Assembly: GCF_029714945.1 (NCBI RefSeq)
Contig: NZ_CP121634.1
Span: 6,283,001 to 6,347,000, forward strand
Length of the DNA: 64,000 nucleotides
Direction: 5' to 3'
Origin: Bradyrhizobium sp. CIAT3101
Lineage (GTDB): Bacteria; Pseudomonadota; Alphaproteobacteria; Rhizobiales; Xanthobacteraceae
Shown here one piece after another: positions 1 through 64,000 of the stretch; position 1 is the stretch's first letter; every line of letters begins with the position of its first letter. Position numbers and translations under genes: made by a program. The notes under the pieces are model-generated. The model ran no database searches. It saw nothing but the letters and a program-made list of their open reading frames with translations, and was not told the DNA's origin.

Positions 1-130
1 AGGCGGCCAGGCTTCCGAGAAGCCGCGGCGCCATGAAAGCCCGATGGCGCGCTCGCGTCAGCGCATCGTAACGCGCGGAGGGATGCAGCAGCGCATCGAG
101 ACAATCGCGGATGATACTCAAAACTGTCAC
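1..130 (-). CDS. 5' end of a leftward gene cut by the window edge, possibly a sensor histidine kinase
   Basis: Reading leftward from a GTG at 130-128 (or an in-frame TTG at 121-119), an open frame runs to the window edge. It encodes about 43 residues beginning like TVLSIIRDCLDALLHPSARY, followed by an Arg/Ala-rich stretch. The frame has no stop and the residues look like a genuine N-terminus with a first amphipathic helix. I associate this start with PAS-containing membrane histidine kinases of Bradyrhizobium, but only from memory. No kinase domain is inside the window, so the function is unproven and the start codon is uncertain. Confidence 0.45.
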   Translation of the reverse strand, partial: MTVLSIIRDCLDALLHPSARYDALTRARHRAFMAPRLLGSLAA

Positions 131-540
131 GGGTCTCGCGCTTCGGCTCAATCGTCGTTGAAGACGTGCCGGAACGCCTCCTTGTCGTTGAGCCAACGTG
201 TCAGAGCGACCTTAAACGAGTGCTAAGGCGATCCGGCCTGCGGCCCGACACCGCGTCATCGCGGAGATTTTTAGGCGATTTGGCGATGTCATCATCGCGG
301 ATGGTGAACACAGGGTTTCGCCGTCCCTTTCATGGTTTCGAATTGGTGGACGCGCGGGCGGCCGGAACAGCAATGGCGCAGCCATCAATCGAAAATTTAC
401 GAGACCTCCAATCGGGAAGATTTTTGCGTAAATTTTCCGCGAATTAAGCGGAAGGCAATCACTTGCGATTTATCGAGAGTTGCTAGGTCCGACACCTCGC
501 GGGGATCGCCGCGGCGGGATCTAACATACAGGTCGATTAG
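131..540. other. intergenic region, no gene supported
   Basis: About 410 bases lie between the leftward partial gene and the DUF5330 gene. Short open frames exist on both strands, but none has a convincing ribosome binding site or recognisable protein. The 3' part is relatively AT-rich, as expected of divergent promoters. No terminator hairpin or repeat was seen. Confidence 0.5.
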
Positions 541-969
541 ATGCGCTTTCTGCTCCGCATCACATTCTGGCTCGGGCTGGTGCTGGTGCTCCTGCCGCGG
601 GACAAGACGCACGAATCGGACAAGCTGCCGCAGATCGGCGCTGCCGACGCGGTGCAGGCTGCGACCGCGGCCGTCTCCGACATGAGCCAGTTCTGCAAAC
701 GCCAGCCGGCAGCCTGCGAGGTCGGCGGACAGGCCGCCACCATCATCGGCCAGCGAGCCCAGGACGGCGCGAAGAAGATCTACCAGATCATCAACGACAA
801 AAAAGAGCAGATCGAGAAGAACGAAAAGACCGACAAGAAGGCGCCCGACCACACCGGCTCGATCACGGTCGCCGGTGAAGGCGACGCAGCCGCGACCGAA
901 GCGCCGCGCGACACGCTGACCCAGGACGATCTCGCGCTGGAATGGCGCGGTCCGGAAGCCGCGAATTAG
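541..969 (+). CDS. DUF5330 family protein, membrane-anchored or exported
   Basis: A 142-residue protein with a hydrophobic N-terminal segment at about residues 5-18 (FLLRITFWLGLVLVLLP), which is a signal anchor or signal peptide. A short domain with two cysteines (around CKRQPAAC) follows, and then a charged, Lys/Glu-rich, probably disordered tail. The pattern matches the uncharacterised DUF5330 family of Rhizobiales, and no activity is known to me. It lies 70 bases upstream of sufE on the same strand, an arrangement I recall as conserved in Bradyrhizobium. The bases just before sufE could carry a separate promoter, so an operon is possible but not shown. Confidence 0.75.
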   Translation: MRFLLRITFWLGLVLVLLPRDKTHESDKLPQIGAADAVQAATAAVSDMSQFCKRQPAACEVGGQAATIIGQRAQDGAKKIYQIINDKKEQIEKNEKTDKKAPDHTGSITVAGEGDAAATEAPRDTLTQDDLALEWRGPEAAN

Positions 970-1039
970 GCCCCAAATCCTATCGATTTCGGCGTCTCGC
1001 GTGCCTATATAGGGAAAACGCGGGAACCACGGGCCATCA

Positions 1040-1468
1040 ATGACGACGATTGACGAGATCAGGGACAATTTCGAGCTTCTGGACGACTGGGACGACCGTT
1101 ACCGGTACGTCATCGAGCTCGGCCGCACCCTGGAACCGATGCCCGAGGCGGAGCACTCGGCCGAGAACAAGGTCAATGGCTGCGTCAGCCAGGTCTGGCT
1201 CCAGAAGCTGGTCGATCGCGGCAATGGCGCGCCGATCCTGAAGTATCGCGGCGACAGCGACGCGCATATCGTGCGCGGGCTGGTCGCGATCGTGCTCTCG
1301 CTCTATTCCGGCCGCACGCCGCAGGAGATCCTCGATACCGATGCGATTTCCGTGTTCAACGAGTTCGGCTTCCGCGACCATCTGACGCCGCAGCGCTCCA
1401 ACGGCCTGCGTTCGATGGTCGAGCGGATCAAGACCGACGCGAAAGAGGCGCTCGCGGAAGCGTCGTAG
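1040..1468 (+). CDS. sufE: SufE, cysteine desulfurase sulfur acceptor
   Basis: A 142-residue cytosolic protein of normal SufE length. SufE accepts persulfide sulfur from the cysteine desulfurase SufS and passes it to the SufBCD scaffold for Fe-S cluster assembly. The acceptor cysteine is visible as Cys48 in the NGCVSQVW motif, and the N-terminus (TIDEIRDNFELLDDWDDRY) is typical. The rest of the suf operon is not here, so sufE stands alone next to a DUF5330 gene. The gene is followed directly by a palindromic repeat at 1486-1579 that may act as its 3' end. Identification is secure. Confidence 0.95.
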   Translation: MTTIDEIRDNFELLDDWDDRYRYVIELGRTLEPMPEAEHSAENKVNGCVSQVWLQKLVDRGNGAPILKYRGDSDAHIVRGLVAIVLSLYSGRTPQEILDTDAISVFNEFGFRDHLTPQRSNGLRSMVERIKTDAKEALAEAS

Positions 1469-1485
1469 CTCCGCATGATGAGCTG

Positions 1486-1579
1486 CCGTAGGGTGGGCGA
1501 AGCGAAGCGTGCCCACGTTCTGAGTGTGATTGATGAGAATTCGTGGGCACGGCGCTTTGCGCCTTTGCCCACCCTACGG
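1486..1579. repeat. palindromic intergenic repeat, copy A
   Basis: The element begins ccgtagggtggg and ends cccaccctacgg, giving perfect 12-base ends in inverted orientation. Inner inverted segments (aagcgtgcccacg and cgtgggcacggcgctt) lie around a short variable centre. Related copies are at 6089-6186 and 22328-22453. All three sit between genes, directly after a coding 3' end. The folded transcript would be a long hairpin, so it may protect or terminate mRNA; that role is inference. Confidence 0.85.
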
Positions 1580-1595
1580 GAACGAGCGCGCTACG

Positions 1596-2012
1596 CTACT
1601 TCCCCTTCTTCCGCTGCTGCTGTCCCAGGCCCATCTTCTTCGCCAGTTGCGAACGCGCCACCGCGTAGTTGGGCGCGACCATGGGATAGTCGGCCGGCAG
1701 GCCCCATTTCTCGCGATATTGCTCGGGCGTCATGCTGTACTGCGTGCGCAGATGGCGCTTCAGCGACTTGAAGCGCTTGCCGTCTTCCAGGCACACCAGA
1801 TAGTCGGGCGCGATCGACTTCTTCAGCGAGACCGCGGGCTTTGCCGGTTCGAGCGGCGCTTCGACGCGGCCCGACGACACCCGCGTCAACGCGCCGTGCA
1901 CCTGGCTGATCAGGTTCGGAATCTCGGCGGCCGGCGTCGGGTTGTTGCTGACATAGGCCGAAACGATGTTCGCCGTCAGCTCGATGAAATTTTTGGCCCC
2001 GGCATCGGACAT
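1596..2012 (-). CDS. MucR/Ros-family transcriptional regulator
   Basis: A 138-residue protein of the MucR/Ros family, DNA-binding regulators of exopolysaccharide, motility and cell-cycle genes in Rhizobiales. The family core is visible as [18 protein letters not shown] followed by [21 protein letters not shown]. Of the C2H2 ligands of Ros, only the first Cys and the first His are kept: the second Cys position is Asp and the last His position is Tyr, so classical zinc coordination looks lost. The ATG at 2012-2010 is preferred over an upstream start because GAGAGAGG precedes it and family members begin MSD-like here. It is transcribed towards the repeat after sufE. Confidence 0.9.
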
Positions 2013-2174
2013 GGGCTCGACCTCTCTCCAATGACTCCGTCGCGACTGCATTGGCGGCGGTGAAGTATTCTCTGTCAACAATACGTTTGGCCGAAATAGG
2101 ACGACTGGAAAATATGAACCGATTACTGATCTCGCGACAAAAACTGCGAGACTCTACTTGGATCCAGCGGGGCT

Positions 2175-3074
2175 TCAGCCGCCGCGCTGGTCGAGATGGG
2201 CGCGCAGTTCGTCGATCGAGGCAAAGCGCATCATGCCCTCCGGCATTTGCGCCTCGATCGAGCCGTCGGAATAAAGCGAATAGGCCATGCCGTCGACGAT
2301 GCCGGATTTGAGCACCGTCACCGGCGACTGTTCGACCGGCGGCGGCTCGGGTGCAGGCGGAGGTGCGGCGGGCTGAGGCGCAGCAGGCTGAGGTGCAGCG
2401 GGCTCGAAGGTCGACGCCGGCCGCGGCGGCGGCGGGCGACGCGCCGCGGGTGGCTCCGGCGGCCGTGCACGGTCAGCCTTCGGCCAGGCATCGTCGAAGC
2501 TCGCGGGCGGAGCTTCTGATGCGGCCGGCTCCGCGGGCTCGGCATGTGGTTGCGGCGGCAGACCGTCCGCGGCCTTGGCCTCGGCACGCTCACGCTCCTT
2601 GCGCGAGCTCGAGGCGAACATCAGGTTGCGGCGACGTGGTGCCTCCGGAGCGGCGGGCGGGGGCGGTGGCGGCGCTTCCGGCTCGGCCGGTGCCTCGACC
2701 CGCGGTCGCTCGCGCACTGGCGCTTCGGCCTGCCAAGGCGGCGCAGCGGGCGATGGCTGCGGTTCGACGCGCGCCGGCGGCAGTTCCAGCGCAGACGCAA
2801 CCGGTGCAGTGGGCGCAGCGAGGCCCGGCGGCAGCACCGGCCTCACGCGAACCTCCGACGCCGCAGCCGTTCCGGCCAGCCGGCGGGCAATGCCTTGCAG
2901 CTCCAGCAGCACGATGTAGAGGCCGACCAGTAACATTCCGGAGCAGACGCCGATCACGCCGCTCGTTATGAGCGTGCTGCCGAGGCTGAAATCCCTGATC
3001 GAATAGCCAAAAGCGATCGCAAGGAGGCCCGCCACCACGGCGAAAATCCCTGCAATCAACAAAGCCAAGCTCAT
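2175..3074 (-). CDS. membrane protein with proline-rich linker and conserved C-terminal motif
   Basis: A 299-residue protein that I cannot assign to a characterised family. Two hydrophobic segments occupy roughly residues 3-22 and 31-58. They are followed by a long Pro/Ala/Glu-rich, low-complexity linker and then a compact C-terminal block (about residues 253-298) containing SGIVDGMAYSLYSDGSIEAQ and RFASIDELRAHLDQ. The composition suggests an inner-membrane anchor with a flexible arm presenting a small soluble domain; the side of the membrane is unclear. The start at 3074 places the first hydrophobic segment at the N-terminus (MSLALLIAGIF). An upstream in-frame start at 3110 would add 12 residues. 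It is monocistronic on the minus strand. Confidence 0.75.
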   Translation of the reverse strand: MSLALLIAGIFAVVAGLLAIAFGYSIRDFSLGSTLITSGVIGVCSGMLLVGLYIVLLELQGIARRLAGTAAASEVRVRPVLPPGLAAPTAPVASALELPPARVEPQPSPAAPPWQAEAPVRERPRVEAPAEPEAPPPPPPAAPEAPRRRNLMFASSSRKERERAEAKAADGLPPQPHAEPAEPAASEAPPASFDDAWPKADRARPPEPPAARRPPPPRPASTFEPAAPQPAAPQPAAPPPAPEPPPVEQSPVTVLKSGIVDGMAYSLYSDGSIEAQMPEGMMRFASIDELRAHLDQRGG

Positions 3075-3386
3075 CGAACACACCCCCGGCCGTGCACCCA
3101 CGCACGACACCCGTTACGCCACGATACCGTCATACTGCGTTCCTCGCCAACGACCAATTGCCCGCACCGTTCCTAAAGGGAAGGATATCAGGGACTTATT
3201 CACATTCCCTTCAGCAACGGTCCGCTAGCTGTGATGTGCTCCGAGTTTCTGGAAATTGCTGCGTCGCATCAGGAATTTAGCCATAATGCCCAATTACTTG
3301 GTAATGGAACTGCGCTATAGGGATTCCGGGGAGCAGGCCCGCGCGCACCAGCAGGGCCAAGAGGGGATTCCGGGTCACCAATAGCC

Positions 3387-5036
3387 ATGACATCCATCAC
3401 GACTTCGGCGATCGACACGCCCCTCGGGCGCTCGGTTGAACGGACTTGCGACGATCTCGCCATGCTGGTGCTGGCTGCCGTCGCCGTCATCGCAGGCCTG
3501 ACCTTCCGCGACTACGGGCTCGGCTGGGACGATTACACCCATGCCGAGTATGCCGACCTGCTGCTGCGCATGTACGGTTCCGGCTTCCGGGACACGTCCG
3601 CACTCTCCTTCGCCAACCTCTATATGTATGGCGGCGGCTTCGACATGGTCGCGGCCCTGCTGCACAAGATTCTCCCGCTCGAGCTGTTCGAGACGCGACG
3701 CCTGGTCGGCGCGATCGTCGGCGTGATCGGTCTTGCGGTCACCTGGCGGCTCGGCCGCCGCGTCGCCGGACCGCTAGCGGGCCTTGCCGCACTCTTGCTG
3801 CTGGCGCTCTGCCCGATCTTCTACGGCCACATGTTCATGAACCCGAAGGATGCGCCCTTCGCGGTGGCCATGATCATCCTGATGCTCGGCCTGGTTCGGC
3901 TCGCCGAGGAATATCCAAACCCTTCGCCACGCACGATCCTGATCGTCGGCCTGGGTGCCGGCCTGTCGATCGGCTGCCGCATCCTCGGCGGCCTCGCACT
4001 GGTCTACGCGATGGCCGGCTTCATGCCGCTGTTGCTGGAAGAGCTGCGCACCGAGGGCGCGCGCGAGGCTATCAGGCGTTTCGCCCATGTCGTCTACGTG
4101 CTGCTGCCTGGGCTGGCGTTCGGCTATCTCGTGATGGGCCTGATCTGGCCGTGGTCGATCATGGAGCCCGCCAATCCCTTCGAGGCGCTGACCTATTTCT
4201 CGCATTTCTTCGAGAAGCCCTGGAAGGAGATGTTCGACGGCGCGATCGTGTCGGTTCCCGACATGCCCTGGTCGTACCTGCCGACGCTGTTCGCGCTGCA
4301 GCTGCCCGAAGTGATGCTGGTGTTCATGGCCGGCGCCGTGTTCAGCACCTTCGCGATGCTGACACGTCGCGAGGTTCCGGCGCGCCGCAAGACCATCATG
4401 CTGATGCTGACCCTGGCGGCCACCCTGCCGCTCGCGATCGCGATGGTGAAGCGTCCGGCGCTCTACAACGGCATCCGCCATTTCGTGTTCGTGATCCCGC
4501 CGATGGCGGTGCTCGGAGGCGTCGCCTTCGCCTGGACCATGGAGCGCCTGCGCGCCAACCACCGCGCCTGGCAGCCGGCCGTGCTCGCCGTGTTCTGCTT
4601 CGGCCTCGCGCTGCCGCTCGCCGAGATGATCCGGCTGCATCCCTATCAATACACCCACTTCAACCACATCGCCGGCACGGTGCGCGCCGCCGACGACCGC
4701 TTCATGCTGGACTATTGGGGCCTCGCGCTGAAGCAGGCCTCCGACGAGCTGCGCGAGCAGCTGATCGAGCGCCAGGAAGTGCCGCCGCGCAATCGCAAAT
4801 GGAAGGTCGCGGTGTGCGGTCCGCAGCGCCCGGCGCAGGTCGCGCTCGGCCCCGACTTCACCATCGGCTGGGACTCCAACGCGGCTGATTTCGCCATGAC
4901 GCTCGGCGAATTCTACTGCAAGGGCCTGACCGCCCCGGTGCTGGTCGAGATCAAGCGCGACGACGTGGTGTTCGCCCGCGTCTACGACATCCGCGGCCGC
5001 AGCATTTCCAGCCTGCTGTCGATCCCGGCGCCGTAA
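3387..5036 (+). CDS. GT39-like integral membrane glycosyltransferase
   Basis: A 549-residue polytopic membrane protein resembling the ArnT/PMT-type (GT39, GT-C fold) mannosyl/aminoarabinosyl-transferase superfamily, which uses a polyprenyl-phosphate sugar donor at the periplasmic face. After a first helix (about residues 30-45), the loop has GLGWDDYTHAEY with the paired acidic residues typical of GT-C enzymes. Around ten further hydrophobic helices follow to about residue 430, then a soluble C-terminal domain of about 120 residues. Acceptor and sugar cannot be deduced. No cell-envelope cluster flanks it. The ATG lacks a strong Shine-Dalgarno sequence, but translation upstream is blocked. Confidence 0.75.
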   Translation: MTSITTSAIDTPLGRSVERTCDDLAMLVLAAVAVIAGLTFRDYGLGWDDYTHAEYADLLLRMYGSGFRDTSALSFANLYMYGGGFDMVAALLHKILPLELFETRRLVGAIVGVIGLAVTWRLGRRVAGPLAGLAALLLLALCPIFYGHMFMNPKDAPFAVAMIILMLGLVRLAEEYPNPSPRTILIVGLGAGLSIGCRILGGLALVYAMAGFMPLLLEELRTEGAREAIRRFAHVVYVLLPGLAFGYLVMGLIWPWSIMEPANPFEALTYFSHFFEKPWKEMFDGAIVSVPDMPWSYLPTLFALQLPEVMLVFMAGAVFSTFAMLTRREVPARRKTIMLMLTLAATLPLAIAMVKRPALYNGIRHFVFVIPPMAVLGGVAFAWTMERLRANHRAWQPAVLAVFCFGLALPLAEMIRLHPYQYTHFNHIAGTVRAADDRFMLDYWGLALKQASDELREQLIERQEVPPRNRKWKVAVCGPQRPAQVALGPDFTIGWDSNAADFAMTLGEFYCKGLTAPVLVEIKRDDVVFARVYDIRGRSISSLLSIPAP

Positions 5037-5057
5037 TATTCTTCTCCAAGCCTTGCT

Positions 5058-5092
5058 CTCCGCCTTCGCTCTTCGATCTACGGCGGACAAGC
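5058..5092. repeat. short dyad repeat shared with the repeat at 22328-22453
   Basis: The stretch ctccgccttcgctcttcgat...acggcggacaagc is nearly identical to the inner part of the palindromic element at about 22399-22435. Its ends ccgcc/ggcgg pair as a small hairpin. It lies 22 bases downstream of the glycosyltransferase stop. It looks like an independent copy of a module that also occurs nested inside a larger repeat. Confidence 0.65.
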
Positions 5093-5193
5093 ATGCGGGC
5101 TACGCTTGGCTGCCGCGATTTGACCGCCTTGCTGCGGGCCTCACCCGCGACTAGGCTCTCTCCCCGCAACAACGAGGTTCGGAGAGATTTGCC

Positions 5194-5973
5194 ATGTCAC
5201 CAGCGGAAGCGCGCCTGAAGGAAGTACCGTCGAACATGACGGAGGCCGAGTGGCAGCAACGGGTCAATCTCGCCGCCTGCTATCGTCTCGTCTCGCTGTA
5301 CGGCTGGGACGATCTGGTCGACACCCACATCTCCGCGCGCGTGCCCGGCCCCGACCACCACTTCCTGATCAATCCCTACGGGCTGATGTTCGACGAGATC
5401 ACGGCCTCGAGCCTGGTCAAGGTCGATCTGCACGGCAACCAGCTCAGCGAGAGCGAATACAGCATCAACCCGGCCGGCTTCACCATCCATTCGGCGATCC
5501 ACGAGGTGCGCGAGGACGCGATCTGCGTGCTGCATCTCCACACGCTGGACGGCACCGCGGTGTCGAGCAGCGCCGAAGGCCTGCTGCCGCTGAACCAGAC
5601 CGCGCAGCTCGTCACCCATGACCTCGCCTATCACGACTATGAAGGCATCGCGCTCGATCACGACGAGCGGCCGCGGCTGCAGAAGGACCTCGGCGACCAC
5701 AACCACATGCTCCTGCGCAACCACGGCACCCTGACCGTCGGCCGCTCGGTCGCTTCCGCCTTCGAGCGCATGTATCACCTCGAGCGCGCCTGCTCGATGC
5801 AGGTGCGCACGCGCGCGCTGGGCACGCCGGTCTATCCGGTCGAGGAGATCGCGATCGAGAAGAACACCGAGCTGCTCGCCAACCGCGACCGCGCCGAGCT
5901 GCGCGCGACGAACCTGGTGTGGCCGCCGCTGCTGCGCAAGCTCGACCGTGAGCTGCCGGGCTACCGGTCTTGA
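5194..5973 (+). CDS. class II aldolase/adducin domain protein
   Basis: A 259-residue protein of the class II aldolase/adducin family (zinc-dependent fuculose-phosphate-aldolase-like fold). Metal-binding histidines are visible as His114 and His116 in VLHLHT, with a third at His177 in LRNHGTL. THISARVPG near residue 44 and NPYGLMFDEI near 60 are family hallmarks. Substrate cannot be inferred: many such proteins in proteobacteria act on unknown hydroxy-aldehydes or are non-aldolases. The ATG is preceded by GGTTCGGAGAG. The gene is followed 60 bases later by a strong intrinsic terminator, so it probably forms a single-gene unit. Confidence 0.85.
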   Translation: MSPAEARLKEVPSNMTEAEWQQRVNLAACYRLVSLYGWDDLVDTHISARVPGPDHHFLINPYGLMFDEITASSLVKVDLHGNQLSESEYSINPAGFTIHSAIHEVREDAICVLHLHTLDGTAVSSSAEGLLPLNQTAQLVTHDLAYHDYEGIALDHDERPRLQKDLGDHNHMLLRNHGTLTVGRSVASAFERMYHLERACSMQVRTRALGTPVYPVEEIAIEKNTELLANRDRAELRATNLVWPPLLRKLDRELPGYRS

Positions 5974-6030
5974 GATTCTGCGGATTTCGTGTAGGGTAAC
6001 CGCCAACACCCTCTACACGTTTTGGAATGA

Positions 6031-6059
6031 AACGCCGCCCAATTCCGGGCGGCGTTTTT
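6031..6059 (+). terminator. Rho-independent terminator after the class II aldolase gene
   Basis: A GC-rich stem aacgccgccc / gggcggcgtt with the loop aattcc is followed by a run of T residues. The stem pairs perfectly over ten bases. Because the left arm starts with AA and the right ends with T's, it may also work for the opposite strand, but the T-tract is stronger for rightward transcription. Confidence 0.85.
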
Positions 6060-6088
6060 ATTTGCATGGTCTCGTTACGGAAACAGAG

Positions 6089-6186
6089 CCGTAGGGTGGG
6101 CAAAGCGAAGCGTGCCCACGTCTTCTTCTTTGGTCATCACTGAGAGGTGGTGGGCACGGCGCTTCGCGCCTTTGCCCACCCTATGG
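6089..6186. repeat. palindromic intergenic repeat, copy B
   Basis: The element starts ccgtagggtggg and ends cccaccctatgg, with internal inverted segments (caaagcgaagcgtgcccac and gtgggcacggcgcttcgcgc). It closely matches copy A at 1486-1579. It ends 9 bases from the stop codon of the leftward M20 dipeptidase, between convergent genes. Confidence 0.85.
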
Positions 6187-6194
6187 CACTGTGC

Positions 6195-7589
6195 CTACTT
6201 CACCTCGGCCAGAGCCGCGAGGATCCGCGCCCAGGAGCGGATGCCCTTCTGGAAGCTGCGCAGATCGTACTTCTCGTTCGGCGAATGGATGTTGTCGTCG
6301 TCCAGGCCAAAGCCGACGAGCAGCGAATCCAGCCCGAGCGCGCGCTTGAAATCGGCGACGATCGGGATCGAGGCGCCGGAGCCCATCAGCACGGTTTCCT
6401 TGCCCCATTCCTCGGTCAGCGCCTTCCTGGCCGCCGCAAGCGGCTTCATGTTCCAGTCGAGCGCCACGGCGGGTGCGGCGGAATGGTCGCCGAACTCGAC
6501 CTTGCAGTCGCCGGGAATCCGAGCGGTCACGTAGTCGCGGAAGGCCTTGCGGATCTTCTGGGGGTCCTGGCCCTGGACCAGCCGGAACGAGACTTTTGCC
6601 GAGGCATGCGACGGGATCACCGTCTTGGAGCCCTCGCCGATATAGCCGCCCCAGATGCCGTTGACGTCGCAGGTCGGACGCGTGGAGGCCTGTTCCACCA
6701 TCAACCGGCCCTTCTCGCCGGCTGGGATCGACAGACCGACCGGCTTGAGAAACGAGTCCGGCGTGAAGTTGAGCTTCTTCCACTGCTCCAGGATCTCCGG
6801 CGGCGTGTCCTTCACGCCGTCATAGAAGCCCGGAATGGTGATGTGGTTGTCGTCGTCGAACAGTCCGCCGAGGATTTTGGTCAGCACCCGGATCGGGTTC
6901 ATCGCCGTGCCGCCGTACACGCCGGAATGCAGATCGCGGCTGGCGGCGGTGATCTTCACCTCTTCATAGAGCAGGCCACGCAGCGCCGTCGTGATCGCCG
7001 GCGTCTCCGGATCCCACATGCCGGTGTCGCAGACCAGCACGTAATCGGCTTTGAACTCGTCCTTGTTGGCTTCGACGAACGGCACGAAGTTCTTGGAGCC
7101 GACCTCCTCCTCGCCTTCGATCAGGAAGGTGATGTCGATCGGCAGCGAGCCCGTGACCTTCTTCCAGGCGCGGCAGGCTTCGACGAAGGTCATCACCTGA
7201 CCCTTGTCGTCCTCGGCGCCGCGCGCGACGATGATCTTGCGGCCGTCGGCATGATCGACGACGGCGGGCTCGAACGGCGGACGGTGCCACAGCTCGAGCG
7301 GATCGACCGGCTGCACGTCGTAATGGCCATAGAAGATCACATGCGGCCGTCCGCCCGCTTTGGCCTTGCCGACGACGGCGGGATGGCCGGCAGTCGGCCT
7401 CACCTCGGCCGCGACGCCGAGGCTCGCGATGTCCTTGGCCAGATGCTCGGCTGCCGCCTTGCAATCCCCCGCATAGGCCGGATCCGCGGAAATCGACTTG
7501 ATCCGCAACAGCGAGAACAGCCGCTCGAGGCTGTTATCGAAGTCCTTGTCGATGTGGTCGAGCACGGATTGAAGCTGCGCATTGGCCAT
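6195..7589 (-). CDS. M20 family dipeptidase
   Basis: A 464-residue M20 metallopeptidase of the carnosinase/dipeptidase subgroup, which hydrolyses dipeptides with a di-zinc centre in the cytosol. Metal ligands and catalytic residues are visible in order: YGHYDVQP (His, Asp), GAEDDKGQ (bridging Asp), EGEEEVGS (catalytic and ligand Glu), VCDTGMW (Asp) and a C-terminal IHSPNE His. The inserted dimerisation domain lies in the middle, as usual. An in-frame GTG at 7604 would add five residues; the ATG at 7589 (MANAQLQ) fits family starts better. Peptide specificity cannot be read from sequence. Confidence 0.9.
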   Translation of the reverse strand: MANAQLQSVLDHIDKDFDNSLERLFSLLRIKSISADPAYAGDCKAAAEHLAKDIASLGVAAEVRPTAGHPAVVGKAKAGGRPHVIFYGHYDVQPVDPLELWHRPPFEPAVVDHADGRKIIVARGAEDDKGQVMTFVEACRAWKKVTGSLPIDITFLIEGEEEVGSKNFVPFVEANKDEFKADYVLVCDTGMWDPETPAITTALRGLLYEEVKITAASRDLHSGVYGGTAMNPIRVLTKILGGLFDDDNHITIPGFYDGVKDTPPEILEQWKKLNFTPDSFLKPVGLSIPAGEKGRLMVEQASTRPTCDVNGIWGGYIGEGSKTVIPSHASAKVSFRLVQGQDPQKIRKAFRDYVTARIPGDCKVEFGDHSAAPAVALDWNMKPLAAARKALTEEWGKETVLMGSGASIPIVADFKRALGLDSLLVGFGLDDDNIHSPNEKYDLRSFQKGIRSWARILAALAEVK

Positions 7590-7614
7590 GGCCGGATGTC
7601 CCACTTTTCTAACC

Positions 7615-8943
7615 TCAGGATGGTTGTGGTTTTAACCCTGCCGCGGCCTCGGAGCTAGCCGCAACCGGCGGATGCCGGATGTGCCAGGCGAGCGTCACGG
7701 CGAGGACCGCCGTGGCGACGAGGTTGTTGCCCCAGGCCTGGATGGTGTTGGGGAACAGCGGCAGCGACAGCAGCATGAGGATGCCGGTAGCCAGAAGCGC
7801 GAGCCAGGTTCCCAGCCGCACATTCGGCCGCACGTCGAAAGCGGCCCGATGCATCAGCACCGTGAACGGCAGGAACAGCCACATGAAGTAATATTGTCGC
7901 GCCAACGGCGAGGCGACCGTCATCAGGCAGAACAGAATGCCGAGCTCCTCGGCATCCGAACGCGCCGTTCGCTGCGATTGCCGCGGCATGACCGCGACAA
8001 AGCCGAGCCCGAGCAACACCGACACCGCGAGCACGATCCAGTTCGCCGTCTTGTAGTCGACGTCGATGACATTCATCGTGCGCACCGGCTTGCTGGGGTC
8101 CTCCAGATTGTAGTTGATCGGGCGGACCAGCCGATGCGTCACCGCGATGATGGACTGGTTGACCCACGACCAGTTCTGCTCGTCGCGCTGGCCAAAACCC
8201 TTCTCCGAACTGGAGCCGACCATGCCCTGGTACCAGGTGTTGAGCTCGGCCGCATTGCGCTCGAAGCCACGGATCGGCGCCGGCACGACGTACAGCAGCA
8301 CGCCGATGAAGGCGATCATGCTGACGACGGCCGCCCACTGCCTCCGCCAAACCAGATAAGGCAGCACCGCGATCGGAAACACTTTGATGGCGGTGGCGAG
8401 CGCGAACATGAAGCCTGCCAACCAGGATCGTCGATGCTGGAGGCTCCAGAAGCCGTACAGCATCATCGCCAGCAGAACGAGGTTCGGCTGACCGAGATCG
8501 AACATGTCGAACACGAAGGTCACGGTGGCGAATGCCGGCAGCGCTTCGAGCCACGGGCCCGGCTTGCGGTCCGAGCCGGTCATGGCATTGGAGAGAACGC
8601 CCGTTGAAAACCACGCCACCACATTGAGGATCGACAGCACGACATAGAGCGGGATCTTGCCGAACCAGCTCGGGATCGCCAGCAGGATCGCCGGCAGCGG
8701 CGGATAGATGAACTCGAACTGGTCATGGATGTCGCTCGGATAGAGCGGGCCGCCATGCAGCACCTGCTGCCCGGCCCAGTACCACAGCGCGTAGTCCTTG
8801 GTCTTGCCGCGGCCGAAGATCTCCGGCCCGAGGACGTCCGCGGTCAGAATCAAGCAGCAGACCAGGAAGAGCAGGTCGAGCGGTGCGCGCAGTGAAAGAG
8901 ATCGGAGCGCGCCGGGTTTGTCTGATGGATTCGAGAGAGTCAC
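7615..8943 (-). CDS. DUF2029/GT87-like integral membrane protein
   Basis: A protein of about 442 residues with some ten hydrophobic helices, resembling the GT87 (DUF2029) polyprenol-phosphate-mannose-dependent glycosyltransferase family of GT-C fold. Characteristic stretches are KDYALWYWAGQQVLHGGPLYP in the first extracytoplasmic loop and FIYPPLPAILLAIP after it. The GTG at 8943 (VTLSNPSDKP) puts the first helix near residue 20. A longer frame reaches 9087 but starts with non-membrane, Arg/Ala-rich sequence. Sugar and acceptor are unknown. The stop lies only 26 bases upstream of the M20 dipeptidase start in the same orientation, so co-transcription is possible although no functional link is obvious. 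Confidence 0.75.
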   Translation of the reverse strand: MTLSNPSDKPGALRSLSLRAPLDLLFLVCCLILTADVLGPEIFGRGKTKDYALWYWAGQQVLHGGPLYPSDIHDQFEFIYPPLPAILLAIPSWFGKIPLYVVLSILNVVAWFSTGVLSNAMTGSDRKPGPWLEALPAFATVTFVFDMFDLGQPNLVLLAMMLYGFWSLQHRRSWLAGFMFALATAIKVFPIAVLPYLVWRRQWAAVVSMIAFIGVLLYVVPAPIRGFERNAAELNTWYQGMVGSSSEKGFGQRDEQNWSWVNQSIIAVTHRLVRPINYNLEDPSKPVRTMNVIDVDYKTANWIVLAVSVLLGLGFVAVMPRQSQRTARSDAEELGILFCLMTVASPLARQYYFMWLFLPFTVLMHRAAFDVRPNVRLGTWLALLATGILMLLSLPLFPNTIQAWGNNLVATAVLAVTLAWHIRHPPVAASSEAAAGLKPQPS

Positions 8944-9092
8944 ATTATGTCCAGTCGGAAACAAATAGCACGTAGCAGACCGACGGACGCTTGGAGAGTC
9001 CCCATCACCCGAATTTGTGCCTTGCAAAGACGCCGCTTCTCGCGCAACCGCAACGGCGTTGCGGACCGCTGGCCCGCAACCGGGCATTCTGC

Positions 9093-10718
9093 CTACCTGC
9101 GCAGCAGCCCGCCGAGCGCGCCGCGGACGAGTGCGCGGCCGACCGAGCCGCCCAACTGGCCGCCGACCGATTTGCCGAGATCGGCCACGACGCCGCCGAC
9201 CACCTTGTCGGTGACCGTGCGCGTGACGTCGCGCGCGATGCGCTGTCCCGTCGTCAGCCGGTTGCGGCCGGTGTTGGTGCCGAAGATGGTACCGACGATC
9301 GAGCCGATCTGGCCGAGGATGCCGCCACCGCCTCCACCCGCCTGGCCATCGGCCGGCGCCGCGGTGCCGGCGATGCGCTTCTGGAGGATCTCATAGGCGG
9401 ATTCGGAATCGATCGCGGTGTCGTATTTGCCCTTCACCGGGCTCGCATCCATGATCGCCTTGCGCTCCTCCGCCGTGATCGGCCCGATGCGGGCCGACGG
9501 CGGGCGGATCAGCACCCGCTCGACCATCGCCGGCGTGCCGTTGCCTTCGAGGAATAACACCAGCGCCTCGCCCTTGCCGAGCTCCATGATCACCTTGGCG
9601 GTGTCGAGCTTCGGGTTGGGCCGGAAGGTCTGGGCGGCTGCTGCGACCGCCTTCTGGTCGCGCGGAGTGAAGGCGCGCAACGCATGCTGCACGCGGTTGC
9701 CCATCTGCCCGAGCACGCGGTCGGGCACGTCGATCGGGTTTTGCGTGACGAAATAGACGCCGACGCCCTTGGAGCGGATCAGCCGGACCACCTGCTCGAT
9801 CTTGTCCATCAACGCCTTCGGCGCGTCGTTGAACAACAGATGCGCCTCGTCGAAGAAGAACACCAGCTTGGGCTTGGGAAGGTCACCGGCCTCGGGCAAT
9901 TCCTCGAACAGCTCTGACAGCATCCACAGCAGGAATGTCGCGTAAAGCCGCGGGCTCTGCATCAGCTTGTCGGCGACCAGGATGTTGACCATGCCGCGGC
10001 CGTCGCGGTCGGTCTTCATGAAGTCCTTCAAGGTCAGCGCCGGCTCGCCGAAGAATTTTGTCGCGCCCTGGTTCTCCAGCACCAGCAGCTGCCGCTGGAT
10101 GGTGCCGACGGTGGCCTTGGTGACGTTGCCAAAACCCTGGGCGGCCTTGCGGATCGGCGCGAGCGGATCCTCGTCCGCATCCGGTCCCTTCTTGCCGCTG
10201 TCGGGCACGATGGCATCCAGCAGCGCCCGCAGATCCTTCATGTCGATCAGCGCGAGACCGTTGTCGTCGGCGACGCGGAAGGCGACGTTGAGCACGCCCT
10301 CCTGCACGTCGTTGAGATCGAGCATGCGCGCCAGCAGCAGCGGCCCCATCTCGGTGATGGTGGCCCGCACCGGATGGCCCTGCTCGCCGAACACGTCCCA
10401 AAACACCGTCGAGAACTGGTCGGGCTGGAACGTCAGCCCCATCTCGCTGGCACGCTTGACGATGAAGTCCTTTGCCTCCCCGACCTCGGAGATGCCGGAG
10501 AGGTCGCCCTTGATGTCGGCGGCGAACACCGGAACACCGGCCCGCGCAAATCCTTCCGCCATGACCTGCAGCGTGACCGTCTTGCCCGTTCCGGTCGCGC
10601 CGGTGACGAGGCCATGGCGATTGGCGAGCGCCAGCGTCAGCCAGGCCTGCTCGTCTCCCTTGCCGACGAAGATTTTGTCGTCGGTATCGCCGAGCTTGTT
10701 GTCCTGCGCCGTCATCAT
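9093..10718 (-). CDS. HerA-like DUF853 ATPase
   Basis: A 541-residue P-loop ATPase of the DUF853 (HerA/FtsK-like helicase domain) family. The Walker A motif GATGTGKT is at residues 40-47 and the Walker [11 protein letters not shown] about 265 residues later. ADIKGDLSG and a sensor-like [12 protein letters not shown] are also family signatures. The C-terminus is Gly-rich ([16 protein letters not shown]) and ends in a helical repeat resembling an oligomerisation tail. The family occurs widely as a single gene with no proven role; DNA translocation is suspected by homology to HerA. It has no nuclease (NurA-like) partner here. Two adjacent ATGs exist at the start. Confidence 0.85.
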
Positions 10719-11048
10719 TCTCTCTATCGTTAGTTTCGCGTATTGAAACTCGGGCCCGCCAGTTCCGTAGTTTAACGCATGTCGCGAGCCGATTGAAACC
10801 GTTCAAGACGGCGTTCACATGCGACATTGTCGGAGACACCGCGCGCGGCATGCGCCAAAAGTCGGAGTGATACATTCGCACCGCGGCAATTTTTCACGGA
10901 TTCCTTCTCCGCTCTTGCATCGCTGCAACACTTTTTGCGTCTTCGGAACGTTGCGTGCGTTCATCGCTTGTATTTCACATCGCACCGGCTCAAGATCGTT
11001 TTTCGAAAATATTCTCCGGCATGTGAACCGGCTGAGGGGCAGGCCCAT
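10719..11048. other. intergenic region between divergent genes
   Basis: About 330 bases between the leftward DUF853 ATPase and the rightward DUF2267-like gene. It is less GC-rich than coding DNA and should hold both promoters. No confident -35/-10 pair, repeat or small gene was identified. The long open frames that cross it belong to out-of-frame extensions of the neighbour. Confidence 0.4.
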
Positions 11049-11414
11049 ATGGACGAGCTGATCGGACAGCTGGCGGCAAACGCCAGCATAGATAGTGCTG
11101 TCGCTGAAAAGACCGTCGGCATTATCCTGGGTTTCCTCCGCAGCGAAGGTCCTCCCGACAGCGTGCAGGCTCTGATCGACCAAATCCCCGGTGCGGAAGG
11201 CGCGATCGAGGCGTCCAAGAGCGGTGGCGGACTGTCGCGGCTGATGGGCGGCGGCCTGATGGCCGTCGGCACGCGCCTGATGGGCCTTGGGCTTGGCATG
11301 TCCGACATCCAAACCATTGCGCGTGAACTTTTTCGTTTTGGTCGAGACAAAATCGGAGCGGATCAGATGGGCAAGATCATCGCGGGCACGCCGGGCCTTA
11401 GCCAATTCGCCTGA
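11049..11414 (+). CDS. DUF2267-like small helical protein
   Basis: A 121-residue, mostly helical protein (MDELIGQLAANASIDSAVAE...). The N-terminal part resembles the helical repeat of DUF2267-type proteins (AEKTVGIILGFLRSEGPPD). A Gly/Met-rich central stretch (LMGGGLMAVGTRLMGLGLGM) and a C-terminal helix ending GTPGLSQFA follow. The ATG at 11049 is chosen because GAGGGG lies 8-13 bases upstream; longer in-frame extensions start in AT-rich promoter DNA. The family is uncharacterised. The next gene starts 24 bases downstream, suggesting a two-gene unit. Confidence 0.75.
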   Translation: MDELIGQLAANASIDSAVAEKTVGIILGFLRSEGPPDSVQALIDQIPGAEGAIEASKSGGGLSRLMGGGLMAVGTRLMGLGLGMSDIQTIARELFRFGRDKIGADQMGKIIAGTPGLSQFA

Positions 11415-11438
11415 GCGACGCATTTCATATTGAGTATC

Positions 11439-11846
11439 ATGACATATCCGATCTCAGAGATTGAGGGCCTGCCGGCCTTTGCCGCCAACAAGTTGAAGGC
11501 GCAGGGGATCCGCACGACCGACGCGCTGCTGGAAGCCGCGAGCACGGCCAGGGGCCGCAAGGCGCTCTCGGCCAAGACCGGCATCAGCGAGCAGTCGCTG
11601 CTGGAGTGGGCCAACGTCTCCGACTACATGCGCATTCCCGGCATGGGCCGGGCCAAGGTCGGCCTGGTCCGCGCCGCCGGCGTCACCACGGTGCGCGAGC
11701 TCGCTTATCGGAATCCGGCAAGATTGGCGCAGAGCATGCGCGAGGCCAACGATCGCAGAAAGCTCGTCCGCATCCTTCCCTCCGAGAAGTCGGTCGGCGA
11801 CATCATCGCCAAGGCCAGGAAGCTGCCGCCGAAGATCACGTATTAG
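11439..11846 (+). CDS. DUF4332 helix-hairpin-helix protein
   Basis: A 135-residue protein with two consecutive helix-hairpin-helix-like units: IEGLPAFAANKLKAQGIRTT and, after a linker, RIPGMGRAKVGLVRAAGVTT. This is the layout of DUF4332 proteins, which are related to non-specific DNA-binding HhH folds of RadA/RuvA type; DNA binding is inferred only. The ATG at 11439 is used, though an in-frame TTG nine bases earlier would add three residues. It probably forms a transcription unit with the preceding DUF2267-like gene. An extragenic repeat follows it. Confidence 0.75.
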   Translation: MTYPISEIEGLPAFAANKLKAQGIRTTDALLEAASTARGRKALSAKTGISEQSLLEWANVSDYMRIPGMGRAKVGLVRAAGVTTVRELAYRNPARLAQSMREANDRRKLVRILPSEKSVGDIIAKARKLPPKITY

Positions 11847-11885
11847 GCCTCTCGCTCGGCATACGACGAGCCGCGTTACTCTCGA

Positions 11886-11990
11886 TGTCATACCCCACGA
11901 ATGCGGGGTAGCCAGTACGCCGCAGCGCCTCCGTATTACCGCACTGCCTCGGAGTACTGGATTGCCCGCTTTCGCGGGCAATGACAGTGA
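11886..11990. repeat. extragenic palindromic repeat upstream of folP
   Basis: Ends are imperfect inverted repeats: tgtcataccccacgaatgcg on the left and cgctttcgcgggcaatgaca on the right. An inner pair (gccagtac / gtactggat) flanks a variable centre. Each end carries its own small hairpin. This architecture is typical of short, non-coding, dispersed repeats in Bradyrhizobium genomes, a recollection not verified here. The right arm contains an ATG in frame with folP. Confidence 0.7.
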
Positions 11991-12037
11991 GGGTATTGGC
12001 CTTGACTCCCCCTCCCCGACCGCGCAAAGCCACGCGC

Positions 12038-12898
12038 ATGAACGCCTCGCCCTCCCCATCCGTCCCGCCGGCCGGCTCGGCCGGGCCAGATGCGCTGCGG
12101 ACGCTGCTCGACCGGCCTCTGCCGGCGGTGATGGGCGTGCTCAACGTGACGCCGGATTCCTTTTCCGACGGCGGCGACTTTATCGCGCCGGACCAGGCGC
12201 TGGCACGGGCGCGGGCGATGATCGAGGCCGGCGTCGACATCATCGATATCGGCGCCGAATCCACCCGGCCCTACAAGGGCGCCCAGCCGGTGACCGCGGC
12301 GGACGAGTTGTCCCGGCTGAAGCCGGTGCTGTCTGACATCGTCGCGCTCGGCGTTCCCGTCTCGATCGACAGCATGAAGGCGGAGGTGGTGGCCTTCGCG
12401 CTCGACCGGGGCGCGGCCATCGCCAACGACGTCTGGGGGTTGCAGCGCGACGCCGATATGGCGCCGGTGGTCGCTGCCCGCGGCGTCCCCGTCATCGTCA
12501 TGCACAACCGCGACAGCGTCGATTCCGCCATCGACATCGTCGCGGACATGAAGGCGTTCTTCCTGCGCTCGCTGGATATCGCCGCGAAAGCCGGCATCGC
12601 ACGCGACAGAATCGTGCTGGATCCCGGCATCGGCTTCGGCAAGACCGCCGAGCAGAGCATGATCGCGCTGGCGCGGCTGCACGAGCTCGACATGTTCGGC
12701 CTGCCGATCCTGGTCGGCGCCTCGCGCAAGCGTTTCATCGCCTCGGTGTCGCCGTCAGAGCCGAAAGAGCGGCTCGCCGGATCGATCGCCGCGCATCTGA
12801 TCGCAGCCCGGAAGGGCGCGAAGATCATCCGGACCCATGACGTCGCCGAGACCCTGCAGGCCCTGCGGGTCGCCAACGCAATCGAGAGCAAGCAATGA
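12038..12898 (+). CDS. folP: dihydropteroate synthase
   Basis: A 286-residue enzyme condensing p-aminobenzoate with hydroxymethyl-dihydropterin pyrophosphate to dihydropteroate. Signatures are GVLNVTPDSFSDGG (residues 33-46), DIGAESTRP (70-78), DVWGLQRD, LDPGIGFGK and the late GASRKRF loop that contacts substrate. A longer in-frame start exists at 11981, but it lies inside an extragenic repeat; the ATG at 12038 (MNASPSPS) is therefore preferred. The stop overlaps the folB start by four bases (ATGA), indicating translational coupling in a folP-folB-folK operon. Sulfonamide resistance mutations cannot be judged. Confidence 0.95.
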   Translation: MNASPSPSVPPAGSAGPDALRTLLDRPLPAVMGVLNVTPDSFSDGGDFIAPDQALARARAMIEAGVDIIDIGAESTRPYKGAQPVTAADELSRLKPVLSDIVALGVPVSIDSMKAEVVAFALDRGAAIANDVWGLQRDADMAPVVAARGVPVIVMHNRDSVDSAIDIVADMKAFFLRSLDIAAKAGIARDRIVLDPGIGFGKTAEQSMIALARLHELDMFGLPILVGASRKRFIASVSPSEPKERLAGSIAAHLIAARKGAKIIRTHDVAETLQALRVANAIESKQ

Positions 12899-13263
12899 CC
12901 GATACGATCTTCGTGACCGGCCTGTCGATCCACGCGCGCCATGGCGTGATGGATCACGAGACCGAAGTCGGCCAGCGTTTCGTCATCGACCTCGAGCTCT
13001 ACACCGACCTGTCGGAGCCTTCGCGCAGCGACCGCCTCTCCGACACCGTGTCCTATGCCGACGTGGTGGCGACCACGACGGCGGCGTTCAAGAACACCAA
13101 TTACAAGCTGCTGGAGCGCGCGGCCGGTGCGGTCGCCGACGCCATCCTGTCGCACTTCCCGCGCATCCGCGCCGTGAAGATCACCGTGCACAAGCCGCAT
13201 GCGCCGATCGCCGCGATCTTCGACGATGTCGGCATCATGCTGACCCGCTCGCGGCACCCCTGA
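12895..13263 (+). CDS. folB: dihydroneopterin aldolase
   Basis: A 122-residue protein of normal FolB size, converting 7,8-dihydroneopterin to 6-hydroxymethyl-dihydropterin and glycolaldehyde in folate synthesis. Family features are the N-terminal VTGLSIHARHGVMDHE, the DTVSYADV block, the catalytic-region LLERAAGAVAD with a conserved Glu, and VKITVHKPHAPI. It starts within the folP stop (ATGA) and ends one base before folK, so the three genes are tightly coupled. Confidence 0.95.
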   Translation: MTDTIFVTGLSIHARHGVMDHETEVGQRFVIDLELYTDLSEPSRSDRLSDTVSYADVVATTTAAFKNTNYKLLERAAGAVADAILSHFPRIRAVKITVHKPHAPIAAIFDDVGIMLTRSRHP

Positions 13264-13264
13264 C

Positions 13265-13756
13265 ATGGCGAGCGTGCTGATCGCACTCGGCGGCAATGTC
13301 GGCGATGTCCGAGCGACATTCCGCAAGGCGATCGCCCATATCTGCGGCATGGCGCAAGCCGCGGTTATCGCGCGTTCGTCGGACTACACCACGCCGCCCT
13401 GGGGCGACGTGGACCAGGATCCCTTCATCAACGCCTGCGTCGAGATCGAGACCGACCTCGATCCGCACGCGCTATTGTTCGTCATGCAGAAAGTCGAGCA
13501 GAAATTCGGCCGCACGCGCGACAAGGATCGGCGCTGGGGCCCGCGCACGCTCGATCTCGACATGATCGCCTATGACGATGTGTCGTTTCAAAAGCCCGAC
13601 CTGACCCTGCCGCATCCGCGGCTGTTCGAGCGCGCCTTCGTGCTGGTGCCGCTGGCCGAAATCGCGCCCGACCGCGTGATCTCGGGCATTCGTGTGCGTG
13701 ACGGCCTCGCCAGCGTCTCGACGCAAGGCATTGAGCGGCTTTCGGATACCGGTTAA
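13265..13756 (+). CDS. folK: HPPK, hydroxymethyl-dihydropterin pyrophosphokinase
   Basis: A 163-residue enzyme transferring pyrophosphate from ATP to 6-hydroxymethyl-dihydropterin, giving the FolP substrate. Visible motifs are ALGGNVGD at the N-terminus, TPPWGDVDQDPFINACVEIET in the middle, and DRRWGPRTLDLDMIAY with the Mg-binding DxD. HPRLFERAFVLVPLAEIAP is the usual C-terminal block. It is the last gene of the folPBK operon. The gap of 81 bases to the next gene is large enough for a new promoter. Confidence 0.95.
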   Translation: MASVLIALGGNVGDVRATFRKAIAHICGMAQAAVIARSSDYTTPPWGDVDQDPFINACVEIETDLDPHALLFVMQKVEQKFGRTRDKDRRWGPRTLDLDMIAYDDVSFQKPDLTLPHPRLFERAFVLVPLAEIAPDRVISGIRVRDGLASVSTQGIERLSDTG

Positions 13757-13837
13757 CCAAAAACAACCGTTTGCAGGGAGGGCCGGCCGTGGCAATTTCG
13801 CCTGCGAATAACGAGACGTTTGGGAGCCCTTGGCCGT

Positions 13838-15712
13838 ATGACCTCCGTGACTGACAATCTGCCGCTGGCGGCCGATTTTCCCAAGGCGACGGACGCGGAC
13901 TGGCGCAAGCTGGTCGACGGTGTGCTGAAGGGCGCGCCATTCGAGAAGCTGGTCGGCAAGACCTATGACGGCCTGAAGATCCAGCCGCTCTATCCGCGCA
14001 CCAAGGGCGCCGCGCTGCTGACGGGGCGCGCGGCGGCTGCACCATGGCTGATCATGCAGCGGGTCGATCATCCCGATGCGGCGGCGGCGAATGCGCAAGC
14101 CTTGCAGGATCTGGAGAACGGGGCGACGGGCCTCGAGATCGAGTTCGCCGGAGGACCGGGTGCACGCGGCTTCGGTGTCATCGACGCCGATCCGGCAACG
14201 CTGGCGCGGCTGTTCGACGGCGTGTTCCTCGATGCCGGCGTCGCGATCTCGCTCAACCCGGTGGCCGGCCGGCAGGATGCCGGCACGCTGTTCGCCGATA
14301 TGGTCGAGGCCAAAAAGCTCGATCCCGCTGGGATCGACGTGCGCTTCAACTACCAGGCCCTGAGCACGTTCGCCGTGCGCGGCGCCGCGCTCGCGCCATG
14401 GTCGGAATACGAAGCACCCTTTGCGCGCATCGTGTCGGGCCTGATCGGGCGCGGCTTCAAAGGTCCGTTCGTGCTCGCCGACGGCCGTCCCGTCCACGAC
14501 GCCGGCGGTTCCGAGGCCCAGGAGTTGGCATTCGTGCTGTCGCTCGGTGCGACCTATCTGCGCATGCTCGAGCGCGGCGGCATCGATCTCGATGTCGCGC
14601 GACAAGCCGTTTCATTCCGGCTCAGCGCCGACGCCGACCAGTTCCTGACCATGGCCAAGTTCCGCGCCTTGCGGCAGCTCTGGGCCCGCGTCGAGCAGGC
14701 GTGCGGCCTCGCGCCTCGGCCCGCTTTCATCGCCGCGGAAACCGCCTGGCGCATGCTGACGCAGCGCGATCCCTATGTGAACATGCTGCGTGCGACCATC
14801 GCGACCTTCGCTGCCGGGCTTGCCGGCGCCAACGCAATCACCGTGCTGCCGCATACGCTGGCACGCGGGCTGCCTGACCCGTTCGCGCGGCGCGTGGCGC
14901 GCAACACGCAACTGCTGCTGCTGGAAGAAAGCAACCTCGCAAAAGTCAGCGATCCCGCGGCGGGATCCGGCGGCATCGAGACGCTGACGTCGGAACTGTG
15001 CGCGACGGCATGGGCGTTGTTCCAGGAGGCCGAGAAAGCCGGCGGCGCCTTCGCCGCTCTTCAACAGGGCCTGTTCCAGAGCAAGGTCGCAGCCACGCGC
15101 AAGGCGCGCGAGGCCAACATCGCAAAGCGCCGCGACGTGCTGACCGGCGCCAGCGAGTTTCCCAATCTGCACGAGGCCGACGCCACCGTGCTCGACGTGA
15201 AGCCGATCGCGCTGCCGCCCTCCGGCGAGCCGAAATGCAAATTCGATGCGCTGGCGCCGATGCGCCTCGCCGCGCCGTTCGAAGCGCTGCGCGACAAATC
15301 CGATGCAGCGTTGAAAGCGCGCGGCACGCGGCCGAGCGTATTCCTGGCCAATCTCGGCACGCCGGCGGATTTCACCGCGCGCGCGACCTTTGCAAAAAGC
15401 TTCTTCGAGGCCAGCGGCATCCAGACGGTCGACAGCGAGGGTTTTGCCGATCCGGCCAAGCTCGCCGCCGCCTTCAAGGCCTCCGGCGCTGCGCTCGCCT
15501 GCCTTTGTTCCAGCGACAAGGTCTATGCGGAACACGCCGAGGCGGCGGCAAGGGCCCTGCAAACGGCAGGCGGCCGACATATCTATCTCGCAGGCCGTCC
15601 GACCGAGGCCGAGGCGGCGCTGCGGGCGGCCGGTGTCACCGGCTTCGTGTTTGCCGGCGGCGACGCGCTCGCCACGTTGCAGGACGCTTATTTGCGGATG
15701 GAACAGGCATGA
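13838..15712 (+). CDS. mutA: methylmalonyl-CoA mutase small-subunit homologue
   Basis: A 624-residue protein homologous to the non-catalytic (beta/small) subunit of methylmalonyl-CoA mutase, which pairs with the catalytic subunit encoded at 16389-18545. The N-terminal two-thirds has the substrate-barrel sequence (for example RAAAAPWLIMQRVDHPD and MLTQRDPYVNMLRATIATFAAG). The C-terminal 110 residues have a B12-domain-like fold order (FLANLGTPADFTARATFAKS) without the DxHxxG cobalamin-ligand motif, as expected of the small subunit. The ATG at 13838 is used; a TTG at 13820 is in frame. The stop overlaps the start of the following GFA gene. Confidence 0.9.
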   Translation: MTSVTDNLPLAADFPKATDADWRKLVDGVLKGAPFEKLVGKTYDGLKIQPLYPRTKGAALLTGRAAAAPWLIMQRVDHPDAAAANAQALQDLENGATGLEIEFAGGPGARGFGVIDADPATLARLFDGVFLDAGVAISLNPVAGRQDAGTLFADMVEAKKLDPAGIDVRFNYQALSTFAVRGAALAPWSEYEAPFARIVSGLIGRGFKGPFVLADGRPVHDAGGSEAQELAFVLSLGATYLRMLERGGIDLDVARQAVSFRLSADADQFLTMAKFRALRQLWARVEQACGLAPRPAFIAAETAWRMLTQRDPYVNMLRATIATFAAGLAGANAITVLPHTLARGLPDPFARRVARNTQLLLLEESNLAKVSDPAAGSGGIETLTSELCATAWALFQEAEKAGGAFAALQQGLFQSKVAATRKAREANIAKRRDVLTGASEFPNLHEADATVLDVKPIALPPSGEPKCKFDALAPMRLAAPFEALRDKSDAALKARGTRPSVFLANLGTPADFTARATFAKSFFEASGIQTVDSEGFADPAKLAAAFKASGAALACLCSSDKVYAEHAEAAARALQTAGGRHIYLAGRPTEAEAALRAAGVTGFVFAGGDALATLQDAYLRMEQA

Positions 15713-16173
15713 CCGATACGAGCAAACCCGTTCTCACCGGCGGCTGCCAATGCGGCGCGGTGCGCTTTGCGATTTCGGCCACACCGAACCGGGTTTCGAT
15801 CTGCCACTGCCGGATGTGCCAGAAGGCGAGCGGCGCGCCATTCGCCTCCTTCGCCGACATCAACCGCACCGATTTCGCCTGGACCAAGGGCAAGCCGTCG
15901 TTCTTCCGCTCCTCCACGATCGCCGACCGCGGCTACTGCGCCGCCTGCGGCACGCCGCTGAGCTTCGGCCGCATCGACGGCGAGCGGATCGAGATCATGA
16001 CGGGCGCGTTCGACCGGCCCGATCGCCTGGTGCCGACGCGACAATATGGAAGCGAGTCTCGCCTGGGCTGGGTGGTTGGCATCTCCAATCTGCCGAGCCA
16101 GACCACACAGCAGAATTACGGGCCGGAGAAGATGGCGACCATCGTCAGCCATCAGCATCCGGATCATGATTGA
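15709..16173 (+). CDS. GFA family zinc protein
   Basis: A 154-residue protein of the GFA (glutathione-dependent formaldehyde-activating enzyme-like) family. Cysteine clusters that bind two zinc ions are evident: GGCQCGAVRF at about residue 12, CHCRMCQKASG at about 33, and CAACGTPL at about 78. Most members, this one probably included, are uncharacterised and should not be called formaldehyde-processing without test. The start ATG lies in the ATGA overlap with the mutA stop, so translation is coupled to the mutase small subunit, yet no biochemical link to the mutase is known to me. Confidence 0.85.
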   Translation: MTDTSKPVLTGGCQCGAVRFAISATPNRVSICHCRMCQKASGAPFASFADINRTDFAWTKGKPSFFRSSTIADRGYCAACGTPLSFGRIDGERIEIMTGAFDRPDRLVPTRQYGSESRLGWVVGISNLPSQTTQQNYGPEKMATIVSHQHPDHD

Positions 16174-16197
16174 GATCAATCCGTGGTAGGCTATGCC

Positions 16198-16388
16198 ATG
16201 CTTCAGGCGCTGGGAGAAATACTGCTCGGCTTGACAGAGTGGAAGGCGAACGTCGGGAAGCTGCTCGCCCGGCTTCTGTGGAGCGGGACTGGTATGATGA
16301 CTGAGAACCGGTCGTCGGATAATCCCGCTTACAAGAAGAATTTGCAGCGGCTGATCGAGCATCACCGCAGGTTTGAGGAATCCAAGGA

Positions 16389-16392
<4 letters not shown>
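16198..16392 (+). CDS. possible small protein overlapping the mutase start
   Basis: A frame of up to 64 residues from the ATG at 16198 ends in a TGA that overlaps the ATG of the mutase catalytic-subunit gene (16389-16392). The C-terminal half ([20 protein letters not shown]) is strongly helical and charged. A shorter start at the paired ATGs near 16294-16299 has GCGGGA upstream and would give about 32 residues. It fills the only gap between the GFA gene and the mutase. I do not recognise it; it may be a translation-coupling leader or a chance frame. Confidence 0.35.
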
Positions 16393-18545
<2,153 letters not shown>

Positions 18546-18706
18546 CTCCGCCGCGCCTGGGCGCCCGCATCAAACCGGCGGACGGGCTGCTGCGACCAAT
18601 CTTCACGTCCCGGTGTTCGCGCCGCGCGTTCTGCGCCGGTTCATCTTGCGATCATTATGCTCATGCCGATGTCCGAACGCGTCGACGGCGGTCGGATGTA
18701 AAATTG

Positions 18707-19519
18707 ATGGATATTGAAGTGACATATCGTGCAAACGTGCGGGCAGAATGGCTCGCGAGCCTTTTTGCCATCGCGACGATCGCGCTTACATCCCCCTCCC
18801 TCGCGGCCGATCCCAAGCCCGACGCCGTCGTCAAGAACAGAAACATCGAGGCGCGTGTCTTCCTCGACGACAAGATCAAGGCCGACGCGCCACTCGCGGC
18901 CGACTGCCTTGCCGAGGGCAGGAAATGGCTCGACAAGAACGCGGCTGACGCGGCTGCCTCACGCAAGCAGGACCCGCAATTCTTCAAGGACGGCGGCTGG
19001 GACTTTGAGCGCAAATATTCGATCCGCTCCGTCGTTGCCGACCGCTATGTCAGCCTCCTGCGTGACGACTATATGGACACCCATGGCGCCCATCCTAATT
19101 CGGACGTGAACACGGTGCTGTGGGACAAGTCCGAGAACAAGCGCATCTCGATCCGCCCGTTCTTCGCCGAGACCGCCGACAACGGCCCCACCATGAAGGC
19201 GATGGTAAAGGCCGTGATCGCCTCGCTCAGAATCGAGAAGAAGAAGCGCGACACCAGCGAGACAGCGACTGAGGAATGGTTCAAGGGCGTGGAGCCCAGC
19301 CTGCTCAAGATCGGCGCGGCGACGCTCGCGCCGTCGACCGAACCAGGCAAGAGCTCCGGCCTCACCTTCCACTACCCGCCCTATGCGGTCGGCCCCTATG
19401 CCGAGGGCCAATATGTCGCATTCGTTCCGTGGGAGACGTTGAAGCCCTATCTCACGGCGGAGGGCGCGCGCATCTTCGGCGGCACGCGGCCAAAAGGCGA
19501 TGCCGACCAGCCGCAATGA
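18707..19519 (+). CDS. exported DUF3298-type protein
   Basis: A protein of about 270 residues with a signal peptide (hydrophobic LASLFAIATIALTSPSLAA, probable cleavage after AA). Its mature domain resembles DUF4163/DUF3298 proteins such as the RsiV extracellular domain: YVSLLRDDYMDTHGAHPN (the HGAHPN motif), IRPFFAETAD, and a late FHYPPYAVGPYAEGQYVAFVPW. In RsiV this domain binds lysozyme; that function should not be transferred here, since no sigma gene is adjacent and the protein lacks an anti-sigma domain. It is probably periplasmic. The first of two in-frame starts is TTG; the ATG is used. Confidence 0.8.
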   Translation: MDIEVTYRANVRAEWLASLFAIATIALTSPSLAADPKPDAVVKNRNIEARVFLDDKIKADAPLAADCLAEGRKWLDKNAADAAASRKQDPQFFKDGGWDFERKYSIRSVVADRYVSLLRDDYMDTHGAHPNSDVNTVLWDKSENKRISIRPFFAETADNGPTMKAMVKAVIASLRIEKKKRDTSETATEEWFKGVEPSLLKIGAATLAPSTEPGKSSGLTFHYPPYAVGPYAEGQYVAFVPWETLKPYLTAEGARIFGGTRPKGDADQPQ

Positions 19520-19637
19520 GTTCCAGCGGAACCGTTGCTCACGGCGCCGTTGGGCGGCCGCTTGCGACATCCCTGCAAAGCCGCGTAGCATATTGCATTG
19601 ACCAGCCCGATTCCCGAGGGCGCCGCCGGGATTATTG

Positions 19638-20624
19638 ATGCCAGGAATTACGCGCCGCATTTTCGCGGCCTCTTCTGTGGCCGCCGCCACGTCCACCCTC
19701 CTCTCACCTGCGCGCGCGCAAGCCTATCCGGCGCGGCCGGTGACCTTGATCGTGCCGTGGGGTGCGGGGGGCGGCACGGATGCGACCGCGCGCATCGTCG
19801 CGACGCTGCTGGAGAAGGAGCTCGGCCAGCCGTTCAACGTCGTCAACCGCACCGGCGGATCCGGCGCAATTGGCCATGCCGAGATCGCAACCGCAGCGCC
19901 GGACGGCTACACGATCGGCACGCTGACCGTGGAAATCGCAATGCTGCATTGGCAAGCCCTGACGCAGCTGACGCCGCGGAATTTTACGCCGCTGGCGCTG
20001 GTGAACGAGGACCCGCCGGGCATCCAGGTCTCGACGTCCTCGCCCTACAAGACGGTGAAGGAGCTGATGGACGCCATCAAGCTGGCACCTCCCGGACGGT
20101 TCAAGGCTTCAGGCACCGGACAAGGCGGCATCTGGCATCTCGCCCTCGTCGGCTGGATGCAGGCAATGGGATTGCCGGCCAACCAGGTCGCGTGGTCGGC
20201 GTCGAATGGTGCAGCACCGGCCATGCAGGATCTCGTCGCGGGCAGCCTCGATCTCACCACCTGCTCGGTGCCGGAAGCACGCGCCACCATCGAGGCCGGC
20301 CAGGCCCGGAGCCTCGCGATCATGGCGCATGCGCGCAATCCGATCTTCCCGGACGTCCCGACGCTGAAGGAGACGATCGGTGTCGACTATTCCACCAGCT
20401 CGTGGCGTGGCATCGGCGGCCCGAAGTACTTGCCTCCGGCCGTTGCCGCCAAGCTGACCGCGGCCTTGAAGAACGTGTACGATTCCCCCGCATTCAAGGA
20501 CTTCATGACCGGACGCGGGTTTGGCACCGTCTGGCGCGATGCCGGCCAGTTCGAGACCTTCATGGACCAGGCGGATAGCCAGATGGGCCAGGCGATGAAG
20601 GCGGCGGGTTTTGCCAAGGCCTGA
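19638..20624 (+). CDS. Bug/TctC-family periplasmic substrate-binding protein
   Basis: A 328-residue solute-binding protein of the tripartite tricarboxylate transporter (TTT) Bug family, which binds carboxylated ligands in the periplasm. A twin-arginine-like signal (TRRIFAASSVAAATSTLLSP) is cleaved around ARAQA. YPARPVTLIVPWGAGGGTDA, NRTGGSGAIGHAEIA and PDGYTIGT are standard Bug blocks. No tctA/tctB membrane genes are near, as is usual for orphan Bug proteins. The ligand cannot be predicted. It sits between the DUF3298 gene and meaB in the same direction, 65 bases before the latter. Confidence 0.9.
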   Translation: MPGITRRIFAASSVAAATSTLLSPARAQAYPARPVTLIVPWGAGGGTDATARIVATLLEKELGQPFNVVNRTGGSGAIGHAEIATAAPDGYTIGTLTVEIAMLHWQALTQLTPRNFTPLALVNEDPPGIQVSTSSPYKTVKELMDAIKLAPPGRFKASGTGQGGIWHLALVGWMQAMGLPANQVAWSASNGAAPAMQDLVAGSLDLTTCSVPEARATIEAGQARSLAIMAHARNPIFPDVPTLKETIGVDYSTSSWRGIGGPKYLPPAVAAKLTAALKNVYDSPAFKDFMTGRGFGTVWRDAGQFETFMDQADSQMGQAMKAAGFAKA

Positions 20625-20689
20625 CGTAACCACGCGTGCTTTGTCCCGCGGGCACTCGCCTGCCTGCGCGCGCCGTTGTAAAGCAGGGC

Positions 20690-21679
20690 ATGGTTGAGAA
20701 GAAGACTTCGCTTGATATCACCGCCCTCGCCCGCGACTTGCGCGCCGGCCATCGCGCGACGCTGGCGCGAGCCATTACGCTGGTGGAGAGCCGGCGTGGC
20801 GATCATCAGGCGCAGGCGCGTGAGCTGGTCCAGATGCTGCTGCCCGATACCGGCAAGGCGGTTCGCGTCGGCATTACCGGCTCGCCCGGCGTCGGCAAAT
20901 CCACCACCATCGATGCGCTCGGGACCTACCTGATCGAACAGGGCAACAAGGTCGCGGTGCTCGCGGTCGATCCGTCCTCGGCGCGTAGCGGCGGCTCGAT
21001 CCTCGGCGACAAGACGCGGATGGCGCAACTGTCGTCGTCCGACGATGCCTTCATCCGCCCCTCGCCGTCGTCAGGCACGCTCGGCGGCGTCGCGGCCAAG
21101 ACGCGCGAAGCGATGCTGCTGTGCGAGGCCGCCGGCTTCGACGTCGTGCTGGTCGAGACCGTCGGCATCGGTCAGTCCGAGACCGCCGTCTGCGACATGA
21201 CCGATTTCTTCCTCGCGCTGATGCTGCCAGGCGGCGGAGACGAGTTGCAGGGCATCAAGAAGGGCCTGGTCGAGCTCGCCGACATGATCGCGATCAACAA
21301 GGCCGACGGCGACAATCTCAAGCGCGCCAACATCACCGCGGCCGATTATCGCGGCGCGCTGCATATCCTCAGCCCTCGGTCGGAACATTGGCACCCGCCG
21401 GTCGTCACCTATTCGGCGCTGGCCGGCACCGGCATTGCCGAGCTCTGGCAGAAGATCCTCGAACACCGCACGGCAATGAACGCGTCCGGCGAGTTCGCCG
21501 CGCGCCGGCGCGACCAGCAGGTGAAATGGATGTGGTCGATGCTGGAGCAGCGCATGCTGGCGCGGCTGCGCAGCGAGGCATCGGTGCGGGCCAAGGTGAA
21601 GAAGATCGAGGCGGAGGTCGCCGACGGTCACCTGACGCCGGCGCTCGCCGCCGAACAGATATTGGGGTTGCTGCAATGA
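20690..21679 (+). CDS. meaB: MeaB, G-protein chaperone of methylmalonyl-CoA mutase
   Basis: A 329-residue SIMIBI-class GTPase that gates cofactor loading and protects methylmalonyl-CoA mutase from inactivation. The P-loop GSPGVGKST is at residues 64-72. Then come AVDPSSARSGGSILGDKTRM (switch region), FIRPSPSSGTLGG, VETVGIGQSE and NKADGDN (base recognition). The C-terminal dimerisation arm is present. The ATG at 20690 starts MVEKKTSLD; upstream codons of the open frame are not family-like. The stop overlaps the pcp start (ATGA). It is about 2.1 kb downstream of the mutase gene it serves. Confidence 0.95.
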   Translation: MVEKKTSLDITALARDLRAGHRATLARAITLVESRRGDHQAQARELVQMLLPDTGKAVRVGITGSPGVGKSTTIDALGTYLIEQGNKVAVLAVDPSSARSGGSILGDKTRMAQLSSSDDAFIRPSPSSGTLGGVAAKTREAMLLCEAAGFDVVLVETVGIGQSETAVCDMTDFFLALMLPGGGDELQGIKKGLVELADMIAINKADGDNLKRANITAADYRGALHILSPRSEHWHPPVVTYSALAGTGIAELWQKILEHRTAMNASGEFAARRRDQQVKWMWSMLEQRMLARLRSEASVRAKVKKIEAEVADGHLTPALAAEQILGLLQ

Positions 21680-22332
21680 GCGACCAGCTCCGCATTCTCC
21701 TCACCGGCTTCGGCCCGTTTCCCGGCGCGCCGCATAATCCGACCCAGCCGCTGGTGGCGCGGCTGGCGCAATTGCGCCGCCCCGCGCTCGATGGCGTCAC
21801 GCTATCGCGCCACATCTTTCCGGTGACCTATGCTGCAGTGGACCGGCAATTGCCGGAAGTGCTGGCGAAAGTGAAGCCGCATGCGCTGCTGATGTTCGGC
21901 CTCGCGGCGCGCACGCCGTACCTGCGCATCGAGAGCCGCGCGCGCAACGCCGTCACGATGCTGTGGCCCGATGCCGCCAACACCCGCTCCAGCAAGCGCG
22001 GCATCGCCGGTCATGCTGACGCGATGACGTTCGGCCCGCACACGGCAAGGCTGTTGCGCGCCGCGCGTCTCACCGGCATCGACGCACGGCCCTCACGCGA
22101 TGCCGGCGCCTATCTCTGCAACTATCTGAGCTGGCGCGCGATCGAGAACGTGCGCGGCGGTGGACCAAAGCTTGCTGCGTTCATCCACATTCCCTTGCTA
22201 GCGCGCAGCGGCGCCGTGCGGCGCAAGGGATTTCCACGGATCACGCTGGACGAACTGGTGGATGCCGGGGAAGCGATGCTGATGGAGATGGTGAACCTGG
22301 CACGGAAGACGCGGAACACGCAGGCCTCGTAG
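21676..22332 (+). CDS. pcp: pyroglutamyl-peptidase I
   Basis: A 218-residue C15 cysteine peptidase that removes N-terminal pyroglutamate from peptides. The catalytic triad positions are visible: Glu in LRIESRARN, Cys in DAGAYLCNYLSW and His in AAFIHIPLL. The N-terminal LLTGFGPFPGAPHNPT is diagnostic. Translation is coupled to meaB by an ATGA overlap although the functions are unrelated. The stop codon TAG lies inside the palindromic repeat that begins at 22328, so the last residues may have been reset when the repeat arrived. Confidence 0.9.
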   Translation: MSDQLRILLTGFGPFPGAPHNPTQPLVARLAQLRRPALDGVTLSRHIFPVTYAAVDRQLPEVLAKVKPHALLMFGLAARTPYLRIESRARNAVTMLWPDAANTRSSKRGIAGHADAMTFGPHTARLLRAARLTGIDARPSRDAGAYLCNYLSWRAIENVRGGGPKLAAFIHIPLLARSGAVRRKGFPRITLDELVDAGEAMLMEMVNLARKTRNTQAS

Positions 22333-22453
22333 GGTGGGCAAAGGCGCCCTTGCGCCGTGCCCACGATCTCGTTCCATCTGCCGTCAATCGTGGGCACGCT
22401 TCCGCCTTCGCTCTTCGAGCTCCGGCGGACAAGTCGCTTTGCCCACCCTACGG
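22328..22453. repeat. palindromic intergenic repeat, copy C, with a nested module
   Basis: Starts cgtagggtgggcaaagg and ends tttgcccaccctacgg. Relative to copies A and B it carries an extra inner segment, tccgccttcgctcttcgagc...ggcggacaag, nearly the same as the free repeat at 5058-5092. It overlaps the last codons of pcp and supplies its TAG stop. Confidence 0.85.
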
Positions 22454-22563
22454 CACCTCCGCTGCGGTAAACATTTAACCCTACTACGAACAATCCCGAC
22501 GACCCCTTCCGCCCTGCGCTACCTAATCCCCGCGGACCTCCCGCGTCCGCCGAAGGACGCGTC

Positions 22564-23934
22564 ATGGACCTCAATCGCCGTCATCTCATTGGAGCCTCGA
22601 CCGCCGGCATCGCCGGTGCGCTCTACATACCTGTCGACGCCGCGCGCGCCGCGCCGCTGACCTCCCTGCTCGGCCGCGATGCGACCCAATATGGCGTGCG
22701 GCCCGGCGCGGCCGAGGATCAGACACGCACGCTCCAGCGCGCGATCGACGAGGCCTCGCGCGCGCAGATGCCGCTTGCGCTTCCGCCCGGCATCTACCGA
22801 ACCGGATTGCTGCGGCTGCCAAATGGCGCGCAACTGATCGGCGTGCGCGGCGCGACGAAGCTGATCTTCACCGGCGGGGCCTCGGCGATTCAGAGCGACG
22901 GATCGGACTCGGTCGGGCTGACCGGCCTCACTTTCGACGGCGGCAGCATTCCACTGCCGACGCGGCGCGGGCTGGTCCATGTCCTCGGCGGCCGCGGCGT
23001 CCGCATCACCGATTGCGAGATCACCGGTTCCGGCGGCAGCGGCATCTGGCTGGAGCAGGTGTCCGGCGAGATCTCCGGCAACGTCTTCACCAACATTGCC
23101 GTGACGGCGGTGGTCTCGTTCGACGCCAAAGGCCTCACCGTGTCCCGCAACACCATCATCGGCACCAACGACAACGGCATCGAAATCCTGCGCACCGCGA
23201 TCGGAGATGACGGCACGCTGGTCGCGGACAACCGTATCGAGGGCATCAAGGCCGGCCCCGGCGGCTCCGGCCAGTACGGCAACGCCATCAACGCCTTCCG
23301 CGCCGGCAACGTGATCGTGCGCGGCAACCGCATCAAAAACTGCGATTACTCCGCGGTGCGCGGCAACTCGGCCTCCAATATCCAGATCACCGGCAACAGC
23401 GTCAGCGACGTGCGCGAGGTCGCGCTCTATTCCGAATTCGCGTTCGAGGCCGCGGTGATCGCCAACAACACCGTCGATGGCGCCGCCGTCGGCGTCTCCG
23501 TCTGCAATTTCAACGAAGGCGGCCGCATCGCGGTGGTTCAAGGCAATATCATCCGCAATTTGATCCCGAAGCGCCCGATCGGGACCGCGCCCGACGACGA
23601 TGCCGGCGTCGGCATCTATATCGAAGCCGACACCTCGGTCACCGGCAATGTGATCGAGAATGCGCCGTCCTACGGCATCGTCGCCGGCTGGGGCAAATAT
23701 CTGCGCGACGTCGTCATCTCCGGCAATGTGATCCGCAAGGTGCTGGCCGGCGTCGGCGTGTCCGTGGTGTCGGGCGCGGGCACCGCGCTCGTCAACAACA
23801 ACATGATCTCGGAAACCCCGCGCGGCGCCGTGGTCGGGCTGGACCATGCGCGCGCCGTGACGTCAGACCTGTCGGCGGACGGCGCCCAACGCTTTGCGCA
23901 GGTGGTGGTCGGCGGCAACGCGGTGCGGCAGTAA
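22564..23934 (+). CDS. TIGR03808-like Tat-exported parallel beta-helix protein
   Basis: A 456-residue protein with a twin-arginine signal (MDLNRRHLIGASTAGIAGAL). The mature part is a right-handed parallel beta-helix built from recurrent N-rich rungs (for example GNVFTNIAVTAVVSF, NTIIGTNDNGIEILR, GNRIKNCDYSAVRGNSAS), as in pectate-lyase-like folds. It matches my recollection of TIGR03808, a Rhizobiales family of Tat-exported repeat proteins with no known activity. A polysaccharide ligand is suggested by the fold only. The gene follows a repeat element and is convergent with the TIGR03809-like gene 23 bases away. Confidence 0.85.
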   Translation: MDLNRRHLIGASTAGIAGALYIPVDAARAAPLTSLLGRDATQYGVRPGAAEDQTRTLQRAIDEASRAQMPLALPPGIYRTGLLRLPNGAQLIGVRGATKLIFTGGASAIQSDGSDSVGLTGLTFDGGSIPLPTRRGLVHVLGGRGVRITDCEITGSGGSGIWLEQVSGEISGNVFTNIAVTAVVSFDAKGLTVSRNTIIGTNDNGIEILRTAIGDDGTLVADNRIEGIKAGPGGSGQYGNAINAFRAGNVIVRGNRIKNCDYSAVRGNSASNIQITGNSVSDVREVALYSEFAFEAAVIANNTVDGAAVGVSVCNFNEGGRIAVVQGNIIRNLIPKRPIGTAPDDDAGVGIYIEADTSVTGNVIENAPSYGIVAGWGKYLRDVVISGNVIRKVLAGVGVSVVSGAGTALVNNNMISETPRGAVVGLDHARAVTSDLSADGAQRFAQVVVGGNAVRQ

Positions 23935-23957
23935 GCGCCGCCCTCGCTTCCAAGGCC

Positions 23958-24797
23958 TCAGAACGCATTCCGCAGCAGCGGGTACTTTGCTTCGAGGCCG
24001 TCGAGGCTGAAGGTGAATTCGACAACGCGCTCGGGGGCTGCGACGATTTCCTCGGCCGGCGGGGCGAATTGCGGCAACAGCGTCGCCATTGCAGCGGGCA
24101 TGACGACTGGTGGCCTCACCGCAGGCGCGGCGACCGGTGGTACTGCAGATGCGGCAAGCGGCGGCTTCACTGCAGGCGCGGTGCGCGGCGCAGCTGCGAT
24201 GGACGCGGCGACCGGTGATCTGACGGCAGGTGCCGCGACCGACGCCCGCGCGGCGGGCGCCTTCAGTGGTGGCATCTTGGGGGGCGCGGTGAACGACGCC
24301 ATCAAAGCAGCCACCTCGGCTGATGCAGGTACGGCGACCGGTGCAATCGGTGCCGCGAGGATTTCGGCGAGCACATCCAGCGTGGGCTCGAGCGCAACCG
24401 GGACGACGGTCTCGGGCGCGATGTGCACGGCCTTGGGCTGCAGGGCCTTGGGCTGCACGGCCTTGGGCTGCACGGCCTTGGGCTGCACGGCTTTGGGCTG
24501 CATGGTCTGGGCCTGCTCGCGCGGGAACACGCGGGGCATGGTCGCGGGCGACCAGCCGAATGCGGACGTCACGCTCGCGGCAGCGGCGGCGACGTCCCCG
24601 CCATTCGCGAGGGCGCGCCAGGTCTGGACCGCGCGCTTGGCTTCCTGGATGTTTTCGAGGAATGCCAGCTCGCTGTGATAGCGGCGCCAGCGTCCGGTCT
24701 CGAACATTTCGGAGAGATGTTCCAGCCGCTGTTCGGCGAGAGCGCACCAGCGCGCGGCAAGCTCGCGGCTTCCAGCCGCGCCATGGCGATGAGTCAT
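23958..24797 (-). CDS. TIGR03809-like protein with a pentapeptide tandem repeat
   Basis: A 279-residue protein. The first 85 residues (RWCALAEQRLEHLSEMFETG...RWRRYHSELAFLENIQEAK) form a helical domain resembling TIGR03809, a small Rhizobiales family. The remainder is Ala/Pro-rich and low complexity, including five near-perfect copies of QPKAV at residues about 100-124, encoded by 15-base tandem repeats. The C-terminus ends in a compact EFTFSLDGLEAKYPLLRNAF motif. No signal peptide is apparent. TIGR03808 and TIGR03809 neighbours are, as far as I recall, a common pair, here arranged convergently. Function unknown. Confidence 0.7.
   Translation of the reverse strand: MTHRHGAAGSRELAARWCALAEQRLEHLSEMFETGRWRRYHSELAFLENIQEAKRAVQTWRALANGGDVAAAAASVTSAFGWSPATMPRVFPREQAQTMQPKAVQPKAVQPKAVQPKALQPKAVHIAPETVVPVALEPTLDVLAEILAAPIAPVAVPASAEVAALMASFTAPPKMPPLKAPAARASVAAPAVRSPVAASIAAAPRTAPAVKPPLAASAVPPVAAPAVRPPVVMPAAMATLLPQFAPPAEEIVAAPERVVEFTFSLDGLEAKYPLLRNAF
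24426..24500. repeat. 15-base tandem repeat, five copies, inside a coding region
   Basis: Five successive units of the form cacggccttgggctg, with single-base changes in copies 2 and 5. Each is an exact multiple of three bases, so copy-number change would alter the protein by whole QPKAV pentapeptides without a frameshift. It is a minisatellite-like tract in a disordered linker. Confidence 0.9.
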
Positions 24798-25076
24798 AAA
24801 TCAGCCCGTCAGGAGAAAATACGGACGCGACGCAACGCACACGAATCAATTTAGGCGCGACATGAATATTTTGTGGAAAAGTTTTGACTTGTCCAGCAAC
24901 GACACGGCCGTCGTCACGAAAGACCGTAGTCGTGCGGAGTTTTCAGGGCTTTTCGAGTCAAGCTTCGCGCAAGCATAGCGGGCTTGCCAGCTGTCGTTGC
25001 CGATTCATCACGACGATCGCTCAACCGCGAGGTGATCTCGAATCACGCTTCAAGAAGTCGGACGCCCAAAAGAAAA

Positions 25077-25106
25077 GACCCGTCCGGGGGGACAACCGGA
25101 CGGGTC
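25077..25106 (-). terminator. probable intrinsic terminator downstream of the subtilase gene
   Basis: An 11-base perfect stem gacccgtccgg / ccggacgggtc with an eight-base loop. On the minus strand the stem is followed by TCTTTTCTTTT, a U-rich tail, so it would end leftward transcription from the sigma/anti-sigma/subtilase genes, about 160 bases beyond the subtilase stop. The rest of 24798-25266 shows no gene. Confidence 0.75.
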
Positions 25107-25266
25107 GAGCCATATGGGCGCTTGGGGTGGATGGGCGCTCGCGCCTAATATGACTGATGGGGAGGGATGACCGCTCCCACATAAATTGGTCGTGGCAGCA
25201 GGCTGAACGTTCAAAGTGGCGCTCGATTTTTTAACCTTTGGCCGACGCGCAATGTTGTCGCAGGCA

Positions 25267-26949
25267 CTATCGCGCCGCCGGCCTATCCACCTGAGAAACC
25301 GTGGATTTATCGGTCGCGCTCGACAGCGAGGGCTGCTCGATTGCGCGGATGCCGGGGTCGTCGCGGCGCTTCTCGGCATCTTCACGTTTAGTTGTACCGG
25401 ACGCAGCCGCGACCGGCGTCGTGTTGTCGACCGGAACCGCCATGACCGCGGCGAACGCATCGGGCTCGCCGTCGCCGAAGAGATCATCACGCCCGGGTGA
25501 ACCGAGGTCACGCGCGGTCTTCGACAGCGTCATGCGCAGCGCTTCCGGCTTCAGGGAATAGTTCCGCTCGAGCAGCAACGCCGCGACGCCGGAGACATAG
25601 GCGGCCGAGAACGAGGTGCCCGACGTCATCTGGTATTTGCCATCCGGCGCCGGCAGGAAGATGTCGACGCCCGGCGCCGCCAGCGCGATGTAGTTGCCGC
25701 GGTTGGAGGCGGTGAACAGCCTGTCCTGCTGGTCGGTCGCACTGACCGCGATCACGTTGGGATTGGCGGCGGGATAAAGCGGTGGCGATTTGGCGCCGGC
25801 ATTGCCGGCGGCCGCGATCAGCACCAGGCCCCGCGCGGCAGTTGCCGCGATCGCACGCTCGATCACCGCGTCCTTCGGACCGGCAAAGCTCATATTGACG
25901 ATCTGGGCGCCGTGCTCGGCTGCGTAATTGAGCGAGCGCAGGATGATGTAGGACGAGCTCTCGGCGCTGCCGGTGGTGCCGCCGAAGGCGCGAATGGCGA
26001 TGATGCGCGCTTCCGGCGCGCTGCCCATCAGCTTCGCATGCGCCACGATAGCGCCGGCAATGCCGGTGCCGTGGATATGGGGGCCCTCGCTGCTGCCGAG
26101 CGCATCGAAATTGTCGGCGATGGAGTTGGCGAGTTCGGGGTGCTTGGCGTCGATGCCGGAATCGATCACGGCCACCGTGACATTGGCGCCGTGCGCCAGC
26201 GTGTGCGCCTGCGGCAGGCGCAGCTTCGGCAGCACGTATTGGGCCGGATCACCCTCGCTCGGCACCGCCGATTTCTGGTCCTGGAGCAGGTAGCGGAAGT
26301 TCGGCTGGAGCGATCGCACGCCGCCGTCGGCGGCAAATTCGCGCCGCACCGTCTCATACTGCCGGCCGTCGGCGATACGGAACAAGCCGACCGTGGCCCC
26401 GATCAGCGGAAAATTCTCCGAAGAGACGCGCCTCAAACCGTGGCGCCGCGCGAGTTCATCGGCCTCCGTCAGCGACAGCGCGCTGTCGATCTCGGCCACG
26501 AATTCGTTGGCGAAGCTGCGCAGATTGACGGCGACCGGCGTATTGTTGCCGCGCCCCTTGCCGGCGCTCTTCCTGGTCGATTTGCCGGAACCGTCGCCGC
26601 CTCCGCTCGGCTGCCCCAGGCACTCGCCGTCGGCATCGCGATAGGCCGCCGTGCAGGTCGGATAGAGGTTCGGCGAGTAGCGCGCATAGGGCAGCACCGG
26701 GGTCGTCGCCATCCGCGCCGAGATCCGGGCGGTCGTCACCACGTGCGGACCGCGATCGACGCTGACCGCCCTGGCGGCAATGCTTGGACTGATGGTCGGT
26801 GTTCGCGAGGGCACGCTGATGGTCGGCGTGCGCATGATCGCCTGGGCGTGCGCCACCTCGATGCCGAGGCAGGCGGCGAGCAGGAGCGCGGCTCCGACCG
26901 ACGAAGCGTAGGCCCCGGCTCGCAACTGACTCTCGGACTTGCGCGTCAT
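25267..26949 (-). CDS. exported S8 (subtilisin-like) serine protease
   Basis: A 560-residue subtilase. A signal sequence (GAALLLAACLGIEVAHAQ) suggests export. A Ser/Arg-rich stretch and a prodomain-like segment (about residues 145-222) precede the catalytic domain. The triad is complete: Asp263 in VIDSGID, His293 in HIHGTGIAGA and Ser446 in SGTSFSA; Asn383 in AAGNAG provides the oxyanion hole. A low-complexity C-terminal tail of about 60 residues follows. The gene starts 16 bases after an anti-sigma gene and is the third in an ECF sigma / anti-sigma / protease unit, suggesting a regulatory or effector role. Confidence 0.9.
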   Translation of the reverse strand: MTRKSESQLRAGAYASSVGAALLLAACLGIEVAHAQAIMRTPTISVPSRTPTISPSIAARAVSVDRGPHVVTTARISARMATTPVLPYARYSPNLYPTCTAAYRDADGECLGQPSGGGDGSGKSTRKSAGKGRGNNTPVAVNLRSFANEFVAEIDSALSLTEADELARRHGLRRVSSENFPLIGATVGLFRIADGRQYETVRREFAADGGVRSLQPNFRYLLQDQKSAVPSEGDPAQYVLPKLRLPQAHTLAHGANVTVAVIDSGIDAKHPELANSIADNFDALGSSEGPHIHGTGIAGAIVAHAKLMGSAPEARIIAIRAFGGTTGSAESSSYIILRSLNYAAEHGAQIVNMSFAGPKDAVIERAIAATAARGLVLIAAAGNAGAKSPPLYPAANPNVIAVSATDQQDRLFTASNRGNYIALAAPGVDIFLPAPDGKYQMTSGTSFSAAYVSGVAALLLERNYSLKPEALRMTLSKTARDLGSPGRDDLFGDGEPDAFAAVMAVPVDNTTPVAAASGTTKREDAEKRRDDPGIRAIEQPSLSSATDKSTVSQVDRPAAR

Positions 26950-26965
26950 TGGTGCAGCGGCGCGC

Positions 26966-27658
26966 TTAAGGCGCCGCCACGGCGAGGTTGACGAACTTCT
27001 CGCGCTGCATCCTGCCGAGCAGCGCGGTGAGCTCGTCCTGGCTCATCGCCTTGTCGAACTGCAGGCGGAACATGCCGCCTCTGGCATCGCCGATGATCGA
27101 GGCCTGGTAGCTGTCGAGCAGCGCGGTGATATCGGCCACGCGCGCCTCGGGCGTGAAGCGCACCAGCGCCCGCGCAGGAGCCGCCGCCCCGAGTTCGCGC
27201 GTGATCGGCGCGCCGGTCGACAGCGATGCGGTCTGGAAGGTCGAGGTCTGGGTCTTCATCAGCACGGCGCCGATGATGCCGGCCTGCAGCAGCAGCGCGA
27301 TGGCGCCAAGGCTCGCCGACCAGGCCAGCGTGCGCGGCGACAGGCTGGCGAAGAAGGTGGCAACGCGCGCCGACAACGGCAGCGAACTGGTCGCCCGCTC
27401 CGGCTCGGCGTCGATCGCGGCAAACAGCTTCTGCATCGCGCGCGCCGACGGAGCGCCCAGGCTCTCGTTCAAATGAATGGTCTCTTCGTATTCGCCACGG
27501 ATCGCCGCATATTGCTTCGCGAGCGCCGGATCGCTGGCGAGCGCTTCTTCCACACGGCGGGCATCGCGCGCGTTCAGCGTGCCGGCGGCGTGCCACGGCA
27601 GCAGCATCTCGATCTCACCGGGCTCTTGCTCCAGCATCTTCTTGCTCAGTGCCATCAT
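26966..27658 (-). CDS. membrane anti-sigma factor
   Basis: A 230-residue single-pass membrane protein. The N-terminal region (EIEMLLPWHAAGTLNARDAR) resembles the anti-sigma helical domain of RskA-type proteins (LPWYxxGTL-like) and lacks the HxxxCxxC zinc motif. One transmembrane helix spans about residues 111-133. The C-terminal 70 residues (ALVRFTPEARVADITALLDS... to KFVNLAVAAP) have the beta-alpha-beta pattern of subtilase propeptides. The ATG at 27658-27656 overlaps the sigma factor stop (ATGA), which couples their translation. It should hold the ECF sigma at the inner membrane; the signal is unknown. Confidence 0.8.
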   Translation of the reverse strand: MMALSKKMLEQEPGEIEMLLPWHAAGTLNARDARRVEEALASDPALAKQYAAIRGEYEETIHLNESLGAPSARAMQKLFAAIDAEPERATSSLPLSARVATFFASLSPRTLAWSASLGAIALLLQAGIIGAVLMKTQTSTFQTASLSTGAPITRELGAAAPARALVRFTPEARVADITALLDSYQASIIGDARGGMFRLQFDKAMSQDELTALLGRMQREKFVNLAVAAP

Positions 27659-28224
27659 GGCCAGCCTCGCTCAATGCCGGCTGCCTTCAGCAGTTCGGCC
27701 AATTTCTTGCGCGCATAAAACAAGCGCGTCTTCACAGTGTTCTCCGGGATCCCGACGATCTCGGCCACCTCTTCCACGGACTTCTCGTGGTAGTAGACGA
27801 GGTCGACGATTTCCCGATGGTCCGGCGAGAGGCCCGTCAGACACTCCCGCAACGCTTCACTGGTATCCTTTTTCTGGACCACCGTTTCTGGATTGTCGGA
27901 CGAATCCTCGATCGCATTGGCGGCCTCGTCGTCCAGTTCAAAATCCTTTCGGCGCCGAAGCGCAGACAGGGCCTTGAATCGGGTGATTGCCAGCAGCCAG
28001 GTGGAAACGGCGGATCGGCCCTCGAACTTGCCGGCTTGACGCCAAACGTCGAGAAACACCTCGCTGATGAGGTCTTCCGCCGTCTGCTCGTCCCGCACGA
28101 GCCTCAGCCCGAACCGATACACCCTGACATGGTGCCGCCCGTACAGCACCTGCATGGCAAGACGGTCGCCCTGAGCGATCCTGGCGATAAGGACCTCGTC
28201 CGTAGCCGCCTGTGTCACGCTCAA
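27655..28224 (-). CDS. ECF-type RNA polymerase sigma factor
   Basis: A protein of 187-189 residues with the two sigma domains of ECF factors: region 2 at about 25-95 (YRFGLRLVRDEQTAEDLISE, DVWRQAGKFEGRSAVSTWLL) and region 4 at about 128-180 (LRECLTGLSPDHREIVDLVY, EIVGIPENTVKTRLFYARKK). The longest start is a TTG at 28224; a GTG six bases later is an alternative. It is first in a leftward unit with its anti-sigma and an S8 protease. Autoregulation is likely for such factors, but I could not define its promoter. Confidence 0.9.
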   Translation of the reverse strand: MSVTQAATDEVLIARIAQGDRLAMQVLYGRHHVRVYRFGLRLVRDEQTAEDLISEVFLDVWRQAGKFEGRSAVSTWLLAITRFKALSALRRRKDFELDDEAANAIEDSSDNPETVVQKKDTSEALRECLTGLSPDHREIVDLVYYHEKSVEEVAEIVGIPENTVKTRLFYARKKLAELLKAAGIERGWP

Positions 28225-28662
28225 AGGCCGTCTCGCAAAGTTGGTCGGGTCGATGCGGGGGACGGTTCGACGGGAGGGGTGAAATTCTTCAACCTACCGC
28301 AGTCATACGGGGATGCGTGTGATCTACCACACATACGCGCAATTTCCTTATCCCACCCGTGGCAGTTGGCCGCTTCGCTGCAGAACGGTAACATAATACG
28401 GAAACACTCTCTCGCGGATTTGCCGTGAGCCTGAACGGACGGCCCGGCCGGGCCCGGTCCATAACACGGCCCTGTGCACCTTATGTCGCACGGGGCCGGA
28501 TTTGGTCCGCGATATCGCCTGCGATGCCTAACCGGCCGCAAAATCCCGCACTGCACGAGCCCCTCACCCGCGCCATGTCCCCCGGATTCGGTGCAAAAGG
28601 ATACCAAACCTAAAGGCTTGCCACGTAGATTTTTTCGGCTGACATCCACCATTGGCGGGACC
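28225..28662. other. intergenic region between divergent sigma and diguanylate cyclase genes
   Basis: About 440 bases that must contain promoters for both neighbours. The left third is AT-richer and holds a TGTG-type dyad at 28317-28332. Open frames extending into it from the diguanylate cyclase gene have non-protein-like composition and lack a ribosome binding site. No other feature was seen. Confidence 0.45.
28317..28332. promoter_or_regulatory. possible CRP/FNR-type operator
   Basis: The dyad GTGTG-ATCTAC-CACAC pairs perfectly and resembles a CRP-type TGTGA-N6-TCACA site with one mismatch. It lies about 95 bases upstream of the ECF sigma start and 330 upstream of the diguanylate cyclase. 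No regulator gene is adjacent, so this is a weak call based on symmetry alone. Confidence 0.3.
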
Positions 28663-29820
28663 ATGAGCACGGCCGCGACGTCCTTTCCGGAGAGGAATGC
28701 CGCAGAGGTCGCGGATCTCGTCCTCACGCCCGAGGCGGCTGCGCCCGAGGTGCTGGCGCGGCGGATCCGTCAGCGCCGGCAGATGTATATCGGCCAGGTC
28801 GTCAGCTACTCCCTCGGCGCCTCTGTCCTGCTGCTCTACGCCTATGACGGCGCCGTTCACATCAACGTTCCGTCGCTGTTCTGGGTCGGTGGCCTCTCGA
28901 TCATCGGCATCTTCGTGGTGATGTCGGAGGCCGGCGTCGGCGACAAGCACACCGACCATTATCTCACGGTGTTCCAGATCTCGGCGCATATGGCGCTGCA
29001 GTTCGTGTTCCTGCTGTCGGTACCGACGATCGGCATCGCCTTCATCAGCGTGCTGTTCCTGATCTTCGCATTCGGCACGCTGCGCATGACCTCGGCCCAG
29101 GCGATGCTGACCTGGGCACTCGCCTCCGCAGCACTTGCGGCCGTGTTCCTCGGCTCGGACCTGCCGATCGGCATGCCCGTGGCGACGCGGCTGCAGCGGA
29201 CCGCCTCGATGCTCTGCTTCATGCTGGTGATCGGCCAGTGCGCCTTCCTCGGCCTGTTCGGCGCCACGCTGCGCAAGATCCTCTACCGGCGCAGCATCGA
29301 GCTGAAAGATGCCTATCGACGCATCGAGGAGCTCGCCGAGCTCGACGAGCTGACCGGCTCCTACAATCGCCGCTGCATCATGCGACTTCTCGACGCGGAG
29401 ATGGAAAAGTCGCGGCAGGCGACCGCGCCTTGCGCCATCGCGCTGATCGATCTCGACTGGTTCAAGCGCATCAACGACGCCCACGGCCATCCCGTCGGCG
29501 ACGAGGTGCTGCGCACCTTCGCCATCACCATCTTCGCCAATATCCGGCCCGACGACCGTTTCGGCCGCTATGGCGGCGAGGAGTTTCTGCTGCTGCTGCC
29601 CGGCACCGCGAGCGAGGCCGCATCGCGCATGCTCGATCGGCTGCGCAGCATCGTCGCCGAGCTCGACTGGAGCGCATTCTCGCCCGGCATGCGCGTGACG
29701 ATTTCCGCCGGCGTCGTGACGCTGCGCGACAATGATACTGCCGACACGTTTCTCGCGCGCGCCGACAGCGCGCTCTATTCCGCCAAGGCGCAAGGGCGCA
29801 ACCGCATTGCTACGAGCTGA
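28663..29820 (+). CDS. membrane diguanylate cyclase (GGDEF)
   Basis: A 385-residue inner-membrane protein that probably makes cyclic di-GMP. Six hydrophobic segments lie between about residues 43 and 203. A short coiled linker (SIELKDAYRRIEELAEL) leads to the GGDEF domain, which has LDELTGSYNRR, LIDLDWFKRINDAHGHPVGD and the active-site GGEEF at 304-308. The inhibitory I-site RxxD is intact (RPDD, 295-298), so product feedback is expected. There is no EAL domain. The ATG at 28663 follows GGCGGGA. The sensory role of the membrane part is unknown. Confidence 0.9.
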   Translation: MSTAATSFPERNAAEVADLVLTPEAAAPEVLARRIRQRRQMYIGQVVSYSLGASVLLLYAYDGAVHINVPSLFWVGGLSIIGIFVVMSEAGVGDKHTDHYLTVFQISAHMALQFVFLLSVPTIGIAFISVLFLIFAFGTLRMTSAQAMLTWALASAALAAVFLGSDLPIGMPVATRLQRTASMLCFMLVIGQCAFLGLFGATLRKILYRRSIELKDAYRRIEELAELDELTGSYNRRCIMRLLDAEMEKSRQATAPCAIALIDLDWFKRINDAHGHPVGDEVLRTFAITIFANIRPDDRFGRYGGEEFLLLLPGTASEAASRMLDRLRSIVAELDWSAFSPGMRVTISAGVVTLRDNDTADTFLARADSALYSAKAQGRNRIATS

Positions 29821-29883
29821 CCGATCCATTTCCCGCCGGTGCGTGAGAATACGCCGCCGGACCGAACGCTCCAGGACAGGGCT

Positions 29884-30984
29884 ATGAACTCTAAAACCGT
29901 CAAGTCATCCGAGAATTTGCTCGAGGAATTGCAGTCGGCGCTTTCGCACGGCACCGTCGCGCGCCGGGTCGAGACGCTACGCCGCGTCACCGACCTCTTC
30001 GTCAACAACGCGGTGGATTATTCCGACGACCATGTCCGCGTCTTCGACGACGTGTTCCAGTGCCTGATCGAGCAGATCGAGACCTCGGCAAAAGCGCTGC
30101 TCGCCGACCGGCTCGCGCCGATCCCGGCCGCACCGCCCCAGATCATCCGCACGCTCGCACTCGACGATGTGATCGAGGTCGCCGGCCCCGTGCTGACGAA
30201 GTCGGAGCGGCTGGACGAGACGACCCTGATCGAGATCGCGCGCAGCAAGAGCCAGGCCCATCTCAAGGCGATCTCGCTGCGGCGGGTGCTGTCGGAGGCG
30301 CTGACCGACGTGCTGGTGAGCCGCGGCAACAACGACGTGGTGCAGTCGACCGTCAGCAATCCGGGTGCGCAGCTCTCCGAGGGCAGCCTCACCGACCTCG
30401 TGACGCGCGCCGAACGCGACGACGATCTTGCCACTTGCATCGGCGTGCGGCCCGACCTGCCGCGCCATCATTATCTGAAGCTGATCGCCAAGGCTTCCCT
30501 GAGCGTGCGCAGGAAGCTGGAGGCCGCTCATCCGGAGCTCGCCGACGAAGTGTCGAGCGTGGTCCAGGAAGCGGCGCAGCGGGTCCGGGCCGCCGCGATG
30601 ACCCGGCAGACCGAAATGGCGCGCGCGCTGGTGAAATCACTTCACGACGACGGCCGTCTCAACGAATTCCAGGTCACGACTTTCGCCGAGCAGGGCAAGT
30701 TCGACGAGACCAATGCGGGGCTCGCGGCACTGGCCGGCGTTTCGGTCGAGACCGCCGAAAACATGATGATCGAGAGCCGGACCGAGGGCGTGATGATCCT
30801 CGCCAAGGTCGCCGGCATGCAATGGTCGAGCGTGCGCGCGATCATCGCCATGCGCGAAAAGCTCTCCGGCGGCTCGCAGACCGACATGCTGATCCTGCGC
30901 GATACCTACGAAGCCCTGCGCAGCTCGACGGCTCAGCAGGTGCTGCGCTTCCACCGCATGCAGAACACGACGTCCGCGGCCTGA
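29884..30984 (+). CDS. DUF2336 protein
   Basis: A 366-residue soluble, almost entirely helical protein of the DUF2336 family, found in alphaproteobacteria. Helical-repeat-like blocks include NLLEELQSALSHGTVARRVE, LRRVTDLFVNNAVDYSDDHV and ETAENMMIESRTEGVMILAK. The family is often encoded near cyclic di-GMP, motility or two-component genes, and here it follows a diguanylate cyclase by 63 bases, so a signalling role is plausible but untested. AGGACAGG precedes the ATG at 29884. It is the last native gene before the low-GC insert. Confidence 0.85.
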   Translation: MNSKTVKSSENLLEELQSALSHGTVARRVETLRRVTDLFVNNAVDYSDDHVRVFDDVFQCLIEQIETSAKALLADRLAPIPAAPPQIIRTLALDDVIEVAGPVLTKSERLDETTLIEIARSKSQAHLKAISLRRVLSEALTDVLVSRGNNDVVQSTVSNPGAQLSEGSLTDLVTRAERDDDLATCIGVRPDLPRHHYLKLIAKASLSVRRKLEAAHPELADEVSSVVQEAAQRVRAAAMTRQTEMARALVKSLHDDGRLNEFQVTTFAEQGKFDETNAGLAALAGVSVETAENMMIESRTEGVMILAKVAGMQWSSVRAIIAMREKLSGGSQTDMLILRDTYEALRSSTAQQVLRFHRMQNTTSAA

Positions 30985-31072
30985 GGTTGGACTAACCACA
31001 CCTTTGAGCAAAAGAGAGTCTCATAATTTCTTGGCGATCAAGTCCCTCGCAACTGGCCGCCGAATTGTGCCT

Positions 31073-33910
31073 TCATATGCTCTGAATTTCGCCCGCCGCC
31101 AAGGTCACCAAGTCATTCGGATGCTTAAATCGCGTCAGCTCTTGAGCCATCAGCAGTTCAGCATGATCCCGAGCGAGATCCATTTGCCGCTTCCGATCGG
31201 CAGAATCTCTCGCTCTCGGCTCGCCGTCCTCGCAACCTCGGGACAAGAGCCGCCTGACAATACTTGTGTTCACAGCAGGAGCGGATCCCGACTCCTGAGT
31301 TAGCACGATCAACCTCTCGCTCAGAGTGTGACCTTGATCGTTTTGAAACCTCGCCAAAAATGCTGCAATAAACTCTTCCGCTCCTTGGCTGGCGAGAGCC
31401 GCATAGCTTCCGTTAAAGTGATCGGCTGTTACACTTCCGATGAGCCAATTCAGAAACTGGGTTGAGAAATCGACCAGTACACGTTCGCCTGGGATCCAGT
31501 CAGCTCGGCGTGTCGTGGCGCTAACGACAGTTCTCCCACCAAATTCCGCAAACCTGCCTCTCATATGACTTGGCAGGCGCATCGTAAATCTCTCTCGGTC
31601 TCCCGTTTCCTCAATTTCGATATCAAAGAAGGGAGTCGCGCGCTTGATAAAAGCTGCAACATCCACAGTCGCATATTGACCGAGAGACTCCAAATCCAAC
31701 GCTCCTGTAGACGCAGCCAAACTCAATACATCGTCTTGAATTAGCTTCGCCCTCTTTGCTTGATTCAAAGCAGCGTCGATACGATCTTGCGTCCGATCGA
31801 CACGCCCGTTCTGCGCCTCCTCGATCAGTGCAGTAATGTCCACGCGCTCCAGCAGCTCACCAAGAATATCTGCCGCGTAGCGCTCATCGAACTCAGGACC
31901 AACAGTCGCCATCTCTCGGACGATCGTGTCAAGCCGCTCAAACAAAATCGAGACTATTTCATTGTCGATAGTATCTCGCGCAAGGAAGTTTATTACGATC
32001 ACTTGTTGTTTTTGCCCATAGCGATAGAGGCGACCTATCCGCTGCGAAATTCTCGCAGGATTCCACGGAAGGTCGTAGTTGATCATTATGTGGCAATCCT
32101 TGTGAAGATTCAGACCTTCACCGCCCGCTTCGGTTGATATGAGAATTGGGTTTTCAGATTCAAAAGACTTGATAGCCTCACGCTTCTCTTCAACAGTCTT
32201 GCTACCGTTGATGATTTCAGGCTTCTCACCGGAGATAGATTGCAGCCGATAGAGTAGATACGCCTGAGTCGACCGGTACTCCGTAAAGATCAGAACCTTC
32301 TTTTTCTGAACAAGGACAATGTCTCGAACCAGGGAAACCAGAGCGTCGCCCTTCTTGTCATTCCTCATGGCCTCGGCTGCCTTGGCCATCAAATCGCGCA
32401 GCAACTGCGTTTCCGTTTCGAAGAATGGAGCACGTCCCGGTCCGCGAGAGCGTTCATCTAGCTGATCATCTCCATCGGATTCTTCATCATCCAACGCCGC
32501 ATATTGTGCGTTGTCCGCATCGCCTTGTGCAGTGAGCCGCTCAAACCTATTCTTCAGCGCAATATAAAGTGCCGCTATCGATGAAGACGCCATCTTTCGA
32601 TAGATCGTCATGACGAATCCAATCGCCCTACCCTCGGCGCCGCCCAAAGAGTCACCCGCGCGATAGCCCAAACGGAGATAATCACGGAGCTGGCGTTCAA
32701 GGAGCTCGAATTGAGGATCGTGATCTATCGTTGCGCGCCGAACGATCAATCCTTTGAACAGAAAAGCGCCATCCAGATCGACCGCGTCAATTTTTCGATT
32801 TCGAAGGACTATCTCCTGAACAACGTCTGGTTCAGTCTCAATCTCCGCTATTGCCTTCGCAAGATCGGGACGCACAAGCGTCAGCAGATTTCGAAATCTC
32901 CCTGTGTCACCCTGGTGTGGCGTGCCTGTGAGCAAGACGAGCCTATCAGTCTTTGAGCGCAGCGCCTGCGCCAGCTTAAATCGAAGCGTAGATCGTCCTC
33001 TATCGTCCCGTGCAAGCCTATGCGCTTCATCAAAAACAATCAGATCCCACGTTCCAGCAGCCAACAACATACCAAACGATGTTGAATCATTCGCTCCATC
33101 GTCTTCGGCGTCACGTGGCTTCGCCAGATCAAGCGAGACGATCACTCGTTCGAAGAGCCCCCATTCTTTATGATCTGAGATACGAAAATCTGACCCAAAG
33201 ATCAGAAAACGCCGATCAAACTTCGAAAGCATCTCCTCTTTCCACTGACGGGTCAGGCCAGATGGAACGACGAACAAAATTCTTCGCAGATTTTGCCGAC
33301 GCTCAAGGGCAGCCAACAGCAGGCCCACTTCTATAGTTTTTCCTAAGCCAACATCGTCAGCAATAAGCCAATTTGTCTGTCCTGAGTTCACTATGCGATG
33401 AACAAGCGAAATCTGGTGAGGCAAGGGATCGACGTCGAGCCGATCTAGAGCTCCGGTCGCCTCGTTCCACTTACTCAGCGCATGCGCAATAATATTTAGT
33501 GAGAAACGCTCAGCTCCGTTTTCGGCAATTGGACCTGCTCGGCGAAAAAGAAGCTCCGGATCCATAATTCGACGCAATCGCTCGAACGGGAGCCAAATCG
33601 ATTGACCCGTCGAATGCAACTGGACGAGAACCTGCAAGCGGGTCGCCAGCTCACGTACATGTAGGACGCTTCCTGCGCCTAAAGTTTCTCTAACGCCGGA
33701 AAGAGGTACATCTTGGACGCAATGCCCTATCTGAAGCCCACAGCCCCACTCATCGGGCCCCAAAGTGCCTCTACCAGTGCTTGGTCCAAAATCCACCTCG
33801 ATCAGGGGGCCGTTCGACGTTTCTCTCGCGGCTACAACGACGCCGATTTCGCTTGGATTGGATCGCCGACAGACCCAAGCGCCTTCGATAGGGACAAGCT
33901 GATCAATCAT
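31073..33910 (-). CDS. large RapA-like SNF2 helicase, candidate defence protein
   Basis: A 945-residue SNF2-family ATPase. Motif I is DDVGLGKT (185-192), motif II DEAH (294-297), motif III LTGTPHQ (328-334) and helicase C-terminal motifs STEAGGEGLN (592-601) and QRIGRLYRYGQ (622-632). About 160 residues precede motif I, and a further 280 follow the helicase core. The core order and motifs resemble RapA/HepA and SNF2 proteins of defence modules, but no sigma/RNA-polymerase adaptor is evident. Codon usage is AT-richer than the flanks. It starts 12 bases after an unknown gene at 33923-34885, with which it forms a two-gene unit. Confidence 0.85.
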   Translation of the reverse strand: MIDQLVPIEGAWVCRRSNPSEIGVVVAARETSNGPLIEVDFGPSTGRGTLGPDEWGCGLQIGHCVQDVPLSGVRETLGAGSVLHVRELATRLQVLVQLHSTGQSIWLPFERLRRIMDPELLFRRAGPIAENGAERFSLNIIAHALSKWNEATGALDRLDVDPLPHQISLVHRIVNSGQTNWLIADDVGLGKTIEVGLLLAALERRQNLRRILFVVPSGLTRQWKEEMLSKFDRRFLIFGSDFRISDHKEWGLFERVIVSLDLAKPRDAEDDGANDSTSFGMLLAAGTWDLIVFDEAHRLARDDRGRSTLRFKLAQALRSKTDRLVLLTGTPHQGDTGRFRNLLTLVRPDLAKAIAEIETEPDVVQEIVLRNRKIDAVDLDGAFLFKGLIVRRATIDHDPQFELLERQLRDYLRLGYRAGDSLGGAEGRAIGFVMTIYRKMASSSIAALYIALKNRFERLTAQGDADNAQYAALDDEESDGDDQLDERSRGPGRAPFFETETQLLRDLMAKAAEAMRNDKKGDALVSLVRDIVLVQKKKVLIFTEYRSTQAYLLYRLQSISGEKPEIINGSKTVEEKREAIKSFESENPILISTEAGGEGLNLHKDCHIMINYDLPWNPARISQRIGRLYRYGQKQQVIVINFLARDTIDNEIVSILFERLDTIVREMATVGPEFDERYAADILGELLERVDITALIEEAQNGRVDRTQDRIDAALNQAKRAKLIQDDVLSLAASTGALDLESLGQYATVDVAAFIKRATPFFDIEIEETGDRERFTMRLPSHMRGRFAEFGGRTVVSATTRRADWIPGERVLVDFSTQFLNWLIGSVTADHFNGSYAALASQGAEEFIAAFLARFQNDQGHTLSERLIVLTQESGSAPAVNTSIVRRLLSRGCEDGEPRARDSADRKRQMDLARDHAELLMAQELTRFKHPNDLVTLAAGEIQSI

Positions 33911-33922
33911 TAAATTAGTTAC

Positions 33923-34885
33923 TTAGTTGGCGGCCACTTCGGATGCTTTAGCTGTTAGGTGTGAGAGCCCCCACGTATCGGTGTTTAGGCGCACAAGCTG
34001 CCCCGTACGGGAAGGAGTTCCAAGGAGCGTACCGTCAAGAGAGTTTCCTCCGAAGCTCGCAGACGAAGCTTGCCCGCCATCCCGTTTGAGTTCGTGAGGA
34101 AGATCGAGCGCACCCGCGGAAAACGCCTCTAGTCGAAAGGTCGTATAATCAATAAACGACCAAAACATTGGGTCTCCAAATGGAACTGAGAGCCAATCAT
34201 CATACCAGTCATCTCGAATGATACATTCGGCCGGCAACCCTTTTGCCAAAAGCGCCATTCGCGCCGCTCTGCTCCAAGTAAGCATCGCTCGTCCGGAATC
34301 CGGAACGAATGGCGCTCCCAACCTTGACCGGCGAACACTCCAGAATTTCGGGCTCTCGCTCCAACCGAGTTTCAAATGAAACGCGCAGAGAATCTCATCT
34401 GCAGTAACATCGTGAAGCGCTAGATCTGATATCGCTCTGAAGGATGACGGGTGACTGAAACAATCGAACAGCTCAACAAATTGTTGATAGAGCTCCTTGT
34501 GGCGACTTTTGGCAGGAACATCGAGCAGACTTAGCAGCCATCGAGCTCTCCGCTCCGACATAGCCTCGGCTTCGGGCCTATGACGAGGCGGTGCAAATGG
34601 CTGTTCGGCAGCCCTCGCATCAAAACGAGGAAGTTCGACATAGTCGAACCAGCCGGACTGCCGTCCGAGGAGGGGGGCGGGGGCTTCCGACCGCTTAGAC
34701 AACGGGTCCCAAAAGTCCCAATCTCGCGCTTCGAAGACTTGCTCAAGCGCGAGAACACGGGGATCAATCCGGCTCGGCGGTTCCCAATGGTCCGCTGCTG
34801 CAATAAGTCCAAGAGGTTCCGGCCGAAAATCTTCGGCCTTCCAAAAAGAAAGCATTGCCCCGCTGCGGCGACCACAAAAGCGCAT
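33923..34885 (-). CDS. unknown protein encoded upstream of the SNF2 helicase
   Basis: A 320-residue soluble protein that I do not recognise. It is rich in Trp, Phe and Asp (ARDWDFWDP, GWFDYVELPRFD, DDWYDDWLSVPFGDP) with helical stretches (SERRARWLLSLLDVPAKSRH, ELYQQFVELFDCFSH). There is no transmembrane segment, signal peptide, nuclease motif or P-loop that I can see. The ATG at 34885 has GGGAGGGG just upstream. The helicase gene follows after 12 bases, so the two proteins are probably made together. Likely roles are recognition or recruitment for the helicase, but this is inference. Confidence 0.75.
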   Translation of the reverse strand: MRFCGRRSGAMLSFWKAEDFRPEPLGLIAAADHWEPPSRIDPRVLALEQVFEARDWDFWDPLSKRSEAPAPLLGRQSGWFDYVELPRFDARAAEQPFAPPRHRPEAEAMSERRARWLLSLLDVPAKSRHKELYQQFVELFDCFSHPSSFRAISDLALHDVTADEILCAFHLKLGWSESPKFWSVRRSRLGAPFVPDSGRAMLTWSRAARMALLAKGLPAECIIRDDWYDDWLSVPFGDPMFWSFIDYTTFRLEAFSAGALDLPHELKRDGGQASSASFGGNSLDGTLLGTPSRTGQLVRLNTDTWGLSHLTAKASEVAAN

Positions 34886-35008
34886 CGCCCCTCCCTAGGG
34901 GATCATTCCTCAACGTCCAGCTGCATGCAAGATGAGCATCACGCAAAAGAGACTCTCTACGCCAAATGGCTAAGAGAGCTAGTCTGGTGCTTCCTCCTAG
35001 GGAGCAAA

Positions 35009-35647
35009 TTAATACCGCAACACCCTCGATCCAACCGCCGCGCCGATCGCGGTCACGACCGCGGTCGCGATCGTGTACCAGGTCGCGACGAACAGCGGCG
35101 AGTCGTCGGTGCAGTGCGAGGCGTAGAGCGTCGCGGCGAGCCCGGCCGACAACAGGCCGGCGAGCGCGCCGGCAAGCGCCGGCCGCGACGGCGCACCATG
35201 GCGCAGACCGAACAGGGCGCCCGCGAGCAGCGGCAGCGACATCGCCGGGATCGCCACCATGCACCACCGCGAGTTCTTGCCGACGAGCCGCATCGTCATC
35301 GGCATGGCCGGCGTCATCATCGCTTCACTGCCGATCGCGACCGCAAGCAGCCCAACGGGGAGCAACAGCAGCCAGCCCCAGCCGCGCATCAAGGCTTCGG
35401 GCCGAGACAGATGCAGGCTGATGATGATCGCGGGGATCGCGAGCGACAAGGTAACGGCGAACTTCGTGTCGAAGAACGGGTTGTGCATCGCCGTCATCAC
35501 GTCCGGCCGCACGCCCAGGAAGGTTGCAAAAATCAGGATCGAGAACGGCGCTGCCACCAACAGGCCCATGGTCAGCAAGCCGCCGACGCGCGGGGCACGG
35601 TGGGCATTGTCGGCCGCGAGGCTGCGAATGAGTTGATCGGTGTCCAT
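35009..35647 (-). CDS. NrsF/DUF1109-type membrane anti-sigma factor
   Basis: A 212-residue protein with about six transmembrane helices and the NrsF (DUF1109) signature cysteines: one in NSRWCMVAIP and one in SHCTDDSPLF. In Caulobacter and relatives, NrsF proteins hold SigF-type ECF sigma factors at the inner membrane and release them under metal or oxidative stress through these cysteines. The gene starts 2 bases after the stop of the ECF sigma gene at 35650-36195, as in that system. The 3' end is intact, so the adjacent insertion did not truncate it. Confidence 0.9.
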   Translation of the reverse strand: MDTDQLIRSLAADNAHRAPRVGGLLTMGLLVAAPFSILIFATFLGVRPDVMTAMHNPFFDTKFAVTLSLAIPAIIISLHLSRPEALMRGWGWLLLLPVGLLAVAIGSEAMMTPAMPMTMRLVGKNSRWCMVAIPAMSLPLLAGALFGLRHGAPSRPALAGALAGLLSAGLAATLYASHCTDDSPLFVATWYTIATAVVTAIGAAVGSRVLRY

Positions 35648-35649
35648 GA

Positions 35650-36195
35650 CTAGTGGTCCCGTAGTTTGGCCGTCAGGGCCGCAAGGCCCCGGTGCAGCGC
35701 GACCCGCACGGCACCTTCGCTCATCGAGAATTTCGTCGCCGTATCCTTGATCGAGGCGCTGTCGACGGCGATCGACTGCAACACGTCGCGCTGGCGCTGC
35801 GGCAGCGTATTGAGCTGCGCGGTGACCTCGCCTGCCGAGGCCGTCTCCTGCGGCGTCTCGCCGGGCAGCGTTTCGGCGAAATCGTCGATGTTGACGAAGA
35901 CACGCCGGCCGCGACGCCGGAGCGCATCGATCAGCTTGTTGCGCGCGATCGCGAACAGCCAGGGGGCGAAGGGCGCTTCGCTATCCCAGGTGTGCCGCTT
36001 CAGATGCACCGCCAACAAAATCTCCTGCACGATATCCTCGGCCTGATCGGGAGGCTGCCCGGCCCTCGCCAGGCCGCGCCTTGCGGCAGCGCGCAGCACC
36101 GGCGTGACCGCCTTCAACAGGCGATGATACGCCGCATCATCGCCTGCCATGGCCGACCGCATCAGGTCGGTCCACTCGTCCTCACGTCCGCGCAC
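35650..36195 (-). CDS. SigF-type ECF sigma factor
   Basis: A 181-residue ECF sigma factor. Region 2 (VTPVLRAAARRGLARAGQPP, QAEDIVQEILLAVHLKRHTW, APWLFAIARNKLIDALRRRG) and region 4 (LNTLPQRQRDVLQSIAVDS, TKFSMSEGAVRVALHRGLAA) are clear. It starts at a GTG preceded by GAGGGG. The NrsF-like anti-sigma is encoded 2 bases downstream, which places it with the SigF-NrsF systems. A candidate autoregulatory promoter lies upstream at 36217-36241. Targets elsewhere in the genome cannot be seen from here. Confidence 0.9.
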   Translation of the reverse strand: MRGREDEWTDLMRSAMAGDDAAYHRLLKAVTPVLRAAARRGLARAGQPPDQAEDIVQEILLAVHLKRHTWDSEAPFAPWLFAIARNKLIDALRRRGRRVFVNIDDFAETLPGETPQETASAGEVTAQLNTLPQRQRDVLQSIAVDSASIKDTATKFSMSEGAVRVALHRGLAALTAKLRDH

Positions 36196-36216
36196 GCGCG
36201 CCCCTCACCATTGCAA

Positions 36217-36241
36217 TTCGGCCGCTCTTTCAATTTGTTAC
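36217..36241 (-). promoter_or_regulatory. candidate SigF-type ECF promoter of the sigma/NrsF operon
   Basis: Reading leftward, GTAAC is followed after 16 bases by CGAA, matching the GTAAC-N16-CGAA form known for Caulobacter SigF promoters. The -10 side is about 20 bases upstream of the sigma GTG start. Autoregulation would be typical. The motif is short, so chance occurrence is possible. Confidence 0.5.
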
Positions 36242-36486
36242 GTCGGGGCCTACTTGATCACAAAGTCGTGATCAAGACTGATCCTGCCCCGAAGCAGCCG
36301 CAGAAAGCTCTCGCAGGGCTCATAACACCGATCGGTCCGTGCCGCACCCGGCGGGCCGATGCACCGGACAAGGTTTGCCCCGGTTTTGCCCGGTGTGGCC
36401 CGAAGATTCCCATATTTTGCCCCGTTGTCGTCATGGGCCGGGGTCTCTGTTCGCCCCGGGACGGGCGAATTGGGGAGATCATCAAC

Positions 36487-37167
36487 ATGATGAAAGCCAG
36501 CGGACACGCGGCATTGGTCGCTCTGACCGGACTATTCCTGCTGTTTGGAGCCTCGGTGCAGGCCGCACCGAGCGCTGCGAGCACGAATCCGGACGGCGCA
36601 AGCAAACAGGCCGATGAGGTCAAGCCGAGCAAGCAGCGACGCCATTCGTCGCGCCGCCACACCGACAGCAAGACGGCGCAGAAATCCGACGACAAGGCCG
36701 ACAAGACTGACAAGGCGGATGCCACGCCGCAGGCCGACCAGACCAAGGTCAGCAGCAAGTCCGCGACCGACGTCCCGGCCTCGAGCCAGATGCCGCCGGA
36801 AGTCGCCAATGCGAACGCGCAGCTCGCCGCCGCGGACACGCCGACTGCGGCCGCAGCCTCGGCGATGACGGGCCGCGCCAACGACAATGTGCAAGCAGCG
36901 ACCGACACGAACGCTGCCGCCAATGCCGAGAACCAGGTGGTCGCGCCCGACCAGCTCAACGACCTCGATCGCGCCTTGCCACAGGACAACCCGCCCGTGC
37001 AGAAGGCGGTGGTCGCCGCAACCGACGCGCAGCCGCGTCCCGCGCCGATGATGGCGAGCAGCCAGCCGAGCTCGGCCTGGGACCAGAGCTCGCTGATCGG
37101 CAAGATCTTCATCGGCGTCGGCACGCTGCTGACACTGGCCTCCGCCGCCCGCATGTTCATGGCTTAG
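36487..37167 (+). CDS. exported low-complexity protein with C-terminal membrane helix
   Basis: A 226-residue protein that I do not recognise. It has an N-terminal signal sequence (ALVALTGLFLLFGASVQAA), a middle region of about 160 residues rich in Ala, Asp, Lys, Gln and Thr (DDKADKTDKADATPQADQTK) and a C-terminal hydrophobic helix (SLIGKIFIGVGTLLTLASAA). GGGGAG lies upstream of the paired ATGs. The composition suggests a disordered periplasmic chain anchored at its C-terminus. It is divergent from the ECF sigma gene; dependence on that sigma is possible but no matching promoter was found upstream. Confidence 0.65.
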   Translation: MMKASGHAALVALTGLFLLFGASVQAAPSAASTNPDGASKQADEVKPSKQRRHSSRRHTDSKTAQKSDDKADKTDKADATPQADQTKVSSKSATDVPASSQMPPEVANANAQLAAADTPTAAAASAMTGRANDNVQAATDTNAAANAENQVVAPDQLNDLDRALPQDNPPVQKAVVAATDAQPRPAPMMASSQPSSAWDQSSLIGKIFIGVGTLLTLASAARMFMA

Positions 37168-37288
37168 GTCTTGGCCTAACGCCCCGTCTCGGGGCGCGCT
37201 GCGCGCGCGTCCCGGCCGCTTTTGGACCCCTTGAAGCCCACCCCGCCAGCGGGCACATTGCCTGCCCAATCAAACGCGTGGGTGGACC

Positions 37289-38068
37289 ATGAGCACGTTC
37301 GAACACATCATCGTCGAAAGCAAAGGCGCGGTCGGCATCATCAAGCTGAACCGGCCGAAGATGCTCAACGCGCTCTCCTTCGGCGTGTTTCGCGAGATTG
37401 CTGCCGCCGTCGACGATCTCGAAGCCGATGACGCCATCGGCTGCATCGTCGTGACCGGCAGCGAGAAGGCCTTTGCCGCCGGCGCCGACATCAAGGAGAT
37501 GCAGCCGAAAGGCTTCATCGACATGTTCTCCGAGGACTTTGCCGCGATCGGCGGCGACCGCGTCGCGCGCTGCCGCAAGCCGACCATTGCGGCGGTCGCA
37601 GGCTATGCCCTTGGCGGCGGCTGCGAGCTCGCCATGATGTGCGACTTCATCATTGCTGCCGATACCGCCAAATTCGGCCAGCCCGAGATCACGCTCGGCA
37701 CCATCCCCGGCATCGGCGGCACCCAGCGCCTGACCCGCGCGATCGGCAAGTCCAAGGCGATGGATCTCTGCCTCACCGGCCGCATGATGGACGCAGCCGA
37801 AGCCGAGCGCTCGGGCCTCGTCAGCCGCATCGTGCCGGCCGACAAGTTGATGGACGAGACCATGGCGGCTGCCGAGAAGATCGCCTCCATGTCGCGTCCT
37901 GCCGTTGCGATGGCCAAGGAAGCAGTCAACCGCGCCTTCGAGACCACGCTCGCCGAAGGCATGAGCGTCGAACGCAATCTGTTTCACTCGACCTTCGCGC
38001 TCGAAGACCGCTCCGAGGGCATGGCCGCGTTCATCGAGAAGCGCAAGCCGGTGAACAAGAACCGGTAA
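37289..38068 (+). CDS. enoyl-CoA hydratase
   Basis: A 259-residue crotonase-fold enzyme hydrating trans-2-enoyl-CoA in fatty-acid beta-oxidation. Catalytic glutamates are Glu113 in [11 protein letters not shown] and Glu133 in [11 protein letters not shown], with the 20-residue spacing of mitochondrial crotonase. The oxyanion-hole residues lie in [10 protein letters not shown] and AGYALGGG. Chain-length preference is not evident. The ATG at 37289 follows GTGGACC with modest Shine-Dalgarno character. It stands alone, followed by a 26-base inverted-repeat element and the convergent acetyl-CoA hydrolase gene. Confidence 0.95.
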
Positions 38069-38079
38069 GACTCTCCGCA

Positions 38080-38206
38080 GTCGTCCCGGCGAAAGCCGGG
38101 ACCCATACCGCGGAATCCATCGATGGCGGAAAGTGGACGTACCAAACAACGAGTCTTCGTCAAACTCCTCCCTGGGGTTATGGGTCCCGGCTTTCGCCGG
38201 GACGAC
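38080..38206. repeat. 127-base element with perfect 26-base terminal inverted repeats
   Basis: The ends read gtcgtcccggcgaaagccgg plus gaccca and the exact reverse complement on the right (38181-38206). Each end is itself a small hairpin (cccggc-gaaa-gccggg). The 75-base centre (with tccctggggttatggg near its right end) has no open frame of note. It separates two convergent genes and ends 9 bases from the stop of the acetyl-CoA hydrolase. The form is MITE-like; no flanking target duplication was identified. Confidence 0.85.
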
Positions 38207-38214
38207 ACCCGAGG

Positions 38215-40074
38215 CTAGACGTGACTACGTGCCAAAGCCGCGCCGACGAGCGCGCAGTAGAAGCGCTCGGCCCAGGTTTTTGGGCGATCGAGGCCGAGGC
38301 GTGCGAGACACGCCTGATCCGCCGCATCAGGTTTCTGCGTCAAGCCTTGCCACAACAGGCCCGCCAGCGCGCGCGATGAATGCTGCGCGCCCTGCAGGAT
38401 TTCCAGCGCCGGGATGAGGCGCTGCTCGACCTCGGTAAAATCGCAGCCGAACGGAAACGACGGCAACAGCCCGGCCTCGCGCGCGGGCTTGAGTGCTGCC
38501 GCGATCCGCTCCGGATGGTTTTCACGATGGACCGCCGGGATATCGTAGCCCCGCGGCAGTTTGCCGGCCTCCTTCGCCACCCGCACCAGCTCGTCCTGGA
38601 AGCGCGAGTCAGCAATCTCGAGCATGGCCGCGATCACATCGGCGTCCGACTTTCCCCTGAGATCGGCAACACCGTATTCGGTGACGAAGACATCGCGCAG
38701 ATGCCGCGGGATGGTTTCGTGCCCGTAGCGCCAGAGAATGTTGGATTTCAAGGCGCCGCCGGCCTGCCGCGTGGCCTCGAGCGTCAGGACCGATCGCGCT
38801 GCGTTCAGGGCAAAAGCCTGCGCCACGAAATTGTACTGTCCGCCGACGCCGCTCACGACCTGGCCGTCGTCGAGGCCGTCGGACACGGCTGCGCCCAGAA
38901 GCGTCGCCATCATCGTGACGTTGATGAAGCGTGCGTCGATGCGGGCGCGACGCTTCTGGTCCTCATCGCCGTAGAGCTCGTTCGTGAACGACACCGGCAT
39001 CATCTGGACGCGTGCGATCAACTCCGGCGGCATCTCGCGCAGCGCGCGATAGAACGACTTTGGACCGAGGAAGAAGGCACCGTGCAGCACCACGCCGTCG
39101 ACGGCGCGCTTGAGAATGCCGGCGTCGATCAGGCCGATGAACGCCTCGGTGACCATCTCGCTGACGCCGTAAAGGCCCGCCTCGAAGGCACCGGCCTCCT
39201 GCGCGACGGCTGGTCGCGCCGGAGACAGCCGTGTGACGACATGATGAAATGCCGCACTGTCGCGATGGCGCAGGATCAGGCCCTGCGCCAGCGCATCGCC
39301 GACCTGTCCGATGCCGATTTGCAGCGTGCCGCCGTCGCGCACGAGAGAGGCTGCATTCAGGCCGATCGCGTATTTGGTATCGGAGATCGGCTCCGACGGC
39401 GGCGCGAACAGGGGAAAGTCGGTCGCCGCGCTGTCCAGCACGGCGCAAAACTCCTCGGCCGGAAGATCGCCCTCGCCCGGCATGAACGGCAGCTCGGAAT
39501 TCACCTGTGCGATCAGCTTGAACGACGCGCGTCCGGCGCGACGCTCGCGCAGCACGTCCAGCGTCGTGTCGGTGTTGCAGGACAGGCTGTAGCGCGGCAC
39601 GCCATCGACGACGCGTTTGGCGACCAGCTGCGTCACCACGTTCATCCCGCGCGCCAGCAGATAGCTCGCCGCGTGGGTATAGTTGGCCGAGATGTAATTC
39701 TGCTGTGCGGCCGGCACATGCAGCCAGCGTCCGGCAAGAAAGAAGAACTCGACCACGCCGATATTGGGCGGCAGCCGATTCGCGCGCAGCGCATCGGCAT
39801 AGGCCAGGTCGGGATACCCTCCAAACAGGCGGTCGATGACAGGCGTGATGAAGCGGCTTTCGATCAGGGCCTTCGGCTTCGGCTTCTCCAGCGTCAGCGC
39901 CGACAGCAATGTCAGCTTGATGTAAGGATCGGCGCAGGCCCGCGCGTAAAGGGCATTGACCACGTGATTGGCCTTGCCGAGGCCGAGCGGCAGACCGACC
40001 ACCAGATCGGTTCCAACCTCGCGAATGATCTCCTCCGCGAGCGCATCGGGATCGGAGAAGAATTTCGGCATCAT
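38215..40074 (-). CDS. acetyl-CoA hydrolase/transferase family protein
   Basis: A 619-residue member of the acetyl-CoA hydrolase / 4-hydroxybutyrate CoA-transferase superfamily. The N-terminal half (VGLPLGLGKANHVVNALYAR, NYISANYTHAASYLLARG) and the C-terminal domain (GVGGQYNFVAQAFALNAARS, VFVTEYGVADLRGKSDADVI) are both present; VFVTEYGVADLRG is highly typical. The enzyme would transfer CoA between carboxylates or hydrolyse acyl-CoA, but the acceptor is unknown. It is longer than usual (about 430-550), with an extended N-terminus and C-terminal tail. ATGs at 40074/40071 (MMPKFF) are favoured over one at 40098. The C-terminus runs to the edge of the inverted-repeat element. Confidence 0.85.
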   Translation of the reverse strand: MMPKFFSDPDALAEEIIREVGTDLVVGLPLGLGKANHVVNALYARACADPYIKLTLLSALTLEKPKPKALIESRFITPVIDRLFGGYPDLAYADALRANRLPPNIGVVEFFFLAGRWLHVPAAQQNYISANYTHAASYLLARGMNVVTQLVAKRVVDGVPRYSLSCNTDTTLDVLRERRAGRASFKLIAQVNSELPFMPGEGDLPAEEFCAVLDSAATDFPLFAPPSEPISDTKYAIGLNAASLVRDGGTLQIGIGQVGDALAQGLILRHRDSAAFHHVVTRLSPARPAVAQEAGAFEAGLYGVSEMVTEAFIGLIDAGILKRAVDGVVLHGAFFLGPKSFYRALREMPPELIARVQMMPVSFTNELYGDEDQKRRARIDARFINVTMMATLLGAAVSDGLDDGQVVSGVGGQYNFVAQAFALNAARSVLTLEATRQAGGALKSNILWRYGHETIPRHLRDVFVTEYGVADLRGKSDADVIAAMLEIADSRFQDELVRVAKEAGKLPRGYDIPAVHRENHPERIAAALKPAREAGLLPSFPFGCDFTEVEQRLIPALEILQGAQHSSRALAGLLWQGLTQKPDAADQACLARLGLDRPKTWAERFYCALVGAALARSHV

Positions 40075-40297
40075 CCGTGGGTCCGGACCGCATGGCAAAG
40101 GCGCCCGACGGAATTGGAAGGCGCCATGGGTCCCCTATAGCGCATTCGAGGCGGAATCGCTGTGTGACGCACCTGCAACAAGCACGGATTTCATGGGGGT
40201 TTCCTCCGCGGCAGTTTGCCTGCGGGACCGGCGCTGGGTAAACAGTTAAGAGAGCCGCCGTCGGCGGGGGCGGACAGCCGGGGTTTTGCGGGATTAC

Positions 40298-41728
40298 ATG
40301 ATTGGGCGTGCCGCCAGAGCTGGCCGCGTGATGACGCGGCGTCGATCGGGCGTGGGTCCTGTCCTGGCGGCATGGACCACGGTCGCGTTGTGTTGCGCCC
40401 TACCCGCCGCGGCCTGCGCGGAAGCCCTGCCGGAGGCGCTGGTCAAGGCCTACCAGACCAACCCCCAACTCAACGCCGAGCGCGCAAGGCAGCGCGCCAC
40501 CGACGAGAACGTGCCGCAGGCGCTGGCCGGCTACCGGCCGCAGATCGTGGCGAGCCTCAGCGCCGGCCTGCAGGCGGTGCGCAACCTGCTTCCGGACAAC
40601 ACCATCCAGACCGCGACGCTGAAGCCCTGGACCATCGGGGTCACGGTGTCGCAGACCCTGTTCAACGGCTTCCGCACCGCCAACAACGTGCGGGTCGCGG
40701 AACTCCAGGTGCAGTCCGGCCGCGAGGCGCTGCGCAATGTCGGCCAGGGCGTGCTGCTCGACGCCGTCACCGCCTACACCAACGTGCTGGCCAACCAGTC
40801 GCTGGTCGAGGCGCAACGCTCCAACGTCGCCTTCCTGCGCGAGACGCTCGCCATCACCCAGCGCCGACTCAATGCCGGCGACGTCACCCCGACCGACAGC
40901 GCCCAGGCCGAGGCGCGCCTCAACCGCGGCCTTGCCGACCTCAATGCCGCGGAAGTCGCGCTTGCGGTGAGCCAGGCGACCTATTCCCAGGTGATCGGCA
41001 ATGCGCCCTCGGCGCTCCGCCCTGCCGAGGTGGTCGATCGCTATCTGCCGAAGACCCGCGAGGATTCGATCACGATGGCGATCCGCGAGCATCCGGCGGT
41101 GATGGCAGCCAGTTTCGACGTCGACGTCGCCTCGACCAATATCCGCGTCGCCGAAGGCGCGCTGCTGCCGAGCGCCAGCCTCCAGGGCAGCGTCAGCCGC
41201 AGCCGCGACGCCGACCAGACGCTCGGCACCTTCGCCACCGACCAGGCCTCGATCGTCGCCAACGTCACCGCACCGATCTATGACGGCGGCCAGGCCGCCT
41301 CTCAGACCCGGCAGGCCAAGGAAGTCACGGCGCAGAGCCGGCTCGTGCTCGACCAGGTACGCAACCAGGCGCGCACCGCAGCGGTCAGCGCCTGGGTCGC
41401 CAATGAAGGCGCCAAGATCGCGGTCTCGGCCTCGGAATCCGAAGTGAAAGCAGCGACCGTCGCGCTCCAGGGCGTCCAGCGCGAGGCCGCCGGCGGACAG
41501 CGCACCACCGTCGACGTGCTGAACTCGCAGGCCGATCTGATCCAGGCCAGGGCCCGCCTGATCGGCGCGCTGCGCGACCGCGTCATCGCCTCCTACACGC
41601 TGCTCAGCGCCGTCGGTCATCTGGACGTCAAGACGCTGAGCCTGAACACCCCGGACTATCTGCCCGAGGTGCACTACCAGCAGGTCCGCGACGCCTGGCA
41701 CGGCCTGCGCACGCCGTCGGGGCAATAA
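40298..41728 (+). CDS. TolC-family outer-membrane efflux protein
   Basis: A protein of about 476 residues with an N-terminal signal sequence (VLAAWTTVALCCALPAAACA) and two tandem outer-membrane-efflux-protein domains. The first has ALPEALVKAYQTNPQLNAER and QTLFNGFRTANNV; the second has EHPAVMAASFDVDVASTNIR and PIYDGGQAASQTRQAKE. Members form trimeric channels for type I secretion or RND pumps. An RND/adaptor pair lies 2.4 kb downstream in the opposite orientation with no outer-membrane partner of its own, so a link is possible. The ATG at 40298 is the first good start; 40331 is an alternative with a shorter signal peptide. Confidence 0.9.
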   Translation: MIGRAARAGRVMTRRRSGVGPVLAAWTTVALCCALPAAACAEALPEALVKAYQTNPQLNAERARQRATDENVPQALAGYRPQIVASLSAGLQAVRNLLPDNTIQTATLKPWTIGVTVSQTLFNGFRTANNVRVAELQVQSGREALRNVGQGVLLDAVTAYTNVLANQSLVEAQRSNVAFLRETLAITQRRLNAGDVTPTDSAQAEARLNRGLADLNAAEVALAVSQATYSQVIGNAPSALRPAEVVDRYLPKTREDSITMAIREHPAVMAASFDVDVASTNIRVAEGALLPSASLQGSVSRSRDADQTLGTFATDQASIVANVTAPIYDGGQAASQTRQAKEVTAQSRLVLDQVRNQARTAAVSAWVANEGAKIAVSASESEVKAATVALQGVQREAAGGQRTTVDVLNSQADLIQARARLIGALRDRVIASYTLLSAVGHLDVKTLSLNTPDYLPEVHYQQVRDAWHGLRTPSGQ

Positions 41729-41752
41729 CTTCAAATCTTCCGGTCGATCTCG

Positions 41753-42310
41753 ATGAAGAGCCGCCGCATCCATCTGATGGGAGCTTCGGGCTCCGGCGTG
41801 ACGACGCTCGGCCGCGCGCTTGCGGGCCGGCTGGCGCTGCCGCATCACGACAGTGACGATTATTTCTGGCTGCCGACTGTTCCACCCTACCAGACGACAC
41901 GCCCTGCCGCCGATCGGCTGCGCCTGATGCGCGAGATGTTTCTGCCACGGCTCGATTGGGTGCTGAGCGGAACCGTCACCGGCTGGGGCAACGAGCTCGT
42001 CCCGTTCTTCGATGTCGTCATCTTCGTGTCAACGCCGAGCGAGCTTCGCCTGCAGCGACTGCGTGCGCGCGAAGCTGCTCATTTCGGTGCCGATGCTGTC
42101 GCGCCCGGAGGCTGGCGTCACGCGGAGATGGAGGCGTTCGTCGACTGGGCCGCGCACTACGAAGCCGGTGATCGCGACGGCCGCAGTCTCGCAAAAGATG
42201 AGACGTGGCTCGCGGATCTGCCCTGCCCGGTCGTTCGCGTCGACGGCGCACGTCCGCTTGCGGAACTGGTCGAGCAGCTATGCAGCGAATTGGCGGGACT
42301 GCCCGGCTGA
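41753..42310 (+). CDS. P-loop nucleotide-binding protein with altered Walker A
   Basis: A 185-residue adenylate-kinase-like P-loop protein. The N-terminal loop reads GASGSGVTTLG: the usual Lys of GxxxxGK[ST] is replaced by Val, as in a group of annotated AAA/kinase-like proteins with GASGSGTTT. PHHDSDDYFWLPTVPPY and VLSGTVTGWGNE are family-like. RLRAREAAHFGADAVAPGGW resembles the lid/arginine region of adenylate kinases. Activity is uncertain because the lost Lys normally binds phosphate. It lies 24 bases after the tolC-like gene and 41 before the amidohydrolase. Confidence 0.7.
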   Translation: MKSRRIHLMGASGSGVTTLGRALAGRLALPHHDSDDYFWLPTVPPYQTTRPAADRLRLMREMFLPRLDWVLSGTVTGWGNELVPFFDVVIFVSTPSELRLQRLRAREAAHFGADAVAPGGWRHAEMEAFVDWAAHYEAGDRDGRSLAKDETWLADLPCPVVRVDGARPLAELVEQLCSELAGLPG

Positions 42311-42351
42311 TGTGATATCGTGCGCGCGCCTTCCCCGCCGCCGGAGCAGCC

Positions 42352-43263
42352 ATGACCGACACAGTTTACGCGCGCGCAGCGCAACCCGCGACGCCGATCA
42401 ATTTCGACGTGCCGGCCCATGCCTGCGACTGTCACACCCATATCCATGGCGATGTCGCGACATTTCCGTTCTTCACGGGGCGCGTTTACACGCCGGGACC
42501 GGCAAGCCCCGAGGAAATGGCGGCGCTGCACAAGGCGCTGCATATCGAGCGCGTCGTGATCGTCACGCCGAGCGTCTACGGCACCGACAATTCCTCCAGC
42601 CTGTTCGGCATGAAGGCGCGCGGCGCGACCGCGCGCGGGGTGGCCGTGATCGATGACAAGACCACGGAAGCCGAGCTCGACGCGATGCATGCGGCCGGCT
42701 TCCGCGGCATCCGCATCAATCTGGCGACTGACGGCGTCAACAATCCCGATGTCGGCCGCGCCCGCTTCACCGCTGCCGTCGAGCGCATGACGGCGCGCGG
42801 CTGGCATGTGCAGCTCTACACCACGCTGTCGATGATCTCCGCGATCCGGGATCTCGTGCTGGCCTCACCGGTGCCTGCGGTGTTCGACCATTTTGGTGGG
42901 CTCGAGGCCTCGCTCGGACTGGAGCAGCCGGGCTTTGCCGACCTCGTCGCTTTGGTCAAATCCGGAAAAGCCTATGTGAAGATTTCAGGAGCCTATCGCT
43001 CGTCGAACCTCGCGCCCGATTATCAGGACATGCTGCCCTATGCGCGCGCACTGATCGCCGCGAACCCGGACCGCATCGTCTGGGGCACCGACTGGCCGCA
43101 TCCGGATTCGGCGCAAGTCGATGGTCGCAAGGCCACCGACATCGCACCCTTCCACGCCATCGACGATGGCCGGCTGCTCAACCAGCTTCCGCTCTGGGCG
43201 CCGGATGCCGATGTACGCAGGAAAATCCTGGTCGACAATCCGGCGCGACTCTACGGCTTCTGA
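42352..43263 (+). CDS. amidohydrolase (2-pyrone-4,6-dicarboxylate hydrolase-like)
   Basis: A 303-residue TIM-barrel metal hydrolase of the amidohydrolase-2 superfamily. Metal ligands are evident: CDCHTHIHGD near residue 25, FDHFGGLE in the middle and VWGTDWPHPDS near residue 243 with the conserved Asp. The sequence is closest in style to 2-pyrone-4,6-dicarboxylate lactonases (LigI) and related barrel lactonases, but the substrate could be any lactone or decarboxylation substrate. No aromatic-degradation genes are close. It may be co-transcribed with the P-loop gene upstream, although a functional link is not obvious. Confidence 0.85.
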   Translation: MTDTVYARAAQPATPINFDVPAHACDCHTHIHGDVATFPFFTGRVYTPGPASPEEMAALHKALHIERVVIVTPSVYGTDNSSSLFGMKARGATARGVAVIDDKTTEAELDAMHAAGFRGIRINLATDGVNNPDVGRARFTAAVERMTARGWHVQLYTTLSMISAIRDLVLASPVPAVFDHFGGLEASLGLEQPGFADLVALVKSGKAYVKISGAYRSSNLAPDYQDMLPYARALIAANPDRIVWGTDWPHPDSAQVDGRKATDIAPFHAIDDGRLLNQLPLWAPDADVRRKILVDNPARLYGF

Positions 43264-43464
43264 GTCGCGGTACCTTCAATAAGGTTCAAACAAAATGCGA
43301 CGCTGTTCCATGTCGGGTGATGGAACTGTTGTCACGCGAGCACAACGACGCTGACTCACACGTTCGTGTTTGCGCTCTCGTCTGCTTTTCAGCCTTCCGG
43401 TTGAGGCGACGATTCAATTTCGCGGCTACGCACACGCATAGATTTCATTTGATCGTGCGGATGC

Positions 43465-44094
43465 ATGCCCTTATCGCATTTTCTTGCCGCGCTTTTTTCC
43501 GGCATCGGAATTGGTTTCACCGTCGCGGCTCCGATTGGGCCCATGGGCATGCTGTGCATTCAGCGCACATTGGCGTCGGGCATGGCCACAGGCCTCGCCA
43601 CCGGCTTCGGTGCAGCGACCGTGCATCTCACCTACAGCGCCTTCGCAGTCCTGGGATTGGGCGCGCTTGCGCAGCCCTGGGTCGAGGCGAATGCCGTTAT
43701 CTTCGGCGTCGTCTCGGCGCTGACGCTGCTGTGGTTCGCGCTTCGCACCCACCGGTGCTCCATCGTGCTGCAGGACGCCGGCGAGATCGACCGCGTGCGT
43801 CTCGCCCGCGCCTATCTCAGCGCCATCGCGCTCGGGCTGACCAATCCGTTGACGGTCATCCTGTTTCTCGCAGCGCTGCACGCGTTCTCCACGCAGGCCG
43901 CAGCTGCACCGATGATCGCGGGCGTGTTCGTCGGCTCTGCGGTGTGGTGGATGATCCTCAGCACGATCGTCGCCACCGCGCGCTCGCGGCTGACGCCGCG
44001 GATGCTGTCATTGAGCAGCCGATTCGCGAGCCTGATGCTGCTCGGGCTCGGCACCACGATGCTGCTGCGGATCGCGCAGCGCGCGTTGGGCTAG
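43465..44094 (+). CDS. LysE-family exporter
   Basis: A 209-residue inner-membrane protein with the six-helix LysE/RhtB fold that exports amino acids or related metabolites. The N-terminal block GIGIGFTVAAPIGPMGMLCI contains the diagnostic PxGP motif, and ALGLTNPLTVILFLAAL is the second repeat hallmark. The substrate is unknown. A 200-base AT-richer gap separates it from the amidohydrolase, so it probably has its own promoter. It ends 8 bases before the convergent RND pump gene. Confidence 0.9.
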   Translation: MPLSHFLAALFSGIGIGFTVAAPIGPMGMLCIQRTLASGMATGLATGFGAATVHLTYSAFAVLGLGALAQPWVEANAVIFGVVSALTLLWFALRTHRCSIVLQDAGEIDRVRLARAYLSAIALGLTNPLTVILFLAALHAFSTQAAAAPMIAGVFVGSAVWWMILSTIVATARSRLTPRMLSLSSRFASLMLLGLGTTMLLRIAQRALG

Positions 44095-44102
44095 CTCGCG
44101 CG

Positions 44103-47100
44103 TCAGCGCGCGCGGCGGGAGAAGAAGGAGATCAGCACCGGCAACGTCACCAGGATCACGATCGGCGCCAGCAGCATGCCGGTGACGACGACGACCGCGA
44201 GCGGCTTCTGCACCTGCGAGCCGATGCCCGCCGACAGCGCGGCCGGCAGCAGACCGACGCCGGCGACGACGCATGTCATCAGCACGGGGCGAAGCTGCAA
44301 TTCGCCGGTGCGGATCACCGCGCTCACGCGGTCCATGCCTTCGTCGATCAACTGATTGAACTGCGACAGGATGATGATGCCGTCCATCACCGCGATACCG
44401 AACAGGGCGATGAACCCGATCGCGGCCGAGACGCTGAAGGCGGTGCCGGTGATCAGCAGGCCGAGCACGCCACCGAAGATCGCCATCGGGATCACGCTCA
44501 TGGCGAGCAGGGTGTCGGTCATCGAGCCGAAATTGAACCAGAGCAGGATGCCGATCAGCGCCAGCGAGATCGGCACCACGATCGACAGCCGCCGAATCGC
44601 GTCCTGGAGATTGCCGAACTCGCCGACCCATTCCATGTGCGAGCCGGGCGGCAGCTGCACCTGGTCGGCGATCTTCTGCTGGGCCTCGCGGATGGCACTG
44701 CCGAGATCGCGCTCACGGACCGAGAACTTGATCGGCAGATAGCGTTCCTGCTGCTCGCGGTAGATGTACGCTGCGCCGGAAACGAGGCTGATCGAGGCAA
44801 CTTCGCTGAGCGGAATCTGGGTGACGGAGCCGTTCGGCCCGGGCGCACCGATCCGAATGTTCTGGATCGCCTCGGCGCTGCGGCGATATTCCGGCGCAAG
44901 GCGAACGATGATCGGGAAGTGGCGGTCGGAGCCGGGCTCGTAGATGTCGCCCGCGGAGTCGCCGCCGATCGCGACCTTGATGGTGGCGTTGATATCGCCG
45001 GGGGCGAGCCCGTAGCGCGCGGCCTTGGCGCGGTCGATGTCGATCTGCACCGTCGGCTGCCCGAGCGAGGTGAAGACCGCGAGGTCGGTCACGCCCTGCA
45101 CGGTCGCGAGCACCGACTTGATCTTGTTGGCGGTGTCGGTCAGCGCCTGGAGATCGCTGCCGAACAGCTTGATCGAGTTCTCGCCCTTCACACCGGAGAC
45201 GGCTTCGGAGACGTTGTCCTGGAGATATTGCGAGAAGTTGAACTCGACGCCGGGGAAGCGGTCGTCGAGCTGCTTGAGCAGCTCCGCGGTCAGCTCCTCC
45301 TTGTCATGCGTGCCGGGCCACTGGCTCGCAGGCTTCAGCGGCGCGAAGAACTCGGCGTTGAAGAAGCCGGCGGCGTCGGTGCCGTCGTCGGGACGGCCGT
45401 GCTGCGACACCACGGATTCGACCTCGGGCCGGGCGCGGATCAGCTTGCGCATCTCGTTGACATAGGAGTTGCCCTCCTGGAGCGAGATGGTCGGCGGCAG
45501 CGTGGCACGGATCCAGAGATTGCCCTCTTCCAGCTTGGGCAGGAATTCGAGGCCGAGCAGCCGGCCGAGCGCGACCGTCATCAGCACGAGGCCGACCGAG
45601 GCGCCGAGCATGATGGCGCGGTTGGCGACAGCCCAATTCAGAACCGGCATGTAGATCCGATGCAGGATCTGCATCACCCTGGTCTCGGTCTCCTCGACAT
45701 GGGCCGGCAGGATGATCGCGGAGAGCGCCGGCGTCACGGTGAAGGTCGCGAGCAGGCCGCCGGCGAGCGCGTAGGCATAGGTGCGCGCCATCGGTCCGAA
45801 AATGTTGCCTTCGACGCCGGATAGCGTGAACAGCGGCAGGAAGGCCGCGATGATGATCGCGGCGGCAAAGAAGATCGAGCGCGAGACGTCGGCCGCGGCG
45901 CTGAGGATGGCGTGGCTCTTCATGCCGAACAGCGTCTCGGGCGACATCTGCTCGGATTCCGTCGGCGGCGTGGTCTGCGTCAGGCGGCGGAAGATCGCCT
46001 CCACCATGATGACGGTGGCATCTACGATCAGGCCGAAATCGATGGCACCGACCGACAGCAGGTTTGCCGATTCCCCGCGCAGCACCAGAATGATCACGGC
46101 AAAGAACAGCGCGAACGGAATCGTGGCGCCGACGATCAGCGCGCTGCGCAGATCGCCGAGGAAGATCCACTGCAGCAGCACGATCAGGAGGATGCCGACC
46201 ACCATGTTGTGCAGCACGGTGTGGGTGGTGAGCTCGATCAGGTCGCCGCGGTCATAGATGCGCTCGATGCGCACGCCGGGCGGCAGGATGCTGGACTCGT
46301 TGATGGTTTGAACGAGCTGGTGGACGCGCTTGATGGTCGGCGAGCTCTGCTCGCCGCGGCGCATCAGGACGATGCCTTGCACGATATCGTCGGAATCGTC
46401 GATGCCGGCGATGCCAAGACGCGGCTTCTGGCCGATCGTGACGGTGGCGACGTCCTTGACCAGCACCGGATTGCCGTTGGTCTGGGCGATCATGGTGTTG
46501 GCGAGGTCGTCGATCGACTTGATCAGGCCGACGCCGCGCACCACGGCCGATTGCTGGCCGATATTGACGGTGTTGCCGCCGACATTGACGTTGGAATTGC
46601 TGACCGCCTGGAGCAGTTGCGGCAGCGTCAGGCCGTTTGCGACCAGCTTGTTGTTGTCGACCTGGAGCTCATAGGTCTTGCTCTTGCCACCCCACCCGGT
46701 CACGTCGATCACGCCGGGCACGGAACGGAAGCGGCGCTGCAGGATCCAGTCCTGGATGGTCTTGAGGTCGAGCACGCTGTAGTTCGGCGGGCCGACCAGC
46801 CGATAGCGGAAGATTTCGCCGATCGGGCTCAGCGGCGAGATCTGCGGCTGCACGTTGCCCGGCAGCGGCGCGAGTTGCGCCAGGCGGTTCAGGACCTGCT
46901 GCAATGCCTCGTCATAGGTGTAGGCGAACGAGAACTGCAGTTTGACGTCGGAGAGGCCGTAGAGCGAGATGGTGCGGATGGTCGTGAGGTTCTTCAGGCC
47001 CGCGACCTGCGTCTCGATCGGGATCGTGATGTAGCGCTCGATCTCTTCCGCCGACAGGCCCGGGCTCTGCGTGACGATGTCGACCATCGGCGGGGTCGGA

Positions 47101-47219
47101 TCGGGATAGGCCTCGATGTTGAGCTGATTGAACGCAATCAGGCCGCCGATGAACACGGCGACGAACATGCCGACCATCAGGAAGCGCCGGTGGACGGCTA
47201 GGGCGACGAGACGATCCAT
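44103..47219 (-). CDS. heavy-metal-type (CzcA/CusA-like) RND efflux pump
   Basis: A 1038-residue inner-membrane RND permease driving proton-coupled export. The proton-relay motif DFGLIVDATVIMVE has Asp394, Asp400 and Glu407, the same spacing as Asp402/Asp408/Glu415 of CzcA and characteristic of the heavy-metal (HME) subfamily. Twelve transmembrane helices, two large periplasmic loops and the N-terminal NQLNIEAYPDPTPPMVDIVT are as expected. It lacks an obvious N-terminal metal-binding extension. The periplasmic adaptor gene lies 33 bases upstream, and no outer-membrane channel is in this operon. The metal, if any, is unknown; divalent cations or Cu/Ag are the usual substrates. Confidence 0.9.
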   Translation of the reverse strand: MDRLVALAVHRRFLMVGMFVAVFIGGLIAFNQLNIEAYPDPTPPMVDIVTQSPGLSAEEIERYITIPIETQVAGLKNLTTIRTISLYGLSDVKLQFSFAYTYDEALQQVLNRLAQLAPLPGNVQPQISPLSPIGEIFRYRLVGPPNYSVLDLKTIQDWILQRRFRSVPGVIDVTGWGGKSKTYELQVDNNKLVANGLTLPQLLQAVSNSNVNVGGNTVNIGQQSAVVRGVGLIKSIDDLANTMIAQTNGNPVLVKDVATVTIGQKPRLGIAGIDDSDDIVQGIVLMRRGEQSSPTIKRVHQLVQTINESSILPPGVRIERIYDRGDLIELTTHTVLHNMVVGILLIVLLQWIFLGDLRSALIVGATIPFALFFAVIILVLRGESANLLSVGAIDFGLIVDATVIMVEAIFRRLTQTTPPTESEQMSPETLFGMKSHAILSAAADVSRSIFFAAAIIIAAFLPLFTLSGVEGNIFGPMARTYAYALAGGLLATFTVTPALSAIILPAHVEETETRVMQILHRIYMPVLNWAVANRAIMLGASVGLVLMTVALGRLLGLEFLPKLEEGNLWIRATLPPTISLQEGNSYVNEMRKLIRARPEVESVVSQHGRPDDGTDAAGFFNAEFFAPLKPASQWPGTHDKEELTAELLKQLDDRFPGVEFNFSQYLQDNVSEAVSGVKGENSIKLFGSDLQALTDTANKIKSVLATVQGVTDLAVFTSLGQPTVQIDIDRAKAARYGLAPGDINATIKVAIGGDSAGDIYEPGSDRHFPIIVRLAPEYRRSAEAIQNIRIGAPGPNGSVTQIPLSEVASISLVSGAAYIYREQQERYLPIKFSVRERDLGSAIREAQQKIADQVQLPPGSHMEWVGEFGNLQDAIRRLSIVVPISLALIGILLWFNFGSMTDTLLAMSVIPMAIFGGVLGLLITGTAFSVSAAIGFIALFGIAVMDGIIILSQFNQLIDEGMDRVSAVIRTGELQLRPVLMTCVVAGVGLLPAALSAGIGSQVQKPLAVVVVTGMLLAPIVILVTLPVLISFFSRRAR

Positions 47220-47252
47220 TCAGTTTTTTCGCAGTTTCGTGGGGCTCGTCGA

Positions 47253-48497
47253 TCAGCTACCGGACGCCGCTCGGTCGATGAACAGACTGCCTTTGACGAC
47301 GATCCGTTCGCCGGGCTTCAGGTTGCTGGTCACCTCGACGAGGTTGCCATTGATGAGGCCGATCTTGATCTGGCGGAGCTCGACCGATTTGTCGTCACGC
47401 GCGACCCAGATGCGCACCTGGTCGCCTTCGTAGATCAGCGCCTGCTTCGGCACCGCAGGCGCCGCGCGGTCGCCGGCCGAATAGATCGTGACGTTGGCGA
47501 ACATTTCCGGCTTGAGCAGGCCATCCTTGTTATCGATGGTGGCGCGGACCAGCAGGCGGCGGGTATTGGGATCGATCGCGGCGGCGACATAGTTGATCTT
47601 GGCGGTCAGCGGACGGCCCGGCAGCGCCATGACGTTGACGTTGATGTCCTGCCCGATGCTGACCTGAGCAGCGTCGCTCTCGCGCACGAAGGCGGTGAGC
47701 CAGACGGTGGAGAGATCGCCGATCACGAAAACCGGGTCGCTCGCGCCGGCACTGACATATTGCCCGGGGCCGATCTTGCGCTGCACGACCGTGCCCGCGA
47801 TCGGCGCATAGATCGTGATCTCCGGATTGATGGTGCTCTTGGTCTGGAACGCCTTGATCGTCTCGTCGGTGAAGCCGAGGATGCGCAGCTTGTTGTTTGC
47901 GGCCTCGAGCGCCGTCACCGCGGAGCGCATGTCGTTCTGCGCCTGGACCTGGGTGGCCTCCGCCTGCTGATAATCCTTGAGCGGAATGGCGCGGCCTTCG
48001 TAGAGATCCTTGGCGCGCCGGTACTGGATGTCGGCAAGCTCGAGCGCCGACTTCGCCTTGTTCTGCGACGTCATCGCCGCGATGAAATCGTTCTGGGCCT
48101 GCACGGTGTCGGCGGCCTCGATTGTGAACAGCGGTTGACCTTGGGTCACGCTCTCGCCCGGCTTGGCGAGCAGCTTGGTCACCCGGCCCGCATAAGGCGA
48201 GAACACCGGTGTCGAGCGGTCTTCATCGACCGCGACCTTGCCTTCGGTGACGTACTCGGCGCGGAAGGCCTTGGCATTGACCGGCTCGATCGTCAGCGTC
48301 GCCCATTCGGACGGCGTCGGCGTGAAATTCTGGGCGTTCCTGCGCGACTGGCTGGAGACTTCGGAGTGGTTCTTGTCCTTGACGCCCGCATAGAGAAACC
48401 CGTAGGCGCCGGCCCCGGCAAGCGCCAGTAAAACTACGGATACGATCATCCGTTGTTTTGTAAGCACCTGCAAACGCTTGGTATTTTCAACTACCAT
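47253..48497 (-). CDS. RND periplasmic adaptor (CusB/CzcB-like)
   Basis: A 414-residue membrane-fusion protein. An N-terminal membrane anchor (VSVVLLALAGAGAYGFLYAG) is followed by the barrel-sandwich halves (VFSPYAGRVTKLLAKPGESV, IYAPIAGTVVQRKIGPGQYV), a helical hairpin with coiled-coil propensity (SQNKAKSALELADIQYRRAK...) and beta-barrel/membrane-proximal domains (VPKQALIYEGDQVRIWVARD). It links the RND permease encoded just downstream to an outer-membrane channel. It has no obvious metal-binding Met cluster of the CusB type, so substrate class rests on the permease. It is the first gene of the leftward unit. Confidence 0.9.
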   Translation of the reverse strand: MVVENTKRLQVLTKQRMIVSVVLLALAGAGAYGFLYAGVKDKNHSEVSSQSRRNAQNFTPTPSEWATLTIEPVNAKAFRAEYVTEGKVAVDEDRSTPVFSPYAGRVTKLLAKPGESVTQGQPLFTIEAADTVQAQNDFIAAMTSQNKAKSALELADIQYRRAKDLYEGRAIPLKDYQQAEATQVQAQNDMRSAVTALEAANNKLRILGFTDETIKAFQTKSTINPEITIYAPIAGTVVQRKIGPGQYVSAGASDPVFVIGDLSTVWLTAFVRESDAAQVSIGQDINVNVMALPGRPLTAKINYVAAAIDPNTRRLLVRATIDNKDGLLKPEMFANVTIYSAGDRAAPAVPKQALIYEGDQVRIWVARDDKSVELRQIKIGLINGNLVEVTSNLKPGERIVVKGSLFIDRAASGS

Positions 48498-48648
48498 GGG
48501 GCCCGGTCTTGTCTGCGACGATCTCGGCAGACGGCTGCCTCATCGGTCGCGCTAATAGTGCCGAATTGGGATTGCAAACAACCTAAAAAACGCTGGCCGT
48601 CCTTCGGTTTGCGTTAAAATTTTGCGACACGTCAGCTTCACGTCAGCT

Positions 48649-50043
48649 TCAGCCCGGCCATTGCGGCGGATGGCTGCCGAGCGGCATCGCCGGAAGGCTC
48701 CATTGCGCCGGCGTCCGCGACAGCACAGCCGAATGGCGCACCGCCTTCAACGTGCCGAAGCCAGATGACACCGTTTCCATGAACGCAGCATGTACGGCCT
48801 CACCCGTAAGATCCGGGGTATCGAGACCGCCTTCGAGCCGACCGAGATTCCACAGCCAGCGTCCGGTCTGCGCCAGCGACACGCGCACGTGCCAGCTGCC
48901 GCCTTCACGGGCCTGGCGCGCCTTGGCCATCATCGCGCCGAACGCCATCAGATAGCCGGTGGCGTGATCGAGCATCTGCGCCGGCAATTCCTTCGGACCG
49001 TCGATGCCGGCGGCCTTGCCTTCCGCATCGTTGAAGCCAGTCGTCGTCTGCACCAGCGAATCGAAGCCGCGCCGCTCGGCCCAGGGGCCGGCATGGCCAT
49101 AAGCCGACAGTGTGACGTAGACGATGCCGGGATTGATCTCCGCGGCCCGCTCCGGCGAGAGGCCAAGAGCGGCGAGCGCGCGCGGGCGATAGCCTTGCGA
49201 GACGATGTCGGCGTCCTGCAACAGCGCGCGCATCTGCGCCCGGCCCGCCTCGCTCTTCAGCGCGATGAAGGTGGTGAGCTTGCCGCGGCCGGTGTCGATG
49301 GTGAGCCAGGGAATCGCGGGCAGGTCCGGCCCCGAGACCAGCAGCACATCGGCGCCGTGCGCAGCGAGCGTGCGGCCGGCGACGGGACCGGCGATGACGC
49401 GGGAGAGATCGAGCACACGCAGGCCTGCGAGCGGGCGATCGCCTTTGGACCAAAGCTTGGGCGGAGCATCGCCGATCTTCTCGATCGAGATCAGCGGCAG
49501 CTCGGCCAGCGCGCGCGCCTGCGGCAGCGCCGACCATTCGTCGTAGGAGCGCATCAGCGCGACGACGCCGCCGGCGGCATAAGCGGCCGTCTCGAAATCC
49601 TCGCCCTTCCATTGCATCAGCGCGGCCTGCACCTTCTCGCGCTCGGGCACACAGCCAAGCACTTTGCAGACGGCGTCGCGATGATGCGGAAAATTGGTGT
49701 GGCAGCGCACGAAACGGTTGTCGCCGGTCTTGTAGACGCCGGCGATGGCGTCCCAGGCCGGAGGCGGCGGCTTGTCGTCGAGGCGCAGATAGCGCTCGGA
49801 ACGGCATTCGACGACGGCGTGACGCATGTCGACGGTCACATCCTGCGCCTCGCCGCTGCGTTGCCGCCAGATCTCGGCGGCGGCAAGGCCGGCAGCGGCG
49901 ATCGTCGTTTGTCCGGCGACGGCGACACGGAACGAGGACGGTATCTGCGGCTCGTCGCCGGCCAGGCGCACGCGCTCAAGGGCCGCGACATCGCCTCCGG
50001 CAGAGGTCCAGATATCCCTAAGAATGTCGGCAGGGCTTTGCAT
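48649..50043 (-). CDS. class III (CaiB/BaiF) CoA-transferase with apparent permuted halves
   Basis: A 464-residue family III CoA-transferase-like protein. The classical start of such enzymes, LAGLRVLDLSRVIAGPVAGR, appears only at about residue 206, followed by the usual TIDTGRGKLTTFIALKSEAG, SQGYRPRALAALGLSPERAA and VYVTLSAYGHAGPWAERRGF blocks. The preceding 200 residues (VYKTGDNRFVRCHTNFPHHR, LMQWKGEDFETAAYAAGGVV) look like the small C-terminal half that normally follows. So either the enzyme is circularly permuted or it is a trimmed tandem duplicate. Substrate is unknown. The gene stands alone on the minus strand. Confidence 0.8.
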   Translation of the reverse strand: MQSPADILRDIWTSAGGDVAALERVRLAGDEPQIPSSFRVAVAGQTTIAAAGLAAAEIWRQRSGEAQDVTVDMRHAVVECRSERYLRLDDKPPPPAWDAIAGVYKTGDNRFVRCHTNFPHHRDAVCKVLGCVPEREKVQAALMQWKGEDFETAAYAAGGVVALMRSYDEWSALPQARALAELPLISIEKIGDAPPKLWSKGDRPLAGLRVLDLSRVIAGPVAGRTLAAHGADVLLVSGPDLPAIPWLTIDTGRGKLTTFIALKSEAGRAQMRALLQDADIVSQGYRPRALAALGLSPERAAEINPGIVYVTLSAYGHAGPWAERRGFDSLVQTTTGFNDAEGKAAGIDGPKELPAQMLDHATGYLMAFGAMMAKARQAREGGSWHVRVSLAQTGRWLWNLGRLEGGLDTPDLTGEAVHAAFMETVSSGFGTLKAVRHSAVLSRTPAQWSLPAMPLGSHPPQWPG

Positions 50044-50099
50044 GGCCTCTTCTCTCCCCTAGTTTTTGGTGACCATTCACTAGCACATAAGGGAATGCA

Positions 50100-50387
50100 A
50101 TGGCCGCCATCGATCCCCTCACCGCAGGCGCCGTGTTCGTCGCAACCGCGGCGACCGACGCAGTCTATGTGATGTTCACCTCCGCCGTGATTGCGCGCAA
50201 GCGCGTGCCGGCGGCGAACTGGAGCGCAGTCTGGTATCTGCTCTCCTCCTATGCCGTGATCAGCTACACCGAAAACGCGTTCTATGTCGCTTTCGCGGCG
50301 ATCGGCTCCTGGGCCGGCGCTTACGCCTCGCTGACCTTCCTGCATCGTCCGCCCGGCGGCCCGCCGGTGGGGGCTTCGCCGGAGTGA
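50100..50387 (+). CDS. small conserved-type membrane protein
   Basis: A 95-residue protein of unknown function with about three hydrophobic segments (TAGAVFVATAATDAVYVMFT, AVWYLLSSYAVISYTENAFY, VAFAAIGSWAGAYASLTFL) and a short Pro/Gly-rich tail. No motif is recognised. It starts 57 bases from the divergent CoA-transferase gene and ends 66 bases before the SDR gene, so it could be co-transcribed with the SDR. The length and membrane pattern make it a likely real gene. Confidence 0.65.
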   Translation: MAAIDPLTAGAVFVATAATDAVYVMFTSAVIARKRVPAANWSAVWYLLSSYAVISYTENAFYVAFAAIGSWAGAYASLTFLHRPPGGPPVGASPE

Positions 50388-50453
50388 GGGGAGGACTTTC
50401 TCCGTCTCCGCGGCTACACTCGTGACGACCAACAAAAAGGGAAGACCCAAACA

Positions 50454-51224
50454 ATGGATCTCGGTCTCAAAGGAAAAAACGCCATCGTGCTCGGCGGCAC
50501 GCGCGGCATCGGTCGGGCAATTGCGGCGACGCTGGCCGGTGAAGGCAGCAATGTTGCCGTGTGCGCGCGCAATGCGGAGCAAGTCGCCGCCACCGTGGCC
50601 GAGCTGAAGGCCAGCGGCATCCGCGCCACCGGCGGCACGGTCGACGTCACCGACGGCGCGGCGCTGAAGGCGTGGGTCGAGGGCGCGGCAAAGGAGTTCG
50701 GCGGCATCGACCTGCTGTTCGCCAATGCCGGCGCGATGGCGCAAGGCCACGATCCCGCGTCATGGGAGCAGAATTTCCGGCTCGACGTGCTCGGCGCCGT
50801 GCATGCGTTCGACGCCGCGCGGCCGTTCCTCGAGACTAGCGGCGAGACGCGCGGCGATGCCGCCTTCGTCATCATCTCCTCGATCTCGGCGGCGCAGGCC
50901 GATCTCGCCAGCTCCTACGGCCCGATCAAGGCGGCGCTGATCCACATGGCCAAGGGACTGGCGCGGCAATACGCCAAGAAGAAGATCCGCGTGAATGTCG
51001 TGTCGCCCGGCACCGTCTACTTCAAGGGCGGCGTCTGGAACATGATCGAGCAGAACATGCCCGAGCGTTACAACGACGCGATGAAGCGTAATCCGACCGG
51101 GCGCATGGCGACGCCACAGGAAATCGCGAACGCCGCGGTGTTTCTGGCAAGCCCGGCCTCGTCGTTCACGACCGGCGCCAATCTCATCGTGGACGGCGCG
51201 ATCTCGAACCGGGTGAATTTCTAG
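50454..51224 (+). CDS. short-chain dehydrogenase/reductase
   Basis: A 256-residue classical SDR. The nucleotide-binding motif GGTRGIGRAIAATL is near residue 14, LLFANAGAMAQG is the NAG motif, and the catalytic Ser-Tyr-Lys set is visible as ISSISAAQADLASSYGPIKA, with Tyr and Lys spaced YxxxK. The C-terminal FLASPASSFTTGANLIVDGA is typical. Cofactor preference and substrate cannot be assigned. It lies 66 bases after the small membrane protein gene, in the same direction. Confidence 0.9.
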   Translation: MDLGLKGKNAIVLGGTRGIGRAIAATLAGEGSNVAVCARNAEQVAATVAELKASGIRATGGTVDVTDGAALKAWVEGAAKEFGGIDLLFANAGAMAQGHDPASWEQNFRLDVLGAVHAFDAARPFLETSGETRGDAAFVIISSISAAQADLASSYGPIKAALIHMAKGLARQYAKKKIRVNVVSPGTVYFKGGVWNMIEQNMPERYNDAMKRNPTGRMATPQEIANAAVFLASPASSFTTGANLIVDGAISNRVNF

Positions 51225-51257
51225 AATGGCGTAGTTTGCGAACCTCTCTCCGCCGTC

Positions 51258-51280
51258 ATGGCCGGGCTAGTCCCGGCCAT
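51258..51280. repeat. short extragenic palindrome
   Basis: A near-perfect palindrome, atggccgggc-tag-tcccggccat, between the SDR stop and the convergent hypothetical gene. A diverged relative occurs at 63730-63750. It is probably one of the small dispersed repeats of this genome and might double as a weak bidirectional terminator. Confidence 0.55.
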
Positions 51281-51292
51281 CCACGGCAACGG

Positions 51293-51997
51293 CTAAGACC
51301 CTTGCGACACCGATGCGCGTTTTCGCCGCCTGCTGATCAGCCAGGTCGCCCATGTGATGAGCCAGTCCGGGACGTTTAGATGGCGCAATGTTTCGATTTG
51401 TCCGTCCTCTTCGCGCACACGGAAGCTTGCATCGGCAAAGTAGCCACCGGAATCCGCAACACACCACTCCAGCGTCCGTGCGATCTCGTCTCTTAGCGTC
51501 TCGGTGTCCGGCAATTTATTGAGGAAGCTCAACTCCCGGCGAAGACAGATCGCTTCGATCCGGGGACGCATCGCCTCGACATAGGAGATTCCCCAGCCCT
51601 CGAGGCGTGCGTGGGTCGCTTCATGGATGAAGGTCGACGCGATCTGCTCCAGGGTCATCGGGCCCCCGAGAATGTAGCGCTCGTCGACAACGCAGGCGTT
51701 CATCGATCGATCATAGTGTGCTTGGGCGCTGGGGAGCAGATGTACCCATATCCGGTCGAGATCGCGCGTGATCCGGGCATAGCCAAGCGCGTCGTGGCGC
51801 TTGATGAGTTGGAGGGCCTCTTCTACGCGACGCAGCGCCGGGTAAGGCTTGCTTTCGGTCGTCCCAATCCACAGCCCGTCGATCATGCTGCTCTTGGAGA
51901 ACCAGAGGCCCAGCCTATCGATGCGGGATGGCTTTCGATCTGACTTCACGGCGACTGCCAGGCCACGCGATCGTTGCGACGATTCTGGCTGCTGCAA
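51293..51997 (-). CDS. unknown protein with HExxH-like motif
   Basis: A protein of up to 234 residues from a TTG start (or about 197 from an internal ATG at 51886). It holds ASTFIHEATHARLEGWGISY, an HExxH zinc-protease-like motif, preceded by a helix. No signal peptide or membrane segment near the motif is evident; the C-terminus has a Trp/Ile-rich segment (PDWLITWATWLISRRRKR). I do not recognise the family. It may be a metallopeptidase or an inactive relative. It is monocistronic and convergent with the SDR gene. The true start is unclear. Confidence 0.6.
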   Translation of the reverse strand: MQQPESSQRSRGLAVAVKSDRKPSRIDRLGLWFSKSSMIDGLWIGTTESKPYPALRRVEEALQLIKRHDALGYARITRDLDRIWVHLLPSAQAHYDRSMNACVVDERYILGGPMTLEQIASTFIHEATHARLEGWGISYVEAMRPRIEAICLRRELSFLNKLPDTETLRDEIARTLEWCVADSGGYFADASFRVREEDGQIETLRHLNVPDWLITWATWLISRRRKRASVSQGS

Positions 51998-52132
51998 GCA
52001 TTACCCCGTTATGTCCAAATCGAGTTCTACGAACTATATGGACCTGCTCGCTTTCAGGTTGCTTAGAGACTCAATTCAAATCGTATTGATCATTGGACGA
52101 GATCGGCCGATCCTTGCGGTTGTTCATGCCCC

Positions 52133-55100
52133 TCAATGGAAATCCCGCGACGGTGGCAGGATGCGGACGTTGCGGGGGTGGCGGATTTTTTGCGCGGGCA
52201 TATCCGCGAGGGCGCGGGGGTCTTCGTTGAGGGGCTCGACCACGGTGGCGCCTGCCGGCACCGGAGGCTTGCGGCTCAGGGCGTCGTTGGCGAGGCCGAC
52301 CAGATCGTGCGAGCGGTCGATCATGCGCTGGGCGATCAGATGCGTCACCTTCTCGGGGCTGCTCTGGATATAGCCCTGGACCTCGATGAGGCGCGCGCCC
52401 ATCACTTCCTTCCGGTACTGCTCCATGACCTTGGGCCACACCACGACATTGGCGATACCGGTCTCGTCCTCCAGCGTCATGAACACGACGCCGCTGGCGC
52501 TGCCCGGCCGCTGCCGCACCAGCACCACACCGGCGCAGCGGACGCGGCGCCGCTCGTTCTCATGGCTGATCTCCTTGCAGGCGACGATCCGCTCGCGTGA
52601 AAACATCTCGCGCAGGAATTCCATCGGATGGCCTTTGAGCGACAAGCGGATGGTCTGGTAGTCCGCGACGACCTGCTCGGGACGCGGCATCACGGGGAGT
52701 GGCTTGGCCTGCTCGTCGGGCTGCTCGCGCGCGGTGGCCGCTTCGAACAGCGGCAGCGCCACATCGTCGGGCAGCCGCCGCACCTGCCACAGCGCCTCGC
52801 GGCGATCGAGCCCGAGCGAGCGAAACGCATCGGCATCCGCCAGCAAGATCAGCGCGCGCTTGGGCAGGCCGGTGTCGCGGGCAAAATCTTCGAGCGAGGT
52901 GAAGGGCTGGCGGTCGCGAGCCTTGATGATGCGGTCAGCCCAGTCTTCCTGAGTGACATGGACCTTGCCCTGCCGTTTCGCTTGCTCCGCTTTGAGGAAC
53001 TCCTCATCGGGATCGAGCCAGTGAAAGCCGTCGATCTGACGAAAACCCAGGCGAACGGCGCAATATCTGTCGTCGGTGTTCTCCAGCGTGTTCTGCGCAA
53101 AACTGTGGGAGACATCGATCTCGCGCACCTCGACGCCGTTCTTGCGGGCGTCGCCGACGATCTGCGCCGGCGCGTAAAAGCCCATCGGCTGCGAGTTCAA
53201 GAGGCCGCAGCAGAAGGCATCGGGGTGATGATATTTCAGCCATGAGGAGATGTAGACGAGCTGGGCGAAGCTCGCGGCATGGCTCTCGGGAAAGCCATAG
53301 GAGCCAAAGCCCTTGATCTGGTCGAAACAGCTTCTGGCGAAATTGGCATCGTAGCCGCGCGCGACCATGTTGCCGATCAGCTTCTCCTCGTATTGGCCGA
53401 TGGTGCCGACATTGCGAAAGGTCGCCATCGAGCGGCGCAGGCCATTGGCTTCCTCGGAGGTGAATTTCGCCGCCTCGATCGCGATGCGCATCGCCTGCTC
53501 CTGGAACAGCGGCACGCCCTTGGTCTTGTGCAGCACCTTGTAGAGTTCGTCCGCGGGACCATGCTCGGGCGCTGGCGAGGGATAGGTCACCTTCTCGATA
53601 CCGTTCCGCCGGCGCAGATATGGATGCACCATGTCGCCCTGGATCGGGCCCGGGCGTACGATCGCGACCTCGATGACGAGATCGTAGAAGGTCCGCGGCT
53701 TCAGGCGCGGCAGCATGTTCATCTGCGCGCGACTCTCGACCTGGAAAACGCCGAGCGATTCACCGGCGCACAGCATGTCGTAAACCTTGGGATCGTCCTG
53801 CGGGACGCTCGCCAGAACCCAACGTTCGCCCTTGTGCTGGTCGATCAGATCAAAACATTTCCGGATGCAGGTCAGCATGCCCAGCGCGAGCACGTCGACC
53901 TTCATCATATTGAGCGCATCGACGTCGTCCTTGTCCCATTCGATGAACGTGCGGTCGTCCATCGCGGCGTTGCCTATCGGCACATAGGTGTCGAGCCGAT
54001 CCTGGGTCAGCACATAGCCACCGACATGCTGGGAGAGATGGCGCGGGAATTCGATCAGCTCGGTCGCAAGCTCGACCGCGAGATTGATCATGGGATTTTG
54101 GGGATCGAGTCCGGCCTGCCTGACCTGCATGTCGTTCAGGCCCTTGCCCCAGCTGCCCCAGACGGTGTCGGCGAGCGCGGCGGTGACGTCCTCGGTCAGG
54201 CCCAGCGCCTTGCCGACGTCGCGGATGGCGCTGCGCGGACGATAATGGATGATGGTGGCGATGATCGCCGCACGGTGGCGGCCGTAGCGGCGATAGACAT
54301 ATTGCATCACCTCCTCGCGCCGCGAATGCTCGAAATCGACGTCGATGTCGGGCGGCTCCAGCCGCTCCTTGGAGATGAAGCGCTCGAACAGCAGATCGAC
54401 CTTGGTCGGATCGACCGAGGTGATGCCGAGCACGTAGCACACGGCCGAATTCGCCGCCGATCCCCGCCCCTGGCACAGGATATTTTCGCTGCGCGCGTAG
54501 TGGACGATGTCGTGCACGGTGAGGAAGTAATGCGCGTATTTCAGCTCTGATATCAGCGCGAGTTCCTTCTTCAGCGTCGCGCGCAACTTGTCGTCGATCT
54601 TGCCCCCGAAATATGTGTCGACGCCCGCCCAGGTCAGGTCTTCCAGATGCCCCTGCGCGGTCTTGCCCGGCGGCACCGGCTCGTCCGGATATTGATATCT
54701 AAGCTGATCGAGCGAGAAGTCGATCCTGTCGGCAAAGCGCATGGTCTCCGCGATCGCCTCGGGGAAATCGCGAAACAGGCGCGCCATCTCGCGGGGCGTC
54801 TTGAGAAAACGCTCCGCATTGGCTTCTAGCTTGCGTCCGACCGCCTCGATCGTGGTCTTTTCCCGGATGCAGGTCAGCACGTCCTGAAGCGGACGACGGC
54901 CGGGATCGTGATAGAGCACCTCGTTGGTCGCAAGCAGCGGCACTCCTGCTTTGGCGGCGAGATCGTCGAGCCGCGCCAGGCGACGACGGTCGTCGCCGCG
55001 ATAGACCAGGCTCGCGGCCAGCCACACGCCTTCGGCGCTGCTGGCTTTGAGTTTTGAAAGCACATCCAGCGTTTGCGCATCATCAAACCGATGCAGCAAC

Positions 55101-55507
55101 GTCAGGACCAGGAGCTGACCTTGCGAAAACTCCAGCAGATCGGTGAAGTTGAGACGGCATTCGCCCTTCTCGATCCGCATGATGTCGTCGCCGCGTTTGC
55201 CCCGGGTCAGAAGCTGGCACAGCCGACCATAGGCGGCGCGATCGCGCGGATAGACGAAAATGTCGGGCGTGCCGTCGATGAAGACGATGCGCGCGCCGAT
55301 CAGGAGCTTTGGCTTGTGCAGCACCTTGTCATTGTCGAGTTCCTTCCAGGCGCGCACCACGCCGGCCAGCGTGTTGTGATCGGCAATGCCGATCACGGGA
55401 ATGCCGAGCTTGCTGGCCTGATGCACATAAGCGCGCGGATCCGAGCCGCCGCGCAGGAACGAGAAATTGGTGGTGATGCCGATCTCGGCATAAGCGGGCG
55501 TAATCAT
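52133..55507 (-). CDS. dnaE2: DnaE2, error-prone DNA polymerase III alpha subunit
   Basis: A 1124-residue C-family polymerase that performs translesion synthesis in damage-induced mutagenesis. It has the N-terminal PHP domain (AEIGITTNFSFLRGGSDPRA, GIADHNTLAGVVRAWKEL). The catalytic palm is marked by PDIDVDFEHSRREEV at residues 386-400, with active-site aspartates in DIDVD. A thumb/HhH region and an OB-fold domain (VRCAGVVLVRQRPGSASGVV) follow. The ATG at 55507 is inside the imuB stop (ATGA overlap). It is the last gene of the leftward imuA-imuB-dnaE2 operon, controlled by the LexA box at 57859-57873. Accessory ImuA/ImuB are both present, so the mutasome looks complete. Confidence 0.95.
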   Translation of the reverse strand: MITPAYAEIGITTNFSFLRGGSDPRAYVHQASKLGIPVIGIADHNTLAGVVRAWKELDNDKVLHKPKLLIGARIVFIDGTPDIFVYPRDRAAYGRLCQLLTRGKRGDDIMRIEKGECRLNFTDLLEFSQGQLLVLTLLHRFDDAQTLDVLSKLKASSAEGVWLAASLVYRGDDRRRLARLDDLAAKAGVPLLATNEVLYHDPGRRPLQDVLTCIREKTTIEAVGRKLEANAERFLKTPREMARLFRDFPEAIAETMRFADRIDFSLDQLRYQYPDEPVPPGKTAQGHLEDLTWAGVDTYFGGKIDDKLRATLKKELALISELKYAHYFLTVHDIVHYARSENILCQGRGSAANSAVCYVLGITSVDPTKVDLLFERFISKERLEPPDIDVDFEHSRREEVMQYVYRRYGRHRAAIIATIIHYRPRSAIRDVGKALGLTEDVTAALADTVWGSWGKGLNDMQVRQAGLDPQNPMINLAVELATELIEFPRHLSQHVGGYVLTQDRLDTYVPIGNAAMDDRTFIEWDKDDVDALNMMKVDVLALGMLTCIRKCFDLIDQHKGERWVLASVPQDDPKVYDMLCAGESLGVFQVESRAQMNMLPRLKPRTFYDLVIEVAIVRPGPIQGDMVHPYLRRRNGIEKVTYPSPAPEHGPADELYKVLHKTKGVPLFQEQAMRIAIEAAKFTSEEANGLRRSMATFRNVGTIGQYEEKLIGNMVARGYDANFARSCFDQIKGFGSYGFPESHAASFAQLVYISSWLKYHHPDAFCCGLLNSQPMGFYAPAQIVGDARKNGVEVREIDVSHSFAQNTLENTDDRYCAVRLGFRQIDGFHWLDPDEEFLKAEQAKRQGKVHVTQEDWADRIIKARDRQPFTSLEDFARDTGLPKRALILLADADAFRSLGLDRREALWQVRRLPDDVALPLFEAATAREQPDEQAKPLPVMPRPEQVVADYQTIRLSLKGHPMEFLREMFSRERIVACKEISHENERRRVRCAGVVLVRQRPGSASGVVFMTLEDETGIANVVVWPKVMEQYRKEVMGARLIEVQGYIQSSPEKVTHLIAQRMIDRSHDLVGLANDALSRKPPVPAGATVVEPLNEDPRALADMPAQKIRHPRNVRILPPSRDFH

Positions 55508-57090
55508 GCGAAGAGACCGTGCACGTACCAGTGGGGCGGAGCGGGCTTGCCGTCGCCGTCGAACACCTCTCCCTCGTAAAGACCATCGCGAAAGATCCAG
55601 AAGCGCAGGCCCTCGGCATCCTCGATGCGGAAATAATCCCGCGTCAGCTGTTTGCCGTCCTGCCGCCACCATTCCATCGCGATGCGTTCGGGTCCTTCCA
55701 CCCGCACCACGGCATGTTTTGCACGCCGCCAGGTGAATTGATGCGGCGGGCCGTCAGGCACGGTCGCGAACGGCACTGTGACCGGCTCCGGCTTGTCGAA
55801 CAGCCGTAGCGGACGCAGTGGCGGCTCGCTTTCGGCGCGCGCCGGCCATTCGGCCTGCATGGCGGCGGTGAGATGATGCTGCGCTGGCGCGGCCAGCACC
55901 GCCTGTTCGGGGATATGGGTGTCCTGCGGCAGATGCACGACGACGCGTTTTCCGCCGATACGCGCGGCGATGCGGTCGATCAGCGCGGCCAGCTCGTCAT
56001 TGTCGTGGACATGGGCGTCGAGATCGCGCTGCTCCTGCACCACGATCTCGGTACGGCTCGCCGACAACCGCACCATGTCGAAGCCGAAGCCGGGATCGAG
56101 GGGATCGGCAAGCGCATCGAGACGCTCGCGGAACAGCCGGTCGATCACTTTGCTTCGCGTCACGGGACGCCCGGTCTCGACCATGATCGCGCGCACCACG
56201 CCGTCGGTGCGGAAGAACGCGGCCTCCAGGCGCCGCGCGCCCTTGCCTTGTTTTTCCATGGAGGCGATCAGCGTATCGGCCAGCCGCGACAGCGTCATCG
56301 CGATCATGGTGTCGGTCGCGATCGGCTCGGCAAAGCGCTTTTCCACGATGTAGTCGGGCAGCGGTTTTCGCGGGCTGATCGGCGCATCGCCCTGCCCCAG
56401 CGCATGCGCGAGCAGCGTGGAGAACCGCGCGCCGAACCGCGCCGTGATTTCACTCGGCGCGCGCGAGGCAACATCGCCGATCGTCTTCAGCCCGGCGCGC
56501 CGCAGGCCGGTGGTGATCATCTCGTCCGCACCGAGCGCGGACACCGGAAACCGGTCGATCGCCGCGGCCTCGCCGCCATCGGCAACGATAACGCCAGGCG
56601 TCTGCCGCGTCAGCGTGCGCGCGCAGACCGAGGTCCCGGCGATCGCCGCGCTGACGGCAAAACCTTGTCGCGCCAGCGCGCGAACCAGCGTCTGCAACAA
56701 CGCAGCCTCGCCGCCGAACAGATGCGCGCAGCCGGTGATGTCCAAAAACAGCCCGTGCGGCGGATCGAGCGCCACCAGCGGCGTGAAGCGGTCGCAACAG
56801 TCGGCGATGTCGCTGAGCGTCTTCGCATCGGCCACGACATCGGCGTCGAACACTTTTAAATCCGGGCACATCGCCCGCGCGTTCGCGAGCGGCTGGCCGA
56901 TGTGCAGGCCGAGCCGCTCAGCAGCTTCATCCAGCGCATGGATCACCAGCGCATTGTTCTCCTTGATGACGACAATGCTGGGCTCGTTGCCATTACCCAG
57001 CGCGCCGAAGAACCGCTGGATCCGGTCGATGGGCAGGCGCGGCAGCCACAGGCTGAGGATACGCCGATGGTTCAGAGAACTGGCACTCAT
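55504..57090 (-). CDS. imuB: ImuB, non-catalytic Y-family polymerase homologue
   Basis: A 528-residue Y-family-like protein of the ImuB type, which recruits DnaE2 to the beta clamp rather than synthesising DNA itself. At the N-terminus, where active polymerases have the metal-binding DxDxF, ImuB has ILSLWLPRLPIDRI, so the catalytic carboxylates are absent, as expected. FDADVVADAKTLSDIADCCD and DPPHGLFLDITGCAHLFGG are the characteristic palm remnants, and the C-terminal part carries the clamp-binding/DnaE2-interaction region. The start at 57090 (MSASSLNH) overlaps the 3' end of imuA by 98 bases; the dnaE2 start overlaps its stop. Confidence 0.9.
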   Translation of the reverse strand: MSASSLNHRRILSLWLPRLPIDRIQRFFGALGNGNEPSIVVIKENNALVIHALDEAAERLGLHIGQPLANARAMCPDLKVFDADVVADAKTLSDIADCCDRFTPLVALDPPHGLFLDITGCAHLFGGEAALLQTLVRALARQGFAVSAAIAGTSVCARTLTRQTPGVIVADGGEAAAIDRFPVSALGADEMITTGLRRAGLKTIGDVASRAPSEITARFGARFSTLLAHALGQGDAPISPRKPLPDYIVEKRFAEPIATDTMIAMTLSRLADTLIASMEKQGKGARRLEAAFFRTDGVVRAIMVETGRPVTRSKVIDRLFRERLDALADPLDPGFGFDMVRLSASRTEIVVQEQRDLDAHVHDNDELAALIDRIAARIGGKRVVVHLPQDTHIPEQAVLAAPAQHHLTAAMQAEWPARAESEPPLRPLRLFDKPEPVTVPFATVPDGPPHQFTWRRAKHAVVRVEGPERIAMEWWRQDGKQLTRDYFRIEDAEGLRFWIFRDGLYEGEVFDGDGKPAPPHWYVHGLFA

Positions 57091-57793
57091 CACATTTCCA
57101 TTCCATGATCCACCGGCCACACGGGCCATGACGATTACGCAACAGCTCGACATCGAAGCGCGGCGCGCCCCACGCGCTCCAAGGCGCCGCAGGCATTGAT
57201 GCTGACCCCGGCGGCGAATGCGCCGCACGCAGCATCCATCGCGTCTCCGCGGTCGAGGGCAGCGGCTGCGCCGCCATCCGCAACAAGAGGCCGGTGACGC
57301 CGGAGGATTGCGCGGCCAGCGTCAGCTTGCGGCTCGCCACCAGATCGAACTGGCGCGTCTCACCCCAGAGCTCGAGCACGACAGCACCGAGCGCATCGCA
57401 GGCGAGCGCATCGGCCGAGGTGCGCAGCGCGCTCTCGACGTCAGCCGCACGCACCATCACCACGCGGCGCGGATCGAGGCCGAGTTCGGCAAGGCCGCTC
57501 ATCGACAACGCACCGGTTTCAAGTTCCGAAAAATCCTGCCGCACCCACAACAGCGGCCGTTGCGTCGTGACGCGGCCCGCAAGGCCGGTGACGAAACCGG
57601 TCGCGGCCGCGCCCTGACGCCCCTCGCAAAACACCTCGTGGATCGCCGCGCGTGCGAGCCCGCCTTTCAAGGCGCGGTCGACCTCACCATGGCCGAGCGC
57701 AACGCGGTCGCGATGATGCACGACTTCCGCCGTCTCGATCCGTTCGATCTGGCTGCGCAAGGTCGCAAGCGCGCTCATGCGTGCGCCGCTCAT
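56993..57793 (-). CDS. imuA: ImuA, RecA-like mutasome protein
   Basis: A 266-residue ImuA protein, a RecA-fold relative that cooperates with ImuB and DnaE2 in SOS mutagenesis. GLARAAIHEVFCEGRQGAAA and RRVVMVRAADVESALRTSAD are family blocks. The ATG at 57793 is preferred because AAGGAG lies 9-14 bases upstream. A start at 57856 would be only three bases from the LexA operator and leave no room for a promoter. The 3' end overlaps imuB in a different frame. It is the first gene of the damage-inducible operon. Confidence 0.85.
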   Translation of the reverse strand: MSGARMSALATLRSQIERIETAEVVHHRDRVALGHGEVDRALKGGLARAAIHEVFCEGRQGAAATGFVTGLAGRVTTQRPLLWVRQDFSELETGALSMSGLAELGLDPRRVVMVRAADVESALRTSADALACDALGAVVLELWGETRQFDLVASRKLTLAAQSSGVTGLLLRMAAQPLPSTAETRWMLRAAHSPPGSASMPAAPWSAWGAPRFDVELLRNRHGPCGRWIMEWKCDECQFSEPSAYPQPVAAAPAHRPDPAVLRRAG

Positions 57794-57858
57794 GCTCGCC
57801 GCTCCTTCAGAGGTGATTGCCGAGATCTCAAAAATAAGAACCTGCGGCTGGCTCATTT

Positions 57859-57873
57859 GTTCATGATATGTTC
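57859..57873. promoter_or_regulatory. LexA (SOS) operator GTTC-N7-GTTC between imuA and the radical SAM gene
   Basis: The sequence GTTC-ATGATAT-GTTC exactly matches the alphaproteobacterial SOS box. It sits 66 bases upstream of the chosen imuA start and 83 bases upstream of the divergent radical SAM gene. A TATATT-like -10 for leftward transcription partly overlaps its right side (about 57875-57880). It very likely represses imuA-imuB-dnaE2; control of the rightward genes is probable by position. Confidence 0.9.
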
Positions 57874-57955
57874 TAATATAAAGCTAACGGCGTGCGAAGA
57901 GTCAATCGAATTGGCGCTCCGTTGGATTCATGAGCTGAATCAAAGGGATTCCGGG

Positions 57956-59191
57956 ATGGACGTACAACGCAAGCTGGAGATCCTGGCTGACGCCGCCAAG
58001 TACGACGCCTCCTGTGCCTCCAGCGGCACCGAAAAGCGGGATTCCAGCGACGGCAAGGGCATGGGCTCGACCGCGCCCGGCATGGGCATCTGTCATTCCT
58101 ACGCGCCGGATGGGCGCTGCATCTCGCTGCTCAAGGTGCTGCTCACCAACGCCTGCAATTACGATTGCCTCTATTGCGTCAACCGCGCCTCCTCCAACGT
58201 GCCGCGCGCCCGCTTCACCATCGACGAGGTGGTCAAGCTGACGCTCGACTTCTACCGGCGCAATTACATCGAAGGCCTGTTTCTCTCCTCCGGCATCATC
58301 CGCAGTCCCGACTACACCATGGAGCAGGTTGTCAGCGTCGCGCGAAAACTGCGCGAGGAGCATCACTTCCGCGGCTACATCCATCTCAAGACCATTCCGG
58401 AAGCCGACGACGCGCTGATCACGGAGGCCGGCAAATATGCCGATCGTCTCTCCATCAACATCGAGATGCCTGAGGAGACGAGCCTGCAGCAATTCGCGCC
58501 GGAGAAGGACGTGCGCGCGATCCGCCGCACCATGGGCCGGCTGCGGCTGAAGCTCGACGAGGCCGAGGATATCAGCAGCACAAAGACAAAAGCAAAACCG
58601 CAGCGTTTTGCGCCGGCAGGACAAAGCACGCAGATGATCGTCGGCGCTGACGCGGCCTCCGATCACACCATTCTTCACACAAGTTCAAATCTCTACGGCT
58701 CATACAAATTGAGGCGCGTCTATTACTCCGCCTTCAGCCCGATCCCCGATGCCAGCCGCGCCTTGCCTCTGGTCCAGCCGCCGCTGCTGCGCGAGCACCG
58801 GCTCTACCAGGCCGACTGGCTGATGCGGTTCTACGGTTTCGACGTTGCAGAGATCGTCGACGACAGCGCCATGCTGCCGCTCGACATCGATCCAAAGCTC
58901 GCCTGGGCGCTGCGCCACCGCGACCGTTTCCCGCTCGACGTCAACCGTGCCAGCCGCGAGGAGCTGTTGCGCGTGCCGGGCTTCGGCACCAAGGCGGTCG
59001 AGCGCATCATCGCCACGCGGCGCACCACCACGATCCGCCTCTCCGATCTGGCGCGGCTGCACGTGCCCCGCAACAAGGCACTGCTGTTCATCGTGCTCAG
59101 CGATCACCGGCCCGCACCGCATCGTCTCGACGAGGCGCGCCTGATCGAACGATTCAAGCCGAAGGCAACGCAACTGGGGTTTGGCTTCTGA
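57956..59191 (+). CDS. UDG-linked radical SAM protein, putative DNA repair or modification factor
   Basis: A 411-residue radical SAM enzyme of the TIGR03916-type family found beside UdgX-like glycosylases. The 4Fe-4S ligands are Cys67, Cys71 and Cys74 in NACNYDCLYCVNR. ASSNVPRARFTIDEVVKLTL follows. At about residues 327-355 is a helix-hairpin-helix domain (LDVNRASREELLRVPGFGTK) that would bind DNA. The ATG at 57956 is chosen because it begins the conserved region. The stop overlaps the udgX start (TGATG), so the two are made together. The reaction is not known, but damage-linked DNA chemistry is suggested by the SOS box and neighbours. Confidence 0.9.
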   Translation: MDVQRKLEILADAAKYDASCASSGTEKRDSSDGKGMGSTAPGMGICHSYAPDGRCISLLKVLLTNACNYDCLYCVNRASSNVPRARFTIDEVVKLTLDFYRRNYIEGLFLSSGIIRSPDYTMEQVVSVARKLREEHHFRGYIHLKTIPEADDALITEAGKYADRLSINIEMPEETSLQQFAPEKDVRAIRRTMGRLRLKLDEAEDISSTKTKAKPQRFAPAGQSTQMIVGADAASDHTILHTSSNLYGSYKLRRVYYSAFSPIPDASRALPLVQPPLLREHRLYQADWLMRFYGFDVAEIVDDSAMLPLDIDPKLAWALRHRDRFPLDVNRASREELLRVPGFGTKAVERIIATRRTTTIRLSDLARLHVPRNKALLFIVLSDHRPAPHRLDEARLIERFKPKATQLGFGF

Positions 59192-60633
59192 TGCAGTACA
59201 TCATCCTCGACACCGAAACCGATTTCGACGGCTGGCGCAAAGCCGCGCGCAGCCTCGTGCTTCATCATGTGCAGCCCGTCGATGTCACCTGGGCCGTGCA
59301 AGGCGGCGAAGCGGACTTGTTCGCACCGTCCGCGCCGTCTCCGATCCTCGAGGTGAACGATGGCACCTTCAGCGTGTCCGCAAAATTCGTCGACCTCGCC
59401 CAGGCCGCCATCCTGCATCGCGATCCCGAGCGCTTTGCGATCCTCTATCGCCTGCTCTGGCGATTGAGGGACAATCACGATCTCATCGAGGTCGCAACCG
59501 ATGCTGACGTCGCGCTGGTCACGGCGATGGCGAGAGCGGTTCACCGCGACGAGCACAAGATGCACGCCTTCGTGCGCTTTCGCGAGATCGGTCGCGAACG
59601 CGCGGCGCATTATGTCGCCTGGTTCGAGCCGGAGCATCACATCGTCGAGCTCGCAGCCCCGTTCTTCGCCAAGCGCTTTGCGGACATGCCCTGGTCGATC
59701 CTGACGCCCGATCTCTGCGCGCATTGGGACGGACACGCGTTGTCGTTCACGCCGGGCGTGAGCAAGAGCGAGGCGCCGGGCGAAGACCGGCTGGAAGAAA
59801 CCTGGCGGCGTTACTACGCCAGCATCTTCAACCCGGCGCGGTTGAAGGTGAAGGCGATGCAGACGGAGATGCCGAAGAAATACTGGAGGAACCTGCCCGA
59901 GGCCTCGATCATTAAACCCTTGATCGAGGATGCCGAGCGCATGACCGGCGCCATGATCGCCAATGCCGCAACCGATCCGCACAAGCCTCAGAAGCGGCCG
60001 GAGGCTCCGATGATACGCAAGACCGTTGCCAACGATCTCGAAGCGCTCCGCGAGGAGGCCGCGCATTGCCGTGCCTGCCCGCTCTACAAGGACGCGACGC
60101 AGACCGTGTTCGGCGAAGGTCCGAAGGACGCCACCATCATGCTGGTCGGCGAGCAGCCCGGCGACAAGGAAGACCTCGCCGGCCATCCCTTCGTCGGGCC
60201 GGCCGGCCAGATGCTCGACCGCGCGCTCGCGGAAGCCGGCGTCGATCGCAGCAAGGTCTACGTCACCAACGCCGTGAAGCACTTCAAATTCGTGCCGCGC
60301 GGAAAGATCCGCCTGCACCAGAAGCCGGCGACGCCGGAGATCAAGGCCTGCCGGCAATGGTATGAGCGGGAAGTTTCGGCAATCCAGCCCGAGCTCATCG
60401 TGGCGATGGGCGCCACCGCCGCGCAGACCGTGTTCGGCAAGATCACGCCGATCGGCAAGACCCGCGGCCGGCTCATAGACCTCCCCGACGGACGCAAGGC
60501 TCTGGTGACGGTGCATCCGTCCTATCTGCTGCGGCTCCCCGATCCCCAAGCGAAGGTGCTGGAATATCAGCGCTTTGTCGAGGATCTGACGATCGCAGCC
60601 CGCTTGCAGAAGAAGTCCGCCCACGCCGCCTGA
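59191..60633 (+). CDS. udgX: UdgX-type uracil-DNA glycosylase fused to a DUF4130 domain
   Basis: A 480-residue two-domain protein. Residues about 1-250 form the TIGR03915/DUF4130-type domain that accompanies UDGs (MQYIILDTETDFDGWRKAAR). Residues about 270-475 are a family-4-like uracil-DNA glycosylase. Motif A is GEQPGDKED (from residue 320) and the second motif is VHPSYLLR (His442). The UdgX-specific insertion reads RGKIRLHQKP with His376 at the position that crosslinks to uracil-DNA in UdgX enzymes. The Cys-rich CRACPLY suggests an Fe-S cluster. It follows the radical SAM gene with a one-base overlap. Confidence 0.9.
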   Translation: MQYIILDTETDFDGWRKAARSLVLHHVQPVDVTWAVQGGEADLFAPSAPSPILEVNDGTFSVSAKFVDLAQAAILHRDPERFAILYRLLWRLRDNHDLIEVATDADVALVTAMARAVHRDEHKMHAFVRFREIGRERAAHYVAWFEPEHHIVELAAPFFAKRFADMPWSILTPDLCAHWDGHALSFTPGVSKSEAPGEDRLEETWRRYYASIFNPARLKVKAMQTEMPKKYWRNLPEASIIKPLIEDAERMTGAMIANAATDPHKPQKRPEAPMIRKTVANDLEALREEAAHCRACPLYKDATQTVFGEGPKDATIMLVGEQPGDKEDLAGHPFVGPAGQMLDRALAEAGVDRSKVYVTNAVKHFKFVPRGKIRLHQKPATPEIKACRQWYEREVSAIQPELIVAMGATAAQTVFGKITPIGKTRGRLIDLPDGRKALVTVHPSYLLRLPDPQAKVLEYQRFVEDLTIAARLQKKSAHAA

Positions 60634-60757
60634 GCCGGCTGTCACGCACAGCAACAGAGCGTGGATAAGTTCCATCATTTCAACCGCGTGGCCGCCATTT
60701 CAACCGCCTGTCACATGCCGCGCGCAAAATCGGGGCCTTGGGACAGGAGAATTTCCA

Positions 60758-62380
60758 ATGAGTGACGTTGCTTTGCCAGGCTCCATCGAGCCGGCCTTGA
60801 GTAAGGGGCCAGACCTCAATCGCGGATTTCACCCGCTGACCGGCGTGATCTATATGGGGGTGATCGCCGCCGCTCTGCTTTTCGTCGCCTACAGCATCTG
60901 GGTCGACGTCGATGCAGCCGGCGCGCAGGTCAAGACCATCGCCCCCTTCCTCCTGCTCTTCGTCGCGCTTCTGATCGCACTCGGCTTCGAGTTCGTGAAC
61001 GGCTTCCACGACACCGCCAACGCGGTCGCGACCGTGATCTACACCCGCTCGCTGCCCGCCCACGTCGCCGTGGTGTGGTCCGGCATGTTCAACCTGTTCG
61101 GCGTGCTGCTGTCCTCGGGCGCGGTCGCTTTCGGCATCGTCTCGCTGCTGCCGGTCGAGCTGATCCTCCAGGTCGGCTCCAGCGCAGGCTTCGCGATGGT
61201 GTTCGCACTGTTGATCTCTGCCATCATCTGGAACGTCGGCACCTGGTATTTCGGCCTGCCGGCCTCGAGCTCGCACACCCTGATCGGCTCGATCATGGGC
61301 GTCGGCATCATGAACGCGGTCCTGCACGGCCGCAGCGGCACCTCGGGCGTCGACTGGTCCCAGGCCACCAACATCGGCAAGGCGCTGCTGCTGTCGCCGC
61401 TGTTCGGCTTCGCGCTCGCCGCCGGCCTGCTACTGATCCTGCGCACCGCGCTGCTGCGCGCCACGCCGGCCCTGTTCGGCGAGCCGAAGGGCGACCAGCC
61501 GCCGCCGTGGTGGATCCGCGGCATCCTGATCCTCACCTGCACGCTGGTGAGCTTCTTCCACGGCTCCAATGACGGTCAGAAGGGCATGGGCTTGATCATG
61601 CTGATCCTGATCGGCACGGTGCCGACTGCGTACGCGCTCAACCGCGCGCTCCCGGAAGGCCAGATCGCCGCGTTCATCCAGAACTCGGACGCCGCCAGCA
61701 AGATCATCGAAGGCAAGGCCGCCGGCTACAGCGTGATCGGCAATCCGCGCCCCGCCGTGACCAACTATGTCGCGCAGCACGAAGTCAACGGCGGCACGTT
61801 CCCGTCGCTCGCCGTGCTCGTGCGCGACATCGCCAAGCAGGTGACCACCTACGGCTCGCTCGCCAAGGTGCCGGCCGACCTCGTCGGCAACACCCGCAAC
61901 GACATGTACCTCGTCTCGGAAGCACTCCGCTTCCTGATGAAGGACAAGGAAGCCGAGCTCAGCGCCAACGACGTCGCCGTGCTCAACGCCTACAAGGGCT
62001 CGCTCGACAGCGCCACGAAGTTCATCCCCGGCTGGGTGAAGATCGCGGTCGCCATCGCGCTTGGCCTCGGCACCATGGTCGGCTGGAAGCGCATCGTCGT
62101 GACGGTCGGCGAGAAGATCGGCAAGACGCACCTGACCTACGCGCAGGGCGCCTGCGCCGAGATCACGGCGGCTGCCACCATTGCCGCCGCCGACATCTAT
62201 GGCCTGCCGGTGTCGACCACCCACGTGCTGTCGTCCGGCATCGCCGGCACCATGGCCGCCAACGGCTCCGGCCTGCAATGGTCCACGATCCGCAACATCG
62301 CCATGGCCTGGGTGCTGACCCTGCCGGCCGCGATGATCATCTCGGGCACGCTGTACTATCTGTTCTCTCACCTCTTCTGA
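60758..62380 (+). CDS. pit: inorganic phosphate transporter, PiT family
   Basis: A 540-residue inner-membrane transporter of the PiT family, importing metal-phosphate complexes by proton symport. The N-terminal signature NGFHDTANAVATVIYTR and the C-terminal inverted repeat (EITAAATIAAADIYGLPVST) are both present. About ten transmembrane helices flank a long soluble loop (residues about 300-420), as in large PiT proteins. It is a single gene 125 bases after udgX and is followed by a strong terminator. Low phosphate control cannot be shown; a Pho-box-like pair was not found. Confidence 0.95.
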   Translation: MSDVALPGSIEPALSKGPDLNRGFHPLTGVIYMGVIAAALLFVAYSIWVDVDAAGAQVKTIAPFLLLFVALLIALGFEFVNGFHDTANAVATVIYTRSLPAHVAVVWSGMFNLFGVLLSSGAVAFGIVSLLPVELILQVGSSAGFAMVFALLISAIIWNVGTWYFGLPASSSHTLIGSIMGVGIMNAVLHGRSGTSGVDWSQATNIGKALLLSPLFGFALAAGLLLILRTALLRATPALFGEPKGDQPPPWWIRGILILTCTLVSFFHGSNDGQKGMGLIMLILIGTVPTAYALNRALPEGQIAAFIQNSDAASKIIEGKAAGYSVIGNPRPAVTNYVAQHEVNGGTFPSLAVLVRDIAKQVTTYGSLAKVPADLVGNTRNDMYLVSEALRFLMKDKEAELSANDVAVLNAYKGSLDSATKFIPGWVKIAVAIALGLGTMVGWKRIVVTVGEKIGKTHLTYAQGACAEITAAATIAAADIYGLPVSTTHVLSSGIAGTMAANGSGLQWSTIRNIAMAWVLTLPAAMIISGTLYYLFSHLF

Positions 62381-62401
62381 GAGAGCACCGCCACTCACAT
62401 C

Positions 62402-62432
62402 AAAGGGCCCGTGCGATGCACGGGCCCTTTTT
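62402..62432. terminator. intrinsic terminator between pit and the convergent M20 gene
   Basis: A perfect hairpin aaagggcccgtgc / gcacgggcccttt with a three-base loop, followed by a T-run for rightward transcription. Its A-rich left side lets it act for the leftward M20 gene as well. Confidence 0.9.
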
Positions 62433-62453
62433 CATGTCTGCCTGCGTCTTGGC

Positions 62454-63626
62454 TTACGACGCCGCGAGCTGTTCCTCGACCAGCTTGACCCAGTACGACG
62501 TGCCGAACACGATCGCCTCGTCGTTGAAATTATAGGCGGGGTGATGCAGGCCCGCGCTGTCGCCGTTGCCGCAGAAGATGAACGCGCCGGGACGCGCTTC
62601 CAGCATGTAGGCGAAATCCTCGCCGCCCATCAGCGGCGACATCTCGAGCACATTGGCATCGCCTGCGACCTGCCTGGCGATGCGCGACGCCACCTCGGTC
62701 TCCGCGGCGTGGTTGTTCACCACGGGATAGTTGCGCTTGTAGTGCAGATCGATCTTCGCACCTGTGATCTGGGCGACGCCCGCCACGACTTCGCGCACCC
62801 GCTTCTCGACCAGCTTGCGCACCTCCGGCGTCAGCGTGCGGATCGTTCCCCTCAGCGTCGCGGTTTGCGGGATGACGTTGCGGGCGTTGCCGGCGTGGAA
62901 TTCGCAGATCGAGATCACGGCCGATTCCAGCGGATCGACGCTGCGCGCGACGATCGACTGCAACGCGGTGATCAGCTGCGCACCGACCAGAACGGAATCG
63001 ATACATTTGTGCGGACGCGCGGCGTGGCCGCCGAGGCCCTCGATCATGAGGTCGACCTCGTCGGTCGCCGCCATGATCGGGCCCGGCCGGATCGCAAACG
63101 AGCCGATCGGAATGCCGGGGCCGTTGTGCATGCCGTAGACCTGCTCGATGCCGAAGCGCTCCATCATGCCGTCCTTGACCATGGCCGCGCCACCGGCGCC
63201 GCCTTCCTCGGCCGGCTGGAAGATCACGACGGCGTCGCCGGCGAAGTTGCGGGTCTCGGCGAGATAGCGCGCGGCGCCGAGCAGCATCGCGGTGTGCCCG
63301 TCATGGCCGCAGGCGTGCATCTTGCCCGGAGTCTTGGACGCGTAAGGCAGGTTGGTCTGCTCATCGACAGGCAGCGCGTCCATGTCGGCCCGCATGCCGA
63401 TCACCTTGAGCCCCTCGCCGGCCGGCTTGTTGCCCTTGATCACGCCCACCACGCCGGTCTGACCGATGCCGGTCACGACCTCGTCGCAGCCGAACTCGCG
63501 CAGGCGATCCGCGACGAATGCTGCGGTGCGGTGGACATCATACAGCAGCTCGGGGTGCTGGTGGATGTCCCGCCGCCAGGCCTGGATGTCGGGTTGAAGG
63601 TCGGCGACGCGATTCACGATGGGCAT
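62454..63626 (-). CDS. M20D amidohydrolase (hippurate hydrolase-like)
   Basis: A 390-residue M20D metal amidohydrolase of the HipO/IAA-amino-acid hydrolase group, cleaving N-acyl amino acids. The di-metal site is visible: Cys and His in MHACGHDGHTAM, Glu-Glu in QPAEEGG, and a late His in GLHHPAYNFND; LMIEGLGGHAARPH is the dimerisation-domain landmark. The start (MPIVNRVADLQPDIQAWRRD) fits family members. It lies between the pit terminator and a GMC oxidoreductase on the opposite strand. Substrate is unknown. Confidence 0.9.
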   Translation of the reverse strand: MPIVNRVADLQPDIQAWRRDIHQHPELLYDVHRTAAFVADRLREFGCDEVVTGIGQTGVVGVIKGNKPAGEGLKVIGMRADMDALPVDEQTNLPYASKTPGKMHACGHDGHTAMLLGAARYLAETRNFAGDAVVIFQPAEEGGAGGAAMVKDGMMERFGIEQVYGMHNGPGIPIGSFAIRPGPIMAATDEVDLMIEGLGGHAARPHKCIDSVLVGAQLITALQSIVARSVDPLESAVISICEFHAGNARNVIPQTATLRGTIRTLTPEVRKLVEKRVREVVAGVAQITGAKIDLHYKRNYPVVNNHAAETEVASRIARQVAGDANVLEMSPLMGGEDFAYMLEARPGAFIFCGNGDSAGLHHPAYNFNDEAIVFGTSYWVKLVEEQLAAS

Positions 63627-63729
63627 GGAGGGTCTCGAACTTTGTTGAAAATGCAGCTCTGTCTACCATGCAAGCACCAGTCCACCCAACTGCCAAGGGA
63701 TGCCAAGGGATCGGGTCTCGGCCATGCGG

Positions 63730-63750
63730 CATGGCCGGACTTGTCCCGGT
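63730..63750. repeat. diverged copy of a short palindromic repeat
   Basis: catggccggacttgtcccgg closely resembles the palindrome at 51258-51280. Its right arm is degraded (ggtcct instead of ggccat). It sits between the M20 gene and the GMC oxidoreductase, in a gap with no other feature apart from a duplicated 10-mer (tgccaaggga) nearby. Confidence 0.45.
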
Positions 63751-63783
63751 CCTCTCCGTCTGCCTATTAGGATTGAACGTTGA

Positions 63784-64000
<217 letters not shown>

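Follow-up and report, generated by a model that had tools for sequence, protein, structure and literature searches.

A candidate two-gene defence insert with a RapA-type SNF2 helicase in Bradyrhizobium sp. CIAT3101

RapA-like SNF2 helicases occur in multi-gene defence as DrmD of DISARM and ArmA of ARMADA, and in BREX as the BrxHII helicase of type 3 and the BREX-related (BR) helicases. Hachiman and the helicase-DUF2290 pairs combine a helicase with a DUF1837 or DUF2290 partner. In excerpts of PMC12839542, BrxHII is laid out as TUDOR, SNF2, inactive REase and alpha+beta C-terminal domain. Druantia type III (DruH-DruE) is a two-gene defence in which, according to the abstract of PMC13316683, the helicase has a dedicated interacting partner; it shows that two such proteins can suffice. 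Here we present a helicase and partner gene from Bradyrhizobium sp. CIAT3101 that are alike in outline to DruH-DruE; a search of open-licence PMC text (without supplements) found no description of this pair. The two genes are probably an unrecognised defence system, because they are found together everywhere they were followed, often beside known anti-phage systems.

The window, the whole stretch of 64,000 nucleotides that was analysed, covers positions 6283001-6347000 of a one-contig 9.37-Mb genome, and its nearest named relatives are Bradyrhizobium. A first-pass annotation, made from the letters alone, had described about 4 kb of low GC with just two leftward genes 12 bases apart, and the GC steps and gene calls agree with it. 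In 500-bp steps the GC content is 0.494-0.580 across 31000-34999 and 0.608-0.702 in the flanks (24000-41999 outside the insert), and two minus-strand genes, 31073-33910 (945 aa) and 33923-34885 (320 aa), occupy the low-GC stretch with a spacing of 12 bp. Near its ends lies a 15-bp direct repeat pair, equalled in 0 of 60 shuffles. Scans for tRNA and Rfam families gave no match, the promoter scan gave no site, and terminators stood at chance level. The features of the region are:

30983..35025, no strand: low-GC insert, with 15 bp in its place in the same-species genome G509
29839..30984, plus strand: DUF2336 gene on the left flank, with another stop than in G509
35009..35647, minus strand: NrsF-family gene, right flank; last codons differ from G509, VLRY end kept
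35650-36195: ECF sigma gene, right flank beyond NrsF
31008..31022, plus strand: left copy of the near-perfect 15-bp direct repeat, one mismatch to the right copy
34943..34957, plus strand: right copy of this repeat, one mismatch to the left copy
31073..33910, minus strand: RapA-type SNF2/Swi2 ATPase, 945 aa
33335..33349, minus strand: Walker A GLGKT, residues 188-192 (K191), invariant in 48 rows
33020..33031, minus strand: DEAH box, residues 294-297; D294, E295 and H297 invariant in 48 rows
33923..34885, minus strand: partner protein, 320 aa (298 aa if the start is Met23), no family above cut-off
34571..34885, minus strand: partner residues 1-105, an arm carrying the motifs DHWEP and DFWDP and predicted to be mostly unordered; model confidence mostly <60
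34106..34570, minus strand: partner residues 106-260, helical domain common to the family; pLDDT 69-95 in blocks 111-260, profile match

The flanks align at 99.3% identity with those of G509, which is labelled as the same species; the alignment breaks off at window position 30982 and restarts at 35026. Because G509 is without 30983-35025 and has only the 15 bp there, this stretch is a discrete gained insert, beyond an accident of composition. In G509 the two flanking genes run into each other at their stop codons, with four bases in common. The nrsF gene of the window keeps the VLRY end while its codons differ from those of G509, and its 3' end may have come along with the insert. At the same junction the aligned flanks are 41-68 bp apart in three further genomes (G481, G439 and G046), and two (G505 and G024) carry other cargo there, 4,090 and 2,183 bp respectively, so that the junction is variable and its ancestral state looks to be the short one. 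Judged by eye, the cargo at the DUF2336/nrsF junction of other Bradyrhizobium is a two-gene oxidoreductase-like insert (L046 6222-10311) and a 674-aa membrane-protein-like ORF (L047 5250-7432).

Low-GC islands holding the pair are likewise distinct at the loci L011, L014, L015 and L016, and the pairs of L012 and L013 sit inside broader low-GC regions. The island of L016 lies between 184-bp direct repeats (8072-8255 and 12305-12488, 98.9% identical), the repeat being a copy of the 3' end of a neighbouring host gene, and that of L015 has a 33-bp direct repeat; none was found in the 3-kb flanks of L011-L014.

Both genes are present at all 21 loci followed, in Bradyrhizobium, Rhodopseudomonas, other Proteobacteria and Deinococcus; related loci among these are not independent, and stepwise divergence is expected from shared descent. 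The partner gene is upstream of the helicase gene in every case, and the two are at most 25 bp apart or overlap in 20 of the 21. The question raised by the first-pass annotation, whether the unrecognised protein co-occurs with this helicase clade, is answered in the affirmative: the helicase adjoins the partner in 7 of 7 genomes found with the partner as query, and the partner is present at 14 of 14 further loci found with the helicase as query. The partner is tied to one helicase clade. Eight distant partners were recovered with a profile not trained on them, the two Deinococcus partners only via an intermediate. Within the genus the pair is patchy (4 of 265 genomes). In viral contigs a pattern search found no partner and the helicase had no match; a wider helicase scan of these contigs gave none with the partner domain among the best 80 of 196 relatives. 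No copy of the pair was found in phage records at 1e-20, and tblastn found no plasmid carrying the partner; three plasmids have a helicase match at 1e-100.

The 945-residue product had been called a RapA-like SNF2 ATPase, which the gene call and the invariant GLGKT and DEAH motifs bear out; the 47 other rows of the alignment are 37-94% identical. RapA is the nearest solved structure to the helicase model over its full length. The model contains two N-terminal small barrels, whereas BrxHII has one TUDOR in excerpts of PMC12839542. The helicase stays below the cut-offs for RapA (NF003426, 151.9 bits against 576), DrmD (NF038317, 307.3 against 610; NF038318, 173.2 against 950), DpdE (NF041062, 186.4 against 500) and ZorD (NF041790, 67.7 against 1500); four relatives score 308.7-344.0 bits with NF038317 and 166.0-181.5 with NF038318. 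Its best PADLOC model is BrxHI|BrxHII (PDLC02500, 1.6e-105). In the tree, however, the pair helicases form a 100/100 clade, apart from the BREX-3 helicase of Roseomonas and the BR-like helicase of Klebsiella, and the three BREX-3-like rows form a 100/100 clade of their own; no BREX genes adjoin the window pair at 1e-30. A grouping with housekeeping RapA, which the first-pass annotation had named as evidence against its proposal, was not found: the pair clade lies apart from RapA, itself on a very long branch, and unlike RapA the pair helicase is patchy, paired and inserted. In contrast to Druantia, the helicase has no Pfam match at E 1 to a DUF1998-type (YprA) C-terminal domain.

The 36 clade-specific positions of the helicase do not cluster into one obvious partner-binding patch. 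A nuclease in the helicase was considered at acidic positions 789 and 814, which are kept in near relatives, and was rejected, as the two are not jointly kept in Nitrosococcus, L051 and Deinococcus; neither protein of the pair shows a nuclease. Upstream of SNF2 helicases of another clade, in Trichormus and Deinococcus QL22, giant proteins are encoded that have an NPALQGxG..APP stretch in common (L138 234-5795; L135 1-5962); tested as partners, these proteins gave no match.

The 320-residue protein remains as unrecognised as first reported: it has no match reaching cut-off in Pfam, NCBIfam or PADLOC and no PDB relative. Pfam gave only GST_N_2, below cut-off, PADLOC had no hit at E 1, and the DUF1837 or DUF2290 of Hachiman and the helicase-DUF2290 pairs is not matched, nor is any other family, a further difference from Druantia type III. 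The alignment of relatives begins at Met23 of the ORF and a purine-rich ribosome-binding-like sequence lies upstream of the ATG at 34885, so that either may be the start. The predicted model is ordered, and helical, only at residues 111-260. Positions invariant over 17 partner rows are mainly aromatic, a pattern that gives no hint of an enzyme. A count of the motif D-[FHP]-W-[DEA]-P, which was picked after viewing the sequences, gave 13 copies in partner arms, shared among 8 of 12 partners, where shuffling gave 0.035 per shuffle; DFWDP is missing from 4 of the 12. Relatives with longer N-termini show weak TPR matches in Nitrosococcus and L051 and, by eye, long coiled-coil-like stretches in Deinococcus.

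At 13 of the 21 loci the pair has strong neighbours among defence genes, namely restriction-modification of type I or III, DISARM-like genes or Dsr1; 12 loci have a PADLOC match of 1e-30 or better, and L152 is added via an 82% identical type III methylase. The PADLOC neighbours are:

L012: HKD+Snf2
L013: DrmA
L014: type I REase
L022: Dsr1
L026, L027, L154: type III methylase
L051: type I methylase and specificity
L148, L150: type I genes
L149: DrmD-like
L151: type IIG/DrmMI-like

Eight loci (the window, L011, L015, L016, L023, L024, L025 and L153) have no strong defence neighbour in the scanned ORFs; single hits at the first seven of these to Helicase, Cas12f, Csx1 and subtilase were not counted, and the Cas12f hit is probably the annotated TnpB of L023. 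None of 7 control stretches has a strong neighbour, with only two subtilase hits among 61 ORFs. This contrast is indicative only, because the controls belong to the same genus and family as the window and were scanned more evenly, whereas for 13 loci the ORFs were picked as defence-like. DrmD-like and UvrD genes are close to some pairs. Unlike ARMADA, as its composition is given in excerpts of PMC12458937, and DISARM, the window is without YprA helicase or PglX methylase, and none of DrmA/B/C, PglZ, BrxC, PglX and YprA was found (PADLOC 1e-30) among the ORFs taken within 8 kb of its pair.

One gammaproteobacterial family (8 loci: L051, L148-L154) has a constant core of WYL regulator (6 of 8), a 218-aa unmatched protein (8 of 8, a fragment in L051), partner and helicase, after which type I, type III and DrmD-like modules replace one another. 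WYL regulators are known from the vicinity of defence systems (PMC9122601 and PMC9122589). At L153, SbcD/SbcC-like genes (7048-10805) lie downstream of the pair, where relatives carry the type III methylase, here reduced to an 81-aa fragment. The UvrD-type helicase adjoining the pair of L027 (5996-8074) has a RelE-like N-terminus by eye and recalls ARMADA ArmD.

Such neighbours might mean that the pair supplies only the motor for larger systems of restriction or BREX/DISARM-like type, incomplete alone and using methylases adjacent or elsewhere. A type III-like methylase adjoins it in L026, L027, L152 and L154, type I genes are found in L051, L148 and L150, and a DrmD-like helicase in L149 and L151, the latter with the type IIG/DrmMI-like methylase. 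In the window, L011, L015 and L016, however, the pair is by itself in a small island of low GC, and 8 of 10 pair-bearing genomes, among them G000, have no type III methylase at E 1e-60, so that this enzyme is not a fixed part. We regard incompleteness of the pair as unlikely. Still less probable is a role outside defence as an exchangeable set of accessory transcription factors, in which a RapA-like protein recycles RNA polymerase and the partner is its regulator: the helicase model is nearest RapA along its full length and RapA acts on RNA polymerase (titles of matched PDB entries), but the patchy presence, the recent insertion, the defence neighbours and the missed RapA cut-off speak against it. 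Two co-directional, tightly linked genes on mobile DNA could also be a toxin-antitoxin-like addiction pair retaining its island; with no toxin family matched, and a helicase far larger than typical toxins, we give this very little weight.

It is fairly probable that the insert is a mobile two-gene unit of motor and non-enzymatic adaptor, most likely for anti-phage or anti-element defence. Neighbours, mobility and helicase type make the pair a candidate for this role, and the undescribed defence module of the first-pass annotation holds as a candidate by pairing, insertion and the neighbours of other loci, not the window's own. The helicase has the architecture of a RapA-type motor for double-stranded DNA: two small-barrel folds at the N-terminus, then an SNF2 engine, then C-terminal domains like those of RapA. 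By analogy with RapA and defence helicases, the partner would be a dedicated non-enzymatic adaptor whose helical C-terminal domain docks onto the motor. The disordered arm, with its tryptophan motifs or, in relatives, TPR or coiled-coil-like N-termini, may sense or bind something of the invader; alternatively it may hold the motor off until an invader is sensed. Once released or recruited, the motor would travel along the invading DNA and strip or block transcription and replication complexes on it. A methylase or restriction module accompanies the pair in some hosts, and the type III methylase found there is not needed.

It is possible, though short of probable, that the pair represents an undescribed nuclease-free defence class, in which a fast-evolving tryptophan-motif adaptor and a RapA-type translocase form a self-sufficient two-gene core from Proteobacteria to Deinococcus. 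This core would in addition combine with one or another exchangeable methylase module (type I, type III, DISARM-like) behind a WYL regulator that they have in common. If right, this would extend helicase-centred immunity by a compact system of two genes and by an adaptor family that has no name, and would make testable the question of what tells the RapA-type motors in BREX, DISARM and ARMADA which DNA to attack. Here the motor and a candidate specificity factor stand alone in 4 kb, with no methylase or nuclease, in a form that can be cloned and mutated.
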